Part shown: in pieces, positions 1 through 64,000 of the stretch
How the letters are laid out: the number at the start of each line of letters is the position of its first letter
Numbering within the stretch: the first letter of the stretch is position 1
Assembly: GCA_002840715.1 (NCBI GenBank)
Contig: PHBW01000001.1
Location: 1-64,000, forward strand
DNA from: Chloroflexi bacterium HGW-Chloroflexi-4
Lineage (GTDB): Bacteria; Chloroflexota; Anaerolineae; Anaerolineales; Anaerolineaceae
Length of the DNA stretch: 64,000 nt
Direction: 5' to 3'
Notes under the pieces: model-generated
What the model saw: the letters and a program-made list of their open reading frames with translations, nothing else
Database searches by the model: none
Told to the model about the DNA's origin: nothing
Program-made: the position numbers and the translations under genes

Positions 1-1856
1 AAGGTATGATTCATGGAACTGTACCAGTCTTTAAACTGGTGGATGGACAACAGCGACTGATCACCATCTCATTGATCCTTTGTGCCCTGGCCGAATCCAT
101 AAAGGATATTTCTCCAGATAAATACCAGAGAATCCGCAAATACATTACGAACCCTGATGAAACTGGCGAACATAAATATAAACTTCTGCCAACAGCCAAG
201 CATAAAGATCGCGAGACCTATAAGGCAATTCTAAGTGGTCGTTCTCTGTCGGAAATCGAACCAGGCAGCCGAATTCTGGACGCGTATAACTACTATAAAT
301 CCAAATTACAGGAAAAACTCGCTTCAGGTGTGTTTTCTGAGGACCAATTATTCCTCGTAATGGTCAATTGTCTACAGGTCGTTTTTATCCAGTTGAATAG
401 CGGAGAAAAACCCTACCAAATTTTCGAAAGCCTGAACGCCAAGGGGAAACCCCTCACCCAGGCTGATCTGGTGCGCAATTATATTGCCATGAAACTCCCA
501 GAGGCACGCCAGCCTGAGATATTTGAGAATCATTGGTCAAAAATCGAAGAGATGTTGCAAGAAAGTCGTTATGCTCGAAAATCTGGTTTGGGAGAGTTGA
601 CCGCATTTATACGCCATTATCTGGCTTACCGCAGCGGCGCACTCTGCAATTCGGATCATGTTTATGAAAGATTCCGTGATCGAATAGAAAATGAGTTCAA
701 TACAGATGCCTTATTTGAAAATGAAGTAAAAACATTACAAAGATTCGCTGGTTATTATGACGGGTTCTTACGTCCAGAAAATGTTCAAGACGGTAAAGCC
801 AAGATTTCACTCACTCGATTGAACACCCTTGAAATGGCTACCGGATATCCTTTCCTTCTTGCTATGCGTGATGCAGTCCATAACGAGAAAATTACTAACG
901 ATGAATACCTAGAAGGTCTGGCAGTACTAGAAAACTATATCGTCAGAAGATATCTTGCGGGTGAACCCACAAACTATCTCAATAAAATCTTCCCAACCTT
1001 CTGGAAGGATATCGACGCTACAAGATTTATCCCCAGCTTAAAAGAAATCTTATTGACCCATAATTACCCATCTGATTTTGCAGTCAAACAAAAAGGGATG
1101 ATCCGAAGTTTCTACGATAACAACAGTACAACTCGGGCAAAAACAACCTTAGTATTTGAAACGATCAATCGCCACCTCTCTCTGCGGAATAACCAGGGTG
1201 GATTCACAGTTCTCGATGGTGATCCCAGTATTGAGCACATTCTTCCTCAAACTTTGTCGGATGAATGGAAGCGTGAACTAGGGGATCAATATAGCTTCAT
1301 ATATAACCAGAACATCAACACACTGGGGAATCTCACTCTTGTCACAGCTCCCTGGAACAGCGAACTTTCTAATTCACGATTTTCAATAAAAAAAGTCAGG
1401 TTAGCTCAACACGCTTTGAAATTGAACGAACAGTATTTCGGCCAGAGTATTGATCGATGGAATGAGCAAGCAATTAAAACACGAGCAGAATATTTGCTAG
1501 CCCAAATTCTGGAAATTTGGCCAGCCATAGGTGAACCACCCGCCCCAACACATGCTGCTGGAACGTATCCATTCCGGTTGACGTTCCTTGGAAGTGTATT
1601 TCCAGTAGCATCATGGCGTGATGTAGCAGAAAATACAACGGAAGTAATTATCCAAAAAGTAACGGGTTTTGATGAGATAGCGAACACTCTACCATCTTAT
1701 TTATCAAAAAATCCATTTCCAATCAAAAGCAGGCAATTATCGAATGGCTGGTATATGAATGTAAACCTCTCAGCAGCCTCGATCAAGGGGTATTGCCGGA
1801 CATTAATCACGAAATCAGGGCTCACACTCAACGATTGGCAGGTAGAGGAACGTTAG
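1..1856 (+). CDS. GmrSD-type DUF262/DUF1524 protein, 5' end cut by window edge
   Basis: The frame is open to the left edge, so the true start lies outside the window. The visible part begins just before the DUF262 signature DGQQRL (residues 13-18 from the first visible Met), normally some tens of residues into the family, so little is missing. An HNH-like DUF1524 motif, IEHILPQ, sits near residue 410 and is followed by a conserved NTLGNLTL block. The last ~95 residues form a separate small domain often seen at the end of such proteins. DUF262 hydrolyses NTP and DUF1524 is a His-Me nuclease; in GmrSD the pair cuts modified phage DNA. The DprA-like gene follows after 2 bp. The family call is firm; the target is inferred. 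Confidence 0.88.
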   Translation, partial: GMIHGTVPVFKLVDGQQRLITISLILCALAESIKDISPDKYQRIRKYITNPDETGEHKYKLLPTAKHKDRETYKAILSGRSLSEIEPGSRILDAYNYYKSKLQEKLASGVFSEDQLFLVMVNCLQVVFIQLNSGEKPYQIFESLNAKGKPLTQADLVRNYIAMKLPEARQPEIFENHWSKIEEMLQESRYARKSGLGELTAFIRHYLAYRSGALCNSDHVYERFRDRIENEFNTDALFENEVKTLQRFAGYYDGFLRPENVQDGKAKISLTRLNTLEMATGYPFLLAMRDAVHNEKITNDEYLEGLAVLENYIVRRYLAGEPTNYLNKIFPTFWKDIDATRFIPSLKEILLTHNYPSDFAVKQKGMIRSFYDNNSTTRAKTTLVFETINRHLSLRNNQGGFTVLDGDPSIEHILPQTLSDEWKRELGDQYSFIYNQNINTLGNLTLVTAPWNSELSNSRFSIKKVRLAQHALKLNEQYFGQSIDRWNEQAIKTRAEYLLAQILEIWPAIGEPPAPTHAAGTYPFRLTFLGSVFPVASWRDVAENTTEVIIQKVTGFDEIANTLPSYLSKNPFPIKSRQLSNGWYMNVNLSAASIKGYCRTLITKSGLTLNDWQVEER

Positions 1857-1858
1857 GC

Positions 1859-2434
1859 ATGGCTAAATCTATTGCTGAAATTCAGCAAATCGAACTGAGA
1901 AGTCATCTATTGAAAGGTATTGGAGACCTCAACAATCTGAAACAAAATCTAATGGGGATCATGTGCTCACAAAGTTGCCCAGGGGATTTGGTCTTAAAGG
2001 GTTTCGACGCGGCGAAGCAAATTCGTGATCAAAGTATCACTGTGGTAAGTGGGTTTCATTCATCGATGGAAAAGGATATCTTCGAGATTCTTATTAGAGG
2101 AAATCAGCCAATTGTTCATTGCCTAGCAAAAGCGATTGAGGCTTATCGTATCCCTATGAACCTTCGTCCGCGCGTAGAAAGTGGTCAGTTGACAATTATT
2201 GCGCCTAATTTTCCTATTGCCGAAAAAAGGATTACAAAGGCGACTTCAGAAATGTGTAATGCTCTTGTTTTGGAAATTTGCGATCAGGTATTGATAATCC
2301 ATGCTCATGAGGGTGGAAACCTAGAGCGAACTTGCTCTCAGTATTTGCCTTATCAAAAGAAGATTTACGCATTACCCAGTGAAAAAAATGAGCATTTATT
2401 CGAAAAAGGCGTTTTGCATTGGGAGATTGAATAA
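1859..2434 (+). CDS. DprA/Smf-like Rossmann-fold protein
   Basis: A 191-aa protein resembling the Rossmann core of DNA-processing protein A. It has a VVSGFHSSMEKD loop, a PIVHCLAKAIE segment, and an acidic/glycine-rich HAHEGGN stretch near the end where DprA-like folds bind ligand. The longer frame opens at 1793 inside the upstream gene. The ATG at 1859 is preferred because TAGAGGA lies about 9 nt upstream and it starts just after the DUF262 stop. Full-length DprA loads RecA on single-stranded DNA, but this short form lacks the extra domains. Its place beside a DUF262 nuclease suggests a defence accessory that senses DNA or a nucleotide. Family level fairly sure, role inferred. Confidence 0.65.
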   Translation: MAKSIAEIQQIELRSHLLKGIGDLNNLKQNLMGIMCSQSCPGDLVLKGFDAAKQIRDQSITVVSGFHSSMEKDIFEILIRGNQPIVHCLAKAIEAYRIPMNLRPRVESGQLTIIAPNFPIAEKRITKATSEMCNALVLEICDQVLIIHAHEGGNLERTCSQYLPYQKKIYALPSEKNEHLFEKGVLHWEIE

Positions 2435-2494
2435 GACCTTATAGAATAATCTTGGAATAATATTTAGTTAAATCTTCCAGTGGAAGTAGGTAAA

Positions 2495-3058
2495 ATGAGA
2501 AACCGAGCGAAAAGAAAGAAGAATAGAAAGATGAAATTTAATTGGTTTTCAATTTCTCATGAAAGCCTCAACAAATGGGAAGAAATTTGCCCACCTGATG
2601 AATTTCGTGTAATCTCAGGCAGCGCTATGCCAAGTTTATCCACCATTTTGCCACCTGAATTAACCAATAAATACCATAGTGTTGTTATTGCAGGTTCTCC
2701 AGTTGGAGGGGGAACCATATATTATATGGCCAACGGAAATCGTATAGATGCTAGCGGAAGTGCAATTGACCAAATGCCTTTTGGATTAGCATTTGTCGAT
2801 CAAAATGCCAGTGGAAGCGCATGTTTGATCCAACATGGAGACTACGAAAACCGAACAACTCACCCTCCGGTCGATTTTTGGGAACAAGTAAGAGAAAGTG
2901 GAATCTATAATTATTACCCTTTGCAAGAATTGCCTATAAAATCTGCTGGTAAACTATCAGAGCTGAATGTTAAAAGTCAGCTTGATACGTTTGAAATTTT
3001 ACGATCACAAATAGAGCCATTGATTGAGAATGATTCGGATTCTAAAAGTTCTACATAG
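2495..3058 (+). CDS. hypothetical protein, 187 aa
   Basis: No family recognised. The N-terminus is very basic (RAKRKKNRK), followed by a globular part rich in Gly, Ser and aromatic residues, with a SPVGGGTIYYMANGN turn and a KFNWFSIS strand. The C-terminal tail is polar. The ATG at 2495 has a purine-rich GGAAGTAGG upstream; an inner ATG at 2531 would give a shorter protein without the basic leader. It follows the DprA-like gene by 60 bp and could share its transcript. The fold loosely recalls small SMI1/KNR4-type immunity proteins, but no diagnostic motif is visible, so no function is claimed. Confidence 0.5.
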   Translation: MRNRAKRKKNRKMKFNWFSISHESLNKWEEICPPDEFRVISGSAMPSLSTILPPELTNKYHSVVIAGSPVGGGTIYYMANGNRIDASGSAIDQMPFGLAFVDQNASGSACLIQHGDYENRTTHPPVDFWEQVRESGIYNYYPLQELPIKSAGKLSELNVKSQLDTFEILRSQIEPLIENDSDSKSST

Positions 3059-3454
3059 TGTTTTTATGAGGAGAAGAAAATCGCTCAGGGGAATAACAAG
3101 GACCCGATTTGATTAGCAATATTTAAAAGAGCTGGAGTTGATAGATTGTAAGAGAAAACAATGATGGAATGGATTTCGACATATATATATAGCATTCTCA
3201 AATCTTGAAAGCAGTTCAATTATTCCTTGTAGGAATTGAAAAGACCATTACCACTTGAAAGATCAATAAAGGTTATTACTAACTAATTTTATAAATAAAT
3301 TACTAGGCACAATAAAGTCATTAGGATAAGCAGATTAAGTAGGTTTTCGTCATCTTTTATAATGTCGAAACTGGAAAAGACAAAAACGTTTTTTATGATA
3401 ATTAGCTTACCTAGTAATTAAGGCATCTTCTGCTTTTCTACTGGAGGGAGACTC
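3059..3454. other. intergenic region, about 400 bp
   Basis: AT-rich, with no open frame of note. It probably holds the promoter of the KAP ATPase gene: a TATAAT box lies at 3358-3363 with only a poor -35 candidate. A strong ribosome binding site, GGAGGGAG, sits just before the ATG at 3455. No terminator hairpin was found. Confidence 0.4.
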
Positions 3455-6400
3455 ATGAAAAGGAAAATTAATTCAAAAAAAAGTAAGGCTAGACTTTTAC
3501 AGCTATTACAAAACAAACAAAAAATAAGAAAAAATGGGTTCATGGTATTTGTTCGCAATAATGACAACCTTGATCAAATTCAAGAAGTTTGTTTGGATCA
3601 AAGCTGGAACAACTGTCTTACAGCGCGTTACGAAGTGTTTATTGGTGAAAACTTTTTCCCAATATTATTTATGAAATTTATCAATGATCTCAATTTAGAT
3701 CGATATAAGAAGAAAAAGAATTTATCACAGAATACCGTTGTTGGAAAATTTTTACCAAACGCAAATGATCAACTATGGAATAAGATTCGAGATAATTGCT
3801 CGGATTTTTCCTACAACTCCCTACCTGAAATTGCATTTTTCTTTAATTCATTATCGGACTCCCTAAAAGAAGGGGATAGGTTTATCTTATTATGCGAAAT
3901 AAAAAATTTTGATAAAACAACCGATTTTTTTAAAGAATTCTTTTTTGATAAAGCACTAGATCTATTAACATTTTTGCCTGAACGTTTTGGTATTATTTTT
4001 TCAGGAATTTCTGAACCACACATACTTCCATTAGGCGAAAATTCGCAATTAATTGAAATCGAGGGAATCGATGAGATTGACCTCAATAAGAATATTGAAC
4101 GAAACCAACCAATTGAAAATGATAATGCATCGGGTGATGATCGACTTGGAATTACAGTAGAGATCAATTCTCTGGCAGATGCTATCGCAGCCAATGATAT
4201 GCAGCCCCCATTTGTTCTTGGTATCCTGGGAGGCTGGGGTAATGGTAAATCTTTTGTGATGCATCTCTTGAAAAATAGATTGCGTTTCATAAGAAAAATT
4301 GATATTACAAATCACATAATTGGAAAACAATATCCGTACATTGGACATCCTTACTTGGTTCAATTTGATGCCTGGACTTTTGCAAAAAATGATCTTTGGG
4401 CAAGTTTGATGCAGAAAATATTATATGATCTCAATCAACAACTTTCAATTGAGCAGTATCTTAAGGATGCTAAAGTAGATATTAAGAAGGGGATCGATAT
4501 TTGGAAACTGACCGATGACTTATCTACTGACCAGCTCAAAGCTTTTTCAGAAGAATTGGGAATAAAAACACTAAAGAACTTTACTCAATGGGATGATGCA
4601 AAACAGCTTTCTCAGGCATTATGGGATGCTCTTGAAAAGAACCGATCTGCAGAATTAAAAAAACTCGGAAAAGCAAAACTAGATCTTCAAAAAAGACGCA
4701 CTAATTTTGAGATCCAATTACATAAACTTAGGGAATCCTTCGAAGAAAAACTAGGAAAAATCAGAGTCGTTAATGAGATTAAAACCAGCAAAATAAATGC
4801 TGATTATTTCGCAGAACAAAAACAAGTTAACTCAAATATTGAAGTCACAAAAGCAAGAATATTGCTTGAAGAAGAACAAAAAACTCTGGGGATTGCTCGC
4901 AAGGCAGCATGGAACCCAATTAAAGACCAGATAAATGCAACCTTCAATAATTTTCTTCATATAAACTTAATCAAGTCTGAAGGAATGGAAAATAATGCGC
5001 CAATTTCTATTTGGGAAGTTTTTTCAAAAGTAAATCTACTACGTAAGTGGATTTACGGAATCTCACCTCAAAGCTGCATTTATATCCTTCTTGCAATAAC
5101 CCTTCCGGTATGCTTTGCATGGATATCAAAATACATTCCCACGTATGTTTCTACCGTTTTCGGTTCTACAACATTTTTAGGGGGATTATTTGCTTCTATA
5201 TATTCTTCCATAAATAAAGTTAATAAATTGATTGTACCTCTACAAAACGATTATCAATCAAAAATCAATGCGCAATTAGATAGTTTAACAGCGGAAAAAG
5301 AAGCATCCATTATGGAAAGGCACAACCGTGAAATAACTCCATTGGAGAAACAACTTGCCGAGCTTGAAATAAAATATCAGAATGACTTAAAAACCAAAAA
5401 CATTGAAGACCAGGAAAACATTAACTCAATAATGAGAGAAGAACAAGAAAAAATTGACTCTTTTACAACGATCGAAAACGAAAAAATCGCAAGCCTAGAA
5501 AAAACCGTCAAAGATCATATTAAGCGTGCTGGTATTCCAGGTCAAAGCAAATCAATAAATGAATTAGTAAAAACGCGAATAGAGTGTGGAGACTATGATC
5601 AGAAATGTGGCTTGCTTAATCAAGTGCAGCTTGATCTTGAAGAACTTACCAATGCTTTGATACCCCGCGTAGGAAAAGCAGGTTCCTTATTTCCTCGTGG
5701 AGATCCAAGGATATTTCTCTTCATTGACGATCTAGATAGATGTCCACCTGAAAAAGTCATTCAAGTGCTTGAAGCAATTCAATTGCTAGTGAAAACGCGG
5801 TTATTTGTAGTAATTGTCTCAATGGATGTTCGATATATTACGCGCGCACTTGAAAAATTTTACGAAGGAATATTATTACCAAACGGTGATCCATCCGGTT
5901 TAGATTACATCGAAAAAATTGTTCAATTACCTTACCGAATTCGGCCAATTTCTCCTCAAGGAATTTCAGATTATATTGAATCTTTGATCCAAGTCAATAC
6001 TACAGCCGTTCCAGGTGAGAATCGGTACAGCAACCAAATACCCCAAATAACTGGCTCGAAAACACAGATTTCTTCACCAAGGAAAAATTCGGAACGAATA
6101 GAAAATATTTTACCAACCATTGTTCAAGAATTTTCCCCTGAAGAGGTTGAAGCCTTAGAAAAAAGTGTGTTGCAAACAGCACTAAGCCCACGATCAATCA
6201 AACGGATAACCAATGTTATGAAACTTATCAAGACAATATGGTATAGAGAAGATAAAGATGACCCCGGAATTGAGATCAAAAAAACTATGATGGTCTTATT
6301 ATCATTATCTGCAAAATTTCCTGAAATTATGCGCCGGTTGCTTTTTGAACTAGAAAATAAATATCAAGACAATTCGAGTACCTCTCTAAGGATAAAGGTA

Positions 6401-6706
6401 AAGGCTGCATTGAAAGAATTATGTTCGCAATGGAGTCAAAAAGAAAACAATAAGGAGGGGTGGGAAACAATCCAGAAAAAATTATCAGATGAAACATTGG
6501 TACCATCAAACATTTCTTTACAGGATCTTGAATTATCAAATTTACAGTTAATCCAAGCATTCTCTTTTGTTGGGGAACTCACTTCCATCCCTGTTGACAA
6601 GGTAATTCAACAACACGAAGTCTCTTTATTAACTAGTTCAAATTTGATGCATTTAGAATCGAATAATAATATTCAAAGACCTAATCTAACTAATAGACAA
6701 GAATAA
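3455..6706 (+). CDS. KAP-family P-loop NTPase with internal membrane segments
   Basis: 1083 aa. Walker A (GGWGNGKS) is at about 259-266. Walker B (FLFIDDLDRC) is at about 755, separated by a long insert containing coiled-coil stretches (about 400-490 and 600-700) and two hydrophobic helices (about 541-557 and 567-586). This is the arrangement of KAP NTPases, in which membrane helices interrupt the P-loop domain and place the ATPase on the inner face of the membrane. The first ~200 residues are a separate, unrecognised globular domain. KAP proteins occur in bacterial defence systems and near toxins. The start is supported by GGAGGGAG 8 nt upstream. A role in membrane-linked defence is inferred from family and neighbours. 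Confidence 0.88.
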   Translation: MKRKINSKKSKARLLQLLQNKQKIRKNGFMVFVRNNDNLDQIQEVCLDQSWNNCLTARYEVFIGENFFPILFMKFINDLNLDRYKKKKNLSQNTVVGKFLPNANDQLWNKIRDNCSDFSYNSLPEIAFFFNSLSDSLKEGDRFILLCEIKNFDKTTDFFKEFFFDKALDLLTFLPERFGIIFSGISEPHILPLGENSQLIEIEGIDEIDLNKNIERNQPIENDNASGDDRLGITVEINSLADAIAANDMQPPFVLGILGGWGNGKSFVMHLLKNRLRFIRKIDITNHIIGKQYPYIGHPYLVQFDAWTFAKNDLWASLMQKILYDLNQQLSIEQYLKDAKVDIKKGIDIWKLTDDLSTDQLKAFSEELGIKTLKNFTQWDDAKQLSQALWDALEKNRSAELKKLGKAKLDLQKRRTNFEIQLHKLRESFEEKLGKIRVVNEIKTSKINADYFAEQKQVNSNIEVTKARILLEEEQKTLGIARKAAWNPIKDQINATFNNFLHINLIKSEGMENNAPISIWEVFSKVNLLRKWIYGISPQSCIYILLAITLPVCFAWISKYIPTYVSTVFGSTTFLGGLFASIYSSINKVNKLIVPLQNDYQSKINAQLDSLTAEKEASIMERHNREITPLEKQLAELEIKYQNDLKTKNIEDQENINSIMREEQEKIDSFTTIENEKIASLEKTVKDHIKRAGIPGQSKSINELVKTRIECGDYDQKCGLLNQVQLDLEELTNALIPRVGKAGSLFPRGDPRIFLFIDDLDRCPPEKVIQVLEAIQLLVKTRLFVVIVSMDVRYITRALEKFYEGILLPNGDPSGLDYIEKIVQLPYRIRPISPQGISDYIESLIQVNTTAVPGENRYSNQIPQITGSKTQISSPRKNSERIENILPTIVQEFSPEEVEALEKSVLQTALSPRSIKRITNVMKLIKTIWYREDKDDPGIEIKKTMMVLLSLSAKFPEIMRRLLFELENKYQDNSSTSLRIKVKAALKELCSQWSQKENNKEGWETIQKKLSDETLVPSNISLQDLELSNLQLIQAFSFVGELTSIPVDKVIQQHEVSLLTSSNLMHLESNNNIQRPNLTNRQE

Positions 6707-6782
6707 GAAACAAGTGTTACACGATGGATCTATCTTACATGATTCCAGAACTGACCGATAAACAATCCTATTTTGTTTCTCC

Positions 6783-7136
6783 ATGCAAAGTTATTCCTGC
6801 CCTTCTGAGTTTTGGAATTATGGTCCCAGAGAAAAACCTGAAAAGGAAGCGATAGATATTGCAATTGAAAAACTAAAAACAAATTGGGTTTCTGTAGTTG
6901 GGTCAAAGTTAGCTGAAATCACAGCACCCGTATGCTTCACCGGTAAAAAAAGCCGTCGGTTGCTGGTTAGTGCGAATTTTGCAACCAATCCACCTTGGTT
7001 AACCTGGTCAAAGAAATCGGCTGGAGAAGAAGGAAAAGTGTTTACTATGTTCTGCCAAAATATAAATGAGACAATTTTTCCGTTGGAAATTGACCACATC
7101 GATTTCATTGACTCAAAAAATCTAAAAGAGGAATAA
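6783..7136 (+). CDS. DUF721/DciA-like small protein (tentative)
   Basis: 117 aa. The middle reads like the DUF721 (DciA) fold: an amphipathic helix, then W-x3-VG-x-KLAEIT-x-PV and a strand ending RRLLVSANF. DciA-type proteins help load the replicative helicase. The match rests on this pattern only. There is no good ribosome binding site before the ATG at 6783, and an in-frame TAA at 6759 rules out a longer N-terminus, so the first residues are uncertain. The stop overlaps the start of the RusA gene (shared A of TAATGA), so the two are translationally coupled, which supports a DNA-replication or recombination role. Confidence 0.45.
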   Translation: MQSYSCPSEFWNYGPREKPEKEAIDIAIEKLKTNWVSVVGSKLAEITAPVCFTGKKSRRLLVSANFATNPPWLTWSKKSAGEEGKVFTMFCQNINETIFPLEIDHIDFIDSKNLKEE

Positions 7137-7543
7137 TGAAAATTTCCATTAAGGTAACCGGTCTTCCTCCCAAAAAAGACGGTGCCAGTTCAATGTGGCG
7201 CAAGGGAAGTGAATTCGAACGGTTACGGAATCTTAGAATTGCTGCCGTTCAGGCAATGAATGGCAGATCCCCTGCCACAAGCCTGATCCATCTAAACTTG
7301 AGACTCTATGCAGCTCCTGAAAATGGAGATCTGGATAACTTCATAACTGGTATCTGTGATGGACTGATGGCTGCCCACCCAAGAACTCCAATTGATATAG
7401 AATTTTGGTCTGGGATATCGGAACTTGCTCAACCTAACAAAAGTATCTGCTACACGGATGATAAATTAATCGCAAAAATCATAGCTGAGAGATTGACTTC
7501 AGATGCTCATGATCAGCATTATGAGGTGGAATTGGAATGGTAA
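7136..7543 (+). CDS. rusA-like: RusA-family crossover junction endodeoxyribonuclease
   Basis: 135 aa, the usual RusA length. Conserved acidic residues are in place: Asp65 and Asp67 in GDLDNF, Asp75 in CDGL, and the TDDK motif (Asp108, Asp109, Lys110). RusA dimers bind Holliday junctions and cut symmetrically using metal held by these aspartates. RusA genes are typical of prophages and integrated elements, so this marks mobile DNA. It overlaps the upstream DUF721-like gene by one base, and the nuclease gene follows after 3 bp, so all three are probably one transcript. Confidence 0.88.
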   Translation: MKISIKVTGLPPKKDGASSMWRKGSEFERLRNLRIAAVQAMNGRSPATSLIHLNLRLYAAPENGDLDNFITGICDGLMAAHPRTPIDIEFWSGISELAQPNKSICYTDDKLIAKIIAERLTSDAHDQHYEVELEW

Positions 7544-7546
7544 ATT

Positions 7547-8524
7547 ATGGCAAATAGCAATCGGTATAATGCACAATCTTGGCCTTATCCTCGCCATAAG
7601 GAATTTGAAGCTCAACTTCGCCAATCAAACGCGAATTGGTTTGCGGAAAAGAAATTTACTGTAAACAATCGAATCCCTTATTTATTAGAAAAATGGGAGG
7701 ATTGGCCAAATAATATTATCCTCCCCAAAGTTGCACTTTTCATCCAAAATGAACGGGGTGTAAGACAAAAGCATAACGAGGGCTTTCCGCTCCATAAATA
7801 TATTCATCACGGATTGAGCAGCCAGGCAATGCTCTTTAATCTTATTGGTCCTTTGGTAATTCAAGACGACTTTTTTCTTATCAAATCAGCTTTTGAGAAA
7901 CATGGAATTATCTGGCCAAAAGAAAATGTTATTGTAAGATTTGAACAAGAAAACCGGTCAATTTTTAATGAAGATTCTGGTCAACCAACATCAATAGATT
8001 TTGTGATTCAAGGTAAAGACAATAAACATTCTTTGTTTATCGAATCCAAGTTGGTTGAACATGAATTTGGTGGTTGTTCTTTATTTGCTGCAGGAGATTG
8101 TAACGGTAGTAATCCTGTTAAGAATTTAAGGAATTGCTATCTACATCATTTGGGTCGGAAATATTGGTTGCTTTTAGAAGAATATGGTTTTTTGGATAAC
8201 CCAATGTGGACTGGACCAATCTGCCCACTTTCGATATATTATCAGTTTTTCAGGGAAGTCCTTTTCGCACTTGAATCTGGAGGGGATTTTGTACTTTTAC
8301 ACGATCAACGAAATCCCACTTTCTATTGCGGAGAATATCCAAACGAAGGTGGATTGATGCCGTTTCTCATAACATTTATTCCTGAGGAGCTCAGGAAAAG
8401 GATCCATTCCATCAGCATTCAGCAAGTAATCGAATCCTATAAAGAGTCTGGGAAATTTGCATGGTTAAGTGAATTTGAAAAGAAATACAGCCTGATTGAC
8501 CCATCAAGGAAATTGAATCGTTAG
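7547..8524 (+). CDS. PD-(D/E)XK nuclease, PGN_0703-like
   Basis: 325 aa. The nuclease core is visible as TSIDFVIQG (Asp151), then a strand FIESKLVEHEFG (Glu166, Lys168): a PD-(D/E)XK site. A KYIHHGLSSQAMLFNL block (about 84-99) and NPTFYCGEY (about 260-268) are conserved with a second copy at 41339-42292, which keeps D, E and K. The family resembles the PGN_0703-type putative restriction endonucleases, which usually act without a linked methylase. Here it is in a RusA/GNAT operon (3 bp after rusA, 1 bp before the GNAT gene). Nuclease fold is sure; substrate unknown. Confidence 0.8.
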   Translation: MANSNRYNAQSWPYPRHKEFEAQLRQSNANWFAEKKFTVNNRIPYLLEKWEDWPNNIILPKVALFIQNERGVRQKHNEGFPLHKYIHHGLSSQAMLFNLIGPLVIQDDFFLIKSAFEKHGIIWPKENVIVRFEQENRSIFNEDSGQPTSIDFVIQGKDNKHSLFIESKLVEHEFGGCSLFAAGDCNGSNPVKNLRNCYLHHLGRKYWLLLEEYGFLDNPMWTGPICPLSIYYQFFREVLFALESGGDFVLLHDQRNPTFYCGEYPNEGGLMPFLITFIPEELRKRIHSISIQQVIESYKESGKFAWLSEFEKKYSLIDPSRKLNR

Positions 8525-8525
8525 T

Positions 8526-8954
8526 ATGAGAAGGAATAATTCTTGGATTGATCATTTAAGGTATCGGTGGTGCAACATCCATCCACTTTCTCATGCGTTA
8601 TCAATCACTAATAAAGACGGATCAGTATTTTGGTTTTGTTTGGAAGAGAGTCGACCTGCAGAAATAATCATCGGAAAAAATGCCAGATGTTGTGGCATAA
8701 TCCGAATTCATTGGAAGCAAGATATACTCGAAATATGTGACCTAAGAATTGTGGAAAAACATAGAGGTAATGGGCTGGGTTCTGAAATTTTACTTTGGAT
8801 AATTTCATATGCGCGGCAAGAAAATATCCAGCAGATTTGGGCAATAGTATCTCCTGAGAATTTCTGTGACTTTGATCGGTTAATGAACTGGTATTTGCGA
8901 TATGGCTTTCATAGAGAATCGCCAGATGGAAAATTTATAATTATGGATTTGTAA
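8526..8954 (+). CDS. GNAT-family N-acetyltransferase
   Basis: 142 aa. The acetyl-CoA binding motif A is clear: LEICDLRIVEKHRGNGLGSE with R80-G-N-G-L-G85, followed by a helix and the late NWYLRYGF motif. The substrate cannot be told from sequence. It starts 1 bp after the nuclease stop, so it is co-translated with it. In defence and toxin loci GNAT enzymes can act as tRNA-acetylating toxins or as modifying partners, but no antitoxin is paired with this one. It ends the + strand cluster. Confidence 0.85.
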   Translation: MRRNNSWIDHLRYRWCNIHPLSHALSITNKDGSVFWFCLEESRPAEIIIGKNARCCGIIRIHWKQDILEICDLRIVEKHRGNGLGSEILLWIISYARQENIQQIWAIVSPENFCDFDRLMNWYLRYGFHRESPDGKFIIMDL

Positions 8955-9243
8955 GTAATAATAACTTTTTATTACCCCGTGGAAATAAATCTTTAAACCT
9001 CCAAGGATCTGTCCTGAAAATTTACGGGAATCATTTGTCTCTCTGGTTCTTCAATTAATTACTTACACCATAATTAGTAAAAAACCTTTGAAAAGCGAAA
9101 TCATTTTTAATCAACGAGCATGTCTCATCATGAAGGCAGACCTTGTAACTAATGCTTGTTTTACGATTCTGGATTATAGGCAGGCTATCTTTGATACAAG
9201 ACTTAACAACTGTTGATCATCTCATTGTAAAAACCATTGCAGC
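8955..9243. other. intergenic region between convergent genes
   Basis: About 290 bp between the convergent GNAT gene and the minus-strand membrane-protein gene. It is AT-rich with no coding signal. No strong terminator with a T-run was found. Confidence 0.4.
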
Positions 9244-9693
9244 TCAATACAAAACTGCCCTAAAATGACATCCAACACTGGCCGGCTTGCCCAACATCGT
9301 CCAGGAAAGTCGTTCAACTGTATTCCACCAAATACCAGGTACTTCATACCACTTTGCACCCTCAACTCCCTTCGGGATATCCGGATCGGATGCGGTCATT
9401 TTAGCCAGGGTACTATCTGGATTGATCGCCACTGCTGTGTATACCACGCTATAGATCGGGCTAAGAGTTACCAGTGAAAGCATCATTCCCCAGCCACACC
9501 TTGAAGGATCAACCGTTTTGGCGGCATCGATACGATCTTTCATGAACTCAACATAGGTCATTCCCTCTGGTGCTCCGGCGACCATCATCGGTTGGTTGGC
9601 TTTGAAACCGACGAAAATTAGGCCGGCACAGACAAGGATCACAGTTGTATTCCAAATCACCTTCCAAATAAAGTGAATTAATCCAGCAATCAT
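9244..9693 (-). CDS. small membrane protein, unknown function
   Basis: 149 aa, starting with a strong hydrophobic helix (about residues 2-29: LIHFIWKVIWN then VILVCAGLIFVG). A second hydrophobic stretch lies near 75-92. Between them is a polar segment with EFMKDRIDAAKT, and the C-terminal part contains several tryptophans. No family recognised. The start has AGGGGAAAAG directly upstream. It lies 8 bp behind the RHH regulator gene and shares its promoter, so it is probably under the same autoregulation. The N-terminal helix could be a signal anchor with the rest outside the cell. Confidence 0.55.
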   Translation of the reverse strand: MIAGLIHFIWKVIWNTTVILVCAGLIFVGFKANQPMMVAGAPEGMTYVEFMKDRIDAAKTVDPSRCGWGMMLSLVTLSPIYSVVYTAVAINPDSTLAKMTASDPDIPKGVEGAKWYEVPGIWWNTVERLSWTMLGKPASVGCHFRAVLY

Positions 9694-9701
9694 CTTTTCC
9701 C

Positions 9702-9923
9702 CTATTGCATTCCAACACTGTAGTTGTCTTCAGGTTTTTGACCTTCACTGATCATCAGATTTCCAAACCTCAATTCTTCCCGATACATTCGGTCGATAGA
9801 AACCTCGACGACATCACCTTCACTGCGTCCCATATTGCTGGAGAGATCTTTCAATTGACGGACACATTCGATGCTAAGTCGAAACGAACGAACTGCTTTT
9901 GTGGATGAGTTTTTTATGGGCAT
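9702..9923 (-). CDS. ribbon-helix-helix type DNA-binding regulator
   Basis: 73 aa. The pattern of an RHH protein is present: a basic N-terminus, a short strand VRSFRLSIE, helix CVRQLKDLSSNMG and helix SEGDVVEVSIDRMYREEL. RHH dimers insert a two-stranded sheet into palindromic operators. A perfect 18-bp palindrome lies in the spacer of its own promoter (9952-9969), and a related site overlaps the promoter of the divergent ATPase gene, which fits an autorepressor. The start is fixed by AAAGGAG 8-9 nt upstream. The fold is inferred from pattern and context. Confidence 0.7.
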   Translation of the reverse strand: MPIKNSSTKAVRSFRLSIECVRQLKDLSSNMGRSEGDVVEVSIDRMYREELRFGNLMISEGQKPEDNYSVGMQ

Positions 9924-9948
9924 GGTTTTTATCTCCTTTGTTTAAAAT

Positions 9949-9977
9949 ATTGTAATACAATTGTATTACTTTTTCAA
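9949..9977 (-). promoter_or_regulatory. promoter of the RHH gene with palindromic operator
   Basis: On the minus strand, -35 TTGAAA (9972-9977) and -10 TACAAT (9949-9954) are 17 bp apart. A perfect palindrome, GTAATACAATTGTATTAC (9952-9969), fills the spacer and touches the -10 box. A protein bound there would block RNA polymerase, so this is a likely autoregulatory operator. Confidence 0.72.
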
Positions 9978-10026
9978 GTGTTAACCGCAAATCATTCCGG
10001 CAGGGACGACTGGTTTGTACAATTAT

Positions 10027-10063
10027 GCATTTCAATTGCATTACTGTACAATGTTGTTATAAT
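10027..10063 (+). promoter_or_regulatory. promoter of the ATPase gene with operator-like site
   Basis: -35-like TTGCAT (10036-10041) and -10 TATAAT (10058-10063) are separated by 16 bp on the + strand. The 18-bp stretch GCATTTCAATTGCATTAC (10027-10044) matches the RHH operator at 14 of 18 positions and overlaps the -35 box. The RHH protein may therefore control both divergent units. Confidence 0.6.
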
Positions 10064-10115
10064 GGAGATATAAATTATCAGATCGACTGACCCATATTCA
10101 ATCGGAGCGTTATTA

Positions 10116-11267
10116 ATGATAGAAAGAACATTGGCTTCCAAAGTGACTTCTCTGGCGCAGAAGTTCCAGGTGATCACGCTCACCGGTCCTCGGCAGTCTG
10201 GCAAGACTACCCTGGTCAGAGCCACTTTTCCAGACTTGCCCTATGTCTCTCTTGAAGAGCCTGATATCCGGCAGATTGCGCTGACCGACCCGCGTGGCTT
10301 CCTTTCCAATTACCCCAATGGCGTGATCCTGGATGAAATCCAAAATACACCTGAATTGTTCTCGTATATTCAGCGGATTGTGGATGAAAACCGCCAAATT
10401 CAATTTATTCTGACCGGTTCCTCGAACTTCTTGTTAATGGAAAAAATCAGCCAAACCCTGGCTGGTCGCGTCGCTGTCTTGCATTTGCTACCATTCTCTT
10501 TAGAAGAACTTGGACCATTGGTAGATTCTTACGAAAATCTGATTTTCAAAGGTCAATACCCACGTATTTACGACCGAACTATTCCACCAACTGATTTTTA
10601 TCCATCCTACATTCAAACCTACGTAGATCGGGATGTGCGCATGATCAAAAATATCGGGGATATTAATGCCTTCATCCAGTTCACGCAATTGTGCGCCGGC
10701 CGTATCGGGCAACCACTAAATAATGCCAGCCTGGCCAATGATGCCGGTATCAGCCCCAACACTGCCAAATCATGGCTTTCGATTTTGGAAAGTTCTTACA
10801 TTCTATATCGTCTACAACCATACCACCGTAATTTCAACAAACGGTTGATAAAATCACCCAAGCTCTATTTTTATGATACCGGGGTCGCCTGTTCACTTCT
10901 TGGTATACGCGAGCAAGAACAAGTCAATTTGCATTACATGAAAGGCTCCCTCTTTGAAAATTTGATTCTCAATGAGTTTATCAAACGTAGTTACAACCGG
11001 GGCGAGAACCGTCAGCCATATTATTGGCAGGATAACCACGGTAAAGAAATTGATTGCTTGTTGGTTAATGGTGAAAGGGTTACAGCGGTTGAGATTAAAT
11101 CTGGAAAAACAGTGTCCACTAGCTATTTTGAAAACCTAATATACTGGCGATCTCTTGCAGCCTTACCTGAGAATCAGGAATATGTGGTTTACGGTGGGGA
11201 TCAATCCATGCAAACCGGTGCCGGCACATTAATTAGCTGGAAGAATTTGGATCGCATTCCAGATTGA
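10116..11267 (+). CDS. AAA_14 / DUF4143 family ATPase
   Basis: 383 aa, the usual length of this common family. Walker A (TGPRQSGKTT) is at 23-32, Walker B (VILDEIQ) at 70-76, and a sensor-like LTGSSNF near 108. The C-terminal DUF4143 part contains a GSLFENLILNEF helix and a restriction-fold-like strand pair (EIDCLLV, then AVEIKSGK near 328). These ATPases are widespread and poorly understood; the DUF4143 part is thought to bind nucleic acid or partner proteins. It is a single gene, divergent from the RHH/membrane pair and probably regulated by the RHH protein. Confidence 0.88.
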   Translation: MIERTLASKVTSLAQKFQVITLTGPRQSGKTTLVRATFPDLPYVSLEEPDIRQIALTDPRGFLSNYPNGVILDEIQNTPELFSYIQRIVDENRQIQFILTGSSNFLLMEKISQTLAGRVAVLHLLPFSLEELGPLVDSYENLIFKGQYPRIYDRTIPPTDFYPSYIQTYVDRDVRMIKNIGDINAFIQFTQLCAGRIGQPLNNASLANDAGISPNTAKSWLSILESSYILYRLQPYHRNFNKRLIKSPKLYFYDTGVACSLLGIREQEQVNLHYMKGSLFENLILNEFIKRSYNRGENRQPYYWQDNHGKEIDCLLVNGERVTAVEIKSGKTVSTSYFENLIYWRSLAALPENQEYVVYGGDQSMQTGAGTLISWKNLDRIPD

Positions 11268-11529
11268 CAAGCAAATCGCTCCACTTCATATTTTTTGAAT
11301 ATATTCCAACTGAAGAACTCGTTCGGAACTAAGTTGGGAAGAATGGAATGATTTGTTTGGTATGTTTTTTTGATATGTCAATATACTCTGTTTAGGCAAA
11401 AACGGAAACAACAATCCTTTCAATTTTTTCATATCGCATAATATGTCTTTTTACATGACAGGTACTTTCAAAGATGAGACAACAGAACCAGTAATTACCT
11501 TCCAGGTTACCAAGATATTGCATATGCGC

Positions 11530-12972
11530 TTAAGAATTTTCGCGACACGGAAGGTGAGCACGGTCTCCACGTGCCAGACGACTCAAACCTGAGTTGCTGC
11601 AATCTAGGCATACTTTGTCAATTTGATGTTTGACAGAACACAACTCTCTATTCTCAGCGAATTCAATTATATGGTTTAGATTTACCACTTCATTGAACAA
11701 CCCTGTGAACATCATCATAAAGTCATTAACTACACGGGCGGCAGACATTGCATTAAGTGAAATTACATTTGGCTCTGAAATTTCATCATCATCAATATAG
11801 CGCTGCGCTCTTCTCTCCTTTTCTGAAAGACCTTCATTGGCAAGTCTACCCGCCGGGATAAGATTATTACAGCTTAAACATCCTCCACCAGAAAAAGGCA
11901 TTACCATCCTACTGGCAACAAGTATTTGGTCTACCTGGCGTTCTGTATTAACCAACACTTTTACTCCGATCTGTGCTCCAGGTATTAAATATTGATAGAC
12001 GATGGCATTAAATACAAGGCGACTTTGTATGGAGTCTGTAGCCAGAAAAAGAAAATCTACATCGACTAATTGATGCGCTATCGACTTATCAACGATATTT
12101 CCAACAATTGCTTCATACCGAATTTTTGGATTCGCTTGCTTAGCTACTTTCTGAGCAATAAGAACCTTATATTTGGCAAAACGTTTCCCAAGATACTTCA
12201 ACCACGGGTTTTTGGTTCGGGTTAAGAATGCTATAGCATCATGTTCTGTAGCTCCAACAATTCTCGGAAGATTAGTAAGATCAACGCGGTCAAAATCAAC
12301 TGCAACAATATGACCCACGCCTAAGCGTGAGACCAATTCGTTCAAGATTGATCCACCTCCACCTAATCCAACAATACCAATTTTTAATTTTGATAGAATT
12401 TCTTGCCCATTTTCACCTATTAGCCGAACATTTCTATCATATTTGGGGTCACTAAATTGCGTTCCTGCTAAAACTCTCGGAAATATTTTCTGTATTCGAG
12501 AACCGATAACGGTTACACTATCAAGTTCATAACGCCCATTTCGAGTCCAAATATCTCCTGCTACTGCATTCTTTGCAAATACTAATGCCCCCACTGGACC
12601 TCCTTTTGTGATGTCCAGTAAGGCTGGGTATCCTCGTTCATGCGATGCTAAATCGTCTGTAGAGAAAGCGACCGAATCATTCCCTCCATGACAATGTACA
12701 GCAAGGTAACAAAGATTTTGATCACAGCAGAAACTCGATTTTTCCGCAACAAATTCAGCAGTAAGTGCTCGATATCCATGTTTACCAGGGACATAGTCTT
12801 TACCATCCTTGGCCATAAATGTGTCCCGCGCTAATAAACGCGTGCCCCGAGGAGTTTCAACAATTCCCGCAGCGATAACTAACCCGTGCTCGTCATTATC
12901 TCCAGGGAAAAGATGCTTTTGGATTTTTTGAAATTGTCGATCGGTAAGTGTCAGCGAAATTGGAGTTTTCAT
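11530..12972 (-). CDS. JAB (MPN) peptidase fused to ThiF/E1-like adenylating enzyme
   Basis: 480 aa. The N-terminal third has a JAMM metal site: Glu28, HCH (His93, His95), then Ser104-x2-Asp107. The C-terminal part is an E1/ThiF domain with GLGGGGS at 202-208, VDFD near 225-228 and a conserved LTNLPR block; pairs of cysteines near the end (CLSC and CLDC) suggest a structural zinc. E1 enzymes adenylate the tail of ubiquitin-like proteins and JAB peptidases trim or remove them, so one chain carries both activities. The ATG at 12972 overlaps the E2-like stop (ATGA) and has AAGGA just upstream. It is the third gene of a Ubl, E2-like, E1-JAB operon. Confidence 0.88.
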   Translation of the reverse strand: MKTPISLTLTDRQFQKIQKHLFPGDNDEHGLVIAAGIVETPRGTRLLARDTFMAKDGKDYVPGKHGYRALTAEFVAEKSSFCCDQNLCYLAVHCHGGNDSVAFSTDDLASHERGYPALLDITKGGPVGALVFAKNAVAGDIWTRNGRYELDSVTVIGSRIQKIFPRVLAGTQFSDPKYDRNVRLIGENGQEILSKLKIGIVGLGGGGSILNELVSRLGVGHIVAVDFDRVDLTNLPRIVGATEHDAIAFLTRTKNPWLKYLGKRFAKYKVLIAQKVAKQANPKIRYEAIVGNIVDKSIAHQLVDVDFLFLATDSIQSRLVFNAIVYQYLIPGAQIGVKVLVNTERQVDQILVASRMVMPFSGGGCLSCNNLIPAGRLANEGLSEKERRAQRYIDDDEISEPNVISLNAMSAARVVNDFMMMFTGLFNEVVNLNHIIEFAENRELCSVKHQIDKVCLDCSNSGLSRLARGDRAHLPCRENS

Positions 12973-13352
12973 TGTTTCCTTATCCATTCAAGCACTTTGA
13001 GAAGTTTGATAGCCGCAGTATCATGCGTGGGATTCCAATGGTTAGATCTTCTTGAAATTTGAATTGCGTTCCGGTTATGCCAATTTATAGGTCCAGAAAT
13101 ACCTTGACCAAATCCAGCCCCATCGAATCTATGGATGTCAGGGTCGATAAAATGTGGATACACATCCGAACGCGGATACTGAAAGTTGATTGTAAATCCT
13201 ACCCAGGTTTGGGAGGGAGTATATCGTTCACCAATGCCTAAGTCATGTACAACAACATACGCCCCCCCCTGGTCCTCAGGATCGACATCAATTTTATGCT
13301 CCGCAAATACTTGCTTCAATTCAGCGATAGCGATTTCGACCTCAGGAGTCAT
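12969..13352 (-). CDS. E2/UBC-like protein without any cysteine
   Basis: 127 aa between the Ubl and E1 genes, the usual place of the E2. It has the E2-like pattern of strands ending in a YP-rich turn (YPRSDVYPHFIDPD), followed by GISGPINWHNRNAIQISRR. No cysteine occurs anywhere in the chain, so the thioester chemistry of a classical E2 is impossible; His and Trp residues cluster where the active site would be. It fits the cysteine-less prokaryotic E2-like families that accompany JAB-E1 fusions. GAGG lies upstream of the start. Family call rests on fold pattern plus context. Confidence 0.65.
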   Translation of the reverse strand: MTPEVEIAIAELKQVFAEHKIDVDPEDQGGAYVVVHDLGIGERYTPSQTWVGFTINFQYPRSDVYPHFIDPDIHRFDGAGFGQGISGPINWHNRNAIQISRRSNHWNPTHDTAAIKLLKVLEWIRKQ

Positions 13353-13361
13353 CTCAATTCC

Positions 13362-13640
13362 TCAACTATTATCATCCGGTGCTGTTACACGGAACTCGTC
13401 ATTTTTTTTGAGAGTTACACTTTCGGAATCAGAAATAGGCACTAATTTTCCGTTCCCTTTGACTCGAAAGAGTATGAAATCTTCTTGAATAGCAACCCCC
13501 TGTTGCATGGCGATCCGCTTAATTTCAAGACCGTTTGTTTTATGGTCCTGAAAAATCACGGGGTGGTTGTTCACATTGATGGTAATCGGTTTTCCACCGT
13601 TTCCGTTAGAATTATTATCCTTAACTTCGTCGAATTGCAT
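13362..13640 (-). CDS. ubiquitin-like (multiubiquitin-type) protein
   Basis: 92 aa. A flexible, Asn/Gly-rich start is followed by one beta-grasp domain: PITINVNNHPVIF, a helix TNGLEIKRIAMQQG, then FILFRV and a late KKNDEFRV strand, matching the Multiubiquitin domain pattern. The start at 13640 is fixed by AGGAGGT 4 nt upstream; the longer frame from 13670 has no such signal. The chain ends in ...APDDNS, so there is no C-terminal di-glycine for activation unless the tail is processed. It heads the operon with the E2-like and JAB-E1 genes and is presumably their substrate. Confidence 0.75.
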   Translation of the reverse strand: MQFDEVKDNNSNGNGGKPITINVNNHPVIFQDHKTNGLEIKRIAMQQGVAIQEDFILFRVKGNGKLVPISDSESVTLKKNDEFRVTAPDDNS

Positions 13641-13837
13641 TTTACCTCCTGCGCAAAAGCGCAAATACATTTTTAAATTGAACGAATTTTTACTTAAGAC
13701 ATTTTGCCGAATACTAATAGACTATTAGATTCATTTTGGGCTATCTCTTGATTTATTCTTGCCATTGTACATTCTCACATATCCTTAACTTATGATGTTG
13801 CGTTGAATATTCATGCAACAATTACAGTAAAAAAATA

Positions 13838-14494
13838 TTAGAACAAATTTTGATTTCCAAATGATTCTGCTTGTGAATGGAAAATCTTTTTATCCTCAGT
13901 AATGTAAATTAATTTAAGGCTCTTCAATCTTTTTGTGAATGCAGTTATAGTTACGCCAAATTCATTTTTAAGAGCATACAAATCCGGCCATTTAGTAATA
14001 TCAACGTCATTAATTGCTTCCATCAATAAGTGATGAGGCATAAGTAGATATGCCGCATACTTCTCTGCCTGAATTTCGCGTTTGTCAAGTTTTTGTTGCC
14101 TGCACAAATATGTTATCTTTTCTTTAGGCAATAATAGAGGGAGTTGAACTGCCTCGCTTTTCTTCGCAATATGAAGATCCCAATGCCCTACTTCATGTGC
14201 TTTTGTAAATGCTTCTGTACCAATATATTCTTCAAAATGATCTCGGTGACGTTCATTCATTAAGATTTTTTTACTTGAGGGGTTCAGGTACCCAAGAATC
14301 TTTTCCTCATTTGTGTCCTGAATATCATCCCAATCCATCCAAATATCAAGATATGATTCAATTATTCTATCAATGGGGATAGGAGGTTTTACGATTTTAC
14401 CATATTGAGATTCAAATCCAGCCAGCATAGCATATGCTTTACTCTCAATTTCGCTGTCTAGAATATATCTCTCGTCTTTAATCATACAATTCAC
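13838..14494 (-). CDS. immA-like: ImmA/IrrE-type metallopeptidase
   Basis: 218 aa. The zinc motif HEVGH is at 100-104 (in AHEVGHWDLH), and the third ligand is probably the Glu in IQAEKYAAYLLMP. ImmA-type peptidases cleave a partner XRE repressor and so release a mobile element or defence operon. The partner is the preceding gene, whose stop overlaps this start by 4 bp (ATGA). It may control the neighbouring ubiquitin-like operon, which lies 197 bp downstream on the same strand. Confidence 0.9.
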   Translation of the reverse strand: MNCMIKDERYILDSEIESKAYAMLAGFESQYGKIVKPPIPIDRIIESYLDIWMDWDDIQDTNEEKILGYLNPSSKKILMNERHRDHFEEYIGTEAFTKAHEVGHWDLHIAKKSEAVQLPLLLPKEKITYLCRQQKLDKREIQAEKYAAYLLMPHHLLMEAINDVDITKWPDLYALKNEFGVTITAFTKRLKSLKLIYITEDKKIFHSQAESFGNQNLF

Positions 14495-14835
14495 TCTTTG
14501 TCTTTATTCGATGCAATATTTAGCATTTTCTTAAGTTGTTCATTGGTCAGTTTTTGAGATTGCAATTTTCGAAGAAGAATACCTACGTCAGAATTTGACT
14601 CTACTGCTTTTCTGATTTGCTCGGGTGATATTTTTCCGGCAAGATCTAAGAGCCCTTCAGCATCAACTTCCAATACATTAGCCATAGCTCTTATTTTCTC
14701 TTCGCTTGGTGGATCTACCTTACTGTTTTCAATCTTGCTTAGGTAGGTAAAATCAATACATACCATTTCAGCAAAATCTCGTAGAGAAATCCCTTTCGAT
14801 ACTCGCAACTCTCTTATTCGGCGGCCAAAATCCAT
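14491..14835 (-). CDS. XRE-family HTH repressor, ImmA partner
   Basis: 114 aa with an N-terminal helix-turn-helix: IRELRVSKGISLRDFAEM, then DFTYLSKIENSKVDPPSEE. The C-terminal half is helical and charged and is probably the part cut or bound by ImmA. It is the first gene of a two-gene unit with a good sigma70-type promoter at 14860-14887. It resembles element-borne repressors that are relieved by ImmA cleavage after DNA damage or phage infection; the trigger here is unknown. Confidence 0.9.
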   Translation of the reverse strand: MDFGRRIRELRVSKGISLRDFAEMVCIDFTYLSKIENSKVDPPSEEKIRAMANVLEVDAEGLLDLAGKISPEQIRKAVESNSDVGILLRKLQSQKLTNEQLKKMLNIASNKDKE

Positions 14836-14859
14836 CTGTATTTATCCTTTTCAATAATC

Positions 14860-14887
14860 ATTATACCATGTTGTGTTGAAAAATCAA
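14860..14887 (-). promoter_or_regulatory. sigma70-type promoter of the XRE/ImmA pair
   Basis: On the minus strand, -35 TTGATT (14882-14887) and -10 TATAAT (14860-14865) are separated by 16 bp and lie 25 bp before the XRE start codon. The AT-rich spacer holds an ACACAACA stretch but no clear palindrome. Confidence 0.65.
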
Positions 14888-15096
14888 GCAACTTAATTTG
14901 AAGAATGGAAAACACACTTTCACTAAAGGGGTAGATCACCCAATAATGGGTAACTCCTAGAGTAGATAACAACAGATCACGAAACAGTTTTGGGGCACAG
15001 AGTAAGACGTAAAACTATTATAAATAGTAATTCAGAAATCTTTGCATATCCTTTCAAAGTTAAACTATGTTATATCAACAATTTTCTCCGGTTGTA

Positions 15097-15136
15097 AAAA
15101 ATGGATTGCTTATCTCGCGAAAAGCAATCCATTTTT
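15097..15136 (-). terminator. rho-independent terminator of the ParM/replication operon
   Basis: A perfect 15-bp inverted repeat (15097-15111 with 15122-15136), AAAAATGGATTGCTT and its complement, around a 10-nt loop. The outer A/T runs make it bidirectional. It lies 77 bp behind the last gene of the minus-strand operon ending at 15214 and behind no + strand gene. The rest of the 14836-15213 gap holds only the XRE promoter and a small ACCCA/TGGGT hairpin near 14940. Confidence 0.8.
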
Positions 15137-15213
15137 GATAAAAGTTAGTCTTTACAAAAAGAGCTAAAAAAACCTAAAGGAAAGTTGTTAGTAGGCTAAC
15201 TCATCCTTTGCTT

Positions 15214-16644
15214 CTACCTCCCTCTCTTATCACATATCAATCCCAGATCGAACGCATAAAGATGCATCCCCTCCAATACCCAGGTTAGGGCATTTTCAGC
15301 ATGGGCAGGCTCTCCACTTGAGACATATCCTTCCTCTCCACGCAACATTTCCCAATCGGTAATAATGACTACGGGATAAATCTCTGATCGACTGTCTCCA
15401 AAAGAAGGTACCTCAACCTTTACTTTGAGGGAACCACCCCGTCCAAAATTGAAGTACCGTAGAAAGACATCCCAGTAGAACCGGGTCATGTTGTCCCTAA
15501 AGAAGGGTAATGCCTGTCTTTGGCTAAAGACAACTTTCTTGTACCCCGCCTGGAGCTGTTCAAGTAATGGCTTGTTTTGGTGCATGTGCAGGAATCGGTA
15601 CAGTAGCATTATAGAAGTCGACGGATAGGCTGATTCTATTTCTACAGGTCCGCCTTTATAATGAGAGCCATCGTAGATCAATTCCATCATTTGGAAAAAT
15701 TGGTAACGATTTTCCTTCACCTCCGCTTCCAGCTTCCCGATCTCTGATTCCATGATGCCCATCACCATGTTCAATTCGCTCATGTCCGCCGGCATTCGCT
15801 GGGCAAAATTCGGGACAGCAGCAACCTGGTCAGTTGAGCTTTCCTTTGCAGATTGTAGTTCTGGTTGAAATATGGCTACCGGTTCCAGGAGTTGAAAGGA
15901 GTTCACGCTTTCCCATTCAGGATTCTGCATAAAGGCTCCGATTTCCTTCCAGTAAAGCTCAAATGGGATGGAGCTATTTTTCTTCTTCAAAGCACCAAGA
16001 ACCTGCTGCCAGACCGAGATTGTCTTACCGTCATTCGCCGCCAGCGCAAACAGTATTCTCACCTTGTGATCAATCTCGCTACCGGCCTGAGAATTAAAGA
16101 ACAAACACAGGCGTTCCAGTTTATCTGAAATCCTGGGCACGTCATTGAGGCGTGCCTGCTGCTCCATCTCAAAGAGGATCGTGTTCTCTAACAATACGTC
16201 CGCACGAATATTGCGTGATCCGTTAAAGGATAGAACTTTCTCCAACTCGGTTTTTCTGCCTTGTTGGTAGGCAGCGATGAATACCTGCATTTCCATCAAG
16301 GCATGTGCCGCCTCGACAGGGTCATCGAGTTTCGGTGCTTTGCGTGGATTTTCATCCAACATCGCCGCCCCATCCTCGGTGAGGACAAAGGCTGCGTAAG
16401 GTCTGCCTCGCTGGCCTGACATTGTCACATTGATTGTCCTCAGTGCGGGTGCCAATCCACCTGGCGGTTCGGTCAGGGTCTTCAAGGCATCCCGAACCGG
16501 ATGCTGTCCCAGACCGGTCATTATTTCAACCTGCTCTCCTGTGGCAATTCCGCGGTGTGAGAAACAATACATTATTTGGTTTAAACGGTCGGATTGATCG
16601 TGTGTGTCAATCCAGCGATTGATAGATTTCTGATTTTCTTTCAT
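15214..16644 (-). CDS. replication-relaxation-like winged-helix protein
   Basis: 476 aa. The first ~90 residues form a winged helix (RLNQIMYCFSHRGIATGEQV, then RDALKTL and a wing). Residues ~95-200 recall the Replic_Relax pattern, with an AHALMEMQVFIAAYQ helix before a strand ending IRADVLLE. The C-terminal half is unrecognised and mostly helical. Replic_Relax proteins are plasmid or integrative-element proteins thought to act at origins. It is the last gene of a five-gene unit with ParM, followed by a strong terminator, which fits an element-maintenance role. The family match is moderate. Confidence 0.5.
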   Translation of the reverse strand: MKENQKSINRWIDTHDQSDRLNQIMYCFSHRGIATGEQVEIMTGLGQHPVRDALKTLTEPPGGLAPALRTINVTMSGQRGRPYAAFVLTEDGAAMLDENPRKAPKLDDPVEAAHALMEMQVFIAAYQQGRKTELEKVLSFNGSRNIRADVLLENTILFEMEQQARLNDVPRISDKLERLCLFFNSQAGSEIDHKVRILFALAANDGKTISVWQQVLGALKKKNSSIPFELYWKEIGAFMQNPEWESVNSFQLLEPVAIFQPELQSAKESSTDQVAAVPNFAQRMPADMSELNMVMGIMESEIGKLEAEVKENRYQFFQMMELIYDGSHYKGGPVEIESAYPSTSIMLLYRFLHMHQNKPLLEQLQAGYKKVVFSQRQALPFFRDNMTRFYWDVFLRYFNFGRGGSLKVKVEVPSFGDSRSEIYPVVIITDWEMLRGEEGYVSSGEPAHAENALTWVLEGMHLYAFDLGLICDKRGR

Positions 16645-16698
16645 GTCAAAAATTCACTCCGTAATTTAAAGGTTTGATTAATGTGGACTTTAACCGAT

Positions 16699-17157
16699 TT
16701 ATTGACCCGAATTATTGACACTGTCTAATCGATCCTGCAGATTGCGTAATACCTGGTTCTGTTTCTGGATCATCTTTTCCAGTCGTTCATTTTCAATAGT
16801 CAAGGCAAAGTTTTTTTGTTCCATCTCATATCGCAAACGTATGTATTGTTTTATTTCAAGGTCACGGTCAGCTATCTGTTTCTCTACATCCTTGACGTAA
16901 GTTAACTCCGTATGATATTTCTTATTCACAATCTCAAGGATCATTTCAGGATACCTGTCGTGAAATTGCTGCTTCATATAACAGATATCCCCGTAGGAAA
17001 AGATTAAGTAGTCAATGGCAGCACAGGCAGTGAGGATCAAATGATCCTCAAGCGAAATACCGATCTCGTCGAAAAATTTACCGAAATGAAATTCGAGTAA
17101 GGCTTTCAGTTTTTCAAGATCAGGATTCTTATTAATACTTTCCAGAAATTCATTCAT
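16699..17157 (-). CDS. coiled-coil protein, unknown function
   Basis: 152 aa. The N-terminal half is globular and helical (LEKLKALLEFHFGKFFDEIG, then LILTACAAIDYLIFSYG); from about residue 95 the chain is a continuous heptad-like coiled coil ending in QNQVLRNLQDRLD. No family recognised. It sits between the ParM/adaptor genes and the replication-relaxation-like gene in one operon (gaps of 66 and 54 bp), so it may join the partition or replication machinery. Confidence 0.55.
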   Translation of the reverse strand: MNEFLESINKNPDLEKLKALLEFHFGKFFDEIGISLEDHLILTACAAIDYLIFSYGDICYMKQQFHDRYPEMILEIVNKKYHTELTYVKDVEKQIADRDLEIKQYIRLRYEMEQKNFALTIENERLEKMIQKQNQVLRNLQDRLDSVNNSGQ

Positions 17158-17223
17158 TTTTTACTTCCTTTTTTGGAGTGGTCCGGAACCGAATGTGGAA
17201 AATCTACATTCGGTTCCTTGAGC

Positions 17224-17460
17224 CTAGATTAACAGATCATTGAGCGCGTCTTCCGCGCCACCCTCTTCAGCTATGAAGAAGGAGTCATCAGACGGAAGTC
17301 CGCCCATTCGCAAGGCAGCTTTGACCGCACGTGCTTTGCACATATACCCTGCCCGATTGAAGAATTTGATCAGGTCGTCATCTTCGCCAAGACGCAATCG
17401 GAGGTGGATGTGCACAGATATTGCATTTACACCACCATTATGATCATTCTTTAGACTCAT
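17224..17460 (-). CDS. parR-like: ParR-like small adaptor, copy 1
   Basis: 78 aa. A strand VHIHLRLRLGEDDDLIKFF is followed by a basic helix CKARAVKAALRMG, an RHH-like layout, and an acidic tail EGGAEDALNDLL. In type II partition systems ParR binds the centromere and its acidic C-terminus caps the ParM filament; this arrangement fits. Its start overlaps the ParM stop by 4 bp. A close relative lies at 23096-23332 next to the second ParM, sharing the L-R-x-GEDDDLI pattern. Confidence 0.65.
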   Translation of the reverse strand: MSLKNDHNGGVNAISVHIHLRLRLGEDDDLIKFFNRAGYMCKARAVKAALRMGGLPSDDSFFIAEEGGAEDALNDLLI

Positions 17461-18446
17461 ACTTTCCTCCGATTAGCCTGTTGCTTGGCGAGCTTATACA
17501 ATCCTCGGCTGATCGAGATCACCGGTTCATCGGGAATATGTACCCTGCCGCTGAATCGTTCAATCAACAGTTCACGGAGTAAGATTGCTCCCCCACCCAC
17601 GATGATGAGTTGCGAAAACCTGCGCCATCGATTGCCCCAAGTTTTTTCAATCTGGCCGGTGACTTCCCTTGCCCATACAGGGATAGCCTGGCGGATCTCC
17701 AATTTTGAGGACCGCAATTTTGTATCGAGCTCACCAAGAGTATGCAGGTTATCTCCGTTGAGCAATTCCAACAACCTGCGTACACCCAGGGTTCGTCCGG
17801 CGGTCATGGCCTGAACTACAGTCCGGTCGTTGACCGTCAGGAGCTCCAACGTATTGAAGCCAATTGAGATGATCCCCATTTCCTGATTGAAATGAGCCCG
17901 CCTTTGCGGGATGAACTGTCCCTCATCGTCCAGCAGATAATCAAAGAGCGCACCGGAGGGTTGACTGGTCACTTTCACTTCACTAATCTGGATTGAGCAA
18001 TGCTGCCCATCAGCCTCCCAATCGTGCTCCCCCACCAACCACCGCTTTACGTTATCAGCGTTGGCGGCTGCCTGATCTCCGGATAACACTTCCAGAGGAA
18101 GACCAACAATCAAATTGATGGGAGTATCGATCATTCCGAACTGGTTCATATAGCGGCTGAGAATGCCATACACTATTGCTCGGGTTTCGGGAACACCGGT
18201 CATACGTTCATAGTCCAGGTTTTCAATCGGCCGTCCCCAGTCGTGCGCGCCCGGACCGACATAGAAATTCATGCCACCGACGCCCACCTTCATGGGTGGT
18301 TTGCGGTTGCGGAACCCTAGTAGCTGGCTGACCTGTTGGCCTGTATCGGCAGCGACAACAGCCTGAAGCTGTATCCCGCCGTGGTCGCCATAGAGCTTGT
18401 TTGAACCAGCACCAAGATCCTCGCCGAAGAATAATGGCTCACTCAT
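17457..18446 (-). CDS. parM-like: ParM-type actin-like ATPase, copy 1
   Basis: 329 aa, the usual length. Actin-fold motifs are in order: phosphate-1 EDLGAGSNKLYG near the start, phosphate-2 GIISIGFNTLELL near 190, and the adenosine motif IIVGGGAILLREL near 290. ParM polymerises with ATP and pushes plasmid copies apart. It overlaps a small gene upstream by 8 bp and the ParR-like gene downstream by 4 bp, so the three are one unit. A second, clearly related ParM lies at 23335-24330. Base composition here is markedly more GC-rich than in the flanks, suggesting a separate origin. Confidence 0.88.
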   Translation of the reverse strand: MSEPLFFGEDLGAGSNKLYGDHGGIQLQAVVAADTGQQVSQLLGFRNRKPPMKVGVGGMNFYVGPGAHDWGRPIENLDYERMTGVPETRAIVYGILSRYMNQFGMIDTPINLIVGLPLEVLSGDQAAANADNVKRWLVGEHDWEADGQHCSIQISEVKVTSQPSGALFDYLLDDEGQFIPQRRAHFNQEMGIISIGFNTLELLTVNDRTVVQAMTAGRTLGVRRLLELLNGDNLHTLGELDTKLRSSKLEIRQAIPVWAREVTGQIEKTWGNRWRRFSQLIIVGGGAILLRELLIERFSGRVHIPDEPVISISRGLYKLAKQQANRRKV

Positions 18447-18651
18447 GGCTCACCTCCACCGACCGCTTTTCTGGATCGTTTTGGTGAGCTATACTGAGAT
18501 ATGCATCTATGACTTCGCACACCCGCCTGGCTAAGTTGCGCCGGGGTGTTGTTTGAATGAAACGTATGAAATTGTTATCCACTCCTGGATAAAGTGTGAA
18601 ATGGATGGATAGCACGAGCTTTTCTCTTGCTCGTTTTGATTGGATCGACAT
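18439..18651 (-). CDS. second small DNA-binding-type protein upstream of ParM
   Basis: 70 aa. The strand LVLSIHFTLYPGVDNNFIRFI and basic helix RRNLARRVCEVIDAYL repeat the layout of the ParR-like protein on the other side of ParM, so ParM copy 1 is bracketed by two related small adaptors. The tail is short and acidic. It overlaps the ParM start by 8 bp and is the first gene of the operon. It could be a centromere-binding repressor while the other adaptor contacts ParM; this is inference. Confidence 0.55.
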   Translation of the reverse strand: MSIQSKRAREKLVLSIHFTLYPGVDNNFIRFIQTTPRRNLARRVCEVIDAYLSIAHQNDPEKRSVEVSHE

Positions 18652-18740
18652 TTGCGACCTCCTTCATAAGGTTTGGCCGCACCTGTGCGAATTCGAGAAA
18701 AACGGGAATGCTTCGAAATTTTTGTGAGTTACCAAAAAAA

Positions 18741-18767
18741 CGTGCAAAAAACGTGCAAAACGTGTGG
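18741..18767. repeat. CGTGCAA direct repeats at the right end of the upstream element
   Basis: Two exact CGTGCAA copies (18741, 18752) and a degenerate CGTGTGG (18761), spaced 9-11 bp. They lie about 105 bp before the tRNA-half site at 18872. Similar GTGCAA triplets lie inside both ends of the next element, so these look like integrase arm-type sites; partition iterons are an alternative because the ParM operon starts 90 bp away. Confidence 0.5.
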
Positions 18768-18871
18768 ATTTAGTGCCAAAAATGGATTTCCTGGACGCTT
18801 TTTACCCCCATATATGCTACCTCACATACTTTATTCCCCCACATATACGGCATGGACTCCCCAGGACGGTT

Positions 18872-18916
18872 CTTCGAATCAGTAGGTTCAGGGTTCGAAT
18901 CCCTGCGGGGGCGCCA
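18872..18916 (+). other. attachment site: 3' half of a tRNA-Arg(TCG) gene
   Basis: From the anticodon loop on this is a perfect tRNA: CTTCGAA loop (anticodon TCG), TCAGT stem strand, variable AGGTT, T-arm CAGGG-TTCGAAT-CCCTG, acceptor CGGGGGC, G and CCA. The bases before the loop cannot pair with TCAGT and no 5' half exists, so this is the duplicated 3' half left by tyrosine-integrase insertion. The first 17 nt (CTTCGAATCAGTAGGTT) recur at 63671. A terminator follows. Confidence 0.8.
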
Positions 18917-18963
18917 TATTTACTGGCACTGAAAGTAATAACCACCATATATAGGGTTTTTTT

Positions 18964-18992
18964 GGTCCGCTGATGAGGCGGACTATTTTTTT
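18964..18992 (+). terminator. terminator after the tRNA half
   Basis: GTCCGC (18965-18970) pairs with GCGGAC (18978-18983) and is followed by a T-run on the + strand. This is the original terminator of the tRNA gene. A second copy with a 7-bp stem (19165-19171 with 19179-19185) lies in the tandem repeat 200 bp on. Confidence 0.7.
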
Positions 18993-18994
18993 GT

Positions 18995-19021
18995 GTGCAA
19001 TTCTGTGCAATTTGTGTGCAA
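18995..19021. repeat. GTGCAA arm-type repeats, left end, first copy
   Basis: Three GTGCAA units at 18995, 19005 and 19016, spaced 10-11 bp (one helical turn). The whole ~32-nt block recurs unchanged at 19193-19224 and at 63541-63571. Regular spacing near integrase ends is typical of arm-type binding sites. Confidence 0.6.
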
Positions 19022-19061
19022 TTTTTAGTATCTGCTTAGAACCCCATCTCGGGATAACAAT

Positions 19062-19230
19062 ATCAGGTTCAGGGCACCCACAGGGGGTGTAACATTCGAA
19101 CCCTTGCGGTGGATGCAAATTTACTGGAACTGAAGGTAAAGACCACCATATATATGGGTTTTTTGGTCCGCTGATGAGGCGGACCATTTTTTTGTGTGCA
19201 ATTCTGTGCAATTTGTGTGCAATTTTTGGG
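19062..19230 (+). repeat. decayed tandem copy of the att region
   Basis: Repeats 18885-19029 with drift: GGTTCAGGG, then an insert of about 20 nt, a TTCGAA T-loop remnant, a TTTACTGGAACTGAAGG stretch, the GGTCCGC/GCGGACC terminator and three GTGCAA units (19196, 19206, 19217). It looks like the remains of an extra attachment site from an earlier insertion. Confidence 0.6.
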
Positions 19231-19232
19231 AT

Positions 19233-20552
19233 TTATCTGGATTGCTGATTTGAAATTTTTCTGACTCTGGTCAAAGACATTTTTTGGTCAATTTCGGTTT
19301 CCACAGCAATACCAATTTCGGTTATTCCAAATCCCGTTAAGAGGGTTGGCGAGAGTAGGTCGTCAATGATGTTTGCTGCTTCAGGTTCAATACCTGGAAT
19401 CAAATGTCCATAGACATTCAGGGTGGTTGAAGGACGAGAGTGGCCTAATGTTCGGCTAACGCGAAGGATGTCCTTTAGATGTTTCAACATGATTGAAGCA
19501 GCAGTATGTCTGAGGTCGTGAAACCGAATTTCGGGCAAACCTGCCAACTCAAGAAGGGCTTTGAATTCAGCATCAAGGTTGCTCTGGTCAAATAACGTTC
19601 CGATTTCGGTCGGAAAGAGAAGATCATTATCCTGCCAAAGATTTCTCGCGCGTTTTTTCATTTCCTCGATTTTTTCTTTGTGCCGCATCAATAAATCCAG
19701 TGTGTTATCGCCCAGGTGAAGGGTACGATAGCTTGCCTGCGTTTTCAGCGAACATAGCTGCAATCCTTTGCCCGTTTCCCTTTGGACCTGTCTTCTTATT
19801 TTGAGCGTGCCTTGTAGAAAATCCACATCTTCCCACTTCAATCCAAGCAACTCACCTTGTCGGGGTCCGAGTTTTACCGCGAGATCATAAAGTGGCTCAC
19901 GAATATGTCCACGTTCGGCTATAAGCAATAAACGCACCTGCTCTTCGTTGAGGAATTTCATTTCGACTTGTTCAATCCTGGGTAATCTTGTCTTGTGCGC
20001 AGGGTTCGAGATGATCTCTTCATCCTCATACGCATCTTCCAAGGCATGATGCAATACCCTATGCATATGACGGATGGTTTGAGCTGTTACATCATCAAAT
20101 GACAGTTCGTCATAAAAAGCATTGACTTGCTTTCTGGTGAGTTTAGTAAGGCGTTCTTCTCCCAAGTAAGGAACAATGAATCTTCTTGAATACAAATCAT
20201 AATCTCGATAAGTATTAGGTTTTACCTGGTACTTCATTTTTGACAACCACCCATCCATCCATTCTTTAATAGTGACGGAATTAGTGTTATCGATGCTTGG
20301 CTGAATCGCGGGAAAAGAAGGAACATTGTTTTTCGATGCATAATTTGGATCCCCCTGGACTTGACTTATCCATTTATTGCATTCTGTTTTTGTCGGAAGA
20401 ACCTTGCTCACTCGTTTTCCGTTTTCAAGAAAGGCGAATGCGCGGAACTTGCCATTTGGCTTTTCAGTAATCGTCCCCTGATGCCAACCACGCTTATGTT
20501 CTTTCGTAACTTTTGGGTTTTCACTCTTGCTTTTGGTATTCTTCTGTTTCAT
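19233..20552 (-). CDS. int: tyrosine-family integrase of the 45-kb element
   Basis: 439 aa. An N-terminal AP2-like arm-binding segment (WHQGTITEKPNGKFRAFAF) is followed by a SAM-like core-binding domain and the catalytic domain: first Arg in KLGPRQGELLGL (about 228), HDLRHTAAS (about 345), LGH and the nucleophile in NVYGHL (about 380). All five catalytic positions are present. The start at 20552 has AAAGGAG 6 nt upstream; the longer frame from 20699 has none. It reads toward the att site at 18.9 kb and should catalyse insertion into tRNA-Arg. Confidence 0.93.
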   Translation of the reverse strand: MKQKNTKSKSENPKVTKEHKRGWHQGTITEKPNGKFRAFAFLENGKRVSKVLPTKTECNKWISQVQGDPNYASKNNVPSFPAIQPSIDNTNSVTIKEWMDGWLSKMKYQVKPNTYRDYDLYSRRFIVPYLGEERLTKLTRKQVNAFYDELSFDDVTAQTIRHMHRVLHHALEDAYEDEEIISNPAHKTRLPRIEQVEMKFLNEEQVRLLLIAERGHIREPLYDLAVKLGPRQGELLGLKWEDVDFLQGTLKIRRQVQRETGKGLQLCSLKTQASYRTLHLGDNTLDLLMRHKEKIEEMKKRARNLWQDNDLLFPTEIGTLFDQSNLDAEFKALLELAGLPEIRFHDLRHTAASIMLKHLKDILRVSRTLGHSRPSTTLNVYGHLIPGIEPEAANIIDDLLSPTLLTGFGITEIGIAVETEIDQKMSLTRVRKISNQQSR

Positions 20553-20707
20553 GTCTACTCCTTTGGTTGAATAAAGGAGTGACATTTCAGCGGGTTGATC
20601 GTTCGTCTCGGTTGTTAAGGTGCTAAGGATGCTATTTTTAAATTGTAACATCCTTAGCAATGCCTCATCGTAAAAACCTTGTGGAAATGAACCTGCCATT
20701 TCAAGCT

Positions 20708-20911
20708 CTAGAGGATAAAGCCTTGTTTGTTTTCAGAGCTTTGTGATTTTAGCCAATGCTCTAGTTCTTCGCCAGAAATGCGGGTGTTTCGTCCAAGTTT
20801 GAATGAAGGCAAAATCCCCTCTCGACACAAGGTATAAACCTGGGATAAACTGATTTGCAATATTTGTGCAATTTGTTCGGGTTTATAGATCATATTTTGA
20901 AATTTTTCCAT
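20708..20911 (-). CDS. xis-like: excisionase-like MerR/HTH_17 protein
   Basis: 67 aa from the ATG at 20911, which has AGGAG upstream. The pattern of excisionase-type winged helices is clear: YKPEQIAQILQISLSQVYTLCREG, then LPSFKLGRNTRISGEELEHWL. Such proteins bend att DNA and direct the integrase to excision. It is encoded directly before the integrase on the same strand, the usual order. Confidence 0.88.
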   Translation of the reverse strand: MEKFQNMIYKPEQIAQILQISLSQVYTLCREGILPSFKLGRNTRISGEELEHWLKSQSSENKQGFIL

Positions 20912-20958
20912 TGTTCTCCTGTACTTACCACTCATCGTGTAAAGAGAGGTATAAAAAT

Positions 20959-22047
20959 TTACTCCTCCAGAATCGGGATATGAATTTTAAATTTCTCCAA
21001 GATTGAAATGAAGGTTGAATAAGAGCAAACCCATTCTTCAGGTTCGTTTAGCAACCCAGAAATCATAGAAAAGCCAAGGCTGTATAGGAAATAGGAAATA
21101 AAATCCACAGAAAAATATTGTGGAATATTTATTTCATCATCGTTGCCAACTAATTGGCAAATAGCTCCATACAAATTATCAGGAGCAAAAGAGAATTGAT
21201 ATTTGTGAAAATCGTTTGGCTTTTGCTTTCGAAACAGGTCTATCGATTGGCGCAGCATTACTGTGAGAATGATGAATTTGCATTCCAATTCATCATTAAA
21301 CGGTAAAGGATCCTCGTTAATTGTTCGTACTTCTGGCATTTTTACTAAGGACAGGTTCCTAAGCAAATCCATTTTATATCCAAATTTTGATATTTTCAAT
21401 TTATCTGGAATTGAAAACAAAGATACTTTTCCTCCTAATTGTTGAAGAGTTCTAATTAAGGGGATTGACGATTGGAAAGGAAAATCCTGATAGTTAGAAG
21501 AATAATCACACAAGATACGCGCTTCTCGGTTTTCCCAATTTATCGGATTAAGAAATATTTTCAGAAAATTGAGATACTCGTTCATGTTTGAATACTTTTC
21601 GCATGAAGGACGTGAAACCGAAATCGCACAAAGTCCACGAGAAGACAAAGAATCTGCAGTCAATGGTGATTTTGCTAAATATATTGGTTTCTGAGTATTT
21701 TGAAAGTCGATTAGACTATTTGCTGGACAATCAACAAAATAACCTACTTGCGTAACTTTATTCTTGCCAGAGAACTCATCCTCGTTTACTCTGTAGTAAG
21801 TAGGAAATAACAACGAATCTGGCCGGGAATACAAGTTATACCCGCACAAAACTCCTCTTGTTGAATAACAGGGAACAAGAAAATCGGAATTACTATTAAT
21901 ACCTTCTGAAAATCCGTATTTATACAGGTCTTCCTTAGATGTTATCGTTGAATATCCACGATTTCTTATTATTTCATCATATATAAAATAAGAATCGTGT
22001 AATTGTTTTAAATGACTTACGGAAATAAACGAATTTGTTTTGATCAT
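20959..22047 (-). CDS. DUF3854-like element replication protein (tentative)
   Basis: 362 aa. Several blocks fit the DUF3854 pattern of plasmid and element replication proteins: an opening helix with SYFIYDEIIRNRGYSTI, a strand VPCYSTRGVLCGYNLYSRPDS with the RPD motif, then PIYLAKSPLTADSLSSRGLC, the Toprim-like part that in relatives reads EGxxKADAL. Here Glu and Lys of that motif are not kept, so the catalytic centre may be altered. It sits between the excisionase and the second partition module, the expected place for an element replication gene. Confidence 0.5.
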   Translation of the reverse strand: MIKTNSFISVSHLKQLHDSYFIYDEIIRNRGYSTITSKEDLYKYGFSEGINSNSDFLVPCYSTRGVLCGYNLYSRPDSLLFPTYYRVNEDEFSGKNKVTQVGYFVDCPANSLIDFQNTQKPIYLAKSPLTADSLSSRGLCAISVSRPSCEKYSNMNEYLNFLKIFLNPINWENREARILCDYSSNYQDFPFQSSIPLIRTLQQLGGKVSLFSIPDKLKISKFGYKMDLLRNLSLVKMPEVRTINEDPLPFNDELECKFIILTVMLRQSIDLFRKQKPNDFHKYQFSFAPDNLYGAICQLVGNDDEINIPQYFSVDFISYFLYSLGFSMISGLLNEPEEWVCSYSTFISILEKFKIHIPILEE

Positions 22048-22134
22048 TTTTCCTCCAAAATCTAATATTAATTAATCAAGCCTTTTTTTAAAGCATTTGA
22101 AATGAATTCACAACTTTTGTTCGAAATGAATTAC

Positions 22135-22530
22135 TCAAGTGTTATCAAGGTTTATAATCTGGCCAATTGACAGATTTCTTAACTCTTCTCCATAAATCGA
22201 AATCGCCCACAGAAGAAACCTCTGGCATGAAGCCAAAATTTGGAGCTTGACCATGTAATCAATATTCAATTGATCTAGAGAACATAAAAAACTTAACGGA
22301 ATAGACTGAATATCAGATAACAAAGTTTCACCAAGCCAATTAGCAAATATGATTAGATGAACTTTACAATCTGATAAATAATCATCAGCATAGTCGCCAG
22401 ATTGTTGTAGAAAACGTAAATAGACTTGGCATTTTCCCCAATTTACAGAAGGGATAAATTCAGTTTTTGAAAAAGTAGGGGTATTTATACTTAAATGTAA
22501 TTGTTTATTAACAGTAATGCGATGATTCAT
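22135..22530 (-). CDS. hypothetical protein, possible recombinase-like SAM fold
   Basis: 131 aa from the ATG at 22530, which has GGAG upstream; the longer frame from 22617 has no signal. The middle (VNWGKCQVYLRFLQQSGDY, then FANWLGETLL) recalls the N-terminal core-binding domain of tyrosine recombinases, but no catalytic part follows. It may be a recombinase remnant or an unrelated helical protein. It lies 87 bp before the DUF3854-like gene on the same strand. Confidence 0.35.
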   Translation of the reverse strand: MNHRITVNKQLHLSINTPTFSKTEFIPSVNWGKCQVYLRFLQQSGDYADDYLSDCKVHLIIFANWLGETLLSDIQSIPLSFLCSLDQLNIDYMVKLQILASCQRFLLWAISIYGEELRNLSIGQIINLDNT

Positions 22531-23095
22531 TTTGTAACTCCATAAACTAAGCACACAAAGAGGAAAACCCTTTATGTCAATTGAATAGAATACATATATC
22601 CTAAGATTCATGCACAATCATGAATACATGAAACTTAATATATCTATCGTCTTCGTTTGGTTACTGCTTTTATTTCTTTTTATGGAGTTGTGTTACTTTT
22701 ATATGGTTGTCTTACTTATTCTTTAGCAAAAAATGCTATTAAAATCCCCCTACTCCAAGGTTTCGTTTTTGACGAAGATTGTGTTGCTATTTAATTGATG
22801 AAAAACCCGTTTTTTAATTTTTTTTCAATACTTCCTCCAATATTAGCAACATTATTATTATATTACTTTTATTTTACTTTGCAATATTTTTAATTCGATT
22901 TCCTAATACTATGAACTCCTTTCTTTTGATTGGAAGTACAAATACAACGAGGAGGTAATTATCTTAAATCCCTAACTAATATTTGTAGGATAACATTCTT
23001 TGTGTTAATTTGTACGTAATTTTTGGTCTGCTTCATTAATGCAGAACTATTACTAATCTTTTTCGAAATTATGTAATAAATATAATTAAATAAGT
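22531..23095. other. non-coding AT-rich region
   Basis: About 565 bp without a convincing gene. It holds a hairpin GGTCTGC/GCAGAAC (23025-23031 with 23041-23047) set in TTTTTGG...ACTATT, which resembles the att-linked terminator at 18964 and may be a decayed relative. No T-run follows on the minus strand. Confidence 0.4.
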
Positions 23096-23332
23096 TCAAA
23101 ACACTAAGCCTTGAATAGTCTGGTCTAAATCATCACTTTGATTAGAATAATCTTCAGCACTCTCAATTTTTCCCAATCGAAGTCTAGTTTTTACAGCGAT
23201 AGCCCGTTTCCTTGGTCGTTTGCTGGATAAAAAAGCTATGAGATCATCGTCTTCACCTTTCCTCAAGCTAAGAGATATTCTAAATATAACAACCTCATAG
23301 TATGACTTTGGCCTACCACGAAGAGATGTCAA
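23096..23332 (-). CDS. parR-like: ParR-like small adaptor, copy 2
   Basis: 78 aa. The strand VIFRISLSLRKGEDDDLIAFL and basic helix KRAIAVKTRLRLG match the copy 1 adaptor at 17224 (shared GEDDDLI and the following basic helix). The tail SDDLDQTIQGLVF is acidic, as expected for a ParM-contacting end. It starts 2 bp after the ParM copy 2 stop. It has the same gene order as copy 1 but no second adaptor upstream of ParM. Confidence 0.65.
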   Translation of the reverse strand: MTSLRGRPKSYYEVVIFRISLSLRKGEDDDLIAFLSSKRPRKRAIAVKTRLRLGKIESAEDYSNQSDDLDQTIQGLVF

Positions 23333-23334
23333 AG

Positions 23335-24330
23335 TTATCCCTTTTTATGGATCGACTGATATAAATGCAACTTCCAGAGTCCACGGGCGATTGAAAAAAT
23401 TGGATCATCAGGAATATAAGCCTTTCCTTCAAAATTAGACGGAAGTGTATTTCGAAGCAACAATACACCTCCCCCAACGAGGATGATTGATTCAAATCTA
23501 TGCCATGACTTTCCCCAACATTTCTCTATTTCGCCAATAATCTCCCTTTCCCAAATAGGAAGTACGCGAGACACATCCAATTTTTTTGAACGCAAAAGAC
23601 TATCCAATTCGCCTAGAGAATACAATGATTGATCGTTAACCATTTCAAGAAGCCGTCTTACACCTGATGTTGATCCTTTGGTAAATTTCTGAATTGGGGT
23701 TTTTTCTCTGACGGTTAGCAACTCCAAGGTGTTCATTCCGATTGAGATGATGCCTAATTCCTTGTTCAAAGAAATGCTATGCGAAGGAATAGTTTCTCCT
23801 GATTGATCGATTGTGTAATCAAACAGTGCACCTGCTGGTTGAGAAGTTACTTTTACTTCAGAGATATTAATTTGATATTCTTTGTCATTGCCTTTCCAGG
23901 TGTGTTCCCCTTTTAACCATTTCTGTATCGAATCAATTGTTCCTCGTGTTTTCTCGCCTGATAATGTTTCAATGGGTAGGCCACAAGTTACACTTATAGG
24001 CTCAGTCATTTCTCCGGTTTGTTGAATCATCCGGGTCATTGCACCATAAAATAAAGCCAAAGTTTCAGGGGACCCCGATGCAATTCTATCCATCCCCATA
24101 TTTTCTATAGGTCTTCCAAAATCATGTGCATTGATATCGACATAGAACGCATTACCTGAATTCAAAGTGATTTGGAAAGGAAGTTGCGAGGTTGATAACC
24201 CGGACATTCGACCTACCTGATAGCCAGTTTTAACTGAAACCTGGGATATTAGTTGAATATACTTTTTTGGTCCGAATACTTTTACTCCGCCCATACCGAG
24301 GTCTACACCGTAATTATCTAATTCATCCAT
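23335..24330 (-). CDS. parM-like: ParM-type actin-like ATPase, copy 2
   Basis: 331 aa and plainly related to the copy at 17457. Motifs: VDLGMGGVKVFG (phosphate 1), GIISIGMNTLELL (phosphate 2) and IILVGGGVLLLRN (adenosine). It shares the HDFGRPIENM and EVKVTSQPAGALFDY blocks with copy 1, but its DNA is much more AT-rich, so the two diverged in different hosts or elements. Two inverted repeats lie just upstream (24357-24424). It should segregate the excised, replicating form of the element. Confidence 0.88.
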   Translation of the reverse strand: MDELDNYGVDLGMGGVKVFGPKKYIQLISQVSVKTGYQVGRMSGLSTSQLPFQITLNSGNAFYVDINAHDFGRPIENMGMDRIASGSPETLALFYGAMTRMIQQTGEMTEPISVTCGLPIETLSGEKTRGTIDSIQKWLKGEHTWKGNDKEYQINISEVKVTSQPAGALFDYTIDQSGETIPSHSISLNKELGIISIGMNTLELLTVREKTPIQKFTKGSTSGVRRLLEMVNDQSLYSLGELDSLLRSKKLDVSRVLPIWEREIIGEIEKCWGKSWHRFESIILVGGGVLLLRNTLPSNFEGKAYIPDDPIFSIARGLWKLHLYQSIHKKG

Positions 24331-24356
24331 CCAAATCTCCTGACCCTAATAACAAA

Positions 24357-24424
24357 ATAGATTCAACCTAATTGATTGAATCTATTATACACTCGAGTTT
24401 AAAGTTAATCAATACTTTAAACTC
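24357..24424. promoter_or_regulatory. two inverted repeats upstream of ParM copy 2
   Basis: ATAGATTCAA (24357-24366) pairs with TTGAATCTAT (24376-24385), and 9 bp on GAGTTTAAAGT (24395-24405) pairs with ACTTTAAACTC (24414-24424). Both stems are perfect with 8-9-nt loops and no T-run. They lie 27 bp before the ParM start and directly after the HTH gene, so a partition centromere or operator is likely; the first could also end the HTH transcript. Confidence 0.5.
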
Positions 24425-24449
24425 AATTAACCTTACATTTACTTTTCAC

Positions 24450-24887
24450 TTATTTATGATAAGGGCGACCAACCTCATCAAAAATCCATTTTCCCTGACC
24501 CTTATTTTGATGATATATACGCGCACAATATGCAACATCAGCTTCATCAATAAAGATTTTGCGCCCCTCTTGAACTAATTGTGAAATGTGACCTCTTTGC
24601 ACCCAATGTGTAATTGTTGATGGACTAATATTATATTTTTTACTAGCTTCAAACATTCTTATTGGAACCCCTTTGAGTTCTTCATACTCTTGATAGACTG
24701 GTAAAGCCTCTTTTGGGAGCAATTGGAACAAACTTTGTTGGCTTATTCCTATTTTGCCGTCGGTCATTATTGCTGCTCTCACCTTGCCTTCTTCCGCCAT
24801 CTGTAATATTGCTTCCACTGTAGTTTCAAGTTGCTTGGCTGCATGCACTGGTGTTACAAATAGTTCATAAGATGGTTTTTCAGACAT
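24450..24887 (-). CDS. HTH_17-type DNA-binding protein
   Basis: 145 aa from the ATG at 24887, with GAGGT upstream. Two MerR-like winged-helix segments seem present: residues ~8-50 (VTPVHAAKQLETTVEAILQMAEEG) and a clearer second one, SKKYNISPSTITHWVQRGHI with a wing ending IFIDEADVAYC. It may regulate the ParM/ParR unit through the inverted repeats that separate the two genes. Confidence 0.6.
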   Translation of the reverse strand: MSEKPSYELFVTPVHAAKQLETTVEAILQMAEEGKVRAAIMTDGKIGISQQSLFQLLPKEALPVYQEYEELKGVPIRMFEASKKYNISPSTITHWVQRGHISQLVQEGRKIFIDEADVAYCARIYHQNKGQGKWIFDEVGRPYHK

Positions 24888-25014
24888 AATAACCTCAAGC
24901 ACTAATACTGATTTTTTACAAACATGGTCTTAATAATTATAAAGGATTCGAAAGATCAAGTACCACCAATAATTGCAAAACCATCAAAATAGGAGACAAA
25001 TCAATAACCCCATC

Positions 25015-25863
25015 CTATTTAGGCATTACTAAATAAATAATTGCAAACATTATCAATAAACTAGAAACAAAGAGTATTCTATTGCGCCAAGTCATGTATC
25101 GTAAAGAATATCGCATATCATTAAATTGTTGCATAATCAATCCAATCATCGCCCCCATTAAGACGCCAACAAACGTTAGAGTTGAAATTATCAGTTTTTC
25201 GGAAAACTGAACAGGAAGATATTTGGTATTAACTATTGCATTTGCTGTAATCCAGGAAATAATCCCACCAACCAAAAGCCCAATAAATATTGATCGTGGA
25301 TTTGATATTTCTTGGCGGTGCATGAATTTTAGTTGTTGGATCGTGATACCATCACGAACAGATGCAGGGACCGTATTTTCATTTTGACGCATAAAAACGG
25401 TATATTTATGAAATCTTCCACTTGAAGCTAATAAATCTCTGGCTGTTTCATGCAAATTGAAAGTAGGAGGAATGATAATAACCAAAATCTTAGAACTTTC
25501 ATAAATCCATTCTTCACATTCAATTCCAGCAATCGCGGGTGTGCAGGAGTCTTTCAACCAAACAGAGATATCGTTTTGGGTTGGAATTTGATAATCAATA
25601 TTATGTAGTTCACGCTCATGGTTCTCACCAAATTTCGAATCGTCCACGCCAATTATTAAATACTTGGTTTTTCGAATGATCTGACTATTCCCATTCGCCA
25701 GGCCTAATATATCTTTGATAAATTCATCTCTAGCTTTATCTGCTACTTTGCCTTCGGAGGTAAATAATTTATATTCTGATTTAAATTCAAGCCAATCTTT
25801 TTCTGAAGGCATTCGTAATAATTCTTGTAATTTGGAGATGCTAAAATCATTTGTACGTTTCAC
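25015..25863 (-). CDS. AlbA_2 (Schlafen-like) domain protein with membrane anchor
   Basis: 282 aa with a GTG start. The first ~190 residues are an AlbA_2 (divergent AAA_4/Schlafen) domain: DWLEFKSEYK near 19-28, then KYLIIGVDD and the C-terminal FMRQNENTVPAS block. Three hydrophobic helices follow (about 190-280: IFIGLLVGGIISWI, LIISTLTFVGVLMGAMIGLI, ILFVSSLLIMFAIIYLV). AlbA_2 proteins bind nucleic acid or nucleotides, and Schlafen-like ones can be RNases; anchoring to the membrane is uncommon. It is the last gene of the minus-strand defence block. Confidence 0.72.
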   Translation of the reverse strand: MKRTNDFSISKLQELLRMPSEKDWLEFKSEYKLFTSEGKVADKARDEFIKDILGLANGNSQIIRKTKYLIIGVDDSKFGENHERELHNIDYQIPTQNDISVWLKDSCTPAIAGIECEEWIYESSKILVIIIPPTFNLHETARDLLASSGRFHKYTVFMRQNENTVPASVRDGITIQQLKFMHRQEISNPRSIFIGLLVGGIISWITANAIVNTKYLPVQFSEKLIISTLTFVGVLMGAMIGLIMQQFNDMRYSLRYMTWRNRILFVSSLLIMFAIIYLVMPK

Positions 25864-25912
25864 GTTTAATCCTAAATAATCAACTTATTCGCTTTATTAT
25901 TTTTCATAATTT

Positions 25913-26239
25913 CTATTCATCACTTTTCGGAATGAAATTTAATGCTATTAGCCTGTCTCTTGCAATAGCAAGTTCTTCCTCTGTAAAGAGCGAACAAAAT
26001 CTTGGCTGCAGAACTAGGTTTTCCACTGTCAAGTCAAGACGATTGTTACGCCACAATTCCGTAAATCCATCTGATGGCTCAGTAGTTGCAAGAAGAGACT
26101 TAGCAGTTCTTAAGCCACCATTTTTAGAAATCATTTGGAAAAAACGTGTGGCGTTATATCCGCACTCTTCTTTGGCTCGGCGATAAATTTTGATCATATC
26201 TTTGTGGAACTCAATTTCTAAAGGTGTTGGTTGAGGCAT
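25913..26239 (-). CDS. conserved hypothetical protein, 108 aa
   Basis: Helical, with a pattern I recall from uncharacterised bacterial proteins: YNATRFFQMISKNGGLRTAK, then LWRNNRLDLTVENLVL and LFTEEELAIARDRL. No function is known to me. AAGGAG precedes the start. It lies between the AlbA_2 and HNH genes with short gaps (49 and 45 bp), so it is probably cotranscribed with the restriction block. Confidence 0.6.
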   Translation of the reverse strand: MPQPTPLEIEFHKDMIKIYRRAKEECGYNATRFFQMISKNGGLRTAKSLLATTEPSDGFTELWRNNRLDLTVENLVLQPRFCSLFTEEELAIARDRLIALNFIPKSDE

Positions 26240-26284
26240 ACAACTCCTTATTTTAAATTTCGCGTTTTCTTCAATTGTTAGCTA

Positions 26285-27559
26285 TCAATCGACTCTCTCA
26301 GGTACCCGTCGTTGGATTTCTAAGGAATGTGTTTCGAGAAATTCCCATCTCTGTCGATTTTGTGCAGCCCAATTTAATAAAGCTTTATAAATAGGGGCAT
26401 TTTCATGCTGAGCTTCGATCTGGTCAATGTAGCTTTTGAATAACCAAACCATGGGGAAAGCATAAGGATCTTTGCCAATATTCTCCAAGTCGGTTTGTGA
26501 CATTAATGCTTTGAGGTAACGGATGAGTGTAGTGGGATCTGAGATCGAATTGACTGGATCGATCAACGATAAATATTGAGTAATGCGACGGAAAACGTGA
26601 TCTTCAATTTCATGTAAGCTTTCTGACCAGCGCTCATCGATTTTATATAGATTGTTAAATGCCGTTATTTTATTGCCGGCCTCAAACTCACGTGCTGGCC
26701 TCAGTTCTAATTTCATGGGGTGTAGGAATTTATTTTCACGAGGATCTCGCTTAACAACAGCAATATAGGTTTTTTTACTAAATGCGAGATCTAACTGTTG
26801 ATATGGAAGAATAAAATCAACCAACTGAAAATGAAGTCCATTCGATGTTAGAGGATCAATATCACCTTTGATGTAACTATTACAACTTGAACAGATGGGA
26901 ATTAGGTTTAAAGGATGACAAGAAAGATGTGGATAAATTGATCGCGGGAAAAAATGGTCAACACTGGTGTAGATATGTTTTACTGTCTTTGTGCTATATG
27001 CAGATCCATCACAGACAGCACAGATAAATAAACCCGGATTTAGTAATTCAAATTCTTGCACAAAATCTTGGCGAGTATACTTCTTGCTGGGTGCCGGGAA
27101 AATACAGGCCGGAAATCCAGACTGCCACAAATCATAAAATTCATACAAAAAATCTCTAGCACCTTTTCTCCAATCCAAAGTTTCATTTTCCAGCACTGCA
27201 ACTCTAAAAGCAGCCGCCTTTGGACGGTAAAGCAGGAAAATGTCATTGATGATATCTGAAATAAACTCAGACTTATCAGCTTGGGGTCCATTCGCAAATT
27301 TGTTAAGTGGTTCAACAAGTGATTTTCTTATGCCCTTTTTGCCCGTCATGATCCATCTGGCTATAGCCTCACTTCTACCAGAAAAACGTCTCTTAGATTC
27401 CAAATGCGCTTGTAGAACTGGCGTGAACACATTCGCATCTAGAACCATATTTTCGGTAATGCCAATCTGTCCTGCTGCTTCGAGCACAGACACTTGTAGC
27501 ACCAGAATGTCTTGTAACATTCGCTTTGCATGAGGAAGCTTAGATACCTGGTGGATCAT
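26285..27559 (-). CDS. HNH endonuclease partner of the AAA ATPase
   Basis: 424 aa. The HNH site is in the middle: CAVCDG, then SVDHFFPRS, an LSCHPLNLIPICSSCNSYIKGD block giving the second His, Asn and zinc cysteines. The flanking regions are helical. The start overlaps the AAA ATPase stop by 4 bp (ATGA), so the two are translationally coupled. An AAA ATPase plus HNH pair is the Septu (PtuA/PtuB) layout, and such pairs also occur inside type I restriction operons, as here. Nuclease call firm; Septu-like role inferred. Confidence 0.82.
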   Translation of the reverse strand: MIHQVSKLPHAKRMLQDILVLQVSVLEAAGQIGITENMVLDANVFTPVLQAHLESKRRFSGRSEAIARWIMTGKKGIRKSLVEPLNKFANGPQADKSEFISDIINDIFLLYRPKAAAFRVAVLENETLDWRKGARDFLYEFYDLWQSGFPACIFPAPSKKYTRQDFVQEFELLNPGLFICAVCDGSAYSTKTVKHIYTSVDHFFPRSIYPHLSCHPLNLIPICSSCNSYIKGDIDPLTSNGLHFQLVDFILPYQQLDLAFSKKTYIAVVKRDPRENKFLHPMKLELRPAREFEAGNKITAFNNLYKIDERWSESLHEIEDHVFRRITQYLSLIDPVNSISDPTTLIRYLKALMSQTDLENIGKDPYAFPMVWLFKSYIDQIEAQHENAPIYKALLNWAAQNRQRWEFLETHSLEIQRRVPERVD

Positions 27560-29139
27560 TGAAGATTCTGCTCCCCAAGTTGATCAATCTCAAGCTGCAC
27601 CCTGTAAAACCAATACCCAGGCGCGATCTCATTTTGTAGTTTTTCTAATTCATCGCGAGATTCTGACCGGGCAATTTTTTCGCGAATATAGCTAACGCTG
27701 TGCGAACCACTGGCAAACTTTGTTCCAAAAACATGCACCATAATATCGCTCGGATCTGCACCTAATGTGCGGATTCCTGGTTGCATTACAGCTTCATCTC
27801 CTTCAACATACTGTCCTAAGCGTCGGAACACAAGGATATCTTCTTGGCTAACATCAGTTAGAGCAATGCTAGAGTGGGTCGAAATAATGGCGTGGCTGGC
27901 GCAGCCTTCCATTATTTGGTCTAGCATGTGAACAATCTCTCGTTTCCAAACATCGTTGAAATGTACTTCGGGTTCATCAAGAATAATGAGCAAATTATCT
28001 GCGCGGAATAAAGCAAACAATGCCATACGCCCTAAGAAGCTACGTTCACCATCACTAAGCCAATCAAACAAGTGAAGCATAGTTGGCTGCAGGTCGACTT
28101 TTCCTGCTGGTTGATTTGACTCAGGAATTCGCTTTCTAAGGAAAATATTTACTTCCTGTAATGGTGCATCATAGTAAGGACGATGTTCAAAAAGTAAATT
28201 AAGGAATTGGAATAACAATATCGGTGAGTCATATAAGCCAAATATCGAGGATAGTTTATCTTGTTGGTATTTAGTAATTTGTTGTTCAATTTCAAAAATA
28301 AGCAGCCTATCTGCGCCTGATTGAATTATTTGGTTTGCGGCATTCTCTAAATTGGCAATGATTTCTACCTGTGGTACAGGTGTCAAATCCTGGTGTTGGC
28401 GGATCCTCAGCGAAAAACTTCGCAAATCTTCTAATTCAATAGCATTCAATACAGGCTGAAGTACCTGATAAGTTATATTTTTATCCAGTTTATCTTTTAT
28501 TGAGGCCAACAATCCACATAAAGTAACTAAAGGAAAACGGTCTTGGTAGATATATAGAATGTTCTGTTTAGCGTTAAGATCATTATCATCCTCAGCAATT
28601 TCAGGCGATTTGTGCCCTGGCAGTTCATTCAAATATCGCTGTTCCTCTTTGGTCTCGTCATAAACAGCAACTGGATCTTCTTGGATTTTTTCTGTTTCGG
28701 TTGCCAATTCTCTTTGCCAGGCCACTTCATTTCCAGTTGTGTAGATCACAACCTGAGCAGGCAGGTTTTCTGGTCGAATTTTTTCTGCTCTCTCTTCACC
28801 CTGATCTTCATGATAAACCAACTGTTTTAGTGGATGTTGGTCATCACTTGGATCAATATTTGTTACTGTTATAACTTGTTCCTCTCCCGATTTCTTAGTT
28901 ATCGAATAAGTGACCTCAATAGGGATAGGAAAACTATAGTTTTCAGTTTGAAGAGTAGCGAATAATCTAGACAGTATTTGAAGGACTGTTGTTTTCCCCG
29001 TGCCATTGACGCCGGCGAGGAAATCCAAGGCATATTTTTGCTCTGGGTTAAGCTCCCCTACTAGATTTTTGCGATCAAAATCAATATTGATATTGCGGAG
29101 GACCCGATACTGGCCAATACGTAGATTAAGCAGCTTCAT
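27556..29139 (-). CDS. restriction-associated AAA ATPase (RecF/ABC-like)
   Basis: 527 aa. Walker A (AGVNGTGKTT) is at 42-51, the ABC-type signature WLSDGERSFLGR near 360, Walker B (LLIILDEPEVHF) near 386 and a switch His in IISTHSS near 420. A charged helical insert lies between. This matches the restriction-system-associated AAA ATPases that accompany type I operons and also resembles PtuA. It overlaps the upstream methylase by 14 bp and the downstream HNH by 4 bp. Such ATPases hold the partner nuclease inactive until a phage signal frees it; this is known for Septu-like systems and assumed here. Confidence 0.82.
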   Translation of the reverse strand: MKLLNLRIGQYRVLRNINIDFDRKNLVGELNPEQKYALDFLAGVNGTGKTTVLQILSRLFATLQTENYSFPIPIEVTYSITKKSGEEQVITVTNIDPSDDQHPLKQLVYHEDQGEERAEKIRPENLPAQVVIYTTGNEVAWQRELATETEKIQEDPVAVYDETKEEQRYLNELPGHKSPEIAEDDNDLNAKQNILYIYQDRFPLVTLCGLLASIKDKLDKNITYQVLQPVLNAIELEDLRSFSLRIRQHQDLTPVPQVEIIANLENAANQIIQSGADRLLIFEIEQQITKYQQDKLSSIFGLYDSPILLFQFLNLLFEHRPYYDAPLQEVNIFLRKRIPESNQPAGKVDLQPTMLHLFDWLSDGERSFLGRMALFALFRADNLLIILDEPEVHFNDVWKREIVHMLDQIMEGCASHAIISTHSSIALTDVSQEDILVFRRLGQYVEGDEAVMQPGIRTLGADPSDIMVHVFGTKFASGSHSVSYIREKIARSESRDELEKLQNEIAPGYWFYRVQLEIDQLGEQNLQ

Positions 29140-31558
29140 GGTTACCTTCCGGATTCTCTGTCTGCGGTTTTAGCACGTCTTGATAGATCAAGCAGCGATA
29201 CAGATTTTCCCCCTGACTGTGTACTTTCATTATCAACCCCATCCGAGTAAACAGCTCTAACTGCATCAAGGTATCCGCATCACTAAAGCTAATTCCGTTT
29301 ATCTCATTTTTCCAACTCAAAAGGTCTTTAAGGTTGAAGTGTGCTGAACTGTTATTTACTTGATGATCTGCAATTGCTTGCCACAATTTTTTCTGTTGAA
29401 CATCTAACATTCCAATAATCCATTCTGGAATAGGGTATGCCTGGTTATTCTGGGTAACCTGTTTTGATGCGTCTCCGAGTATGCTCAACAGTCTATTTAC
29501 CCTGTTATCGAACTTCGTCTGGTTTTTTCGGATATTGGCAAGGACACTGGTTGGATGCTGAATTGGAGCAGCCTCAGGTTCAGGCAAAAAGCGGCAGGGA
29601 CGCAAATCATCACCAGGAGCAAATGATGTTCTCCCCAATAACATAGCGAATAGGCGCTGCCCTTGATCTGTACCAGCCTCTGGACCAATGGCAAACCCAA
29701 TAGAAGCTAGGCTAATTTGTTGGGGAAGAACCTGTCCTTGTTCTAATCGAAATACTCTACCTTCAAAATTGACTTGAAAATATCCGCGATAAGCAAAACC
29801 AAAACCCGCGACATTTCTATCAAATAAATTAACCTGGTCGCGAAAAACGATCAACAGTCTACTGATCCTTGGGTGGTCGGCATCAACTAGGTCTTGTTTA
29901 TATTCCAACAGCCAGCCAATTAAGGTTTCTTCAGCATCTTGTAAAGGTATTGCCGCATAACGTTCGCCAAACTCCTCTTCATGAATTTTCTTGGGTTCAA
30001 CAATATGTAACCATGGTGTTTGTGGCTGGCCGTTTTCATCCAATAAACATGCGATTTCTGGTCGGTCACCAGCTGGTTCAAATCGGTAATTCGTTCTGCC
30101 TTGCTCTAGAATGAAATGCGCTTGGTCACCGGATTGCACCGTAAGCGTGCTTTCAACGGTTTCATTTACCCATTGTTCCGTAATGTCTCCAGCCCAATCT
30201 GCTCGTGGCAGAATTTGAGTCCAAATCCTGGCGTTGATGTGCTCTCTTGTGGCTGAGGTTACTTCCCCCACAGGATAACTAACAGAAAGCCACGCCATTA
30301 AATGAGCTTGCTGATCATAAATCTTGAGCAAACTGCTACCAGCCATCGCTAGAATCTCCCAATTCGGCGTCGACTGAAGCCCATCCACTCGTACACCGAT
30401 TCCTGGCAAGCCATTCGGTGGTGACAACGGTGTAGTTTGAATGGCTCCAATTCCATCAAGATTCACTTGGGTTTGCCAGGTTTCAGGCTGGCGATTGTTT
30501 ACGATAAGTGCTTGCACACGTGGCAATTCATTAATGGTCGCATTTGTCGGCGCCGTTAAATCCCTTTCAGCGCCCTCTGGATACCCATCTGCCTCAACCT
30601 GACAAAACCAGACTGGCCTAGATGGCGAAACTTCGTCTTCAGTGCGCTTACGTACGACGATCAGGTGGGCTTCAACATTACTAAAAGGATAGAAAGCTCT
30701 TTTGGGTAACGTGATAATAGCTTCCAGAGCTTCGGCTAGAATGGATGCTTTCAGATTCGCTTCCGCACCACGCCCGGTGAAAAGCGTACCGCTGGGTGTC
30801 AGGAAAACGGCTCGGCCGCCCGGCCGCGTCGTTTTCAGTGCAAATGCCCCCATGACAGTGGCATTGTTGCGCCCGTACTCTGCACCGACAGTTTCTGCTG
30901 CCTCGCCAGCGCCGCGACTGCCGCCAAATGGTGGGTTCATCAATACCGTGTCGAATTGATTTTGCCAATCCTCAAATTTTGCCAATGCAGAACCCACAAA
31001 AACACGGGCTGTCTCTTTATTATGCAAGATTAGATTTGCACTACCCATTCCTGCCCAAATAGGATCGAAATCTGACCCTGTCAGCGTCACATTTGGAGCT
31101 ACACTCAGAGCAGCCACCAACAAACCAGCAGATCCCATTGCTGGATCCAACACAGAAGCATTAGGTAGTGTGACCCCCAGCGAAGCCATCATATTGGCAA
31201 TATGATAGGGCGTGGGGTACTGTGCCCCGCTGGTTTCTTTGAGCATCTCCCATCGTAGATTACGCTGGAAATAGTCCCAGAACGACGTTTCATGGATAGA
31301 GTTCTGAAGTTGATCCAGCAAGTCTGCGAGAGTCTCATTTCCCCACTGGGCTACAGGAGGTGGTTGGGGGATCGTTAAGCTCCCGTACTGTTCAGATAAT
31401 ACCCTAAACCGTTCAACGAGCGCATTTTGAAGATCTCCACCACGCAATGCACGTATGTGATTCCAATCCTGGTGGATTAATAATAGAAAAGCAACATATT
31501 CAGCTGCACGTTCTACTGAAGATACACCATGATCTCGGAATACATCTCGAACGCTCAT
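29126..31558 (-). CDS. second N6-adenine DNA methylase, 810 aa
   Basis: A gamma-type N6-methylase core lies in the first 350 residues: TSGAQYPTPYHIA, motif I DPAMGSAGLL (about 137-146) and the catalytic NPPFGG (about 209). The remaining ~450 residues are not HsdM-like and not recognised. The gene starts 3 bp after HsdS and overlaps the AAA gene, so the operon has two different methylases. It may modify a different site or act as the signal-recognising partner of the ATPase/HNH pair. Confidence 0.82.
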   Translation of the reverse strand: MSVRDVFRDHGVSSVERAAEYVAFLLLIHQDWNHIRALRGGDLQNALVERFRVLSEQYGSLTIPQPPPVAQWGNETLADLLDQLQNSIHETSFWDYFQRNLRWEMLKETSGAQYPTPYHIANMMASLGVTLPNASVLDPAMGSAGLLVAALSVAPNVTLTGSDFDPIWAGMGSANLILHNKETARVFVGSALAKFEDWQNQFDTVLMNPPFGGSRGAGEAAETVGAEYGRNNATVMGAFALKTTRPGGRAVFLTPSGTLFTGRGAEANLKASILAEALEAIITLPKRAFYPFSNVEAHLIVVRKRTEDEVSPSRPVWFCQVEADGYPEGAERDLTAPTNATINELPRVQALIVNNRQPETWQTQVNLDGIGAIQTTPLSPPNGLPGIGVRVDGLQSTPNWEILAMAGSSLLKIYDQQAHLMAWLSVSYPVGEVTSATREHINARIWTQILPRADWAGDITEQWVNETVESTLTVQSGDQAHFILEQGRTNYRFEPAGDRPEIACLLDENGQPQTPWLHIVEPKKIHEEEFGERYAAIPLQDAEETLIGWLLEYKQDLVDADHPRISRLLIVFRDQVNLFDRNVAGFGFAYRGYFQVNFEGRVFRLEQGQVLPQQISLASIGFAIGPEAGTDQGQRLFAMLLGRTSFAPGDDLRPCRFLPEPEAAPIQHPTSVLANIRKNQTKFDNRVNRLLSILGDASKQVTQNNQAYPIPEWIIGMLDVQQKKLWQAIADHQVNNSSAHFNLKDLLSWKNEINGISFSDADTLMQLELFTRMGLIMKVHSQGENLYRCLIYQDVLKPQTENPEGNHEAA

Positions 31559-31561
31559 TGG

Positions 31562-32824
31562 TTATAACTCTCCTCGAAATGCTTGCGCTAAAATTGCCTG
31601 CTCCAAATCAAGTATCATTTTTCCTGTTGCATTCTGATCCTTTTGCATTTGAAGGATTTCATTCTGGATAGAATAAACTTGAGCAATGATTTTTTCTTGT
31701 ATCTTTGGGTTTTCTGGAACGGGTATTTTCACTTTCTTCAATAACTGCGCATTCATGTTAGGCTGTGCTCCACCTCTTGGAATTATTTGCCTCCAATAAT
31801 ATGGGGATTGGAAGAACCAATATACAAAATCTGGACTCGCATCCCTTTCTATTTGTAATCGAATCAAATAGGAGGCGAACACTGCTTCCGGGGGAGCAGA
31901 AATTATGAAGGTTTTCCCGGTTGTTGCACCCGTTCGGGCAAAGACAATATCGCCGTGAATTAATCGATACCGATCTAATTCCCGCTGGTTACATTCACAA
32001 AAAGGAACTGTATTCCAATCGACCATTCCATTTTGTATATCAGTAATCCTTAAGAACTTTGGACCAATCGGTTCACTTTTTGCAGACGTGGTAAATCCAT
32101 ATTGAGGATTTTTACTAATCTCTTCAATTGTTTTTAACCTCCAACCTTCAGGAAGTAACCGGTCAGGATTTGGAAAAAGTTGACCTAGTGTTGATAATAA
32201 TAAGCTGTTTGTATCCTCAATAATCCTTTGATTGATCTCCCGCATCTCCCGCACCTCGGACAGCAGCGCCGCGATCCGCGCCACAATTTGGCGTTGAATT
32301 CCAATATCAGGTAAAGGTATGTCTACTTCGGATAAACTATCAACACTAAAACCGGCCTGTCCAATCCATTTATTACAATTTGCTGCAAAAAAACCCCGGG
32401 ATTGAAGATCGCGAAGGAAGAGAGCTAACCATTTTGGATCAATTTGTTCTCGATTTCTAACTCGTAATCGATTGATATGGTTTGAAAAAGCAACTTGCAT
32501 TGGTTGTCGCACAATCCCAGTTTTGCCGACTAATTCAACACTATTTGTGTTGTTAAATAAAACGTCACCCTCAAGCAGGAAATAGCGATCCACTCCCGTC
32601 TGATAATCATTAGGAATATGAACAGTATCCGGAGTGTAGACCACTTCACCTTCGGTAGTAATATTGAAAGGTCTAAAGTGAGGTAAACCAGAAGCGATGG
32701 CACGACTCTTAGGGCAGGAAAAACCACCTAATATGTCGACCAGGTTTTGATCTATCTTTACCTTAGCCCAGGATGATGGCATCTGGCCAATCACTCTATT
32801 TTTAAATAAGAGATCAATAGGCAT
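31562..32824 (-). CDS. hsdS: type I restriction specificity subunit
   Basis: 420 aa with two target-recognition domains. The first opens with PSSWAKVKIDQNLVDILGG; the second has PEGWRLKTIEEISKN and FLRITDIQNGMVDW. A central conserved helix (IGIQRQIVARIAALLSEVREM) and a C-terminal copy follow each domain. Start 32824 is chosen because GGAAGGTGAG lies 8 nt upstream and the ATG comes directly after the HsdM stop. HsdS sets the bipartite recognition sequence of the HsdM and HsdR complex. Confidence 0.92.
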   Translation of the reverse strand: MPIDLLFKNRVIGQMPSSWAKVKIDQNLVDILGGFSCPKSRAIASGLPHFRPFNITTEGEVVYTPDTVHIPNDYQTGVDRYFLLEGDVLFNNTNSVELVGKTGIVRQPMQVAFSNHINRLRVRNREQIDPKWLALFLRDLQSRGFFAANCNKWIGQAGFSVDSLSEVDIPLPDIGIQRQIVARIAALLSEVREMREINQRIIEDTNSLLLSTLGQLFPNPDRLLPEGWRLKTIEEISKNPQYGFTTSAKSEPIGPKFLRITDIQNGMVDWNTVPFCECNQRELDRYRLIHGDIVFARTGATTGKTFIISAPPEAVFASYLIRLQIERDASPDFVYWFFQSPYYWRQIIPRGGAQPNMNAQLLKKVKIPVPENPKIQEKIIAQVYSIQNEILQMQKDQNATGKMILDLEQAILAQAFRGEL

Positions 32825-32828
32825 TGAT

Positions 32829-34553
32829 TCACTCACCTTCCCCATTGCTAACAACCGAGTGCAGATGTTCTAAAATACTTTGAAATTCTCTAGTTCTTTC
32901 CATCAAACGGGCAGTAATTTCTGATGGACGTGGCAGGGTAATGCGGTCGTCCTGGTTGGGGTTGTGTGTGCTCAAGTCGTACTCGTGGGCAGCCAGGTCG
33001 CCTAGTCGTTCCACCCAGGTGGTGTATGGTCTTTGTGGGCGTGGACCTTCGGCGGCATGGGCAGCATGAGCTGCGGGGCCATCTTCCGGCGCAGGCTGCG
33101 GGGGTTGCACTTCGGCGTCACCGTCTTCCAGTGCTTTACGGTAGGCTTCCCAGGCAAAATGCACCTGCCAACAGGCGCGGATGTCCTCCGCCAAATCAAA
33201 TGGGCGTTCGCTTTCGCCGTTCAGATAGAGCTGCCACTGCTGCCACATCGTGCGCAATTCGGTAAAATGCTCATCCGCAATCGGGCTGCCCTTCGAGAAC
33301 TTTTTCAAGCCTTCGGGGAGCAGCATTTCGTAAAACCAGGTTTCCTGGCGCGCCTGCGGGTTCTTTTCCAGCACCTCCTCCGGGCGTTTGAAGAACAACA
33401 GAGCGGTTTTTACGTCGGAATACGGGGAAAATGTCCCCGGCGGCAGGCTGACCACCGCGAACAGATGGAATTGGTCGAGCAAATCTTTCTTCACTTCTGC
33501 AAACGCACCGCCGCGAAAGAGCGTGCCTTCGGGGACCACCATTGCGCAGCGCGCATTGGGGGTGTTCTTCAGTTTCTTGATGATGTGCTCCATGAAGAGC
33601 AGTTCGGTGGCGTTGGTCTGCACCGGGAAGTTTTGCTGAATGTGACGACCTTCCGTCCCGCCAAAGGGCGGGTTGGTCAACACTACGTCATGGCGCTCAG
33701 AGACGCTTCCCTTGATATTCTCTTCCAACGTGTTGGCGCGAATGACATGGTTAGGGGCTGACACGCCATGCAGTACTAAATTCATAGTGCCCAGCAAGGT
33801 GGCAATACCTTTTTTCTCCTGACCATAAAAGGCTTTTTCCTGTAAAAAGTCAAAATCTTCAGCTAACTGCGCTTTGAATTCTAGATATAGGTAAGCGCCT
33901 GCTAGAAAGCCGGCAGAACCGAAAGCTGGGTCATAGATGGTTTCACCGATTTGTGGGTCGATGACCTCCACCATATATTTGATCACTGGACGTGGAGTGT
34001 GAAATTCGCCGCCGGTACCGCTTTCCGTGCCCATTTTTAGGAGTAGGTCTTCATAAAAATTGGTAATGGTGAAAATATCATCATCTTTGTCAAAATTGAT
34101 CGCATTGATGATCTCGATGACATCCTTTAGGTTGTAACCCGAAGCGCACACCGGCACATTACGAACCACGTTCTGATCGCCGCCGCTCTCATCAGAGAAA
34201 ATACGAGAGATTGTGCGGGCTAAAGGCGCGCCGGTCAGCGTGGCTAGGCCAGGCAGCAGTCGGCCACGTACATATTGGATTAATTCTTCAGCTTTCCAAT
34301 TGCGGATTTTCTCGGGGCTGGCCCAGGTATCCCAAGCCAGATCACCTTGCAGAACCGGTGTATAGGTTTCCCCAGACAGCACAGCGGTCTCTAGACGTTT
34401 CTTTTCTTCCTGGTCTAAAAACTTTAGGAACAATAACCAGGCAATGTGTTCAATATACTGCATTACCCCACCAACGTTATTGTCGCGGCGGAGAATATCA
34501 CAAGCCCGCCACATATCACTGCGCAGGGTTTCATTAATTCGTCGAATCGTCAT
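32829..34553 (-). CDS. hsdM: type I restriction methylase subunit
   Basis: 574 aa. Helical N-terminus (HsdM_N) with MQYIEHIAWLLFLKFLDQEE; methylase motif I DPAFGSAGFLAG near 209; catalytic NPPFGG near 294. The C-terminal third holds a Pro/Ala-rich acidic linker (about 480-510), an unusual extension, before the final HsdS-binding helix. Local DNA here is more GC-rich than the neighbours. It lies 25 bp after HsdR and 4 bp before HsdS. Confidence 0.93.
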   Translation of the reverse strand: MTIRRINETLRSDMWRACDILRRDNNVGGVMQYIEHIAWLLFLKFLDQEEKKRLETAVLSGETYTPVLQGDLAWDTWASPEKIRNWKAEELIQYVRGRLLPGLATLTGAPLARTISRIFSDESGGDQNVVRNVPVCASGYNLKDVIEIINAINFDKDDDIFTITNFYEDLLLKMGTESGTGGEFHTPRPVIKYMVEVIDPQIGETIYDPAFGSAGFLAGAYLYLEFKAQLAEDFDFLQEKAFYGQEKKGIATLLGTMNLVLHGVSAPNHVIRANTLEENIKGSVSERHDVVLTNPPFGGTEGRHIQQNFPVQTNATELLFMEHIIKKLKNTPNARCAMVVPEGTLFRGGAFAEVKKDLLDQFHLFAVVSLPPGTFSPYSDVKTALLFFKRPEEVLEKNPQARQETWFYEMLLPEGLKKFSKGSPIADEHFTELRTMWQQWQLYLNGESERPFDLAEDIRACWQVHFAWEAYRKALEDGDAEVQPPQPAPEDGPAAHAAHAAEGPRPQRPYTTWVERLGDLAAHEYDLSTHNPNQDDRITLPRPSEITARLMERTREFQSILEHLHSVVSNGEGE

Positions 34554-34578
34554 AAACCACCTTTAGGAACCATTAAAT

Positions 34579-37275
34579 TTAAGATGCATACAAACGCTGC
34601 TGCATTTCATCCAATGCATGTCGTAATTGTTGAGGTTGACCACCAAAGCGCTTAACCACGCCGCGCACCTCTCCCATTTCGCGAAACGGGCTGACGCGGA
34701 AAATATTAGGATCGATGAGCTGTTTCAGCCCGCCCAGTTCGTATTTTTGCAACAGTGCTAGCAGCACCTCCTGCGCTTGAGGAGATAAGGATTGAAGCCA
34801 GGAGTACTGCTGGCTTCGAAAACTTTTTGCCCGTTCATGCCGGTTGCGTAACTGCTGTCCATATGCCAAGTACGCCAGCAGGTCAAATTCGTCCACGTCC
34901 TTTTCATCTAGGACTTCTGCCAACACATCAGGATAGATGCTGAAACGGGTGAGTTGTTCTATCAGCGATTGCCGCTTTTGAGGATCCTGCCACGCAGAAC
35001 GGAAATCCTCCCAATCGGGAACAAATTTAAGCACCTTGTCACGCGTATAATCCACATAGCGTTCCAGAGTCATGGGATCATTTATACCTTCGACTACAAA
35101 CGTGGCTTCTTCGGCAATGATTACTTTTAATCCCTTAACTTCGATCTTCTCATGCTTTTCAGATGCGGGTTTGAGTTCAATATCCAACACAGTTGTTTCG
35201 TTTTCACAAGTTTCCACCTGTACCTGTCGTCGAGTTAAGCGCGGTCCAGAGGCTGCCACAAACATATCCCCGGCAGGAAGCTGCTCGAATAGGTACATGC
35301 CTTCCTGATCAGTCAAGATAGGCCCTCGTTGGTCATTCGGGCTTATACTAACTGCAACACCCGCACCAACCAGTATTTCTCCACTTTCAGCTAAGCGTAT
35401 CGTGCCGGTTAACCGTGAATTGCAGGGACGACTTTCGGACGAAGGTTCGGAAGGAACCGGCGGTTTATCCCAGCGCGGGTCAAGTAAACGGGTCGCACCC
35501 GTATAGTCAATAATCCGGAACCACAGCTTGCCTGTATCCGGATCGATACGCGTTCCACGGCCGATGATTTGCTTGAAAAGGATGGGCGAGGAGATGGTTT
35601 TCATGAAGACAATATTGCGCGCCGAGGGTACATCCACACCTGTGGAAAGTAGATCGGCGGTTGTTGCTACCACGGGTAGTTTTTTATCACTATCCTGGAA
35701 GTATTCCAACCAACGCCGTCCCTGTTCGCCTTCTTCACTTACAATGGGGACTGCGTAATCTTCTCCGAATCCGAGATCCGCGAACGCATTATTCAATAAG
35801 CGCGCCACCTCTTGTGCGTGGAACATATCCACGCAAAATACCATTGTTTTGTGCATTGGGTTAAAACGGCGCAGCAACTTGACAAGGTGGTTAACCAAAG
35901 TTTCTGTACGAGCCGGCACCCGAATTTCGCGTTCAAAATTTTGGGTGAAATAATTGGGGCGCAAGTCAACCCCCTCAGGGATAATGATATCCGCGCCGCG
36001 TTCAATAGCTTCTTGAATATTTAAGCCATTTTTGTCCAAATCAGAATAAATTCGATGAACTTTATAAGTTGCCAGAAAGCCATCATCGATCCCCTGACCA
36101 AGGCTGTAAGTATATGCGGGAGGATGAATCTCGCCTTTGCTCGCGTCTTGTGGGTCGGCAGGGATTACTGGTTCTTCCTGACAGAAATATTGGTAAGTAT
36201 CAATGCTTTCTTCCTGCTTGGGTGTGGCGGTCATACCCAGATGAATGGCGGAGCTGAAACGATCTAGGATTTCTTTCCAGGAACCGAAACCTGAACGGTG
36301 ACACTCATCAATAATAATGAAATCAAAAAAGTCTTTAGGGAATTGTTCAAATAGACGTTTGCCATTTTTGTCTTCATTCCATAAAGATTGATATATTGCA
36401 AAATAGAGATCTCGATTCAAGCTAATTTTCTTTTGTCCATCAATGAGAAAACGGGGATCACTTTGGCTGCTGGAAAATGCGCTAAAAGCATTGTAAGCCT
36501 GGTCCCGCAAAACAACCCGGTCGGCTAAAAATAAGACCCGAGCGGGTTGCCCACTACGATGATGCAACCAACCGGACTTGACTAGTTTCCAGACAATTTG
36601 AAAAGCCACAAAAGTCTTTCCGGTGCCAGTAGCCATCGTAAGCAGGATGCGCTTCTGGTTGCGCATCATTCTCAAAATGCATTCGCGAATCGCTGACTCC
36701 TGAAAATAGCGAGGCTCCTTGCCACGAGTCAAGTCGGATGGCGCGTAAGCGTGTAACAAAGGATTGCGCCTACGAGCTGCTGAGATTGCTGCGTTATACG
36801 TAGCTCTTAGTTCCCCTGTTCTTCTCTGGTCTATTGGGCCTGAAGTTATAAGATTTGTGTTTAATTGCCAGCGACTCCACAATTCTTCTGGGCTTGCGAA
36901 ACATTGTACCTCTCGAGTAGTGTTGGAGAATGCATCCCATTCGATAATGTCGTGTCCATTGGTTGTATAAGCGAAGGCAATTCCCAAGTCACGCGCATAG
37001 CATTTTGCCTGATCCAATCCCGAAATCGCCGGTTTTCCCTCTTCTTTTGCCTCTACAACCGCTATCGAAAAGCTGTCGGTATACCGAAGAATATAATCCA
37101 CACGTTTCGGTGGCATTCTATCAGCTTTTCCGGCACGTAAAATAATCCGGCCTGCTGTGTACTCCCAATCGGGGCGGTAAAAATGCTCTCGCGTGACCTG
37201 GGTGCGTGTCCAGCCAGCGATATTTAGTTTTGGATCAATGAGTTGTGCGCGTGTATCGGCTTCATTCAGAGTCAT
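34579..37275 (-). CDS. hsdR: type I restriction motor/nuclease subunit with an inserted beta-sandwich
   Basis: 898 aa. The nuclease is at the N-terminus: Asp60, Glu75-x-Lys77 and the Q89-x3-Y93 motif. SF2 helicase motifs follow: ATGTGKT near 217, DECH near 323, GMTATP near 349, and QIIGRGTR near 580. The C-terminus resembles EcoEI_R_C. Odd feature: residues ~615-705 hold a carboxypeptidase-regulatory-like beta-sandwich (RLTGTIRLAESGEILVGAGV, then LTDQEGMYLFEQLPAGDMFV), normally extracellular. It lies between motor and C-terminal domains in one unbroken frame. A 78-bp gap to mcrC allows a separate promoter. Confidence 0.93.
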   Translation of the reverse strand: MTLNEADTRAQLIDPKLNIAGWTRTQVTREHFYRPDWEYTAGRIILRAGKADRMPPKRVDYILRYTDSFSIAVVEAKEEGKPAISGLDQAKCYARDLGIAFAYTTNGHDIIEWDAFSNTTREVQCFASPEELWSRWQLNTNLITSGPIDQRRTGELRATYNAAISAARRRNPLLHAYAPSDLTRGKEPRYFQESAIRECILRMMRNQKRILLTMATGTGKTFVAFQIVWKLVKSGWLHHRSGQPARVLFLADRVVLRDQAYNAFSAFSSSQSDPRFLIDGQKKISLNRDLYFAIYQSLWNEDKNGKRLFEQFPKDFFDFIIIDECHRSGFGSWKEILDRFSSAIHLGMTATPKQEESIDTYQYFCQEEPVIPADPQDASKGEIHPPAYTYSLGQGIDDGFLATYKVHRIYSDLDKNGLNIQEAIERGADIIIPEGVDLRPNYFTQNFEREIRVPARTETLVNHLVKLLRRFNPMHKTMVFCVDMFHAQEVARLLNNAFADLGFGEDYAVPIVSEEGEQGRRWLEYFQDSDKKLPVVATTADLLSTGVDVPSARNIVFMKTISSPILFKQIIGRGTRIDPDTGKLWFRIIDYTGATRLLDPRWDKPPVPSEPSSESRPCNSRLTGTIRLAESGEILVGAGVAVSISPNDQRGPILTDQEGMYLFEQLPAGDMFVAASGPRLTRRQVQVETCENETTVLDIELKPASEKHEKIEVKGLKVIIAEEATFVVEGINDPMTLERYVDYTRDKVLKFVPDWEDFRSAWQDPQKRQSLIEQLTRFSIYPDVLAEVLDEKDVDEFDLLAYLAYGQQLRNRHERAKSFRSQQYSWLQSLSPQAQEVLLALLQKYELGGLKQLIDPNIFRVSPFREMGEVRGVVKRFGGQPQQLRHALDEMQQRLYAS

Positions 37276-37353
37276 AGTTTATCCAACCCTAGTTAAGTAT
37301 ACACTCGAATGGGTTTAGACTTTACAATTTTAACTAATTGAGATCGATTTAAA

Positions 37354-38634
37354 CTAGAATCCATATACCTGTTGGATATTGTACAGTAGTAAATCTGAAC
37401 ATCCGTAATAATTTTTCTTTTGTATTTCTTCTAGAACATGTTGAATATTCAACCCCATAACATGGATTTTTGCACCAGAAACCTGGTTGGATTGTTTGAT
37501 CACCATTGATACTTTATTGGCGGATGGATCACAAGTGGGATAAATCAGCATGGCTGTTGGGAGTGTAGATTGGTCGAACGCATAAGCGTACAAGAAGATT
37601 TGCGCAATATCTCCTGGGTCTATCTTACGATCATCATACAATTTATATTTGGCATCGATTGGAAACCGATTTGAAGTTTGATTGTTTTTCACCAGAAAAT
37701 CAGGGATCACTTGAGAATATGATTTTCCGGTATCGAAATATCGAATAATTGACCTGTCCTTGTGCTGGTAATCAATATCTAGGTTTGAACCTTTGAGAAT
37801 CTCTGTCAAGTATCGAAACAGGAATTGTTCGAATAGACGGTTCATATCCAACAAAAAGGTAAAACTTTTTCTTTTGTCACTTTTATAAATATCATCAATG
37901 CCGAGGCCAAACATGATCATTTCGGCTAGACCGTGGGCTTCTTCATAATGAGCATTTAGCCGTGAATAATGAATAGCCTCTCTTGTTTCTTTGAAATCAA
38001 GACTATTAATCTGACATGCAGATGAAAAAATATCCCACAGGCGTCTCACGCGATTGCGAATCACCTCATCCTCAGTAATCTTTTGAGCGCGGAATAAGGC
38101 CATCTCCAGCAGTTGGTTCTCGGGAATATTGCTTGAATGGTCATCATAGGCACATTCCAATTTGTCGATTTGGCCAAATCTTCTGCGAATTTGCTTATCA
38201 ATCAGAAGTCGACCTTTGAGAAGTAGTAGAGACTCTTCAACCCCTTCATAATCGTAGAGCAATCCCCCGGAGAGAATTGTTTCGCATTCATCACACAACA
38301 ACCAGATAATCAGATCCAACAAGTTGCCTTGTTGATTCACTTCAATGTATCTTCTACTGTTGAACCGTCGGAGCGCATTAATCCCAGTGGTATACATCAA
38401 CATATCCACCAAACCAAGATTCATCCCTGCCAACTTAGGAATAATTTGCACTTGAAAGTTGGTAAATTGAATGACACCTACCCAAGATTTTGCCTTAATG
38501 CGTGTTCCTTCTTTAAGTGAATCAACCTCCAAACGATTCGTCACTTTTAATTGATTGATTAACTTCTCATCCTCTGGAAGTAATTCTTCAGGAACAACTT
38601 TCAGCTCCCATTCATCAAGATAATGGATTTGCAT
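37354..38634 (-). CDS. mcrC: McrC-type nuclease subunit
   Basis: 426 aa. The N-terminal half is the McrB-binding part, with IKAKSWVGVIQFTNFQVQIIPKL. The C-terminal PD-(D/E)XK nuclease is seen as VIPDFLVKNN, then FPIDAKYKLYDDRKIDPGDIAQ. McrC stimulates the McrB GTPase and cuts modified DNA. Its start lies 3 bp after the McrB stop, the normal arrangement. The full catalytic set is present. Confidence 0.92.
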   Translation of the reverse strand: MQIHYLDEWELKVVPEELLPEDEKLINQLKVTNRLEVDSLKEGTRIKAKSWVGVIQFTNFQVQIIPKLAGMNLGLVDMLMYTTGINALRRFNSRRYIEVNQQGNLLDLIIWLLCDECETILSGGLLYDYEGVEESLLLLKGRLLIDKQIRRRFGQIDKLECAYDDHSSNIPENQLLEMALFRAQKITEDEVIRNRVRRLWDIFSSACQINSLDFKETREAIHYSRLNAHYEEAHGLAEMIMFGLGIDDIYKSDKRKSFTFLLDMNRLFEQFLFRYLTEILKGSNLDIDYQHKDRSIIRYFDTGKSYSQVIPDFLVKNNQTSNRFPIDAKYKLYDDRKIDPGDIAQIFLYAYAFDQSTLPTAMLIYPTCDPSANKVSMVIKQSNQVSGAKIHVMGLNIQHVLEEIQKKNYYGCSDLLLYNIQQVYGF

Positions 38635-38637
38635 GTT

Positions 38638-41184
38638 TTAATCCTGGCTTGATGTGAGATTAATCAATGCTAAAATCAATTTCTCATCATCCTCAATTGC
38701 TTCTGACAGCAAACAATTTTCATCAGCATCTACCAACTCATTCCCAAGAATTTTTTCCAATTCCGCATAGTCTTCATAGCAGTATTCCTGGAGTAAAGGA
38801 AGGATATCCTGGCGGAACCGGTCTGCCAATTCTTCAGGATTCCGAATAGGTCCATTGTTATCCATGAGTAAAGCATGACCAAGCTGTTTTTCTCGACCTT
38901 CTTCTCTGATAATTCTTTGATTCAATTTTGAAAGTAAAGCATTCAACTCCAACCCGCCGATACTAACTCCTTCCAAGAGTTCTGGATCCGGCATCAGTTC
39001 AAGGAAAGAAAACCGTCGTCGTAATGCGACATCAAGCAATTTTATACTTCGGTCTGCAGTATTCATGGTGCCAATCACATATACATTATTTGGAATGGTG
39101 AACATTTCTTTACTTTGGGGTAAAGTAATGGGTATTCCCCTTTTATCTTTTTCAAGTAATGTGATTATTTCACCAAACACCTTGGCAAGGTTCGCTCGAT
39201 TAATCTCATCGATAATCACCAAATAGTTTTGTTTAGGATGTAGCAATGCCTCACGACAGATGCGTTTAAAGATACCATCAGACATTTTCAACATTAATCC
39301 ATCTGAGGATTCAACCGGACGAAAACCCTCGATAAAATCTTCATAGCTATACGAAGGATGAAATGTGAGCCAGGTCAAATAACCAATACCTTCGCCAGAG
39401 GTCACATATTTATCAATCGCAGGCAATTTCTCAGAAATCAAATCGAACAAGTATGGTGCTTCTTCAGAAGTCAACGCGAATAAAGTCCCCTGACAATGAT
39501 TATGAATGGGCTCACTATTCTTTAATACCTCATCATTTAGCATCTCTTCATAAGTGGGGCCGTCAGGGATTTCTAGTACAGGCTCAATTTCCAAATGCGG
39601 GGTATCACCCATAAGCTCATTCAAGCCCTTTGTTATCCTCGCCAAGGCTGCGATTTTTTTATCAGGACGTGCTTGATAGCCAATCACCAAATCTCCAGGT
39701 TGAACTAATGGGTAGTTTCGCTGAAGCCGGCCATATCGGAATGACTCTTTTTTGTTTTTAAATAATGTATCCCAAGTCCATTCTTTTGGATTTGCCACCA
39801 ACCACCATACTCTTGGTGCTGCATTTCCGGTACTCCATTTCTTAATCTCAGCTTTCAGTTTGTCAGAATTCAAATATGCTGTGTGTACTTGTCTCGGAGA
39901 GTTATGCTTGGTTAACCACCAGGTAGCAAACCTTTGTGCTTGATAGGTCTTTCCAGTTCCTGGAGGGCCGTATAAAATCACCTGCCCTTTTCTATCCAAG
40001 GCGCGTTCAAGTTGTTCGAAAATTGGGTCAAGAGGAATATCGATCTTCTTGGTTGCGCTTTTTATTCCGGAAACTAATTGCTGATAAAAGGATATTGATA
40101 TCTTTCCGATGGTCGTGAATACCCAATTTTGTTGTGGTGGAACGTCTTGCGCGAAGGAAGTATCCCATTTGACTGAAACAGTATGTTTAAAAATCGTTCT
40201 TTCTGGATCCCAGATATAACCAGGGTCAACAACTTCTCCTATTGCTAAAACTTTTGACATTCCCTTATTTGCAACTATGATATCCCCAGGTTCTAATTCG
40301 ATTAAAGACCATAGCTCTTTAGCCTTCCTCGTAGTGGTTGACATATTATTTTTATATTCAGATGAAAAAACTTCTGAAAACTTAGCCATGAAAGCATCTT
40401 TCGAATCAAACTCTCTAAGATCGCCAACATCATCCCAACCTACACAAATGTAACCATTGGCAATGCAATCATCCCAATATTTTGCATCTTCTCCTGGTGC
40501 AATTTTTAATATACGGCGAGATTCTCGAGGGTCGGCCCAAAAATAAAGAAGTCGTTCAAGTTCACTTGTTGACCAATTTAATAATTCTGGAATTGCCTGC
40601 AAAGAACCCAGAAGAAATCGGTTTAATTTGATAGGTTCCCATTGGCTCATTTCATCTTTCCAAACACCCAACCGTTCAAGAAAATGGCGAATGTGATAAA
40701 CCGATGAAATTGACAGAATCTCTTTAGGGAAATACACAAAAAGTGTTTTTAATTTTAGTGCATTGGCTCCATGTAAATATGGAAGTGCATCAATATCATC
40801 CCACCGACCTTCATTGGCAGCTTGAAATGCCTTAACAAAATCTCCTCGAACTGCATCCCAAGCTTCATTCTCATCTTTCATTGATTGATAGTAGTAATAC
40901 CATCCAGGTTGGTTTTTATGCTTGTAGATGATGTGTTTACCTGCACTACCACCTCGCATACTTCCTAAATGAGGAGAATTAAATTCAAGCCAACGGCAAA
41001 ATGAGTCTGCTGATTGAGGAAGCCCCAATGCGTATTTTTCAAGAGGCATAGCCGGCCAATCGAAAATTGGAAACCGTTGTAATATTTCTTGCCTTTCTTT
41101 CTCTCCGGCTTGGATATGTTCCTGAATACTTTTTCGGTCAAATAAAACAATTGCATCTTGGATCGATTTGAATGATTCTGCCAT
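38638..41184 (-). CDS. mcrB: McrB-type GTPase with two PUA/EVE-like reader domains
   Basis: 848 aa from the ATG at 41184, which has GGGAGG 6 nt upstream. Residues ~235-345 are a PUA-like domain (ICVGWDDVGDLREF, PGDIIVANKG). After Walker A (LYGPPGTGKTYQAQ, about 405) an EVE domain is inserted (~455-520: VWWLVANPKEWTWDTLF, PGDLVIGYQARPDKKIAALA). Then come Walker B (YLVIIDEINRAN) and the McrB signature MNTADRS near 708. EVE and PUA-like domains read modified bases, so this protein could recognise two different modifications. Divergent from the nuclease gene at 41339. Confidence 0.92.
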   Translation of the reverse strand: MAESFKSIQDAIVLFDRKSIQEHIQAGEKERQEILQRFPIFDWPAMPLEKYALGLPQSADSFCRWLEFNSPHLGSMRGGSAGKHIIYKHKNQPGWYYYYQSMKDENEAWDAVRGDFVKAFQAANEGRWDDIDALPYLHGANALKLKTLFVYFPKEILSISSVYHIRHFLERLGVWKDEMSQWEPIKLNRFLLGSLQAIPELLNWSTSELERLLYFWADPRESRRILKIAPGEDAKYWDDCIANGYICVGWDDVGDLREFDSKDAFMAKFSEVFSSEYKNNMSTTTRKAKELWSLIELEPGDIIVANKGMSKVLAIGEVVDPGYIWDPERTIFKHTVSVKWDTSFAQDVPPQQNWVFTTIGKISISFYQQLVSGIKSATKKIDIPLDPIFEQLERALDRKGQVILYGPPGTGKTYQAQRFATWWLTKHNSPRQVHTAYLNSDKLKAEIKKWSTGNAAPRVWWLVANPKEWTWDTLFKNKKESFRYGRLQRNYPLVQPGDLVIGYQARPDKKIAALARITKGLNELMGDTPHLEIEPVLEIPDGPTYEEMLNDEVLKNSEPIHNHCQGTLFALTSEEAPYLFDLISEKLPAIDKYVTSGEGIGYLTWLTFHPSYSYEDFIEGFRPVESSDGLMLKMSDGIFKRICREALLHPKQNYLVIIDEINRANLAKVFGEIITLLEKDKRGIPITLPQSKEMFTIPNNVYVIGTMNTADRSIKLLDVALRRRFSFLELMPDPELLEGVSIGGLELNALLSKLNQRIIREEGREKQLGHALLMDNNGPIRNPEELADRFRQDILPLLQEYCYEDYAELEKILGNELVDADENCLLSEAIEDDEKLILALINLTSSQD

Positions 41185-41338
41185 GGTATCCTCCCGTAAC
41201 AACAATTATGCAATTATATATTATTGGTTTTCTTGTAAAAAGTAATTGCAAAAATTTCTATTTTACTAAACTACAAGTTAATTATAGAATGAATTAGGTT
41301 TAGTGTTTGTATTTATGTATATGGAGGGAGATAGAATA

Positions 41339-42292
41339 ATGACAGAAACGAGTAGGCGCAAAGCAAAATCATGGCCTTACCAAAGCCATCAAAGTTACGA
41401 AAAATTGCTTAGAGAAAACAGTTCAAATTGGTTTGTTGATCATAATTACGAGCATGATAATCGATATAAATTCATTTTGAAGAATCGAGATGATTGGCAG
41501 CAGAATATTCTTGTGGAAGAAGTTGCTCAATATGTAAATAATGAAAAAGAGAAATGTAAAAAGGAAAATAAACCGTTTCCTTTGCATCGATTTGTTCACC
41601 ATGGGTTGAGCAGCCAAGCTATGCTTTTCAATCTTGTTGGTCCTCTAATTGTGAAAAATGAGTTTGGACCACTGAAGGCGGCATTTATTGAAAGAAATAT
41701 TCCGTGGCCAGATGGCGGAATTACTCCGAAATTTGAATATGATAATCGAAACTTATTTCAAGAATTTCAAGCCCAACCGACATCGATCGATTTAGTAATC
41801 CAAAGTAATGATTTGAAAAATACTTTGTTTATTGAGTCCAAGCTTGTTGAACACCAATTTGGGCCTTGTTCAAAATTTACCGCAGGCGATTGCGATGGAA
41901 GAAACCCAACCAATGATTTTTCCTTATGCTATCAGCACTTTATTGGTCGCCAATACTGGATACTCCTAGAAAAGCACGGATTTCTGAAAGGATTGATGGC
42001 ATCGAGTCCAATCTGCCCCCTTGCAATGTATCATCAATTCTTTCGCGAGGTTTTATTTGCAATAGAGATGGGCGGTAATTTCGTATTGATCTATGATGAA
42101 AGAAACCCAACATTCTATTGTGGTGATTCCACTAATCGTCGCGGACTTATTCCGTTTTTGCTTAACTTTATTCCGGATGAAATAAAATGCCATGTTTTCT
42201 CAATTAGCATTCAACAAATTGTGAAATCATACGAAGGATATCCTCTCCTTAGTTGGGTTATAGATTTCAAGAAAAAATATGGAATTTTGTAA
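41339..42292 (+). CDS. PD-(D/E)XK nuclease, second PGN_0703-like copy
   Basis: 317 aa and clearly homologous to the protein at 7547-8524 over its whole length: shared FVHHGLSSQAMLFNLVGPL, PTSIDLVIQ, FIESKLVEHQFG and NPTFYCGDS blocks, with Asp, Glu and Lys kept. The ATG at 41339 has GGAGGGA 8 nt upstream; the longer frame from 41303 is not supported. It is alone on the + strand, divergent from McrB by 154 bp, so a shared regulatory region is likely. The two copies lie in the two neighbouring elements. Confidence 0.8.
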   Translation: MTETSRRKAKSWPYQSHQSYEKLLRENSSNWFVDHNYEHDNRYKFILKNRDDWQQNILVEEVAQYVNNEKEKCKKENKPFPLHRFVHHGLSSQAMLFNLVGPLIVKNEFGPLKAAFIERNIPWPDGGITPKFEYDNRNLFQEFQAQPTSIDLVIQSNDLKNTLFIESKLVEHQFGPCSKFTAGDCDGRNPTNDFSLCYQHFIGRQYWILLEKHGFLKGLMASSPICPLAMYHQFFREVLFAIEMGGNFVLIYDERNPTFYCGDSTNRRGLIPFLLNFIPDEIKCHVFSISIQQIVKSYEGYPLLSWVIDFKKKYGIL

Positions 42293-42348
42293 CTAATCCC
42301 ATTTCAATTGTAAATTTCGATTCTGAGAAGGTCTTTTCTTATCTTTTT

Positions 42349-42933
42349 TCATTTAGCACTCGTCCTCTGCGCGTTCTTTTTCATCCAAGCCACTAGTTGC
42401 ATTTTGACATTTTTTTGAAATATATCGGGGGCATTCGGATGCCTTTCTTGCATCAACGTTTTAATTATTTCATCTAGTGGATACACGCAGCCGGCTACCA
42501 CATACCTTCTGAACGATTCTTCCATCAAATAGGGTAGGTCTTCTTGCGCTTTAGTCCAAATCGGATTGTGGATGTTCTCACCACGCCTATACCAGCCGCT
42601 ACTCAGGGGCACAGGAATCGAATACCCATACTTGTCTTTTTGGTGATCAAAGACATCGATGCTTTCATAAAACGTTGTTTGCTCAGTCTCAATGTTGCAG
42701 AGTCGACTTTCATTGCCTACCTGTTTAACCAGGCGAATGAGATAAAAGGGCTTGTTGTATTTTTTGATAAATTTTTGAGCTTCAGAAAATTCATTGAAAT
42801 AATAGTGATTAAGGCATGTGCTAAACCACGTGTCGGGAAAAAAATCCTCCACTTCCACCCTGAATTGATGCTTCAATTTCAGAAATAGGTTTATTGTCAA
42901 TTTGATTCGATGTGCAAAATCTTTTAAATTCAA
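42349..42933 (-). CDS. hypothetical protein, 194 aa
   Basis: No family recognised. TTG start with AAAGGAG 6 nt upstream. The chain is rich in aromatic residues (DTWFSTCLNHYYFNEFSEAQKF) with a GWYRRGENIHNP loop and a helical C-terminus with MQERHPNAPDIFQKNVKMQL. It lies 124 bp downstream of the Xer-like recombinase gene on the same strand and converges with the nuclease gene. It could be the recombinase partner, but nothing in it proves that. Confidence 0.5.
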   Translation of the reverse strand: MNLKDFAHRIKLTINLFLKLKHQFRVEVEDFFPDTWFSTCLNHYYFNEFSEAQKFIKKYNKPFYLIRLVKQVGNESRLCNIETEQTTFYESIDVFDHQKDKYGYSIPVPLSSGWYRRGENIHNPIWTKAQEDLPYLMEESFRRYVVAGCVYPLDEIIKTLMQERHPNAPDIFQKNVKMQLVAWMKKNAQRTSAK

Positions 42934-43057
42934 TTGTTCTCCTTTTATTGATAGTTTGGTTCATATTATTGGCATTGAGGAATTGCCTCAATTGATTTTC
43001 TCTCTTTTTTGATGGCATTTTTTTCGCCATCAATTCGAGATTAAATCCTCTTAAAAA

Positions 43058-43993
43058 TCAAGGGATATACCCATGGGTAACATCACGACGGTTGTGCCCT
43101 AAGTTTTTAGAAACGATATCCCTGGCCTCGTTTTCCGTTAGTCCATCCTCTCGTAATTTTTCAAATAGGTTTTGGGCATAATTACTTCGAAAACGATGAA
43201 CGCCAGACACTCCAATGTTTAGAACATTTGCAGCTCTAGCAACTGATTGGTAAAACGCTATTTTCCAAGAACTTTTTGGTGAAAAAAGGAACTGTTTAGA
43301 AATGTTTAGCTTTTCCACCAAGTATTCTGGCACAGGAACCTCACGATAACGACCACCTTTTCCGATCACTTTTATGATCATTCCTTCCTTATCAATATTC
43401 TCACCCTTTAAACCTGCGATCTCACTCTTGCGCAATCCACACTGTAAAGCGATTTCTGCCGGCAAAAGGAATGCCGAATTGTGTTCCTTTAAATATTCGA
43501 TGATTCTTTCAGCATCTTCTGGTTTAAATCCGTAACGGGGTGCGCGCACACTGAAGTCATCGCTGTAAGTTTTCAAGTGTTCACGTAATTCAGTGGTGAT
43601 CGGAGATGAGGTTTTTAACCATCCGAGTGTCTTGCATCCCAAGTAAACTTTATAGATTGCAGCAATCGTTTTATTTAAAGTACCGGCGGATTTATTGAAA
43701 TAAAAACGATCAAATGTAGCCAATAGTACATCCTGGTCAAGCAAAGATGAAAGTAATCCATTGCCAGTTAACAGTTTTGCCCGCGTGAAAAACAAGCCGG
43801 CGGAATCGTAATAAGATTTCCGCGTACCGATACCCAAGATCACAGGCAACGGTTTTGTGGGATCGCCTTCAGGGCGCATTGCTTTCTTTACAGAAACGAC
43901 TCCGGTTTCTTTTTTGTAAGCTGTGATCTCCTTCGTATTCCAGGTAATAGCGTCCAGCGCTCTGTCAACTTGATGGTGTATGGATGCAGGCAT
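43058..43993 (-). CDS. Xer-sized tyrosine recombinase
   Basis: 311 aa. Helical core-binding domain, then catalytic motifs: LQCGLRKSEIAGL (first Arg), HRFRSNYAQ (His-x-x-Arg block), LGHNRRDVTHGY with the nucleophile Tyr two residues from the C-terminus. Its length is that of XerC/XerD rather than of phage integrases. GGAGG precedes the start. Its 5' end faces a long empty region containing a dif-like site at 44538, and a second such site lies at 52996. It is a plausible enzyme for those sites. Confidence 0.88.
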   Translation of the reverse strand: MPASIHHQVDRALDAITWNTKEITAYKKETGVVSVKKAMRPEGDPTKPLPVILGIGTRKSYYDSAGLFFTRAKLLTGNGLLSSLLDQDVLLATFDRFYFNKSAGTLNKTIAAIYKVYLGCKTLGWLKTSSPITTELREHLKTYSDDFSVRAPRYGFKPEDAERIIEYLKEHNSAFLLPAEIALQCGLRKSEIAGLKGENIDKEGMIIKVIGKGGRYREVPVPEYLVEKLNISKQFLFSPKSSWKIAFYQSVARAANVLNIGVSGVHRFRSNYAQNLFEKLREDGLTENEARDIVSKNLGHNRRDVTHGYIP

Positions 43994-45469
43994 AGTTCCT
44001 CCGTGAACTAAAGTTAGCTGTTTTCAACGTTTCTATCCGTTTCTATTAACTTACATCGTTAAGCCGTTCGCCAGGTTTTCCTGACGCAAACCCTTGTTTA
44101 CAAATATCCAAGGGAGTGAGATGTTGTTATCGTCTGAATTGAGCATCTCGACACTCATCCAAGTTCAGGCGAAAATGTAATATTATAGAATCCCTTCATA
44201 TGGATGATTATGAAGGTCTTTGATGCAAATTTTCCTGCATCGCTCCGTGTCGTACTTGTGTTACAAAGGCTTCTAATTGGTTTGTGTTTCTTTTTGTGTA
44301 TTACATCGCGTTGAAGCAACGTAATTCTTTATTTTTATTATAGCCAGGTCTAGAATAAAACAAAGACTGAATTTAGCATTTTTTGTTTGCAGTTTTGATA
44401 TTGTTTGGGGGAAGAAAATCGAGCCGATTTATTTGGGTGAAAATATCTGCAAAACTACTACTGAATAGATAACCAACAAATAAAAGATGGAGAAAATAAG
44501 GTTCTAATGATTTTCAAACGACCAATTGGAAAAATATGGATCGCACAAGTATCCTTGTACGATCATATCTTCAAAAATTCCTACAAAACCGAATATTAAC
44601 CGCCAAGTAAACACCATAAATCTTAGCGCACAATTCTTCCTTTTTATTTTTTAGAAAGTCAGAGGTTTGAATCCTCTCTTTCCAAATGAAATTTAAAACC
44701 GAAAGTCCCTTACTTCTTTAATCTTCAATCCTCGAGTTGGATTTAATAACTTTAAATAAAACCCTATAGGTGGGCTATTCCACTCCCCTCTACTACTCTG
44801 AGTACCTTTTTGGTAAGAATCGTAATATTTAATCACTTGCGTCTCATTCCAGGTCTAATTTCTTGGCTGGCAAATCATTATCGTGATAGATTACAAAGTG
44901 GGAGAAAAGGTCATCTATGAAATTCCATGGATCGCGAACGACAATGCCCTCTAAAACCACGTCATTAATCAAAAGAACCTCCTTGTGCTAGATTATTCCC
45001 AATAGGGAGATTAAATAAAATACCTGACAAATCCATGTCGGTTATGTTCAGCCAACGATAGAATAAATTGTATTTTTATGAAAAATATATCAATATAAAG
45101 TGGCTTTTCCAAGAAGGACGGTATTATAACGATTTATTCCAAGCCCAATTGTTCTCTCTGAGCTTTTGTAATTAAGTTTCTTGCAGATTGCATTGAGGAG
45201 ATGATTAATCATTTTCTCAATTTCTGGATTGATCATTCATGGATGTTTGACTTCGAAAGGATAAAATGTATAATGATTCTTAAGAGTGGGTGACTGCTAC
45301 AAGTTAGAAAAAATCAAGTAAACACGCAGAATAACGCACTTTTTCTGATTTACTATGCATTCAAATTTCAGCATATTAATAGTCCGAATAATTAATAGTT
45401 AGGCGCCTACCTGTTTTTATCACCATCCAAAATGTTTATTTCTATGACAAATCGTAAGAAAGGTCTGTT
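43994..45469. other. non-coding region, about 1.5 kb
   Basis: No convincing gene on either strand. It contains the dif-like site at 44538-44565, a weak tRNA T-arm look-alike at 44661-44684, and a GTTAGGCGC site at 45398 ahead of the next gene. The rest looks like decayed DNA. Its position between recombinase and cargo suggests a recombination scar. Confidence 0.5.
44538..44565. other. dif-like recombination site 1
   Basis: 11-bp arm GGATCGCACAA, 6-bp centre GTATCC, 11-bp arm TTGTACGATCA. The arms are imperfect inverted repeats and the 11-6-11 layout is that of Xer sites. The inner arms TCGCACAA and TTGTACGA are identical to those of site 2 (52996-53023) read on the other strand. Lies about 550 bp from the recombinase start codon. 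Confidence 0.5.
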
Positions 45470-46696
45470 ATGCAAAAAAAACTCAAAGGTCTTTATTATC
45501 CATATAGCCGATGTCTGGATGAAATTACTCTTAAGAAATCTTTGCTCGTTTTCGACGAGTTGTATTTTATTGATCCTGTTGAGCGTCTGATACGTGAATA
45601 CATTGGGGAAAGGGAACGTTTTCCAAGAATACGGCATTTATCAGAAGTTTATGAAGAATTAGAAAATGCCGAAATTGCCAAGCGTGTCAATCCTTTTCCA
45701 CAAATACGTGGATGCGACACTCTTTTATGGGAAGCCGCCGCTACTGATGAAAAAAATAATGACTTTAGAGAATTACTTAAGGCTGAAGAGATTCAGGATT
45801 CATGGGCAATTTTAGAGAATAAGTATACAGGAGCGAATGTTGTATATCTTTCGAGAGATATTAACACGGCTCTCGGTTATGCAATGGGTGGTATGTCAGA
45901 AATCGAAGCTAAAGCAAAAGGCTTTTTCGGTACTATTCAGGATTTTTCATCTCAATACATCATGGTAACGGCTCATAAATATGTTCCCCCCGCGCTTGGT
46001 CTATCTCTTGGAATTAATCACACCCTTTTAGTGTCTGAAAATAGCGATTTCATTCCATTCACCGACTCTCCCATTGCACATAAAGCATTATTGTTCAAGT
46101 ATCAACGGGCATTAGCGAATAAAACAGGACAAAACAGTCTTCACATCACACCATCTGTATCTGATGAACAGAAATTTATCTCTCTTTCATTTCACGTTTT
46201 CGAAAATTTTTTGGACGAAGAAGAACTATCAAAACGTTCGATCCAGGAAATTTTGTCATTCCGTCGGGCATGTTCAAGCGAGTTTGAAAAATTTAGAGTT
46301 GCCTTGCGTGGTTTGGCGTTTGAGATAGAAGGTCAAATATGGGATGAGGACTTTAGAATCGGAGTACTAAAGACAATAAACAACAATATTGCAAAAGAAA
46401 TATCAAGCCTTGAAGATGAAGTAGCAAAAACATATGAGAATATGTTTGGCAACTTGATTAAGAAAGCTTCAGCTTTAGTTACTCCTACACTTTTGGGAAC
46501 TGTACTTGCAGGATTATCACCTGGTCAGATTTTAGGATATAGCACGATGGCAATAACAGGTGCAATAGGAATGACCATACCAGAGTTCATTGATGCCTGG
46601 TTAGGTAAAAAGAATCTTAGGAGGAATAGTTTTTCGCTTCTACTAGAAGCAAGACGAAGATTGGGAAAAAAGGATATGAATTTACTAAAGCAATGA
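45470..46696 (+). CDS. hypothetical protein with C-terminal hydrophobic region, CHAT operon
   Basis: 408 aa. The start (GLYYPYSRCLDEITLKKSLLVFDELYFIDP) recalls the opening of DUF6236-type proteins, but the rest is unrecognised. Residues ~325-375 are strongly hydrophobic (ALVTPTLLGTVLAGLSPGQ, then YSTMAITGAIGMTIPEF), suggesting membrane insertion or a pore. AAAGG precedes the ATG. It comes first, ahead of EACC1 and the CHAT protease. A protein that can insert into membranes would be a sensible target to be released by the protease; this is inference. Confidence 0.6.
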   Translation: MQKKLKGLYYPYSRCLDEITLKKSLLVFDELYFIDPVERLIREYIGERERFPRIRHLSEVYEELENAEIAKRVNPFPQIRGCDTLLWEAAATDEKNNDFRELLKAEEIQDSWAILENKYTGANVVYLSRDINTALGYAMGGMSEIEAKAKGFFGTIQDFSSQYIMVTAHKYVPPALGLSLGINHTLLVSENSDFIPFTDSPIAHKALLFKYQRALANKTGQNSLHITPSVSDEQKFISLSFHVFENFLDEEELSKRSIQEILSFRRACSSEFEKFRVALRGLAFEIEGQIWDEDFRIGVLKTINNNIAKEISSLEDEVAKTYENMFGNLIKKASALVTPTLLGTVLAGLSPGQILGYSTMAITGAIGMTIPEFIDAWLGKKNLRRNSFSLLLEARRRLGKKDMNLLKQ

Positions 46697-46902
46697 TAGG
46701 ATGGGTAAAAGAGTGCAAAAAACGCGTGCGGTCGACAAGTTGTATTCGCTGCGTTTTCAAGGTTTTTTATTTCTAAATAATTACCTACTAAGAACCAGAA
46801 TCCCCACCTGCCCGCCAGCAGGAAAAGTAAAACATTGGATGGCCAAATTAATAGAGAAATGTATCCTTATTTTTAGGATAAAACCCTGAAGGGTGGTAAA
46901 TT

Positions 46903-47277
46903 ATGAAACAAAGTGATACAGAATTCCAAATCGAGATTACGTGTTATGGTATGACGGCATATCAACTCAAGGAATTATTAGAAAAACAGTTTTCAGATGA
47001 GATTAAAAAACTAGATTTCTCAATAAAAATGAAGCCTTCACGATTCAGAACAATCGATCCTGCCACTTTGGTCGCAATTATCGGCGGTTCAACTGGAATT
47101 ATTGCAGCTTTAATTACAGGCCTCATAAATTTTGCGGAAAAGCGAAAATCTCAAATGATAGTTCTTCAAGGAAAAGACGGATCAAGGATAGAGATTCCTG
47201 CTCTAACTCCCCCAGAGGAAATTGACAATCTAATCGAAAAACTCAAAAAAATGAATGCTCCTCAAATCTTTTTTTAG
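46903..47277 (+). CDS. EACC1-type effector-associated component
   Basis: 124 aa. An N-terminal beta-alpha part (QIEITCYGMTAYQLKELLEKQ), one membrane helix (TLVAIIGGSTGIIAALITGL, about 55-74), a positive stretch, and a C-terminal ubiquitin-like strand pattern ending in IEIPALTPPEEIDNLIEKLKK. This is the layout of the 'effector-associated constant component 1' family, found beside caspase, CHAT and other effectors in NTP-dependent conflict systems. The preceding 205-bp gap holds no supported gene. It overlaps or abuts the CHAT gene. Confidence 0.72.
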   Translation: MKQSDTEFQIEITCYGMTAYQLKELLEKQFSDEIKKLDFSIKMKPSRFRTIDPATLVAIIGGSTGIIAALITGLINFAEKRKSQMIVLQGKDGSRIEIPALTPPEEIDNLIEKLKKMNAPQIFF

Positions 47278-47293
47278 GATCCAAACCAAAAAG

Positions 47294-50200
47294 ATGGAAA
47301 AAAAAGATATTCTATTCATTGAAAGATTTGGTATGGGGATTGTCCTAGATGAGACTTACACTCCAAGCGAATCAAATAAAATCAATCTCATTTGTGAAAG
47401 TGAAAGTTATGAGGATGGCTTGATACTAATTGAGGAGAATAAAGATGCCTTTTCAATAGTCAGTATCAAAGCATTCACTACATGTGCTGTTGAACTTTGG
47501 CAAAAGGAAATATCAGTAGAGTATGCCTACTTAACATCAAAATGGGCGTTTAAAATCGCAGAATTATTATGCAATCAGGAGGCCTTGATTTCAATAATAC
47601 TAATACAAATTGGAATACTAGTAGAAGTCAATGAATTCGATGAGGCAAAGTCTTTGGCAACCAAAGGCCAAAATTTGTGTCAAAATAATGACAAATTTAC
47701 ACATTACCTTATAAATTTGGAAGAGGCGTTGGAAATAATCGCATCCAAAGAAAAGGAATTATATTTAGAAGTAGATGGGGAGTGTGCAATTTGCAATAGA
47801 ACTTTTAGGGTTTATGATGGTGGGTTGCATGTCGTATTTAGCTTAAAGCCACACACATTAGCAAAAGTAGCGCACTGCTTTTCCTGCAATTTGATTATTT
47901 GTTTTAGTTGCGCTGAATGGGAACAGGCACAAAATTATGGCAATAATAAAATAACTAATTCTGAATTACAAAAAGCTTTAAATACACCTCATTGCCCATT
48001 TTGCAAAAACCCCATTGGATCACCGCAAATCACGAAGCCGAAATTTGAATTACCTTTGACCGATTTAATTTATTTTGAGAAGGAAGCGATTCTGAATTCA
48101 ATTAATGGTCACTTTGAGAAACTCTTTTGTGATCATATAAGAGAATTATTATTTGCCAATGATTTATCAACTTATATCAAGTATACAAAAGAAAATATAT
48201 TATCGATAGATCAAGAGTTCTTCAAGGCACTAGAAACCTTTATAGGTGAGGCGGAAGATAAAAGTACAAACAGATATATAAACCTACTCTATGATTCGAC
48301 AAAATTAATAGTGCAAAAGCAGCAAACTAGCAAAGATCTCTACGTTACACCTGTATTTGCTAAGATAAGAAAACCTCCTGAAAGAGTAACAGGAAATTAT
48401 GTTGAACAACTACTACAGTTAGCAAATTCCTATAAACAGAAATCAGATTTATCTAGGGCTATGCAAGAAGCGAAAAAAGCTGAGAAATTTGCAATTCAAA
48501 TTGTGGATTCTGTAAGATTAGTTAGAGCTCAAATGGTACAAGGTCTGATTTATCTAGAGGTACAAAGAATTCCAGAAGCAATGAATTTATTTAGGGATGC
48601 TCTAATCCTCGCCGAGAAACAAGATTTAAAGCTTCTTTCTGCTAAATTACATGGAAATCTTGCTGGATGTTATGCACAAGGAGAATACAAGGACGCTCAA
48701 AAAAACATAATGCACTCCCAACTTGCTTTGAACTTATACAAAGAAATTGGCGATGAACTGGGTATTGGCAGAACTTTAAACAATATAGGAATAACATATA
48801 TTCAACAAGAGGATTTTGAGCAAGCGCTTCTATATCTAGAAGATGCATATCTAAGTAAGAAAAAAAGCGGTGTAATAAGTGACATTGCAAACACTATCAA
48901 CGCTTTATCTTTTACACATGAGTCGCTCGGCAATCTCGATCGTGCGTATGATCTTGCAAGACAAGCTCTGAAGATTTGCGAGAGAGAAAGTAGTCCCATT
49001 GATACATTTCCGATTAGAATACAATTAGCTAACATAGCAACCAAATTGGGGGATGAAAATTTAGCAATTAAGACGTTGGTGGACTTTACTGAGTTATTTC
49101 ATAAAACCGTTTCAAAAATAAGCGACTCAAGTTTAAGAAACGACTTATATAATCGTTTCGCTTATGGATACCATCAACTAGCTATGCATTTTTTAAAACA
49201 AGACAAGGTTTTCGACGCACTTCAGACAATTGAAGCAATTGAAGCATTTAGTCTTCTAGAGTACTTAAGCTATCCTGTTTTTATGAAAATGTCTTCTGAA
49301 TATCCGATTGGAGATTTTGACTTTGTTGCCGAATTTTCATTGCCTGGGATAGATGAGAATGTTATTTTTAACAGACTAAAAAAATCAAAATCATTGCTAA
49401 TTAAATACTCATTTATTAATAATGATCTGTACGCTTTTATAGCCATACCCAAGGCAACTAATCTTGTTTGGAAAGCTCACAAAATTGAGAATTTTGGCTA
49501 TTCAGAATTTCTTAATTGGTTCTTGACTCCTCCGATTGATCAATCTTCAATGCCAAAATGCTGGTTTGCACCATTACATAATTTCCGAGGATCACTCAAA
49601 GGTGATGTATATCAGTTTGAAGTTCCAAAAGATGTATTTGTTAATATTATGATAGATGAACTTATACAGATATGGGATGAAAAACTAATTGAACTAGGAA
49701 ATTTAATATACGAACCAATCTCTGATATCATCGAGACCTCCAATTTAGAAAAAATTCTATTTGTTCCAGTAGGTTTAATCTCTCAAATACCTCTTCATGC
49801 ATTATGGAATTCATTAAAGAACCAAAAAAGCATGATAATAGACAATTACGAAGTTGTTTATTGCCCTAGTCTAAAAATTTATCAAGCTTCCGGAAACTAT
49901 GATAGGAATTCACATAAGAGTATTTTAATCCTATCTGATGCAGAGGACAATCTACCGATGTCACACTATGAGTCCAAAATGATCGCTAATGTTTTCAGGG
50001 AAAGCAAGGAACTCAATGGTAAATTAGCGTCATATTCAAATCTTGCTGATGAAATAAATAATTATGACATAATTCATATTGCTACTCATGCAATATATGA
50101 TCCCTTTACAGCTAATAAAAGTGGTCTCTGTTTGGCGCTCGAAAATGAAGTTGAAACAAATCAACAGATGCTATATGTAGATGGTTCAGGAAATATTACC

Positions 50201-50677
50201 AATGAGCGAAAAAATGCTATTTACCGTTTCGTACCAATAATTGATTTATTCAAAGAGTTACACTTGAAGCCTGGAACTGTGGTTTTCTTAAGTGCTTGTG
50301 ATAGTGGCAATACTATTATGAATTCTAGAGGATACAGATACGAAAGCATCGCATCTGCATTTTTAGCAAATGGTGCAAATTGTGTGATTTGTTCTCAATG
50401 GCCTGTAGATAGTCTTGCGAGTTGTGTTTTTTCAATTTTGTTTTATAGATTTTTAGCTAATTTTGATATCCCAACTTCATTGAATCGTGCTCAAAGGAAA
50501 ATGAGAGAAATCACATGTCGCGAAATATCTGATTTATTGAACAGGACTTCTTCCGATTTCAACCAGATTGATCAAGAGTTCATCAGATCATATTTTTATA
50601 AAGATTACGCTGATTCTGATAAGCCATTTAGTAGTGTATTTTATTGGGGTTGTTTCAGCGTTTGGGGTGCCCCTTGA
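47294..50677 (+). CDS. CHAT-domain protease with zinc finger and TPR repeats
   Basis: 1127 aa from the ATG at 47294; a start at 47255 overlapping EACC1 is possible. Residues ~160-240 contain four CxxC pairs (CAIC, CFSC, CFSC, CPFC), a RING/treble-clef-like zinc finger. TPR-type helical repeats follow (~370-620: LGNLAGCYAQGEY, LNNIGITYIQQEDFEQAL). The C-terminal CHAT domain has catalytic His in IHIATHAIYD (about 931) and Cys in FLSACDSG (about 1000). TPR-CHAT proteases are activated by a sensor and cleave a toxin precursor, as in gRAMP-Csx29. The zinc finger may be the sensor. Confidence 0.88.
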   Translation: MEKKDILFIERFGMGIVLDETYTPSESNKINLICESESYEDGLILIEENKDAFSIVSIKAFTTCAVELWQKEISVEYAYLTSKWAFKIAELLCNQEALISIILIQIGILVEVNEFDEAKSLATKGQNLCQNNDKFTHYLINLEEALEIIASKEKELYLEVDGECAICNRTFRVYDGGLHVVFSLKPHTLAKVAHCFSCNLIICFSCAEWEQAQNYGNNKITNSELQKALNTPHCPFCKNPIGSPQITKPKFELPLTDLIYFEKEAILNSINGHFEKLFCDHIRELLFANDLSTYIKYTKENILSIDQEFFKALETFIGEAEDKSTNRYINLLYDSTKLIVQKQQTSKDLYVTPVFAKIRKPPERVTGNYVEQLLQLANSYKQKSDLSRAMQEAKKAEKFAIQIVDSVRLVRAQMVQGLIYLEVQRIPEAMNLFRDALILAEKQDLKLLSAKLHGNLAGCYAQGEYKDAQKNIMHSQLALNLYKEIGDELGIGRTLNNIGITYIQQEDFEQALLYLEDAYLSKKKSGVISDIANTINALSFTHESLGNLDRAYDLARQALKICERESSPIDTFPIRIQLANIATKLGDENLAIKTLVDFTELFHKTVSKISDSSLRNDLYNRFAYGYHQLAMHFLKQDKVFDALQTIEAIEAFSLLEYLSYPVFMKMSSEYPIGDFDFVAEFSLPGIDENVIFNRLKKSKSLLIKYSFINNDLYAFIAIPKATNLVWKAHKIENFGYSEFLNWFLTPPIDQSSMPKCWFAPLHNFRGSLKGDVYQFEVPKDVFVNIMIDELIQIWDEKLIELGNLIYEPISDIIETSNLEKILFVPVGLISQIPLHALWNSLKNQKSMIIDNYEVVYCPSLKIYQASGNYDRNSHKSILILSDAEDNLPMSHYESKMIANVFRESKELNGKLASYSNLADEINNYDIIHIATHAIYDPFTANKSGLCLALENEVETNQQMLYVDGSGNITNERKNAIYRFVPIIDLFKELHLKPGTVVFLSACDSGNTIMNSRGYRYESIASAFLANGANCVICSQWPVDSLASCVFSILFYRFLANFDIPTSLNRAQRKMREITCREISDLLNRTSSDFNQIDQEFIRSYFYKDYADSDKPFSSVFYWGCFSVWGAP

Positions 50678-50717
50678 AACTCCACCCAACACAGTGTACA
50701 GCCAATATTTGGGGATC

Positions 50718-51120
50718 TTAGCTTTTTTTTAGAGTTATCAAAACCTCGGAAGGATTCTGCTTTCGAGCCTGTTCTGCGTCCTGACTACTTACAGGCGACG
50801 CTAATCTTTGCAAAATAAAATGAGTCAAAGCACGTAGTTTCGCAACCCCAATTTCTGTAACTATCACCTGAGGCACTACTGATGGAAAAAAAATAGTCAA
50901 ATCAGCAGACACATCTAAACTCATTATGTTATCACCCCCACTAAGCTGTATCCCATTCACAAACACATGCACTCCTTTCGCAGATAAATCAACTGTATTC
51001 AAATTTACATAGGATTGTGGGCTCGCCCAGGTTTTCGAAGTTGGAACCAATTTTCCGGTTTCCTGAAAGACTTGCTGATCTAACTCCACAGAAGCTGCCG
51101 CCACTGCATCCGCGGCTTTC
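50718..51120 (-). pseudogene. TadG-like pilus protein fragment 1
   Basis: 128-aa open frame matching the middle and end of TadE/TadG-type pseudopilins (ELDQQVFQETGKLVPTSKTW, SYVNLNTVDLSAKGVHVFV). The N-terminal membrane helix is missing, the frame being broken near 51120. At the DNA level it is closely similar to fragment 2 at 52479-52898. Both are remnants of one gene, probably copied together with an inserted cassette. No tad secretion genes are nearby. Confidence 0.6.
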
Positions 51121-51331
51121 TGAGTTTTGGAGTAGGTTGTTCATTCATTATTGTTGTGTTTCTAAAAGTAGTGATATAAAATAATTTAAGATTTAGGTAC
51201 AGTTGATTATTCACATTAATCAATTATTGTTGAAGTAAAACACATTTCTTTCAGGTGGCTATACGGCATAATTGCAGTATATTGCTAGTCCATTTAATTT
51301 ATAGTTGGGCGTATTGTACAGGAGTTATCAA

Positions 51332-52306
51332 TTGCAGATAAGTGGGCCAATGCCCGATCAAAATTTTCCAGAGTACTTCAGCCTCGCACGTCTTAATATC
51401 AATCGCTGCCTCGCGCCGGGCGAGTGTCCAGATATGGCGATTGCGGCTCACTCAGTGCAGAAGTCTCGGTTCATCAAGCAACTGGCTGAAGATGGCCATG
51501 TACTAACCGTCAAACTCGATGCGACAGCTCGAAACGGTCTCTCGATTGATTTACACTCAGTGGGTATCAATCAAGCGACCACCTTCACCGGTCTGTGCGC
51601 TAATCACGACAATGCCATCTTCTCTCCCATTGAGAAGCAGGAGATCGATTTCAACAATTCGGAACAACTCTTTTTGTTAGCCTATCGCTGTGCCGTTAGC
51701 GAGTTACATGAGCAAATGGTGTCTGCTATTCGCGTTCAGGGCGGATATACTAATCGTGTGCGCAAGGGGATCGATTCTGGAACTGTACCTAGCCAGGCTT
51801 GTTTGCAAGCCACCCAACGCCTCGTTCTGGCTTACGAGGCGTATCAATACAAATGCACACTAGATGCAGCACTGAACGAACGCCGTTTCAAGTTCCTTCG
51901 TCATGAAGTCATCCGCGTACCTACCCAAATGGCAACAGTAGCAGGAAATTCGGTGTACTCAGTTGACGATGTAAACGTTGGAGACTCTTGGCTACGCGTA
52001 CATCTAAACGTGTTGCCTATCTCGCAGTCTGAAACAGTGGTTGTGTTTTCCTACGTGAAAGATGCAAGTAAGAAGGCACTGCATCATCTCGCGCCGGTAC
52101 TGAGTAGTCAAGACGGCTCGGATCGTTTGAAACTATCCCAGTTTATAATCGACGGATGCGGGAACACGGTCTTCCGACCATCTTTTGTTCATTCTTGGAG
52201 CCACACCAAACACGATGCAGTACTAAAATACTTTCTCGATTCCGCTTGGAAGCCTCAGCTTGATCGAATCGCAGAAGATTTGGGTGTCTTCGCACTGGAA
52301 ACCTAA
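51332..52306 (+). CDS. GC-rich inserted gene, conserved hypothetical with CxxHD motif
   Basis: 324 aa from a TTG start at 51332 with AGGAG 7 nt upstream. The only clear motif is GLCANHDNAIFSPIE near residue 90, a treble-clef-like CxxHD block I recall from uncharacterised proteins of cassettes and defence islands; a possible nuclease but unproven. Base composition is about half G+C against about one third around it, so it was acquired separately. It lies between two TadG fragments, with GTTGGGC 22 bp before the start and GCCCAAC 28 bp after the stop. Confidence 0.6.
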   Translation: MQISGPMPDQNFPEYFSLARLNINRCLAPGECPDMAIAAHSVQKSRFIKQLAEDGHVLTVKLDATARNGLSIDLHSVGINQATTFTGLCANHDNAIFSPIEKQEIDFNNSEQLFLLAYRCAVSELHEQMVSAIRVQGGYTNRVRKGIDSGTVPSQACLQATQRLVLAYEAYQYKCTLDAALNERRFKFLRHEVIRVPTQMATVAGNSVYSVDDVNVGDSWLRVHLNVLPISQSETVVVFSYVKDASKKALHHLAPVLSSQDGSDRLKLSQFIIDGCGNTVFRPSFVHSWSHTKHDAVLKYFLDSAWKPQLDRIAEDLGVFALET

Positions 52307-52334
52307 GAAGCAAATCGGTCATTAAGTTCAAAAC

Positions 52335-52458
52335 GCCCAACACCGTTTGCACCGGACAAGTGCAGGCGCTGCCCACACTTTCGGGTATTCTGGCTCCAAC
52401 GGCGAATTCGGTGTCTGGTGGTTTTGTCCACCAATTCCCGCCCTTTCGCAAGTTACGC
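52335..52458. other. GC-rich tail of the inserted gene, weakly attC-like
   Basis: Starts with GCCCAAC and ends with GTTACGC about 124 bp later, with TTTGC/GCAA next to them as possible inner arms. This is the size and order of an integron attC site, but pairing is poor and the right-hand core is not canonical. No integron integrase is present. Confidence 0.25.
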
Positions 52459-52478
52459 AATCCAGTAGCAAATATTAA

Positions 52479-52898
52479 TGAGTCAAAGCCCTCAGTTTCG
52501 CCACTCCGGTTTGAGTTACAAGCACTTTAGGTACCACCGAAGGGAACAGAATAGTCAAATCAGCAGACACATCACACTCACTAAGTTATCACCCCGCTGA
52601 GCTGTATCCCTGTCACAAATGCATACACCCCTTTCGCGGATAAGCCAACTGTATTCAAATTTACATAGGATTGTGCACTCGTCCAGATTTTCGAAGTGGG
52701 TACCAATCTTCTGGTTTCTTGAAAAATCTGCTTATCAAACTCAGCAGAAGCCGCAACCGCTACTGCATCCGCGGCTTTCTGGACCTCCGCATAACAGAGA
52801 ATTTGCATCCAGGTTAAAATTAAAGTCATAACCAGGATGATAAAGGTATCAACTAAAAAGATAGGTTTGACATAAAACAGAATGACTTGAGTAAGCAA
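52479..52898 (-). pseudogene. TadG-like pilus protein fragment 2
   Basis: Keeps the N-terminal membrane helix (FIILVMTLILTWMQILCYAEV) and the QKAADAVAVAAS segment typical of TadE/TadG proteins, then loses frame near 52580 through a small deletion. The remaining DNA to 52479 still matches fragment 1 out of frame. Together the two copies cover one gene, but neither is intact. Confidence 0.6.
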
Positions 52899-53257
52899 AA
52901 ATTATAACTAAATTCATTACCTGGGGTCGTTAGTTCAAGTCGTTTAATAATTTTCGTTATTATAATAAATTCTCCTGAAAAAGGAATTTGTAAACTAATC
53001 GTACAACTATCATTGTGCGAAGATATTATTTATTGACCATTAAGATGTTGATGTGGTTTATTGTTCTGTCGTTAAAATCTAACAGCTTTAAGTAAAACCT
53101 GAGTTATTTACATTGCTATTTATGGTTTCTATAACTGTTGTTAATAACACCATGAAAAACAATAAATTGAAAAGTAGAAGATTTCTTTTATCAAAAAACC
53201 AATTTTCAAAATTATATAATGATCTTATTTTTTTTAAAGCCTTTTACTCTCAAGATT
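52899..53257. other. AT-rich intergenic region with dif-like site
   Basis: About 360 bp without a gene. It contains the second dif-like site (52996-53023). Otherwise only AT-rich DNA is seen; a T-rich stretch at 53229-53236 could help end transcription. Confidence 0.4.
52996..53023. other. dif-like recombination site 2
   Basis: Read on the minus strand: arm TCTTCGCACAA, centre TGATAG, arm TTGTACGATTA. It shares TCGCACAA-N6-TTGTACGA with site 1 and is in inverse orientation to it. The TTGTACGAT side matches at 10 of 11 positions. Confidence 0.5.
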
Positions 53258-54241
53258 TTATAATTCTTTTAATAAACTATCTAACGATTCTGAACTATCT
53301 CTCATCCCTTCCATAAATAATACAGATACCTGTCGAAGTTCTTTTGCAATCATTTTGTTTTTATATTGGAATTCTGATTCACGACTTGCATGCCCAATAT
53401 TTGCATATTTATATCCATGGTTTAGAGCTCTTTCAGCTAGGGAAAAGAGTAAAAACTCCGATAGTCCTTTAATGGTTGTTGAAGCAATATTTGTGTAAAT
53501 TCCGATAGTATCCATTGAAATTTGAGAAAAACAACCTAGCGCAAATGGACAATCGTCAATTTCGATAATTATGCCTTGATCATAAACACTACTTGATTTG
53601 CAATAATAATCAATTACTTTATCATACCAGTCTATATCTGGAAGAAAATTATAATCTTTGTATGAAGTACGAATTTTAAAAGATTCATACCAAGCACTCA
53701 ACACATCATAAGCTTTTTGTTTATTATAAGAATCCAAGATAATAACCTTGTATCTTAATCGATATTCATTTATGAATCTATTAATTCGCAATCGGAATGG
53801 TGCCCATATAGAACCCGAATGGTTATACAATTCCAACAAATCATATATGTTTTGTGGAAACCTATCTTGGATATTTTTAATAGCATTATTCTTAATGGAA
53901 ATTAATTCTTGTTCATAATAATACCTAATTGATAAACTCTCTACATCACAAAAATGGCAGAAAAAATCCAAAATTTTTATACTTATATTAACGTTTTTAA
54001 TATCATATGGTTTTATTATTGATACTATCCAATCATTATGGTTTTTTTCGCAATTTATTACAATAAAAGATTTTTCGTCATAATATTTTAAGGTAGTTTT
54101 TGAAAACCAAAAATTTAAATATGCCCAACTTTTTTCATAGCTAGGTATATTATTCTCCATCGATGGTGAATAGAGCGAATTAAATTTTTCAAGGTCATTA
54201 TCGCCTAAAAATGATAATTTTGGAATTATTTCATTTTTCAT
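53258..54241 (-). CDS. GNAT-fold protein, DUF2156-like (tentative)
   Basis: 327 aa. The second half reads like an acyl- or aminoacyl-transferase of the DUF2156/FemX type: a strand DQGIIIEIDDCPFALGCFSQI, then helix KGLSEFLLFSLAERALNHGYKYANIGHASRESEFQYKNKM, where the N-x-G-x-A-x-x-x-x-x-x-x-x-K pattern is the typical end. Such enzymes transfer amino acids to lipids or peptidoglycan. It diverges from the PNPOx-like gene by 159 bp and is as AT-rich, so it may belong to the same system. Confidence 0.5.
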   Translation of the reverse strand: MKNEIIPKLSFLGDNDLEKFNSLYSPSMENNIPSYEKSWAYLNFWFSKTTLKYYDEKSFIVINCEKNHNDWIVSIIKPYDIKNVNISIKILDFFCHFCDVESLSIRYYYEQELISIKNNAIKNIQDRFPQNIYDLLELYNHSGSIWAPFRLRINRFINEYRLRYKVIILDSYNKQKAYDVLSAWYESFKIRTSYKDYNFLPDIDWYDKVIDYYCKSSSVYDQGIIIEIDDCPFALGCFSQISMDTIGIYTNIASTTIKGLSEFLLFSLAERALNHGYKYANIGHASRESEFQYKNKMIAKELRQVSVLFMEGMRDSSESLDSLLKEL

Positions 54242-54331
54242 ATTTTCCCCAAGCTATATTTTGGATTATTTGACAAAAAATTGTAAATTCACAATTTCGT
54301 TTATAACTAATAAAATCCTATTGATTTTTAC

Positions 54332-54360
54332 TTGCGATTCTGACATAATTCTTGTAATAT
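54332..54360 (+). promoter_or_regulatory. candidate promoter of the caspase/radical-SAM cluster
   Basis: TTGCGA (54332-54337) and TAATAT (54355-54360) are separated by 17 bp and lie 40 bp before the first ATG. The background is very AT-rich, so chance matches are easy. The gene start itself has a strong GGAGGGA site. Confidence 0.45.
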
Positions 54361-54400
54361 ATAATAATACAATCAAAGAATATGTAATAGGAGGGAATCT

Positions 54401-54904
54401 ATGCCAACTCATGATGAAGTGATTGATATATTAGATGAATATTTACGAAAACAGACATCAATAACTATCGCAAATTATAGCGAAAGTGGATTATGGATAT
54501 CCAATATGTTCTATGGATACGCTTTAGGAAAAATATTTTTTAGTTCAAAATTAAAAACGCGCCATGCAAAAGAAATTGGTGATGGTTCTCAAGTCGCATT
54601 TTCGATTGCTAATTCTTCTCAAACGCCCGCCTCAAAAGTTATTGGTATTCAAGGAGTAGGATTCTGCCACCCCTCGAATGTTGAAGACTATCCCAATCTT
54701 ATAAAACATTATGGATTACGTTTTGCGGAATATGCAGATTCATTTGGAAATTTAAAATCAATAATTGAGGTAATGCAAGGAGGAATAAGTAAACCATTTA
54801 CTATTGATATTACAATGATTAAATTTCTAAATAAAGAAGTCTTTGGTGGGTACCAAATAATTGAGTTTCATAATTCCAAAATAATTAAAGTTTACCCAGG
54901 TTAA
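54401..54904 (+). CDS. PNPOx-like flavin/split-barrel protein
   Basis: 167 aa. The split-barrel pattern of pyridoxamine-phosphate-oxidase-like proteins is visible: SITIANYSESGLWISNMFYGYA, then KIFFSSKLKTRHAKEIGDGSQVAFSI and a VIGIQGVGFC strand. Members bind FMN or F420 and reduce or oxidise small molecules. GGAGGGA precedes the ATG. First gene of the + strand cluster, with the SDR gene 94 bp on. The substrate cannot be inferred. Confidence 0.65.
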   Translation: MPTHDEVIDILDEYLRKQTSITIANYSESGLWISNMFYGYALGKIFFSSKLKTRHAKEIGDGSQVAFSIANSSQTPASKVIGIQGVGFCHPSNVEDYPNLIKHYGLRFAEYADSFGNLKSIIEVMQGGISKPFTIDITMIKFLNKEVFGGYQIIEFHNSKIIKVYPG

Positions 54905-54998
54905 TTTTGTCGGAGATACAAAGATATAGTTTTTAATACCAAAGCACTTTTACCAATCTTTAATTAACATTTATTAAGTCATAATTACGGGAGGATTT

Positions 54999-55649
54999 AT
55001 GAATGATATATTTATTATCACAGGTGTTAATAAAGGACTAGGATTATCACTTGCAATTGAGGCAAATAATAGGGGGCTTATTACTGAAGGTGTTAGTAAA
55101 TCCAAGAAGTCAATTGATCTTCCAAATAATGTAATTTTTACACAATTGGATTGTTCGAAATGGAAAGATGTATCTAGTTTTTGGGGAAATATTAACCAAA
55201 AGTATAAAGAAAAAAATATAGTACTAATTAATAATGCCGGTACTTATATTAAAAAAGAATTCCTTGCAATGGAAACAGAAAATATCGAGAGTGTTATTAA
55301 GGATAATTTTTTATCAAGTGTTTTTATGACTAGGGGATTACTTGATAATTTTCAAATAGCAAAAATAATTAATATTATTTCAATTACTGCTCTTGAACCT
55401 GGTGCGAATAAATCAATTTATGGAGCATCTAAATCTGCAATGTCAACTTTTTTCAAAACATTAAGATTAGAGCTAAAAGAAAAACCAATAAATATAATTG
55501 ATCTTTATCCTCATACAATAAATACATGGTCGTTGAATAAAGAGCCAAATGCAATAGACAGAAATGATCTTTCAAAATGGATTATAAATCTAGCCATTGA
55601 AAATCATTCATTCGAACAATCTGAAATAACTCTATTACCAAACACCTAA
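54999..55649 (+). CDS. short-chain dehydrogenase/reductase
   Basis: 216 aa. The cofactor loop TGVNKGLG is at 8-15, NNAG at 77-80, and the catalytic triad is Ser127, Tyr140 and Lys144 (YGASK). It is a complete classical SDR and acts on an alcohol or ketone with NAD(P)H. GGGAGG precedes the ATG. It belongs to a run of redox genes leading into the radical SAM/caspase genes; the substrate is unknown. Confidence 0.85.
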   Translation: MNDIFIITGVNKGLGLSLAIEANNRGLITEGVSKSKKSIDLPNNVIFTQLDCSKWKDVSSFWGNINQKYKEKNIVLINNAGTYIKKEFLAMETENIESVIKDNFLSSVFMTRGLLDNFQIAKIINIISITALEPGANKSIYGASKSAMSTFFKTLRLELKEKPINIIDLYPHTINTWSLNKEPNAIDRNDLSKWIINLAIENHSFEQSEITLLPNT

Positions 55650-55696
55650 AAAGGTAATTATCAGAGATTTCTATGGCAGTTATATATGGAGGAAAA

Positions 55697-56617
55697 ATGC
55701 TTTATAGAAAATTTGGTAAGTTGGATTGGAAAGTTTCTGCAATTGGTCTTGGTACGTATGCTATCGGAGGAAATTGGGGAAACCAAGATCAGAAAGTATC
55801 AGAAGAGGCGATACTTCAAGCGATTGATCTTGGAGTAAACTTCCTCGATACCGCAGATGTGTACGGTTATGGAAAGGCCGAAAATTATATTGGAAATGTA
55901 TTAGGAAATAGAAGATCACAAGTGTACATAGCTTCAAAAGGAGGGAGAGATTTTGTAAGTTCACCTCCTCAACTATTCAAGAACTTTGATGTTGATTACC
56001 TTGAAAGAGCCTTAGAGGCGAGCTTAAAAAGGTTAAAAACAGATTACCTTGATTTGTATCAAATACATGGACCAAGTATTGAAATAATGGAAACCGGGAA
56101 AATATTTGGTTTTTTGGAAAAAATGAAGTCCAAAGGAAAAATTCGAGCAGCTGGAGTTTCTTTAAATAATCTAGAAGAAGTAAATACAGCCCTTCGTTCG
56201 AATGTAATAGACTCAGTCCAATATCCGTTTAATTTATTAGAACAAGGTGACGGAATTTCAGTGTTCAAAAAGTGTTCTCAGAATAATGTTGCTGTTATTG
56301 TTCGTGAACCGCTTTGCCAAGGATTATTAACTGGTAAATATTCAATAGATTCTAAGTTTACATCAGAAGATCATAGGTCTTCAAAATGGACTAACGAGTA
56401 TCTTCTTCCACGATTAGAAAAACTATCAAGAATTATGGAACTCAAAGGCAAAGATCAATCAATAATTGATCTCGCAATTCAATTTCCATTAGCCTTCTCT
56501 GAAGTTTCTGTTGTTATACCTGGAGGGAGAAATAAAAACCAAGTAATTAATAACATAAATGCAATTTCCTCAAAACAAATTGATACGACGGAATTAGGAT
56601 TCTTATTATCACTGTAA
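55697..56617 (+). CDS. aldo/keto reductase
   Basis: 306 aa. The start at 55697 is set by GGAGG 5 nt upstream. Catalytic tetrad in place: Asp51 (FLDTADVYG), Tyr56, Lys81 (ASKGG) and His124 (YQIHG). The C-terminal NADPH motif is present (VVIPGGRNKNQVINN). It is a normal-length AKR that reduces an aldehyde or ketone with NADPH. It follows the SDR gene by 47 bp, suggesting successive steps of one pathway. Confidence 0.9.
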   Translation: MLYRKFGKLDWKVSAIGLGTYAIGGNWGNQDQKVSEEAILQAIDLGVNFLDTADVYGYGKAENYIGNVLGNRRSQVYIASKGGRDFVSSPPQLFKNFDVDYLERALEASLKRLKTDYLDLYQIHGPSIEIMETGKIFGFLEKMKSKGKIRAAGVSLNNLEEVNTALRSNVIDSVQYPFNLLEQGDGISVFKKCSQNNVAVIVREPLCQGLLTGKYSIDSKFTSEDHRSSKWTNEYLLPRLEKLSRIMELKGKDQSIIDLAIQFPLAFSEVSVVIPGGRNKNQVINNINAISSKQIDTTELGFLLSL

Positions 56618-56763
56618 AATAATTATTGCAAAGTGGAATTTACTTCTTTTTTACCCTAATCATAATCAGGTGGGTTTAGTGTAGTTTTAAAATAATTGTT
56701 TGAAATTCCTTATTCGTTGGTTTGATAAGTAAAATATCTTTTTTTCATATGGGGTGTGTGTTA

Positions 56764-57642
56764 ATGAAAAAAACAATTTGGCTAATAGGTCCATTAGGAA
56801 TGGGGATAAATTTTAAAGTTGAAAATTACCCTCAAGAAGATAATGGTTGCATGTCTAAGTCATATCATCAATCAATTGTTTGGGATTGTGGAATCATTGC
56901 AAAATTAGTAAACCAAAATTTTTCAACAAGTTTATTTTGTAATAGTCTTGGAAATAGTATGTTTGGAATGGAGATAAAACAAGAATTTGGATTATTCACC
57001 AATCTATATGAAGTTGGATCTACACCCGAAAGTCCACCAATCGACATAATTATCAATTCAGATCAAAATACACGAACTTGGATTTCTAATATTAAACCAC
57101 CAAAGTTGGATGATTTAAAATTTGAATTACAAAAACATGAGGATGAAAACCCCTTATTAATTTATTGTGATTTTTGGCAAGAAATGAATTCAGGAAATAA
57201 TTCCTTCCAAGTATTGGAGCATTTTCACAAACCGATACTATTTCTAAACGTTGGTGATTGTGATTCATTGGAAATAATTTCAGATGTAGTAAATAGGTTT
57301 TCATGCAATACTAATGTAATACTTCAAATATCATATAAAAAAGAAATTATTTATGAAGAATTTATGAAGTATTTTAGCGCAGATAATTTATTCGCAATTA
57401 TTACACGTGGGAATCTTGACGTATTATTTTTTTCTAAGAATTATAAACAACAATTTGAAGTGAAAGAATTACATAATATTAACACTACCGGAGCTGGAGC
57501 AATTTTTTCAGCAGGGATAATAAAAAGGTTATGTTTTTCTGCAAAAAGATTGACAAATTTCGATAAAGTCATCATTGAATCCATAGAAGAGACAAATTGT
57601 TGTTTACAACTACCTTCGCGAAAATATTATATTAATTATTGA
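56764..57642 (+). CDS. PfkB-like sugar kinase fold, catalytic Asp replaced
   Basis: 292 aa. It has the ribokinase-like start (IWLIGPLGMGINFKVENYPQ), the middle NSLGNSMFG motif, and the C-terminal signature INTTGAGAIFSAGI near 241-254. In active PfkB enzymes this signature reads GAGD, where Asp is the catalytic base; here it is Ala. The protein may therefore bind a sugar or nucleoside and ATP without normal kinase turnover, or act as a sensor. The ATG at 56764 is chosen, though the ribosome site is weak; 56722 is the longer option. Confidence 0.65.
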   Translation: MKKTIWLIGPLGMGINFKVENYPQEDNGCMSKSYHQSIVWDCGIIAKLVNQNFSTSLFCNSLGNSMFGMEIKQEFGLFTNLYEVGSTPESPPIDIIINSDQNTRTWISNIKPPKLDDLKFELQKHEDENPLLIYCDFWQEMNSGNNSFQVLEHFHKPILFLNVGDCDSLEIISDVVNRFSCNTNVILQISYKKEIIYEEFMKYFSADNLFAIITRGNLDVLFFSKNYKQQFEVKELHNINTTGAGAIFSAGIIKRLCFSAKRLTNFDKVIIESIEETNCCLQLPSRKYYINY

Positions 57643-57654
57643 AAGTAAATAATA

Positions 57655-58674
57655 ATGATTCCATTAACATGTTCTGAAAATAAACCTAAATTAGTTATTG
57701 TTTGGCGAATTACGGAGACTTGCAATTTATCATGTTGGTTCTGTGAATACAATAAAATTTTAACCAAAAAACGTTTATCTGTTCCTCATTCAGATGTTAA
57801 TCGTTTTTACGAATTACTCTTAAAAATACAACAAAAAACAAATAGAGAAATCATGTTAAGTTGGATTGGCGGAGAACCTTTCTGTTGGCAGCCTATTTGG
57901 GAGTTAAGTAAAAGCATAAAGGAAAAAGGTAAATTACAAGTATCAGTTACTACCAATGGAGTGTTGCTTTCAACAAAAGATATTCGAAAACAAGCTTTTG
58001 ACACATTTGATGAAATTACTTTTAGTGTAGATGGTTATAGAACTAATCACGATGATACAAGAATGCACAAAGGTTTATATAATAATATTTTAGAATCCAT
58101 TGAATATTTTAGAAAAATGAAACTGAAGACAGGGTTAGGTCCCCTTATTCGTGTAAATACAATTATCCTCCGACAAAATTTGAATTATCTCGATTTATTT
58201 ATCGATGAATTAAATGATTACGGAGTTAATGAAATATCATTTAATATCCTAGGGAGTAATAACCTACCAGAAAGTAAGGCTAACGAAAAATTATCAAATG
58301 AGGATATGTCTCTTTTTGTGGCAAATTTAGAAAGATTACGAAATAAATATACTACAAATCAAATAAAAATATTGGGTTCAAAAGAATATTTTTCACTGCT
58401 TATTAACAAGACTGATAATTTCTCAAATAACAAAAAAAAATGTAATTTTGGAAATGATTTCTTATTTATTGACCAAAATGGATTCATTGCTCCTTGTGAT
58501 AACACTACTAATGATTTCAAGGTACATATAAGTTCAATAACAACTATACCTGAATTTCTAAGGTTGCCTGATAAATTCTCAAGGGATAATGATGCAGGGA
58601 TTTTTCAGGCTTGTTCTAATTGTTCAAATACTAATTTATACGGGAAATTTCAAAAACGAGAAAATTCGGAATAA
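57655..58674 (+). CDS. radical SAM/SPASM-type enzyme
   Basis: 339 aa. The cluster motif CNLSCWFC (Cys23, Cys27, Cys30) binds the 4Fe-4S that cleaves S-adenosylmethionine; SWIGGEP follows. The C-terminal part has further cysteines (KKCNFG, APCDN, ACSNCSNT) that form a SPASM-like auxiliary cluster. SPASM enzymes commonly modify peptides or sugars. It starts 12 bp after the PfkB-like gene and 3 bp before the next gene, so it is tightly coupled to the caspase part. No precursor peptide was found. Confidence 0.9.
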   Translation: MIPLTCSENKPKLVIVWRITETCNLSCWFCEYNKILTKKRLSVPHSDVNRFYELLLKIQQKTNREIMLSWIGGEPFCWQPIWELSKSIKEKGKLQVSVTTNGVLLSTKDIRKQAFDTFDEITFSVDGYRTNHDDTRMHKGLYNNILESIEYFRKMKLKTGLGPLIRVNTIILRQNLNYLDLFIDELNDYGVNEISFNILGSNNLPESKANEKLSNEDMSLFVANLERLRNKYTTNQIKILGSKEYFSLLINKTDNFSNNKKKCNFGNDFLFIDQNGFIAPCDNTTNDFKVHISSITTIPEFLRLPDKFSRDNDAGIFQACSNCSNTNLYGKFQKRENSE

Positions 58675-58677
58675 TAA

Positions 58678-59775
58678 ATGACAATATCCTATATGCCTAC
58701 ATTAAATAAAATTGATGAATTGCTTGAAATTGACTGGTGCATTCTAAGTGAATATCTTAATACCTTATCTAGAGTTGTTGGGAATAATCCGCATAGCAGT
58801 TCAAGCAGATTAATAGAAAGTAGAGAATTACTAAAACCTCTTGGATATGATTTTTCTATTGAACAACATGAAGCATTTTTAAAAGTCATGCATTCTAACT
58901 ATGGGGAACACCTATATTGTGTATTTAAGAAACGGTCCACCTTTTTTTTAATAAGATTGTTACGAACTCTTGAGCGTTTTCCTTCCACTAAAATTGACAA
59001 ATCAGAAATTATCGGTTGGCAGAACTGCTTAAATGGTTTATTACGAGACATGGATGCCTTATTAGATTCATCTGAAATGCTTAAAGAAGTTGAGCACTTT
59101 GCTGCATCAACCTTAAGTCTTTCTAGATTCATAATTACATGGCATGATCCTGAATTAGTAACGTCTTTATATTTACTAGAATTATCTGAAAAAGAAGGTC
59201 ATGGTTTAAATTTTAAGACTGAAAGATATCTTATTGAATTAGCAAAAAAAGAAATGGAAATGTTAATGAATCCATCGTCTTTTACGATATTTAATGAATT
59301 ACTTGATGATGAAGCAAATATTTGGTGGGGTATATTCAAACTATTTTACTGGGAGAAAAATTCTTTTTCGATTCATGAATTTAGGGGGGTTGATGGTTTC
59401 TTAGAAATAATGGATAAATTATTACTTCGAAAAACAATAATCTTTCCTCAAGGTGATACTGCAAAAAAAGAATTAACATTTGAAATTCATGGGGAGTATA
59501 AATCAATATTAAATATTACTGGTACAGCCTTTATGATTGCAGATATGCTTGATGATTTGAAAATAAAGGAATATCCTGAAAGGATTAGGGCTCACGTATT
59601 AGGTTTACTCAACCCCTTTTTAATTGGCCAGAAATCAAGAAATAATAATATTTACACTACATCTTTAGAAACAGAAACATGGGGAAGAATAACTGCTTTT
59701 AATAAAAACAAAAGAATGCTTGACTTTCAAGGAAGAATAATTCCTTCTAGTTATTACCTAAACCAATTTAAATAA
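58678..59775 (+). CDS. stand-alone copy of an unrecognised domain ('domain X')
   Basis: 365 aa. Not a family I know. It is homologous over most of its length to the C-terminal half of the caspase protein at 60810: shared ALSLSRFxxTxHDPEL, LDDExNxWWG, EFRGxxG, FEIHxEYxxIL and ETWGRI-type blocks. The Trp-rich WWG and the HDPEL motif are the best conserved. It is mostly helical. A free copy plus a fused copy in one operon suggests that the domain pairs with itself, so this protein may inhibit or scaffold the caspase. Confidence 0.7.
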   Translation: MTISYMPTLNKIDELLEIDWCILSEYLNTLSRVVGNNPHSSSSRLIESRELLKPLGYDFSIEQHEAFLKVMHSNYGEHLYCVFKKRSTFFLIRLLRTLERFPSTKIDKSEIIGWQNCLNGLLRDMDALLDSSEMLKEVEHFAASTLSLSRFIITWHDPELVTSLYLLELSEKEGHGLNFKTERYLIELAKKEMEMLMNPSSFTIFNELLDDEANIWWGIFKLFYWEKNSFSIHEFRGVDGFLEIMDKLLLRKTIIFPQGDTAKKELTFEIHGEYKSILNITGTAFMIADMLDDLKIKEYPERIRAHVLGLLNPFLIGQKSRNNNIYTTSLETETWGRITAFNKNKRMLDFQGRIIPSSYYLNQFK

Positions 59776-59787
59776 TAAGGAGTAACT

Positions 59788-60798
59788 ATGCCCCTACCAA
59801 ATCTGCCCTTCTGGTCACAAACTAGCAAAATGACGGTCTTGCATTTACATTCTCACAGTAAAAAGGTAATCATTCCAAATTGTGGATATTGGAGACTAAG
59901 ATTAATTGAAATGAGATTGGCCAGAGATTGGATTTTTACTTCAATTTTGCATCCAGCAATGTTTATCGAATATTCCCATTCTGATGTGGTTAAGCAATCC
60001 ATTATTGGACCTAAACAATTTGGTGAAATAAAAAGTGATTTGAGATTAATTCATATTGATACTCAAGTTGTGATTCCTCCCATACCATTTGATGGGACAC
60101 CCCACAATGTTAATATTGGATTAGTGTCTGTCCCAGGAAAAGATATTGCAGAAGGTATGCTAAATGTTTTGTCACAATTATCAACAATTATGGGCTTTGT
60201 TAATTTATCATCAGCACTTCTCATCACTGATGTTCTAAAACAAGGAATAAATACAATTTTAGGTTTAGATAATTGCACATTGAAACTTGGATGGTCAGGA
60301 CAAATTGGTTTATTTGAAAACCTTGAGCAAGAATATATAGTTTTAGCTCCTCCCGGAACCCCTTGGACGTCTCAAGATCTTGCTGTTGTTGGAGGGCAAT
60401 TGCAAGTAAAAAATCAAGAATCCTCCCGAATTAGTTATTTGGTTTTTTCTTTAGATGTTTGCGAAAGGCTCGTAAATTGGCAAGAATTACCTGAGATTAA
60501 GCCAATCCTAAATGAATTTACTATACAAATAAGTAAAGAAAATTCAGTTACTGATTATCAAAAATGCGTAGAAAAATTACTAATTGCAATTCGGTCATCT
60601 AAAAATTTAATACCTCCTCAAAAAGATGAAATTATTAACACTCTTATCGAACTTAAAGAAAAGGCAAATGCTCAAAATAGAATTCTCAAAAGGAGCGATA
60701 TTACCACAATAGATAAATTAGTCATTGATGACCTCATGGAAATAATCTTGAATACAACAACTAATTGGACAGGTTTTTTTGATGATGAATTTTCATAA
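59788..60798 (+). CDS. unrecognised beta-rich protein next to the caspase
   Basis: 336 aa. The N-terminal two thirds look beta-rich (MTVLHLHSHSKKVIIPNCGYW, YIVLAPPGTPWTSQDLAVVGG); the end is helical (KDEIINTLIELKEKANAQN). No catalytic motif seen. An AAGGAG site precedes the ATG. It lies 12 bp after domain X and 11 bp before the caspase gene. It could be a sensor or the caspase substrate; both are guesses. Confidence 0.6.
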   Translation: MPLPNLPFWSQTSKMTVLHLHSHSKKVIIPNCGYWRLRLIEMRLARDWIFTSILHPAMFIEYSHSDVVKQSIIGPKQFGEIKSDLRLIHIDTQVVIPPIPFDGTPHNVNIGLVSVPGKDIAEGMLNVLSQLSTIMGFVNLSSALLITDVLKQGINTILGLDNCTLKLGWSGQIGLFENLEQEYIVLAPPGTPWTSQDLAVVGGQLQVKNQESSRISYLVFSLDVCERLVNWQELPEIKPILNEFTIQISKENSVTDYQKCVEKLLIAIRSSKNLIPPQKDEIINTLIELKEKANAQNRILKRSDITTIDKLVIDDLMEIILNTTTNWTGFFDDEFS

Positions 60799-60809
60799 AA
60801 GAGTAAAAT

Positions 60810-62735
60810 ATGACGACATCTCTTTTTAATCCTTTTTATAATAGATCGTACGCATTTTGCTTTTGTATCGATAAATATTCCAATTTTCAATTATTGGAAA
60901 ACTGTGTTGCTGGAGCAGATGAAGTAATAAAAACTCTAGAAGCTCAATCATATATCATAACAAAACTTAGCAATGAAGATTGTACAAAAAGAGGATTAAT
61001 CGAGGCTATTGAGAAACTTTCCACTTATTCTGATTATGATGATAGAGTATTTATTTATTTTGCTGGGCATGGATTTAAGAGAAATACTATTAATGGTACA
61101 AAAGAATATTCTTTAGGTGTTTTTGATACTGATTCATCTTTTTCAAACGCAATATATTTTGATGAAATCACAAAATTATTATTATTTGTCAAAGCTAAAC
61201 ATATATTTATTGCTTTAGATTGTTGTTTTAGTGGTTTCGTTTTAACTCGAAATGGTCAGGAAGCCTCTTTTTCTACAGAAGATTCGAAAATTTTGTCAGA
61301 AAGTAATAAAAGACATCGATCAAGAGATATTCTTGCCGCAAGTGGGGAAAATGAAAAAACCTATGATAGATTCCCATTTAACGGTCCTGCAGGTCTTTCA
61401 CCATTTACCTATTTTCTTGTTCAGGGCTTACAAGGTAAGGCAACCCTTAATAACTATAAAGGTCTTGTGACTAGTAGCAGTTTATCGTCATATGTTCGTG
61501 AAAATGTACAAAAATATACCAATGGAAGCCAAATTCCACAATTCGGTACTATTCCTGGTATTAATTCTGAAGGTGAATATATTTTTCTTGAAAATCCAGA
61601 ATCAATCATTATAAATAGCGAAAATATTCATAATGAAAAATCACTTAATCTACCTTTTTCAGTTGAAAAACAAGAGTATATTACAGAATTACATAATTTA
61701 TATCTCGAAAACTGGGATAAATTCTCTGCATTTTTAAATAAATTATGTGACGTTGTTGGAAGACGGTCTGAAGGAAGTTACCTTCGTGTTTTATCAAATT
61801 GGGAATTATTCTGTTACTTTGGTTTTGCTATTACAGAGGAGGAACATAGTGCTTACAAAGCATTATTAGATACATCTTTTGGTGATATTGAATTGGAAAG
61901 TTCCAAACCAAGATTAAAGCTATATTTTCGAAGAGTAAAAAATGTTCTTGAAAGATTTCCATTATCGAGTATTCCACCAGAAAGAATAGAAACCTGGAAA
62001 AGAGCAGTAGTTGGAATTATCTCTGACCTTGGTAGCAAAGAGGATGATGCTTTAGTGATTCGTCGAGTGGAAGATTTTGCAAAATCCGCTTTAGCACTAT
62101 CCAGGTTTAATACAACAGCCCACGACCCAGAATTGAAGGCTGCCCTATATCTAATTAAGAAAATTGACTATGCAGATAAGGGTGGATCCTCGAAGGTAAT
62201 GCGGTTTCTATTAGAAAAAATTCGAAAAGAATTAGAAGATTCATCAGATTTTTCAAGTAAAGTTCTCTTTACCGACTATTTAGATGATGAATCCAATTTT
62301 TGGTGGGGTTTATTAGCATTAATGGACCATTCCATCGAAGATTTCCAGTTACACAGTTTTAGAGGTTTATCAGGATCAATAAAAATCCTAGAAAGATTAA
62401 TTAATAAGGAAAAAATAGTTACCTGTAATTATTCTGTTGCAAGAAAAGAAGCTGTATTTGAAATCCACAATGAATATGAAACAATTCTATGGATAAATAA
62501 TCTTGGATTCCTAATTAGCCAAATATTAGAAAAGAACTTGTTAGAAAATTTTCCAGAAACACTAAGACAGTATGTAATTGGATTACAAAAACCATATATT
62601 TTTGGCGATTCTCTTCGCCCTCGGAACAACCTCTTTTTTTGGTCATTAGAACTTGAAGTATGGGGAAGAATTATCGATTGGTATGATGGAAAGCCAAAAG
62701 ATCATGTAGGAAGGCTTGTTACATTAATTAAATGA
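60810..62735 (+). CDS. caspase-like (C14) protease fused to domain X
   Basis: 641 aa. Residues 1-~260 are a caspase-like peptidase: His87 in YFAGHG and Cys139 in ALDCCFSG form the catalytic pair, with a conserved DRVFIYF strand before the His. Residues ~296-641 are domain X, seen alone in the gene at 58678. Prokaryotic caspases in defence systems kill the cell or free toxins after activation. The fusion makes domain X the likely regulatory part. The stop overlaps the NUDIX start by 4 bp (ATGA). Confidence 0.88.
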   Translation: MTTSLFNPFYNRSYAFCFCIDKYSNFQLLENCVAGADEVIKTLEAQSYIITKLSNEDCTKRGLIEAIEKLSTYSDYDDRVFIYFAGHGFKRNTINGTKEYSLGVFDTDSSFSNAIYFDEITKLLLFVKAKHIFIALDCCFSGFVLTRNGQEASFSTEDSKILSESNKRHRSRDILAASGENEKTYDRFPFNGPAGLSPFTYFLVQGLQGKATLNNYKGLVTSSSLSSYVRENVQKYTNGSQIPQFGTIPGINSEGEYIFLENPESIIINSENIHNEKSLNLPFSVEKQEYITELHNLYLENWDKFSAFLNKLCDVVGRRSEGSYLRVLSNWELFCYFGFAITEEEHSAYKALLDTSFGDIELESSKPRLKLYFRRVKNVLERFPLSSIPPERIETWKRAVVGIISDLGSKEDDALVIRRVEDFAKSALALSRFNTTAHDPELKAALYLIKKIDYADKGGSSKVMRFLLEKIRKELEDSSDFSSKVLFTDYLDDESNFWWGLLALMDHSIEDFQLHSFRGLSGSIKILERLINKEKIVTCNYSVARKEAVFEIHNEYETILWINNLGFLISQILEKNLLENFPETLRQYVIGLQKPYIFGDSLRPRNNLFFWSLELEVWGRIIDWYDGKPKDHVGRLVTLIK

Positions 62736-63244
62736 TTGATAAAAAATATTATTTTTGTCCTTATTGCGGTACAAAAATCGACTTTAAAATAAGTTGTGAT
62801 TTTTGTTTTTTTTGTAAGAATAATATTTACACTGGCCCTCCAATAGCTTGTTGCACACTTCTCCAAACTCATTCTGGAATAGTTTTAGTCCTTCGAAAAA
62901 ACGGAATAATGAAAAATAAATGGTGTCTTCCTGGAGGGTTTATGCAATTTGGTGAAACACCATCTACTACTGCTTCTAGGGAAACAAAAGAAGAAACTGG
63001 CTACTCCGTTGAGGTTTTAAATTCTCCTTTTTGCACTATTTTTGATACGAATCAAAATCCAAATAATTCAACTTTATGTCTTGTTTTTTATGGACGGATA
63101 ATTGCGAAAAATAAAATCATTACTGAGGAAATTTATCAATCAAAAATATTCAGTCCAAATGATATTCCTTGGGAAAATCTTGCTTTTACTAGTACTGAAG
63201 TAGCTCTAAAAATGGCATTAATTAATCACAGTAAAGACTCTTAA
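62732..63244 (+). CDS. NUDIX hydrolase with zinc ribbon
   Basis: 170 aa. An N-terminal zinc ribbon with CPYC (9-12) and CDFCFFC (22-28) precedes the Nudix box at 69-91, which fits GX5EX7REUXEEXGU (Gly69, Glu75, Arg83, Glu84, Glu87, Glu88). It cleaves nucleoside diphosphate-linked compounds. Start overlaps the caspase stop, so it is part of the system. It may remove a nucleotide signal or make or clear the compound built by the upstream enzymes. Confidence 0.92.
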   Translation: MIDKKYYFCPYCGTKIDFKISCDFCFFCKNNIYTGPPIACCTLLQTHSGIVLVLRKNGIMKNKWCLPGGFMQFGETPSTTASRETKEETGYSVEVLNSPFCTIFDTNQNPNNSTLCLVFYGRIIAKNKIITEEIYQSKIFSPNDIPWENLAFTSTEVALKMALINHSKDS

Positions 63245-63540
63245 TAAAAAGAAATTCACTAATTACTTTTTTATAATAATGCTTACGATATTTTTAATAA
63301 CAATGGGATATGCGAAGGAAAATAAATACCGAAGGATTTACTCAGGCTATCCCGGAGCAAACTCATGGGTTATTCTTGTATGCTGAAAATTTTTCCGCAT
63401 ATTAAATTTCTTTTTTTTGAGAATTCCTAACTTCTCCATTGTAAACTAGGAACCTAAATTTTAATATATCCATAATAAATAAAAAGAAACTAATTTATTT
63501 ACTTTTCAGGCTTCACCCCGCTTAATGTCACTCCAAAAAA
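63245..63540. other. AT-rich intergenic region before the right att site
   Basis: Nearly 300 bp without a gene or clear hairpin. It separates the last cargo gene from the arm-type repeats. Confidence 0.4.
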
Positions 63541-63542
63541 GT

Positions 63543-63569
63543 GTGCAATTCTGTGCAATTTGTGTGCAA
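63543..63569. repeat. GTGCAA arm-type repeats, right end
   Basis: Units at 63543, 63553 and 63564. The surrounding block is the same as at 18993-19024 and 19193-19224, 44 kb away. It lies about 100 bp inside the right core, mirroring the left end. Confidence 0.6.
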
Positions 63570-63670
63570 TTTGATGCTTTTTATGTACCAAAATTCCTTC
63601 TTGCTCCCATATATGTGCATTCAAAGAAATTCGTAACACCATATGTGCTGGGTGCAAGAAAAGCCTTGAA

Positions 63671-63713
63671 CTTCGAATCAGTAGGTTGCGCGTTCGCGAC
63701 GCGCCGGGGGCGC
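63671..63713 (+). other. right attachment site: altered tRNA-Arg 3' half
   Basis: The 17-nt core CTTCGAATCAGTAGGTT equals that at 18872. It is followed by a T-arm-like GCGCG-TTCGCGA-CGCGC and the acceptor CGGGGGC-G, then CAG instead of CCA. The stem differs from the left copy at three pairs, all compensated, but the T-loop is not canonical. No tRNA 5' half precedes it. Confidence 0.7.
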
Positions 63714-63773
63714 AGAAACACCCTAAATGTGGTTGAAACGAAGTTAATAAATACTATATATACGGAAGAGAGA

Positions 63774-63807
63774 GTCTGCTAACAACAGACCTTCTTTTCC
63801 TATTTTT
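63774..63807 (+). terminator. terminator after the right att site
   Basis: GTCTG (63774-63778) pairs with CAGAC (63786-63790), followed by pyrimidine- and T-rich DNA. It takes the place of the terminator behind the left tRNA half. From here to the end of the window (63808-64000) only AT-rich DNA without a gene is seen. Confidence 0.5.
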
Positions 63808-64000
63808 TAAGACTTGCTTTTTTTGATTTTATGCCACATCAAACTTCTTCATAAAGTATAAACCAGGTGACAATCACCAATAAAGGTAAGACCGATCATC
63901 AAAAGTTTGTGCTATATTAAAAATTTTGTTGACACAACAAGAAAATGAATATGCCTGATTCTTTTTACATTGCAATTTTTTAAAGTCTGTTTAAAATCAT

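Follow-up and report, generated by a model that had tools for sequence, protein, structure and literature searches.

Chloroflexi bacterium HGW-Chloroflexi-4 carries an operon that raises a simple chemical question: how could a ubiquitin-like protein (Ubl) be activated and transferred when its E2-like partner contains no cysteine and its own C-terminus lacks Gly-Gly? The operon lies within the window, by which we mean the whole stretch of DNA that was analyzed (64,000 nucleotides of contig PHBW01000001.1). The initial annotation had recognized the order Ubl, E2-like protein, JAB-E1 fusion as that of a conjugation operon, and these three minus-strand genes were indeed found where they had been placed. 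Read 5' to 3' on the minus strand, the full order is CapH-like gene, CapP-like gene, a 197-base gap, Ubl, E2-like gene, and JAB-E1 gene (Table 1). The sequence AGGAGGT at 13650-13644 precedes the Ubl start at 13640, and an alternative longer Ubl ORF begins at 13670. Downstream of the operon is a convergent AAA_14/DUF4143 gene (10116-11267).

Table 1. Coordinates of the operon, its putative regulators, and individual sites within the window
Feature	Position	Strand	Evidence
BubA-like ubiquitin-like protein (Ubl), 92 aa, single beta-grasp domain	13362..13640	-	Pfam Multi_ubiq 3.3e-8; structure model; ribosome binding site
BubB-like E2/RWD-fold protein without Cys, 127 aa	12969..13352	-	Pfam Prok-E2_E 4.3e-6; alignment with E2s of other Bub operons
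BubCD-like JAB-E1 fusion, 485 aa	11530..12987	-	PDB 9ea4 4.3e-21; ThiF 1.7e-26; JAMM residues
CapP-like M78 metallopeptidase	13838..14494	-	PADLOC capP 4.7e-16; Pfam Peptidase_M78 1.3e-6
CapH-like helix-turn-helix regulator	14491..14835	-	PADLOC capH 4.1e-10; Pfam HTH_3 4.8e-15
C-terminal DDNS codons of Ubl, Ser being the final residue	13365..13376	-	Conservation in 18 loci
Ser100 codon of E2-like protein, candidate acyl-carrying residue	13053..13055	-	Ser in 32/33 rows, Cys in the 33rd; Cys in a second genome, G116
Tyr397 codon, E1 crossover-loop region, speculative acyl acceptor	11797..11799	-	Tyr in 35/35 aligned E1s
15-bp palindrome with 7-bp arms, possible operator	13714..13728	.	Between regulator genes and Ubl

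All three core proteins had recognizable relatives among bacterial ubiquitination-like (Bub) systems. The Ubl matched Pfam Multi_ubiq (PF14452) at 34.0 bits against a cut-off of 24.5, and the six top-ranked PDB entries for a structure model built from five sequences (mean pLDDT 80) were all multi-ubiquitin proteins (best E 2.4e-4), with 9cd2 and 9d59 being the best of these. The E2-like protein matched Prok-E2_E at 26.9 bits (cut-off 25), while the fusion protein matched ThiF over residues 183-338 and, by phmmer, the PDB entry 9ea4 ('Citrobacter BubCD') over residues 12-425. The JAB portion had no Pfam match and was recognized from the full-length match to 9ea4 together with its JAMM residues. 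PDB sequence searches with the window's E2 and Ubl yielded chance-level matches only, with no BubB from the E2, and neither PADLOC nor NCBIfam held a model matching either protein. The E2 structure model adds little, since its pLDDT was 52 and its best matches had E values above 0.1 (the first three being two CBASS Cap2 proteins and Citrobacter BubB, E 0.14-0.23); it was also rejected as too poor for locating the active site in three dimensions. Based upon the Multi_ubiq, Prok-E2_E, and Citrobacter BubCD matches, we classify the operon on sequence grounds as Bub and assign it to a subtype that lacks BubE and has a serine-ended Ubl. It has a Multi_ubiq-family Ubl, a BubCD-type JAB plus E1, and a hydroxyl residue replacing the E2 cysteine, as Ser100 aligns with the BubB serine. 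The reading that we favor, and consider probable, is that of a CapH/CapP-controlled Bub-type conjugation module of a distinct 'DDNS' subtype, operating through an oxyester relay via Ser100.

As initially annotated, the Ubl ends in PDDNS followed by a stop at 13362, and this serine end is shared by its relatives. The last residue was Ser in all 18 loci of the window's clade, which span the window's own phylum and four other named ones and comprise 17 distinct DNA sequences; the last four residues were DDNS in 16 of them, the exceptions being HEDS (M. huakuii) and DDDS (G313). The terminal Ser is encoded by five codons from both Ser codon blocks, followed by three different stops, and it is among the seven fully invariant window positions of 80 in a 17-row Ubl alignment (the Ubl of L003 is identical to that of L017 and stands outside it). 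Since the relatives end at the same residue, an alternative Ubl frame ending in Gly was rejected. Counted by eye, the Ubl ends 9 residues past the last-strand aromatic in 17/17 rows, and the stand-alone Ubls from other Bub types have a Gly 9-10 residues past this aromatic in 11 of 12 cases, some continuing into an extension beyond it. The lone Gly-less case is the second Ubl of G308, from a locus with DUF6527. Given the equal distance from the aromatic, the terminal Ser appears by eye to occupy the position of the mature Gly in other Bub classes. Judging from those classes, a Gly end would be a defining Bub feature, and it is this Gly that is absent from the window's clade.

It had also been proposed initially that the Ubl might undergo a processing step. 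The anatomy does not demand one, because the terminal Ser lies as far past the aromatic as the Gly of other classes, although the intact JAMM motif would permit it. If so, the JAB domain might first trim the DDNS tail, leaving E1 to activate a residue further upstream, which we regard as unlikely. The JAMM residues are intact throughout the clade (H98, H100, S109, and D112 in 16/16 rows; E33 in 15/16 as aligned and in 11/11 of a smaller alignment), and other Bub Ubls do carry extensions past Gly needing cleavage, as seen in the Ubl-E2 fusions and in B. quebecense, with its tail TTEG-SDGSPSHS. However, neither a conserved Gly nor any other candidate precedes DDNS in the tail, which is more variable there than in DDNS itself, and by eye the tail length already equals that of the Gly-ended classes. 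Furthermore, conservation within the tail peaks at the last residue, a pattern that would be odd for a discarded end, even though the residue could be a protease signal.

The favored oxyester relay places its central step at the E2-like protein, in which the reported lack of cysteine held for all 127 residues. We aligned 33 E2s, 16 from the window's clade and 17 from other Bub operons (those of L003, L004, G160, G159, G116, and G250 are outside the alignment). Classical thioester chemistry requires a catalytic Cys in the E2, and none of the 16 clade E2s has Cys at the active-site column. Between one and three cysteines are found outside the active site in five of these proteins; the window's E2 and 10 others are entirely Cys-free. 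At the Ser100 column, Ser was present in 32/33 E2s, the single exception being Cys in genome G124. The latter protein is a Ubl-E2 fusion (L056, 6509-7375) with Cys replacing the Ser of other Prok-E2_E proteins and a Ubl part ending in Gly-Gly. A second Cys case with the same motif was found in G116 (L015). Both the near invariance of the Ser and its natural exchange with Cys suggest that Ser100 is likely the acyl-carrying residue in place of an E2 cysteine. A sequencing error or frameshift hiding an E2 Cys was rejected as an explanation, as relatives from other phyla share both unusual traits of the operon.

The initial annotation had offered two options, either direct transfer from E1 to the target after processing or a chemistry that is not classical. 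The lack of an active-site Cys in 16/16 clade E2s supports the second option, whereas the first is less likely given the almost invariant Ser at the E2 active-site column. Direct transfer would make the E2-like protein a dead RWD-like adaptor, with E1 handing the Ubl to the target by itself, a route that Iyer et al. likewise put forward for inactive E2s (PMC1779556). Such a role would suit a protein without any cysteine, and Iyer et al. called such domains catalytically inactive E2/RWD-like. Still, a near-invariant Ser that is naturally exchanged for Cys at the active-site column speaks against an inert adaptor, which we consider quite unlikely.

A similar picture emerged for the E1 portion of the fusion. 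The only cysteines kept in 16/16 clade E1s are two CxxC pairs (370, 373, 460, and 463), as in zinc-binding E1-like enzymes, and a 35-row JAB-E1 alignment, 16 rows of which are from the clade, contained no conserved crossover-loop Cys. It should be noted that L003 is outside this alignment and that the transposase-interrupted E1 of Deinococcus D7000 (L023) is outside both the alignment and the tree. As the kept cysteines are all in CxxC pairs, no conserved Cys is left for an E1 thioester. Bub pathways reportedly use oxyester rather than thioester intermediates, and the lack of a conserved catalytic Cys in both E1 and E2 would agree with this. The adenylation residues N239, R242, and K274 are present in 16/16 clade rows and D318 in 15/16. 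Tyr397, which is Tyr in every aligned E1, is a speculative E1 acyl acceptor but may be structural. At window residue 316, two residues before the catalytic Asp, Cys was observed in 14/19 other-type E1s and 0/16 DDNS-type E1s. A pathway without any conjugation is very improbable: here E1 would make a Ubl-nucleotide or sulfur-carrier product, and in an MccB-like version the JAB would remove the Ser to expose the Asn for an AMP adduct, in keeping with the action of MccB on a C-terminal Asn, the presence of this E1-like enzyme among the PDB matches (3h5a, E 2.3e-4), and a penultimate Asn in 16/18 loci, but Asp replaces that Asn in 2/18, MoeB, tRNA dehydratase, and UBA5 all outscore MccB, and the E2 gene, superfluous for such a pathway, is kept in every intact locus.

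Another trait of the subtype concerns DUF6527, which we take to be the BubE protease of other Bub operons. Annotation places it in 10 of the 11 plasmid loci of other types (all but Halorarius), a hand-picked, non-random set from lists of 128 and 134 records, but it was detected in 0/18 clade loci using a small HMM and in 0/9 clade plasmid loci by annotation. No PF20137 was found in the window's genome (85.6% complete), and it is absent at the genome level from 7/9 genomes holding the DDNS type. Of the other two, G308 has PF20137 on a separate contig beside a second multi-ubiquitin gene, while the Iningainema genome has it at a position that is not relatable to the locus. Within the window's phylum, 9/10 other genomes with Prok-E2_E also lack PF20137, which means that the DDNS subtype cannot be diagnosed from this absence. 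Loss of DUF6527 was likewise rejected as the cause of the Ser end; there is no strict link, as Ubls ending in or containing Gly occur in other operons of the phylum that lack BubE.

We infer the covalent steps of the favored conjugation module from this pattern of conservation. With its adenylation residues kept, the E1 domain would adenylate the Ubl C-terminus, after which the acyl group would pass to E2 Ser100 as an oxyester instead of a thioester, as the conservation of this residue and its natural Ser/Cys exchange suggest. The Ubl would then be attached to a target, and the JAB domain might remove or trim it, since the operon lacks the DUF6527 protein found in other Bub operons. A C-terminal Gly is the site of activation in sulfur carriers, ubiquitin, and the majority of known Ubls; here, by conservation and position, the activated residue would most likely be the gene-encoded terminal Ser that replaces it. 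A bolder version, which we advance tentatively, is that this Ubl clade has an E1-activated, gene-encoded terminal Ser within an all-oxyester pathway in which the JAB is the sole protease and the terminal hydroxyl could accept another Ubl to form ester-linked chains. If true, E1 activation of a C-terminal serine would possibly be novel. No description of a C-terminal Ser on a Ubl was found in the literature searched, the coverage of which excluded the two most relevant Bub papers, and this silence is weak evidence of novelty.

The genes upstream of the Ubl, which the initial annotation had left unmentioned, exhibit the layout of a CapH+CapP control module, consisting of an HTH repressor followed by an M78 protease beside an immune operon. 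CapH was the second PADLOC match of the window's HTH protein, after HTH_VI (4.8e-11). Among clade neighbors, capP was the best PADLOC match for 6/6 M78 proteins tested, and capH was matched by 4/5 HTH proteins, with that of G308 scoring better with RmrA. These regulators are not universal, as by annotation M. huakuii has none beside its operon and Rhodococcus has a RelE/HigA pair. From their family, the CapH/CapP-like proteins would be expected to turn the operon on after DNA damage, and DNA-damage-type Cap regulators are similarly found with many Bub operons. According to PMC13373217, CapW or CapH+CapP adjoin 219/544 Bub operons, and phage protection by Bub operons has so far not been demonstrated. 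A palindrome like that upstream of the window's Ubl was found in none of 11 other clade loci (13 loci were scanned in all), so it is at most a possible operator.

Relatives of the operon are few and widely separated. A search of genome contigs with the JAB-E1 protein identified four loci, all from Nostocales and 61-63% identical, whereas the window's JAB-E1 shares only about a quarter of its residues with plasmid homologues of other types. A tblastn search of plasmids returned 128 records, and nine window-type plasmid regions were fetched: two each from Nostoc, Mycolicibacterium, and Mesorhizobium and one each from Rhizobium, Deinococcus, and Rhodococcus. A search of 400 genomes of the window's phylum with the E2 alignment matched five, namely the window's own and four others, and among 386 genomes of the Calothrix phylum the query's own genome was the sole match. 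Megablast of window positions 1-25000 against plasmids gave no match. No relative was found among viral contigs, for which reason a viral origin was rejected. The rare and scattered distribution of the window-type operon suggests horizontal transfer. A JAB-E1 tree of 35 rows separated the 16 DDNS rows from all others by a single branch (97/77; recovered in 96% of 200 bootstrap trees), with an SH-aLRT support of only 77, and the window grouped with Nostocales (100/99). The placement of six other rows on long branches is unsure. One locus, L065 of Nostoc commune SO-36, was dropped as a remnant in which no Ubl or E2 was found. In the Nostocales loci L002, L003, L005, L016, L017, and L065, the operon adjoins or sits inside a defense-island-like DUF1156/DUF499 cluster, which is annotated in L017 and L065 and represented by like ORFs in the other four.

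Among the closest known systems are Bub operons such as that of Citrobacter (BubA/BubB/BubCD plus DUF6527; PDB 9ea4, 9eae, 9ea8, and 9d59; L057 and L058), which similarly combine a Multi_ubiq Ubl, a Prok-E2_E protein carrying Ser in the active-site column, and a JAB-E1 fusion. The window differs in having no DUF6527, a Ubl ending in DDNS rather than Gly, and a JAB-E1 in a separate branch; unlike the Citrobacter Ubl-E2 fusion, its Ubl is a separate single-domain gene. Bil (bacterial ISG15-like) operons also encode a Ubl, E1, E2, and JAB, but their E2 uses Cys and their JAB is a separate protein. Type II CBASS Cap2/Cap3 shares E1-E2 and JAB chemistry, and Cap2 was the top, albeit weak, match of the E2 model; however, Cap2 uses Cys, and the window's operon has no CD-NTase. 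A cysteine-less E2 in such an operon is not itself new, as in 2006 Iyer et al. reported polyUbl operons that encode an E2/RWD-like protein lacking cysteine together with a JAB-E1 fusion (PMC1779556). Their type 6e operons share the Ubl, the Cys-less inactive E2/RWD-like protein, and the JAB fused to E1, but usually encode two or three Ubl domains (a single domain is listed for one, as in the window) as well as a metal-binding protein, absent from the window's operon, that bears the signature C-x3-C-x(35-38)-H-x2-C (PMC1779556). Retention of a terminal Ser throughout a natural clade that spans several phyla offers a test of whether the Gly rule is chemical or historical, and the exchange of Ser and Cys at the E2 site within one family makes the origin of thioester E2s testable as well. 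With three genes, the module is small enough for reconstitution in a laboratory strain of E. coli.

Several other features of the window are worth mentioning. Positions 6-1856 encode a GmrSD-type restriction endonuclease with both N and C domains. The 3455-8524 region contains a KAP NTPase with a QatA-like match (NCBIfam 1.9e-24, well under the cut-off) followed by small genes, as well as a 'Restriction Endonuclease associating with ARP' protein (PF22558, 3.9e-43), and is probably a further defense cluster. A restriction-type cluster on the minus strand (27556-41205) encodes an N-6 DNA methylase, a type I/III restriction helicase (ResIII, EcoEI_R_C), and an AAA_5/EVE-domain protein, while a 1140 aa TPR-CHAT protease-like protein is encoded at 47255-50677. 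Lastly, a plasmid-type actin-like gene (ALP_N, MreB-like_C; 17457-18446) lies near an ORF that is integrase-like by sequence (19233-20699), and this pair suggests a mobile element.
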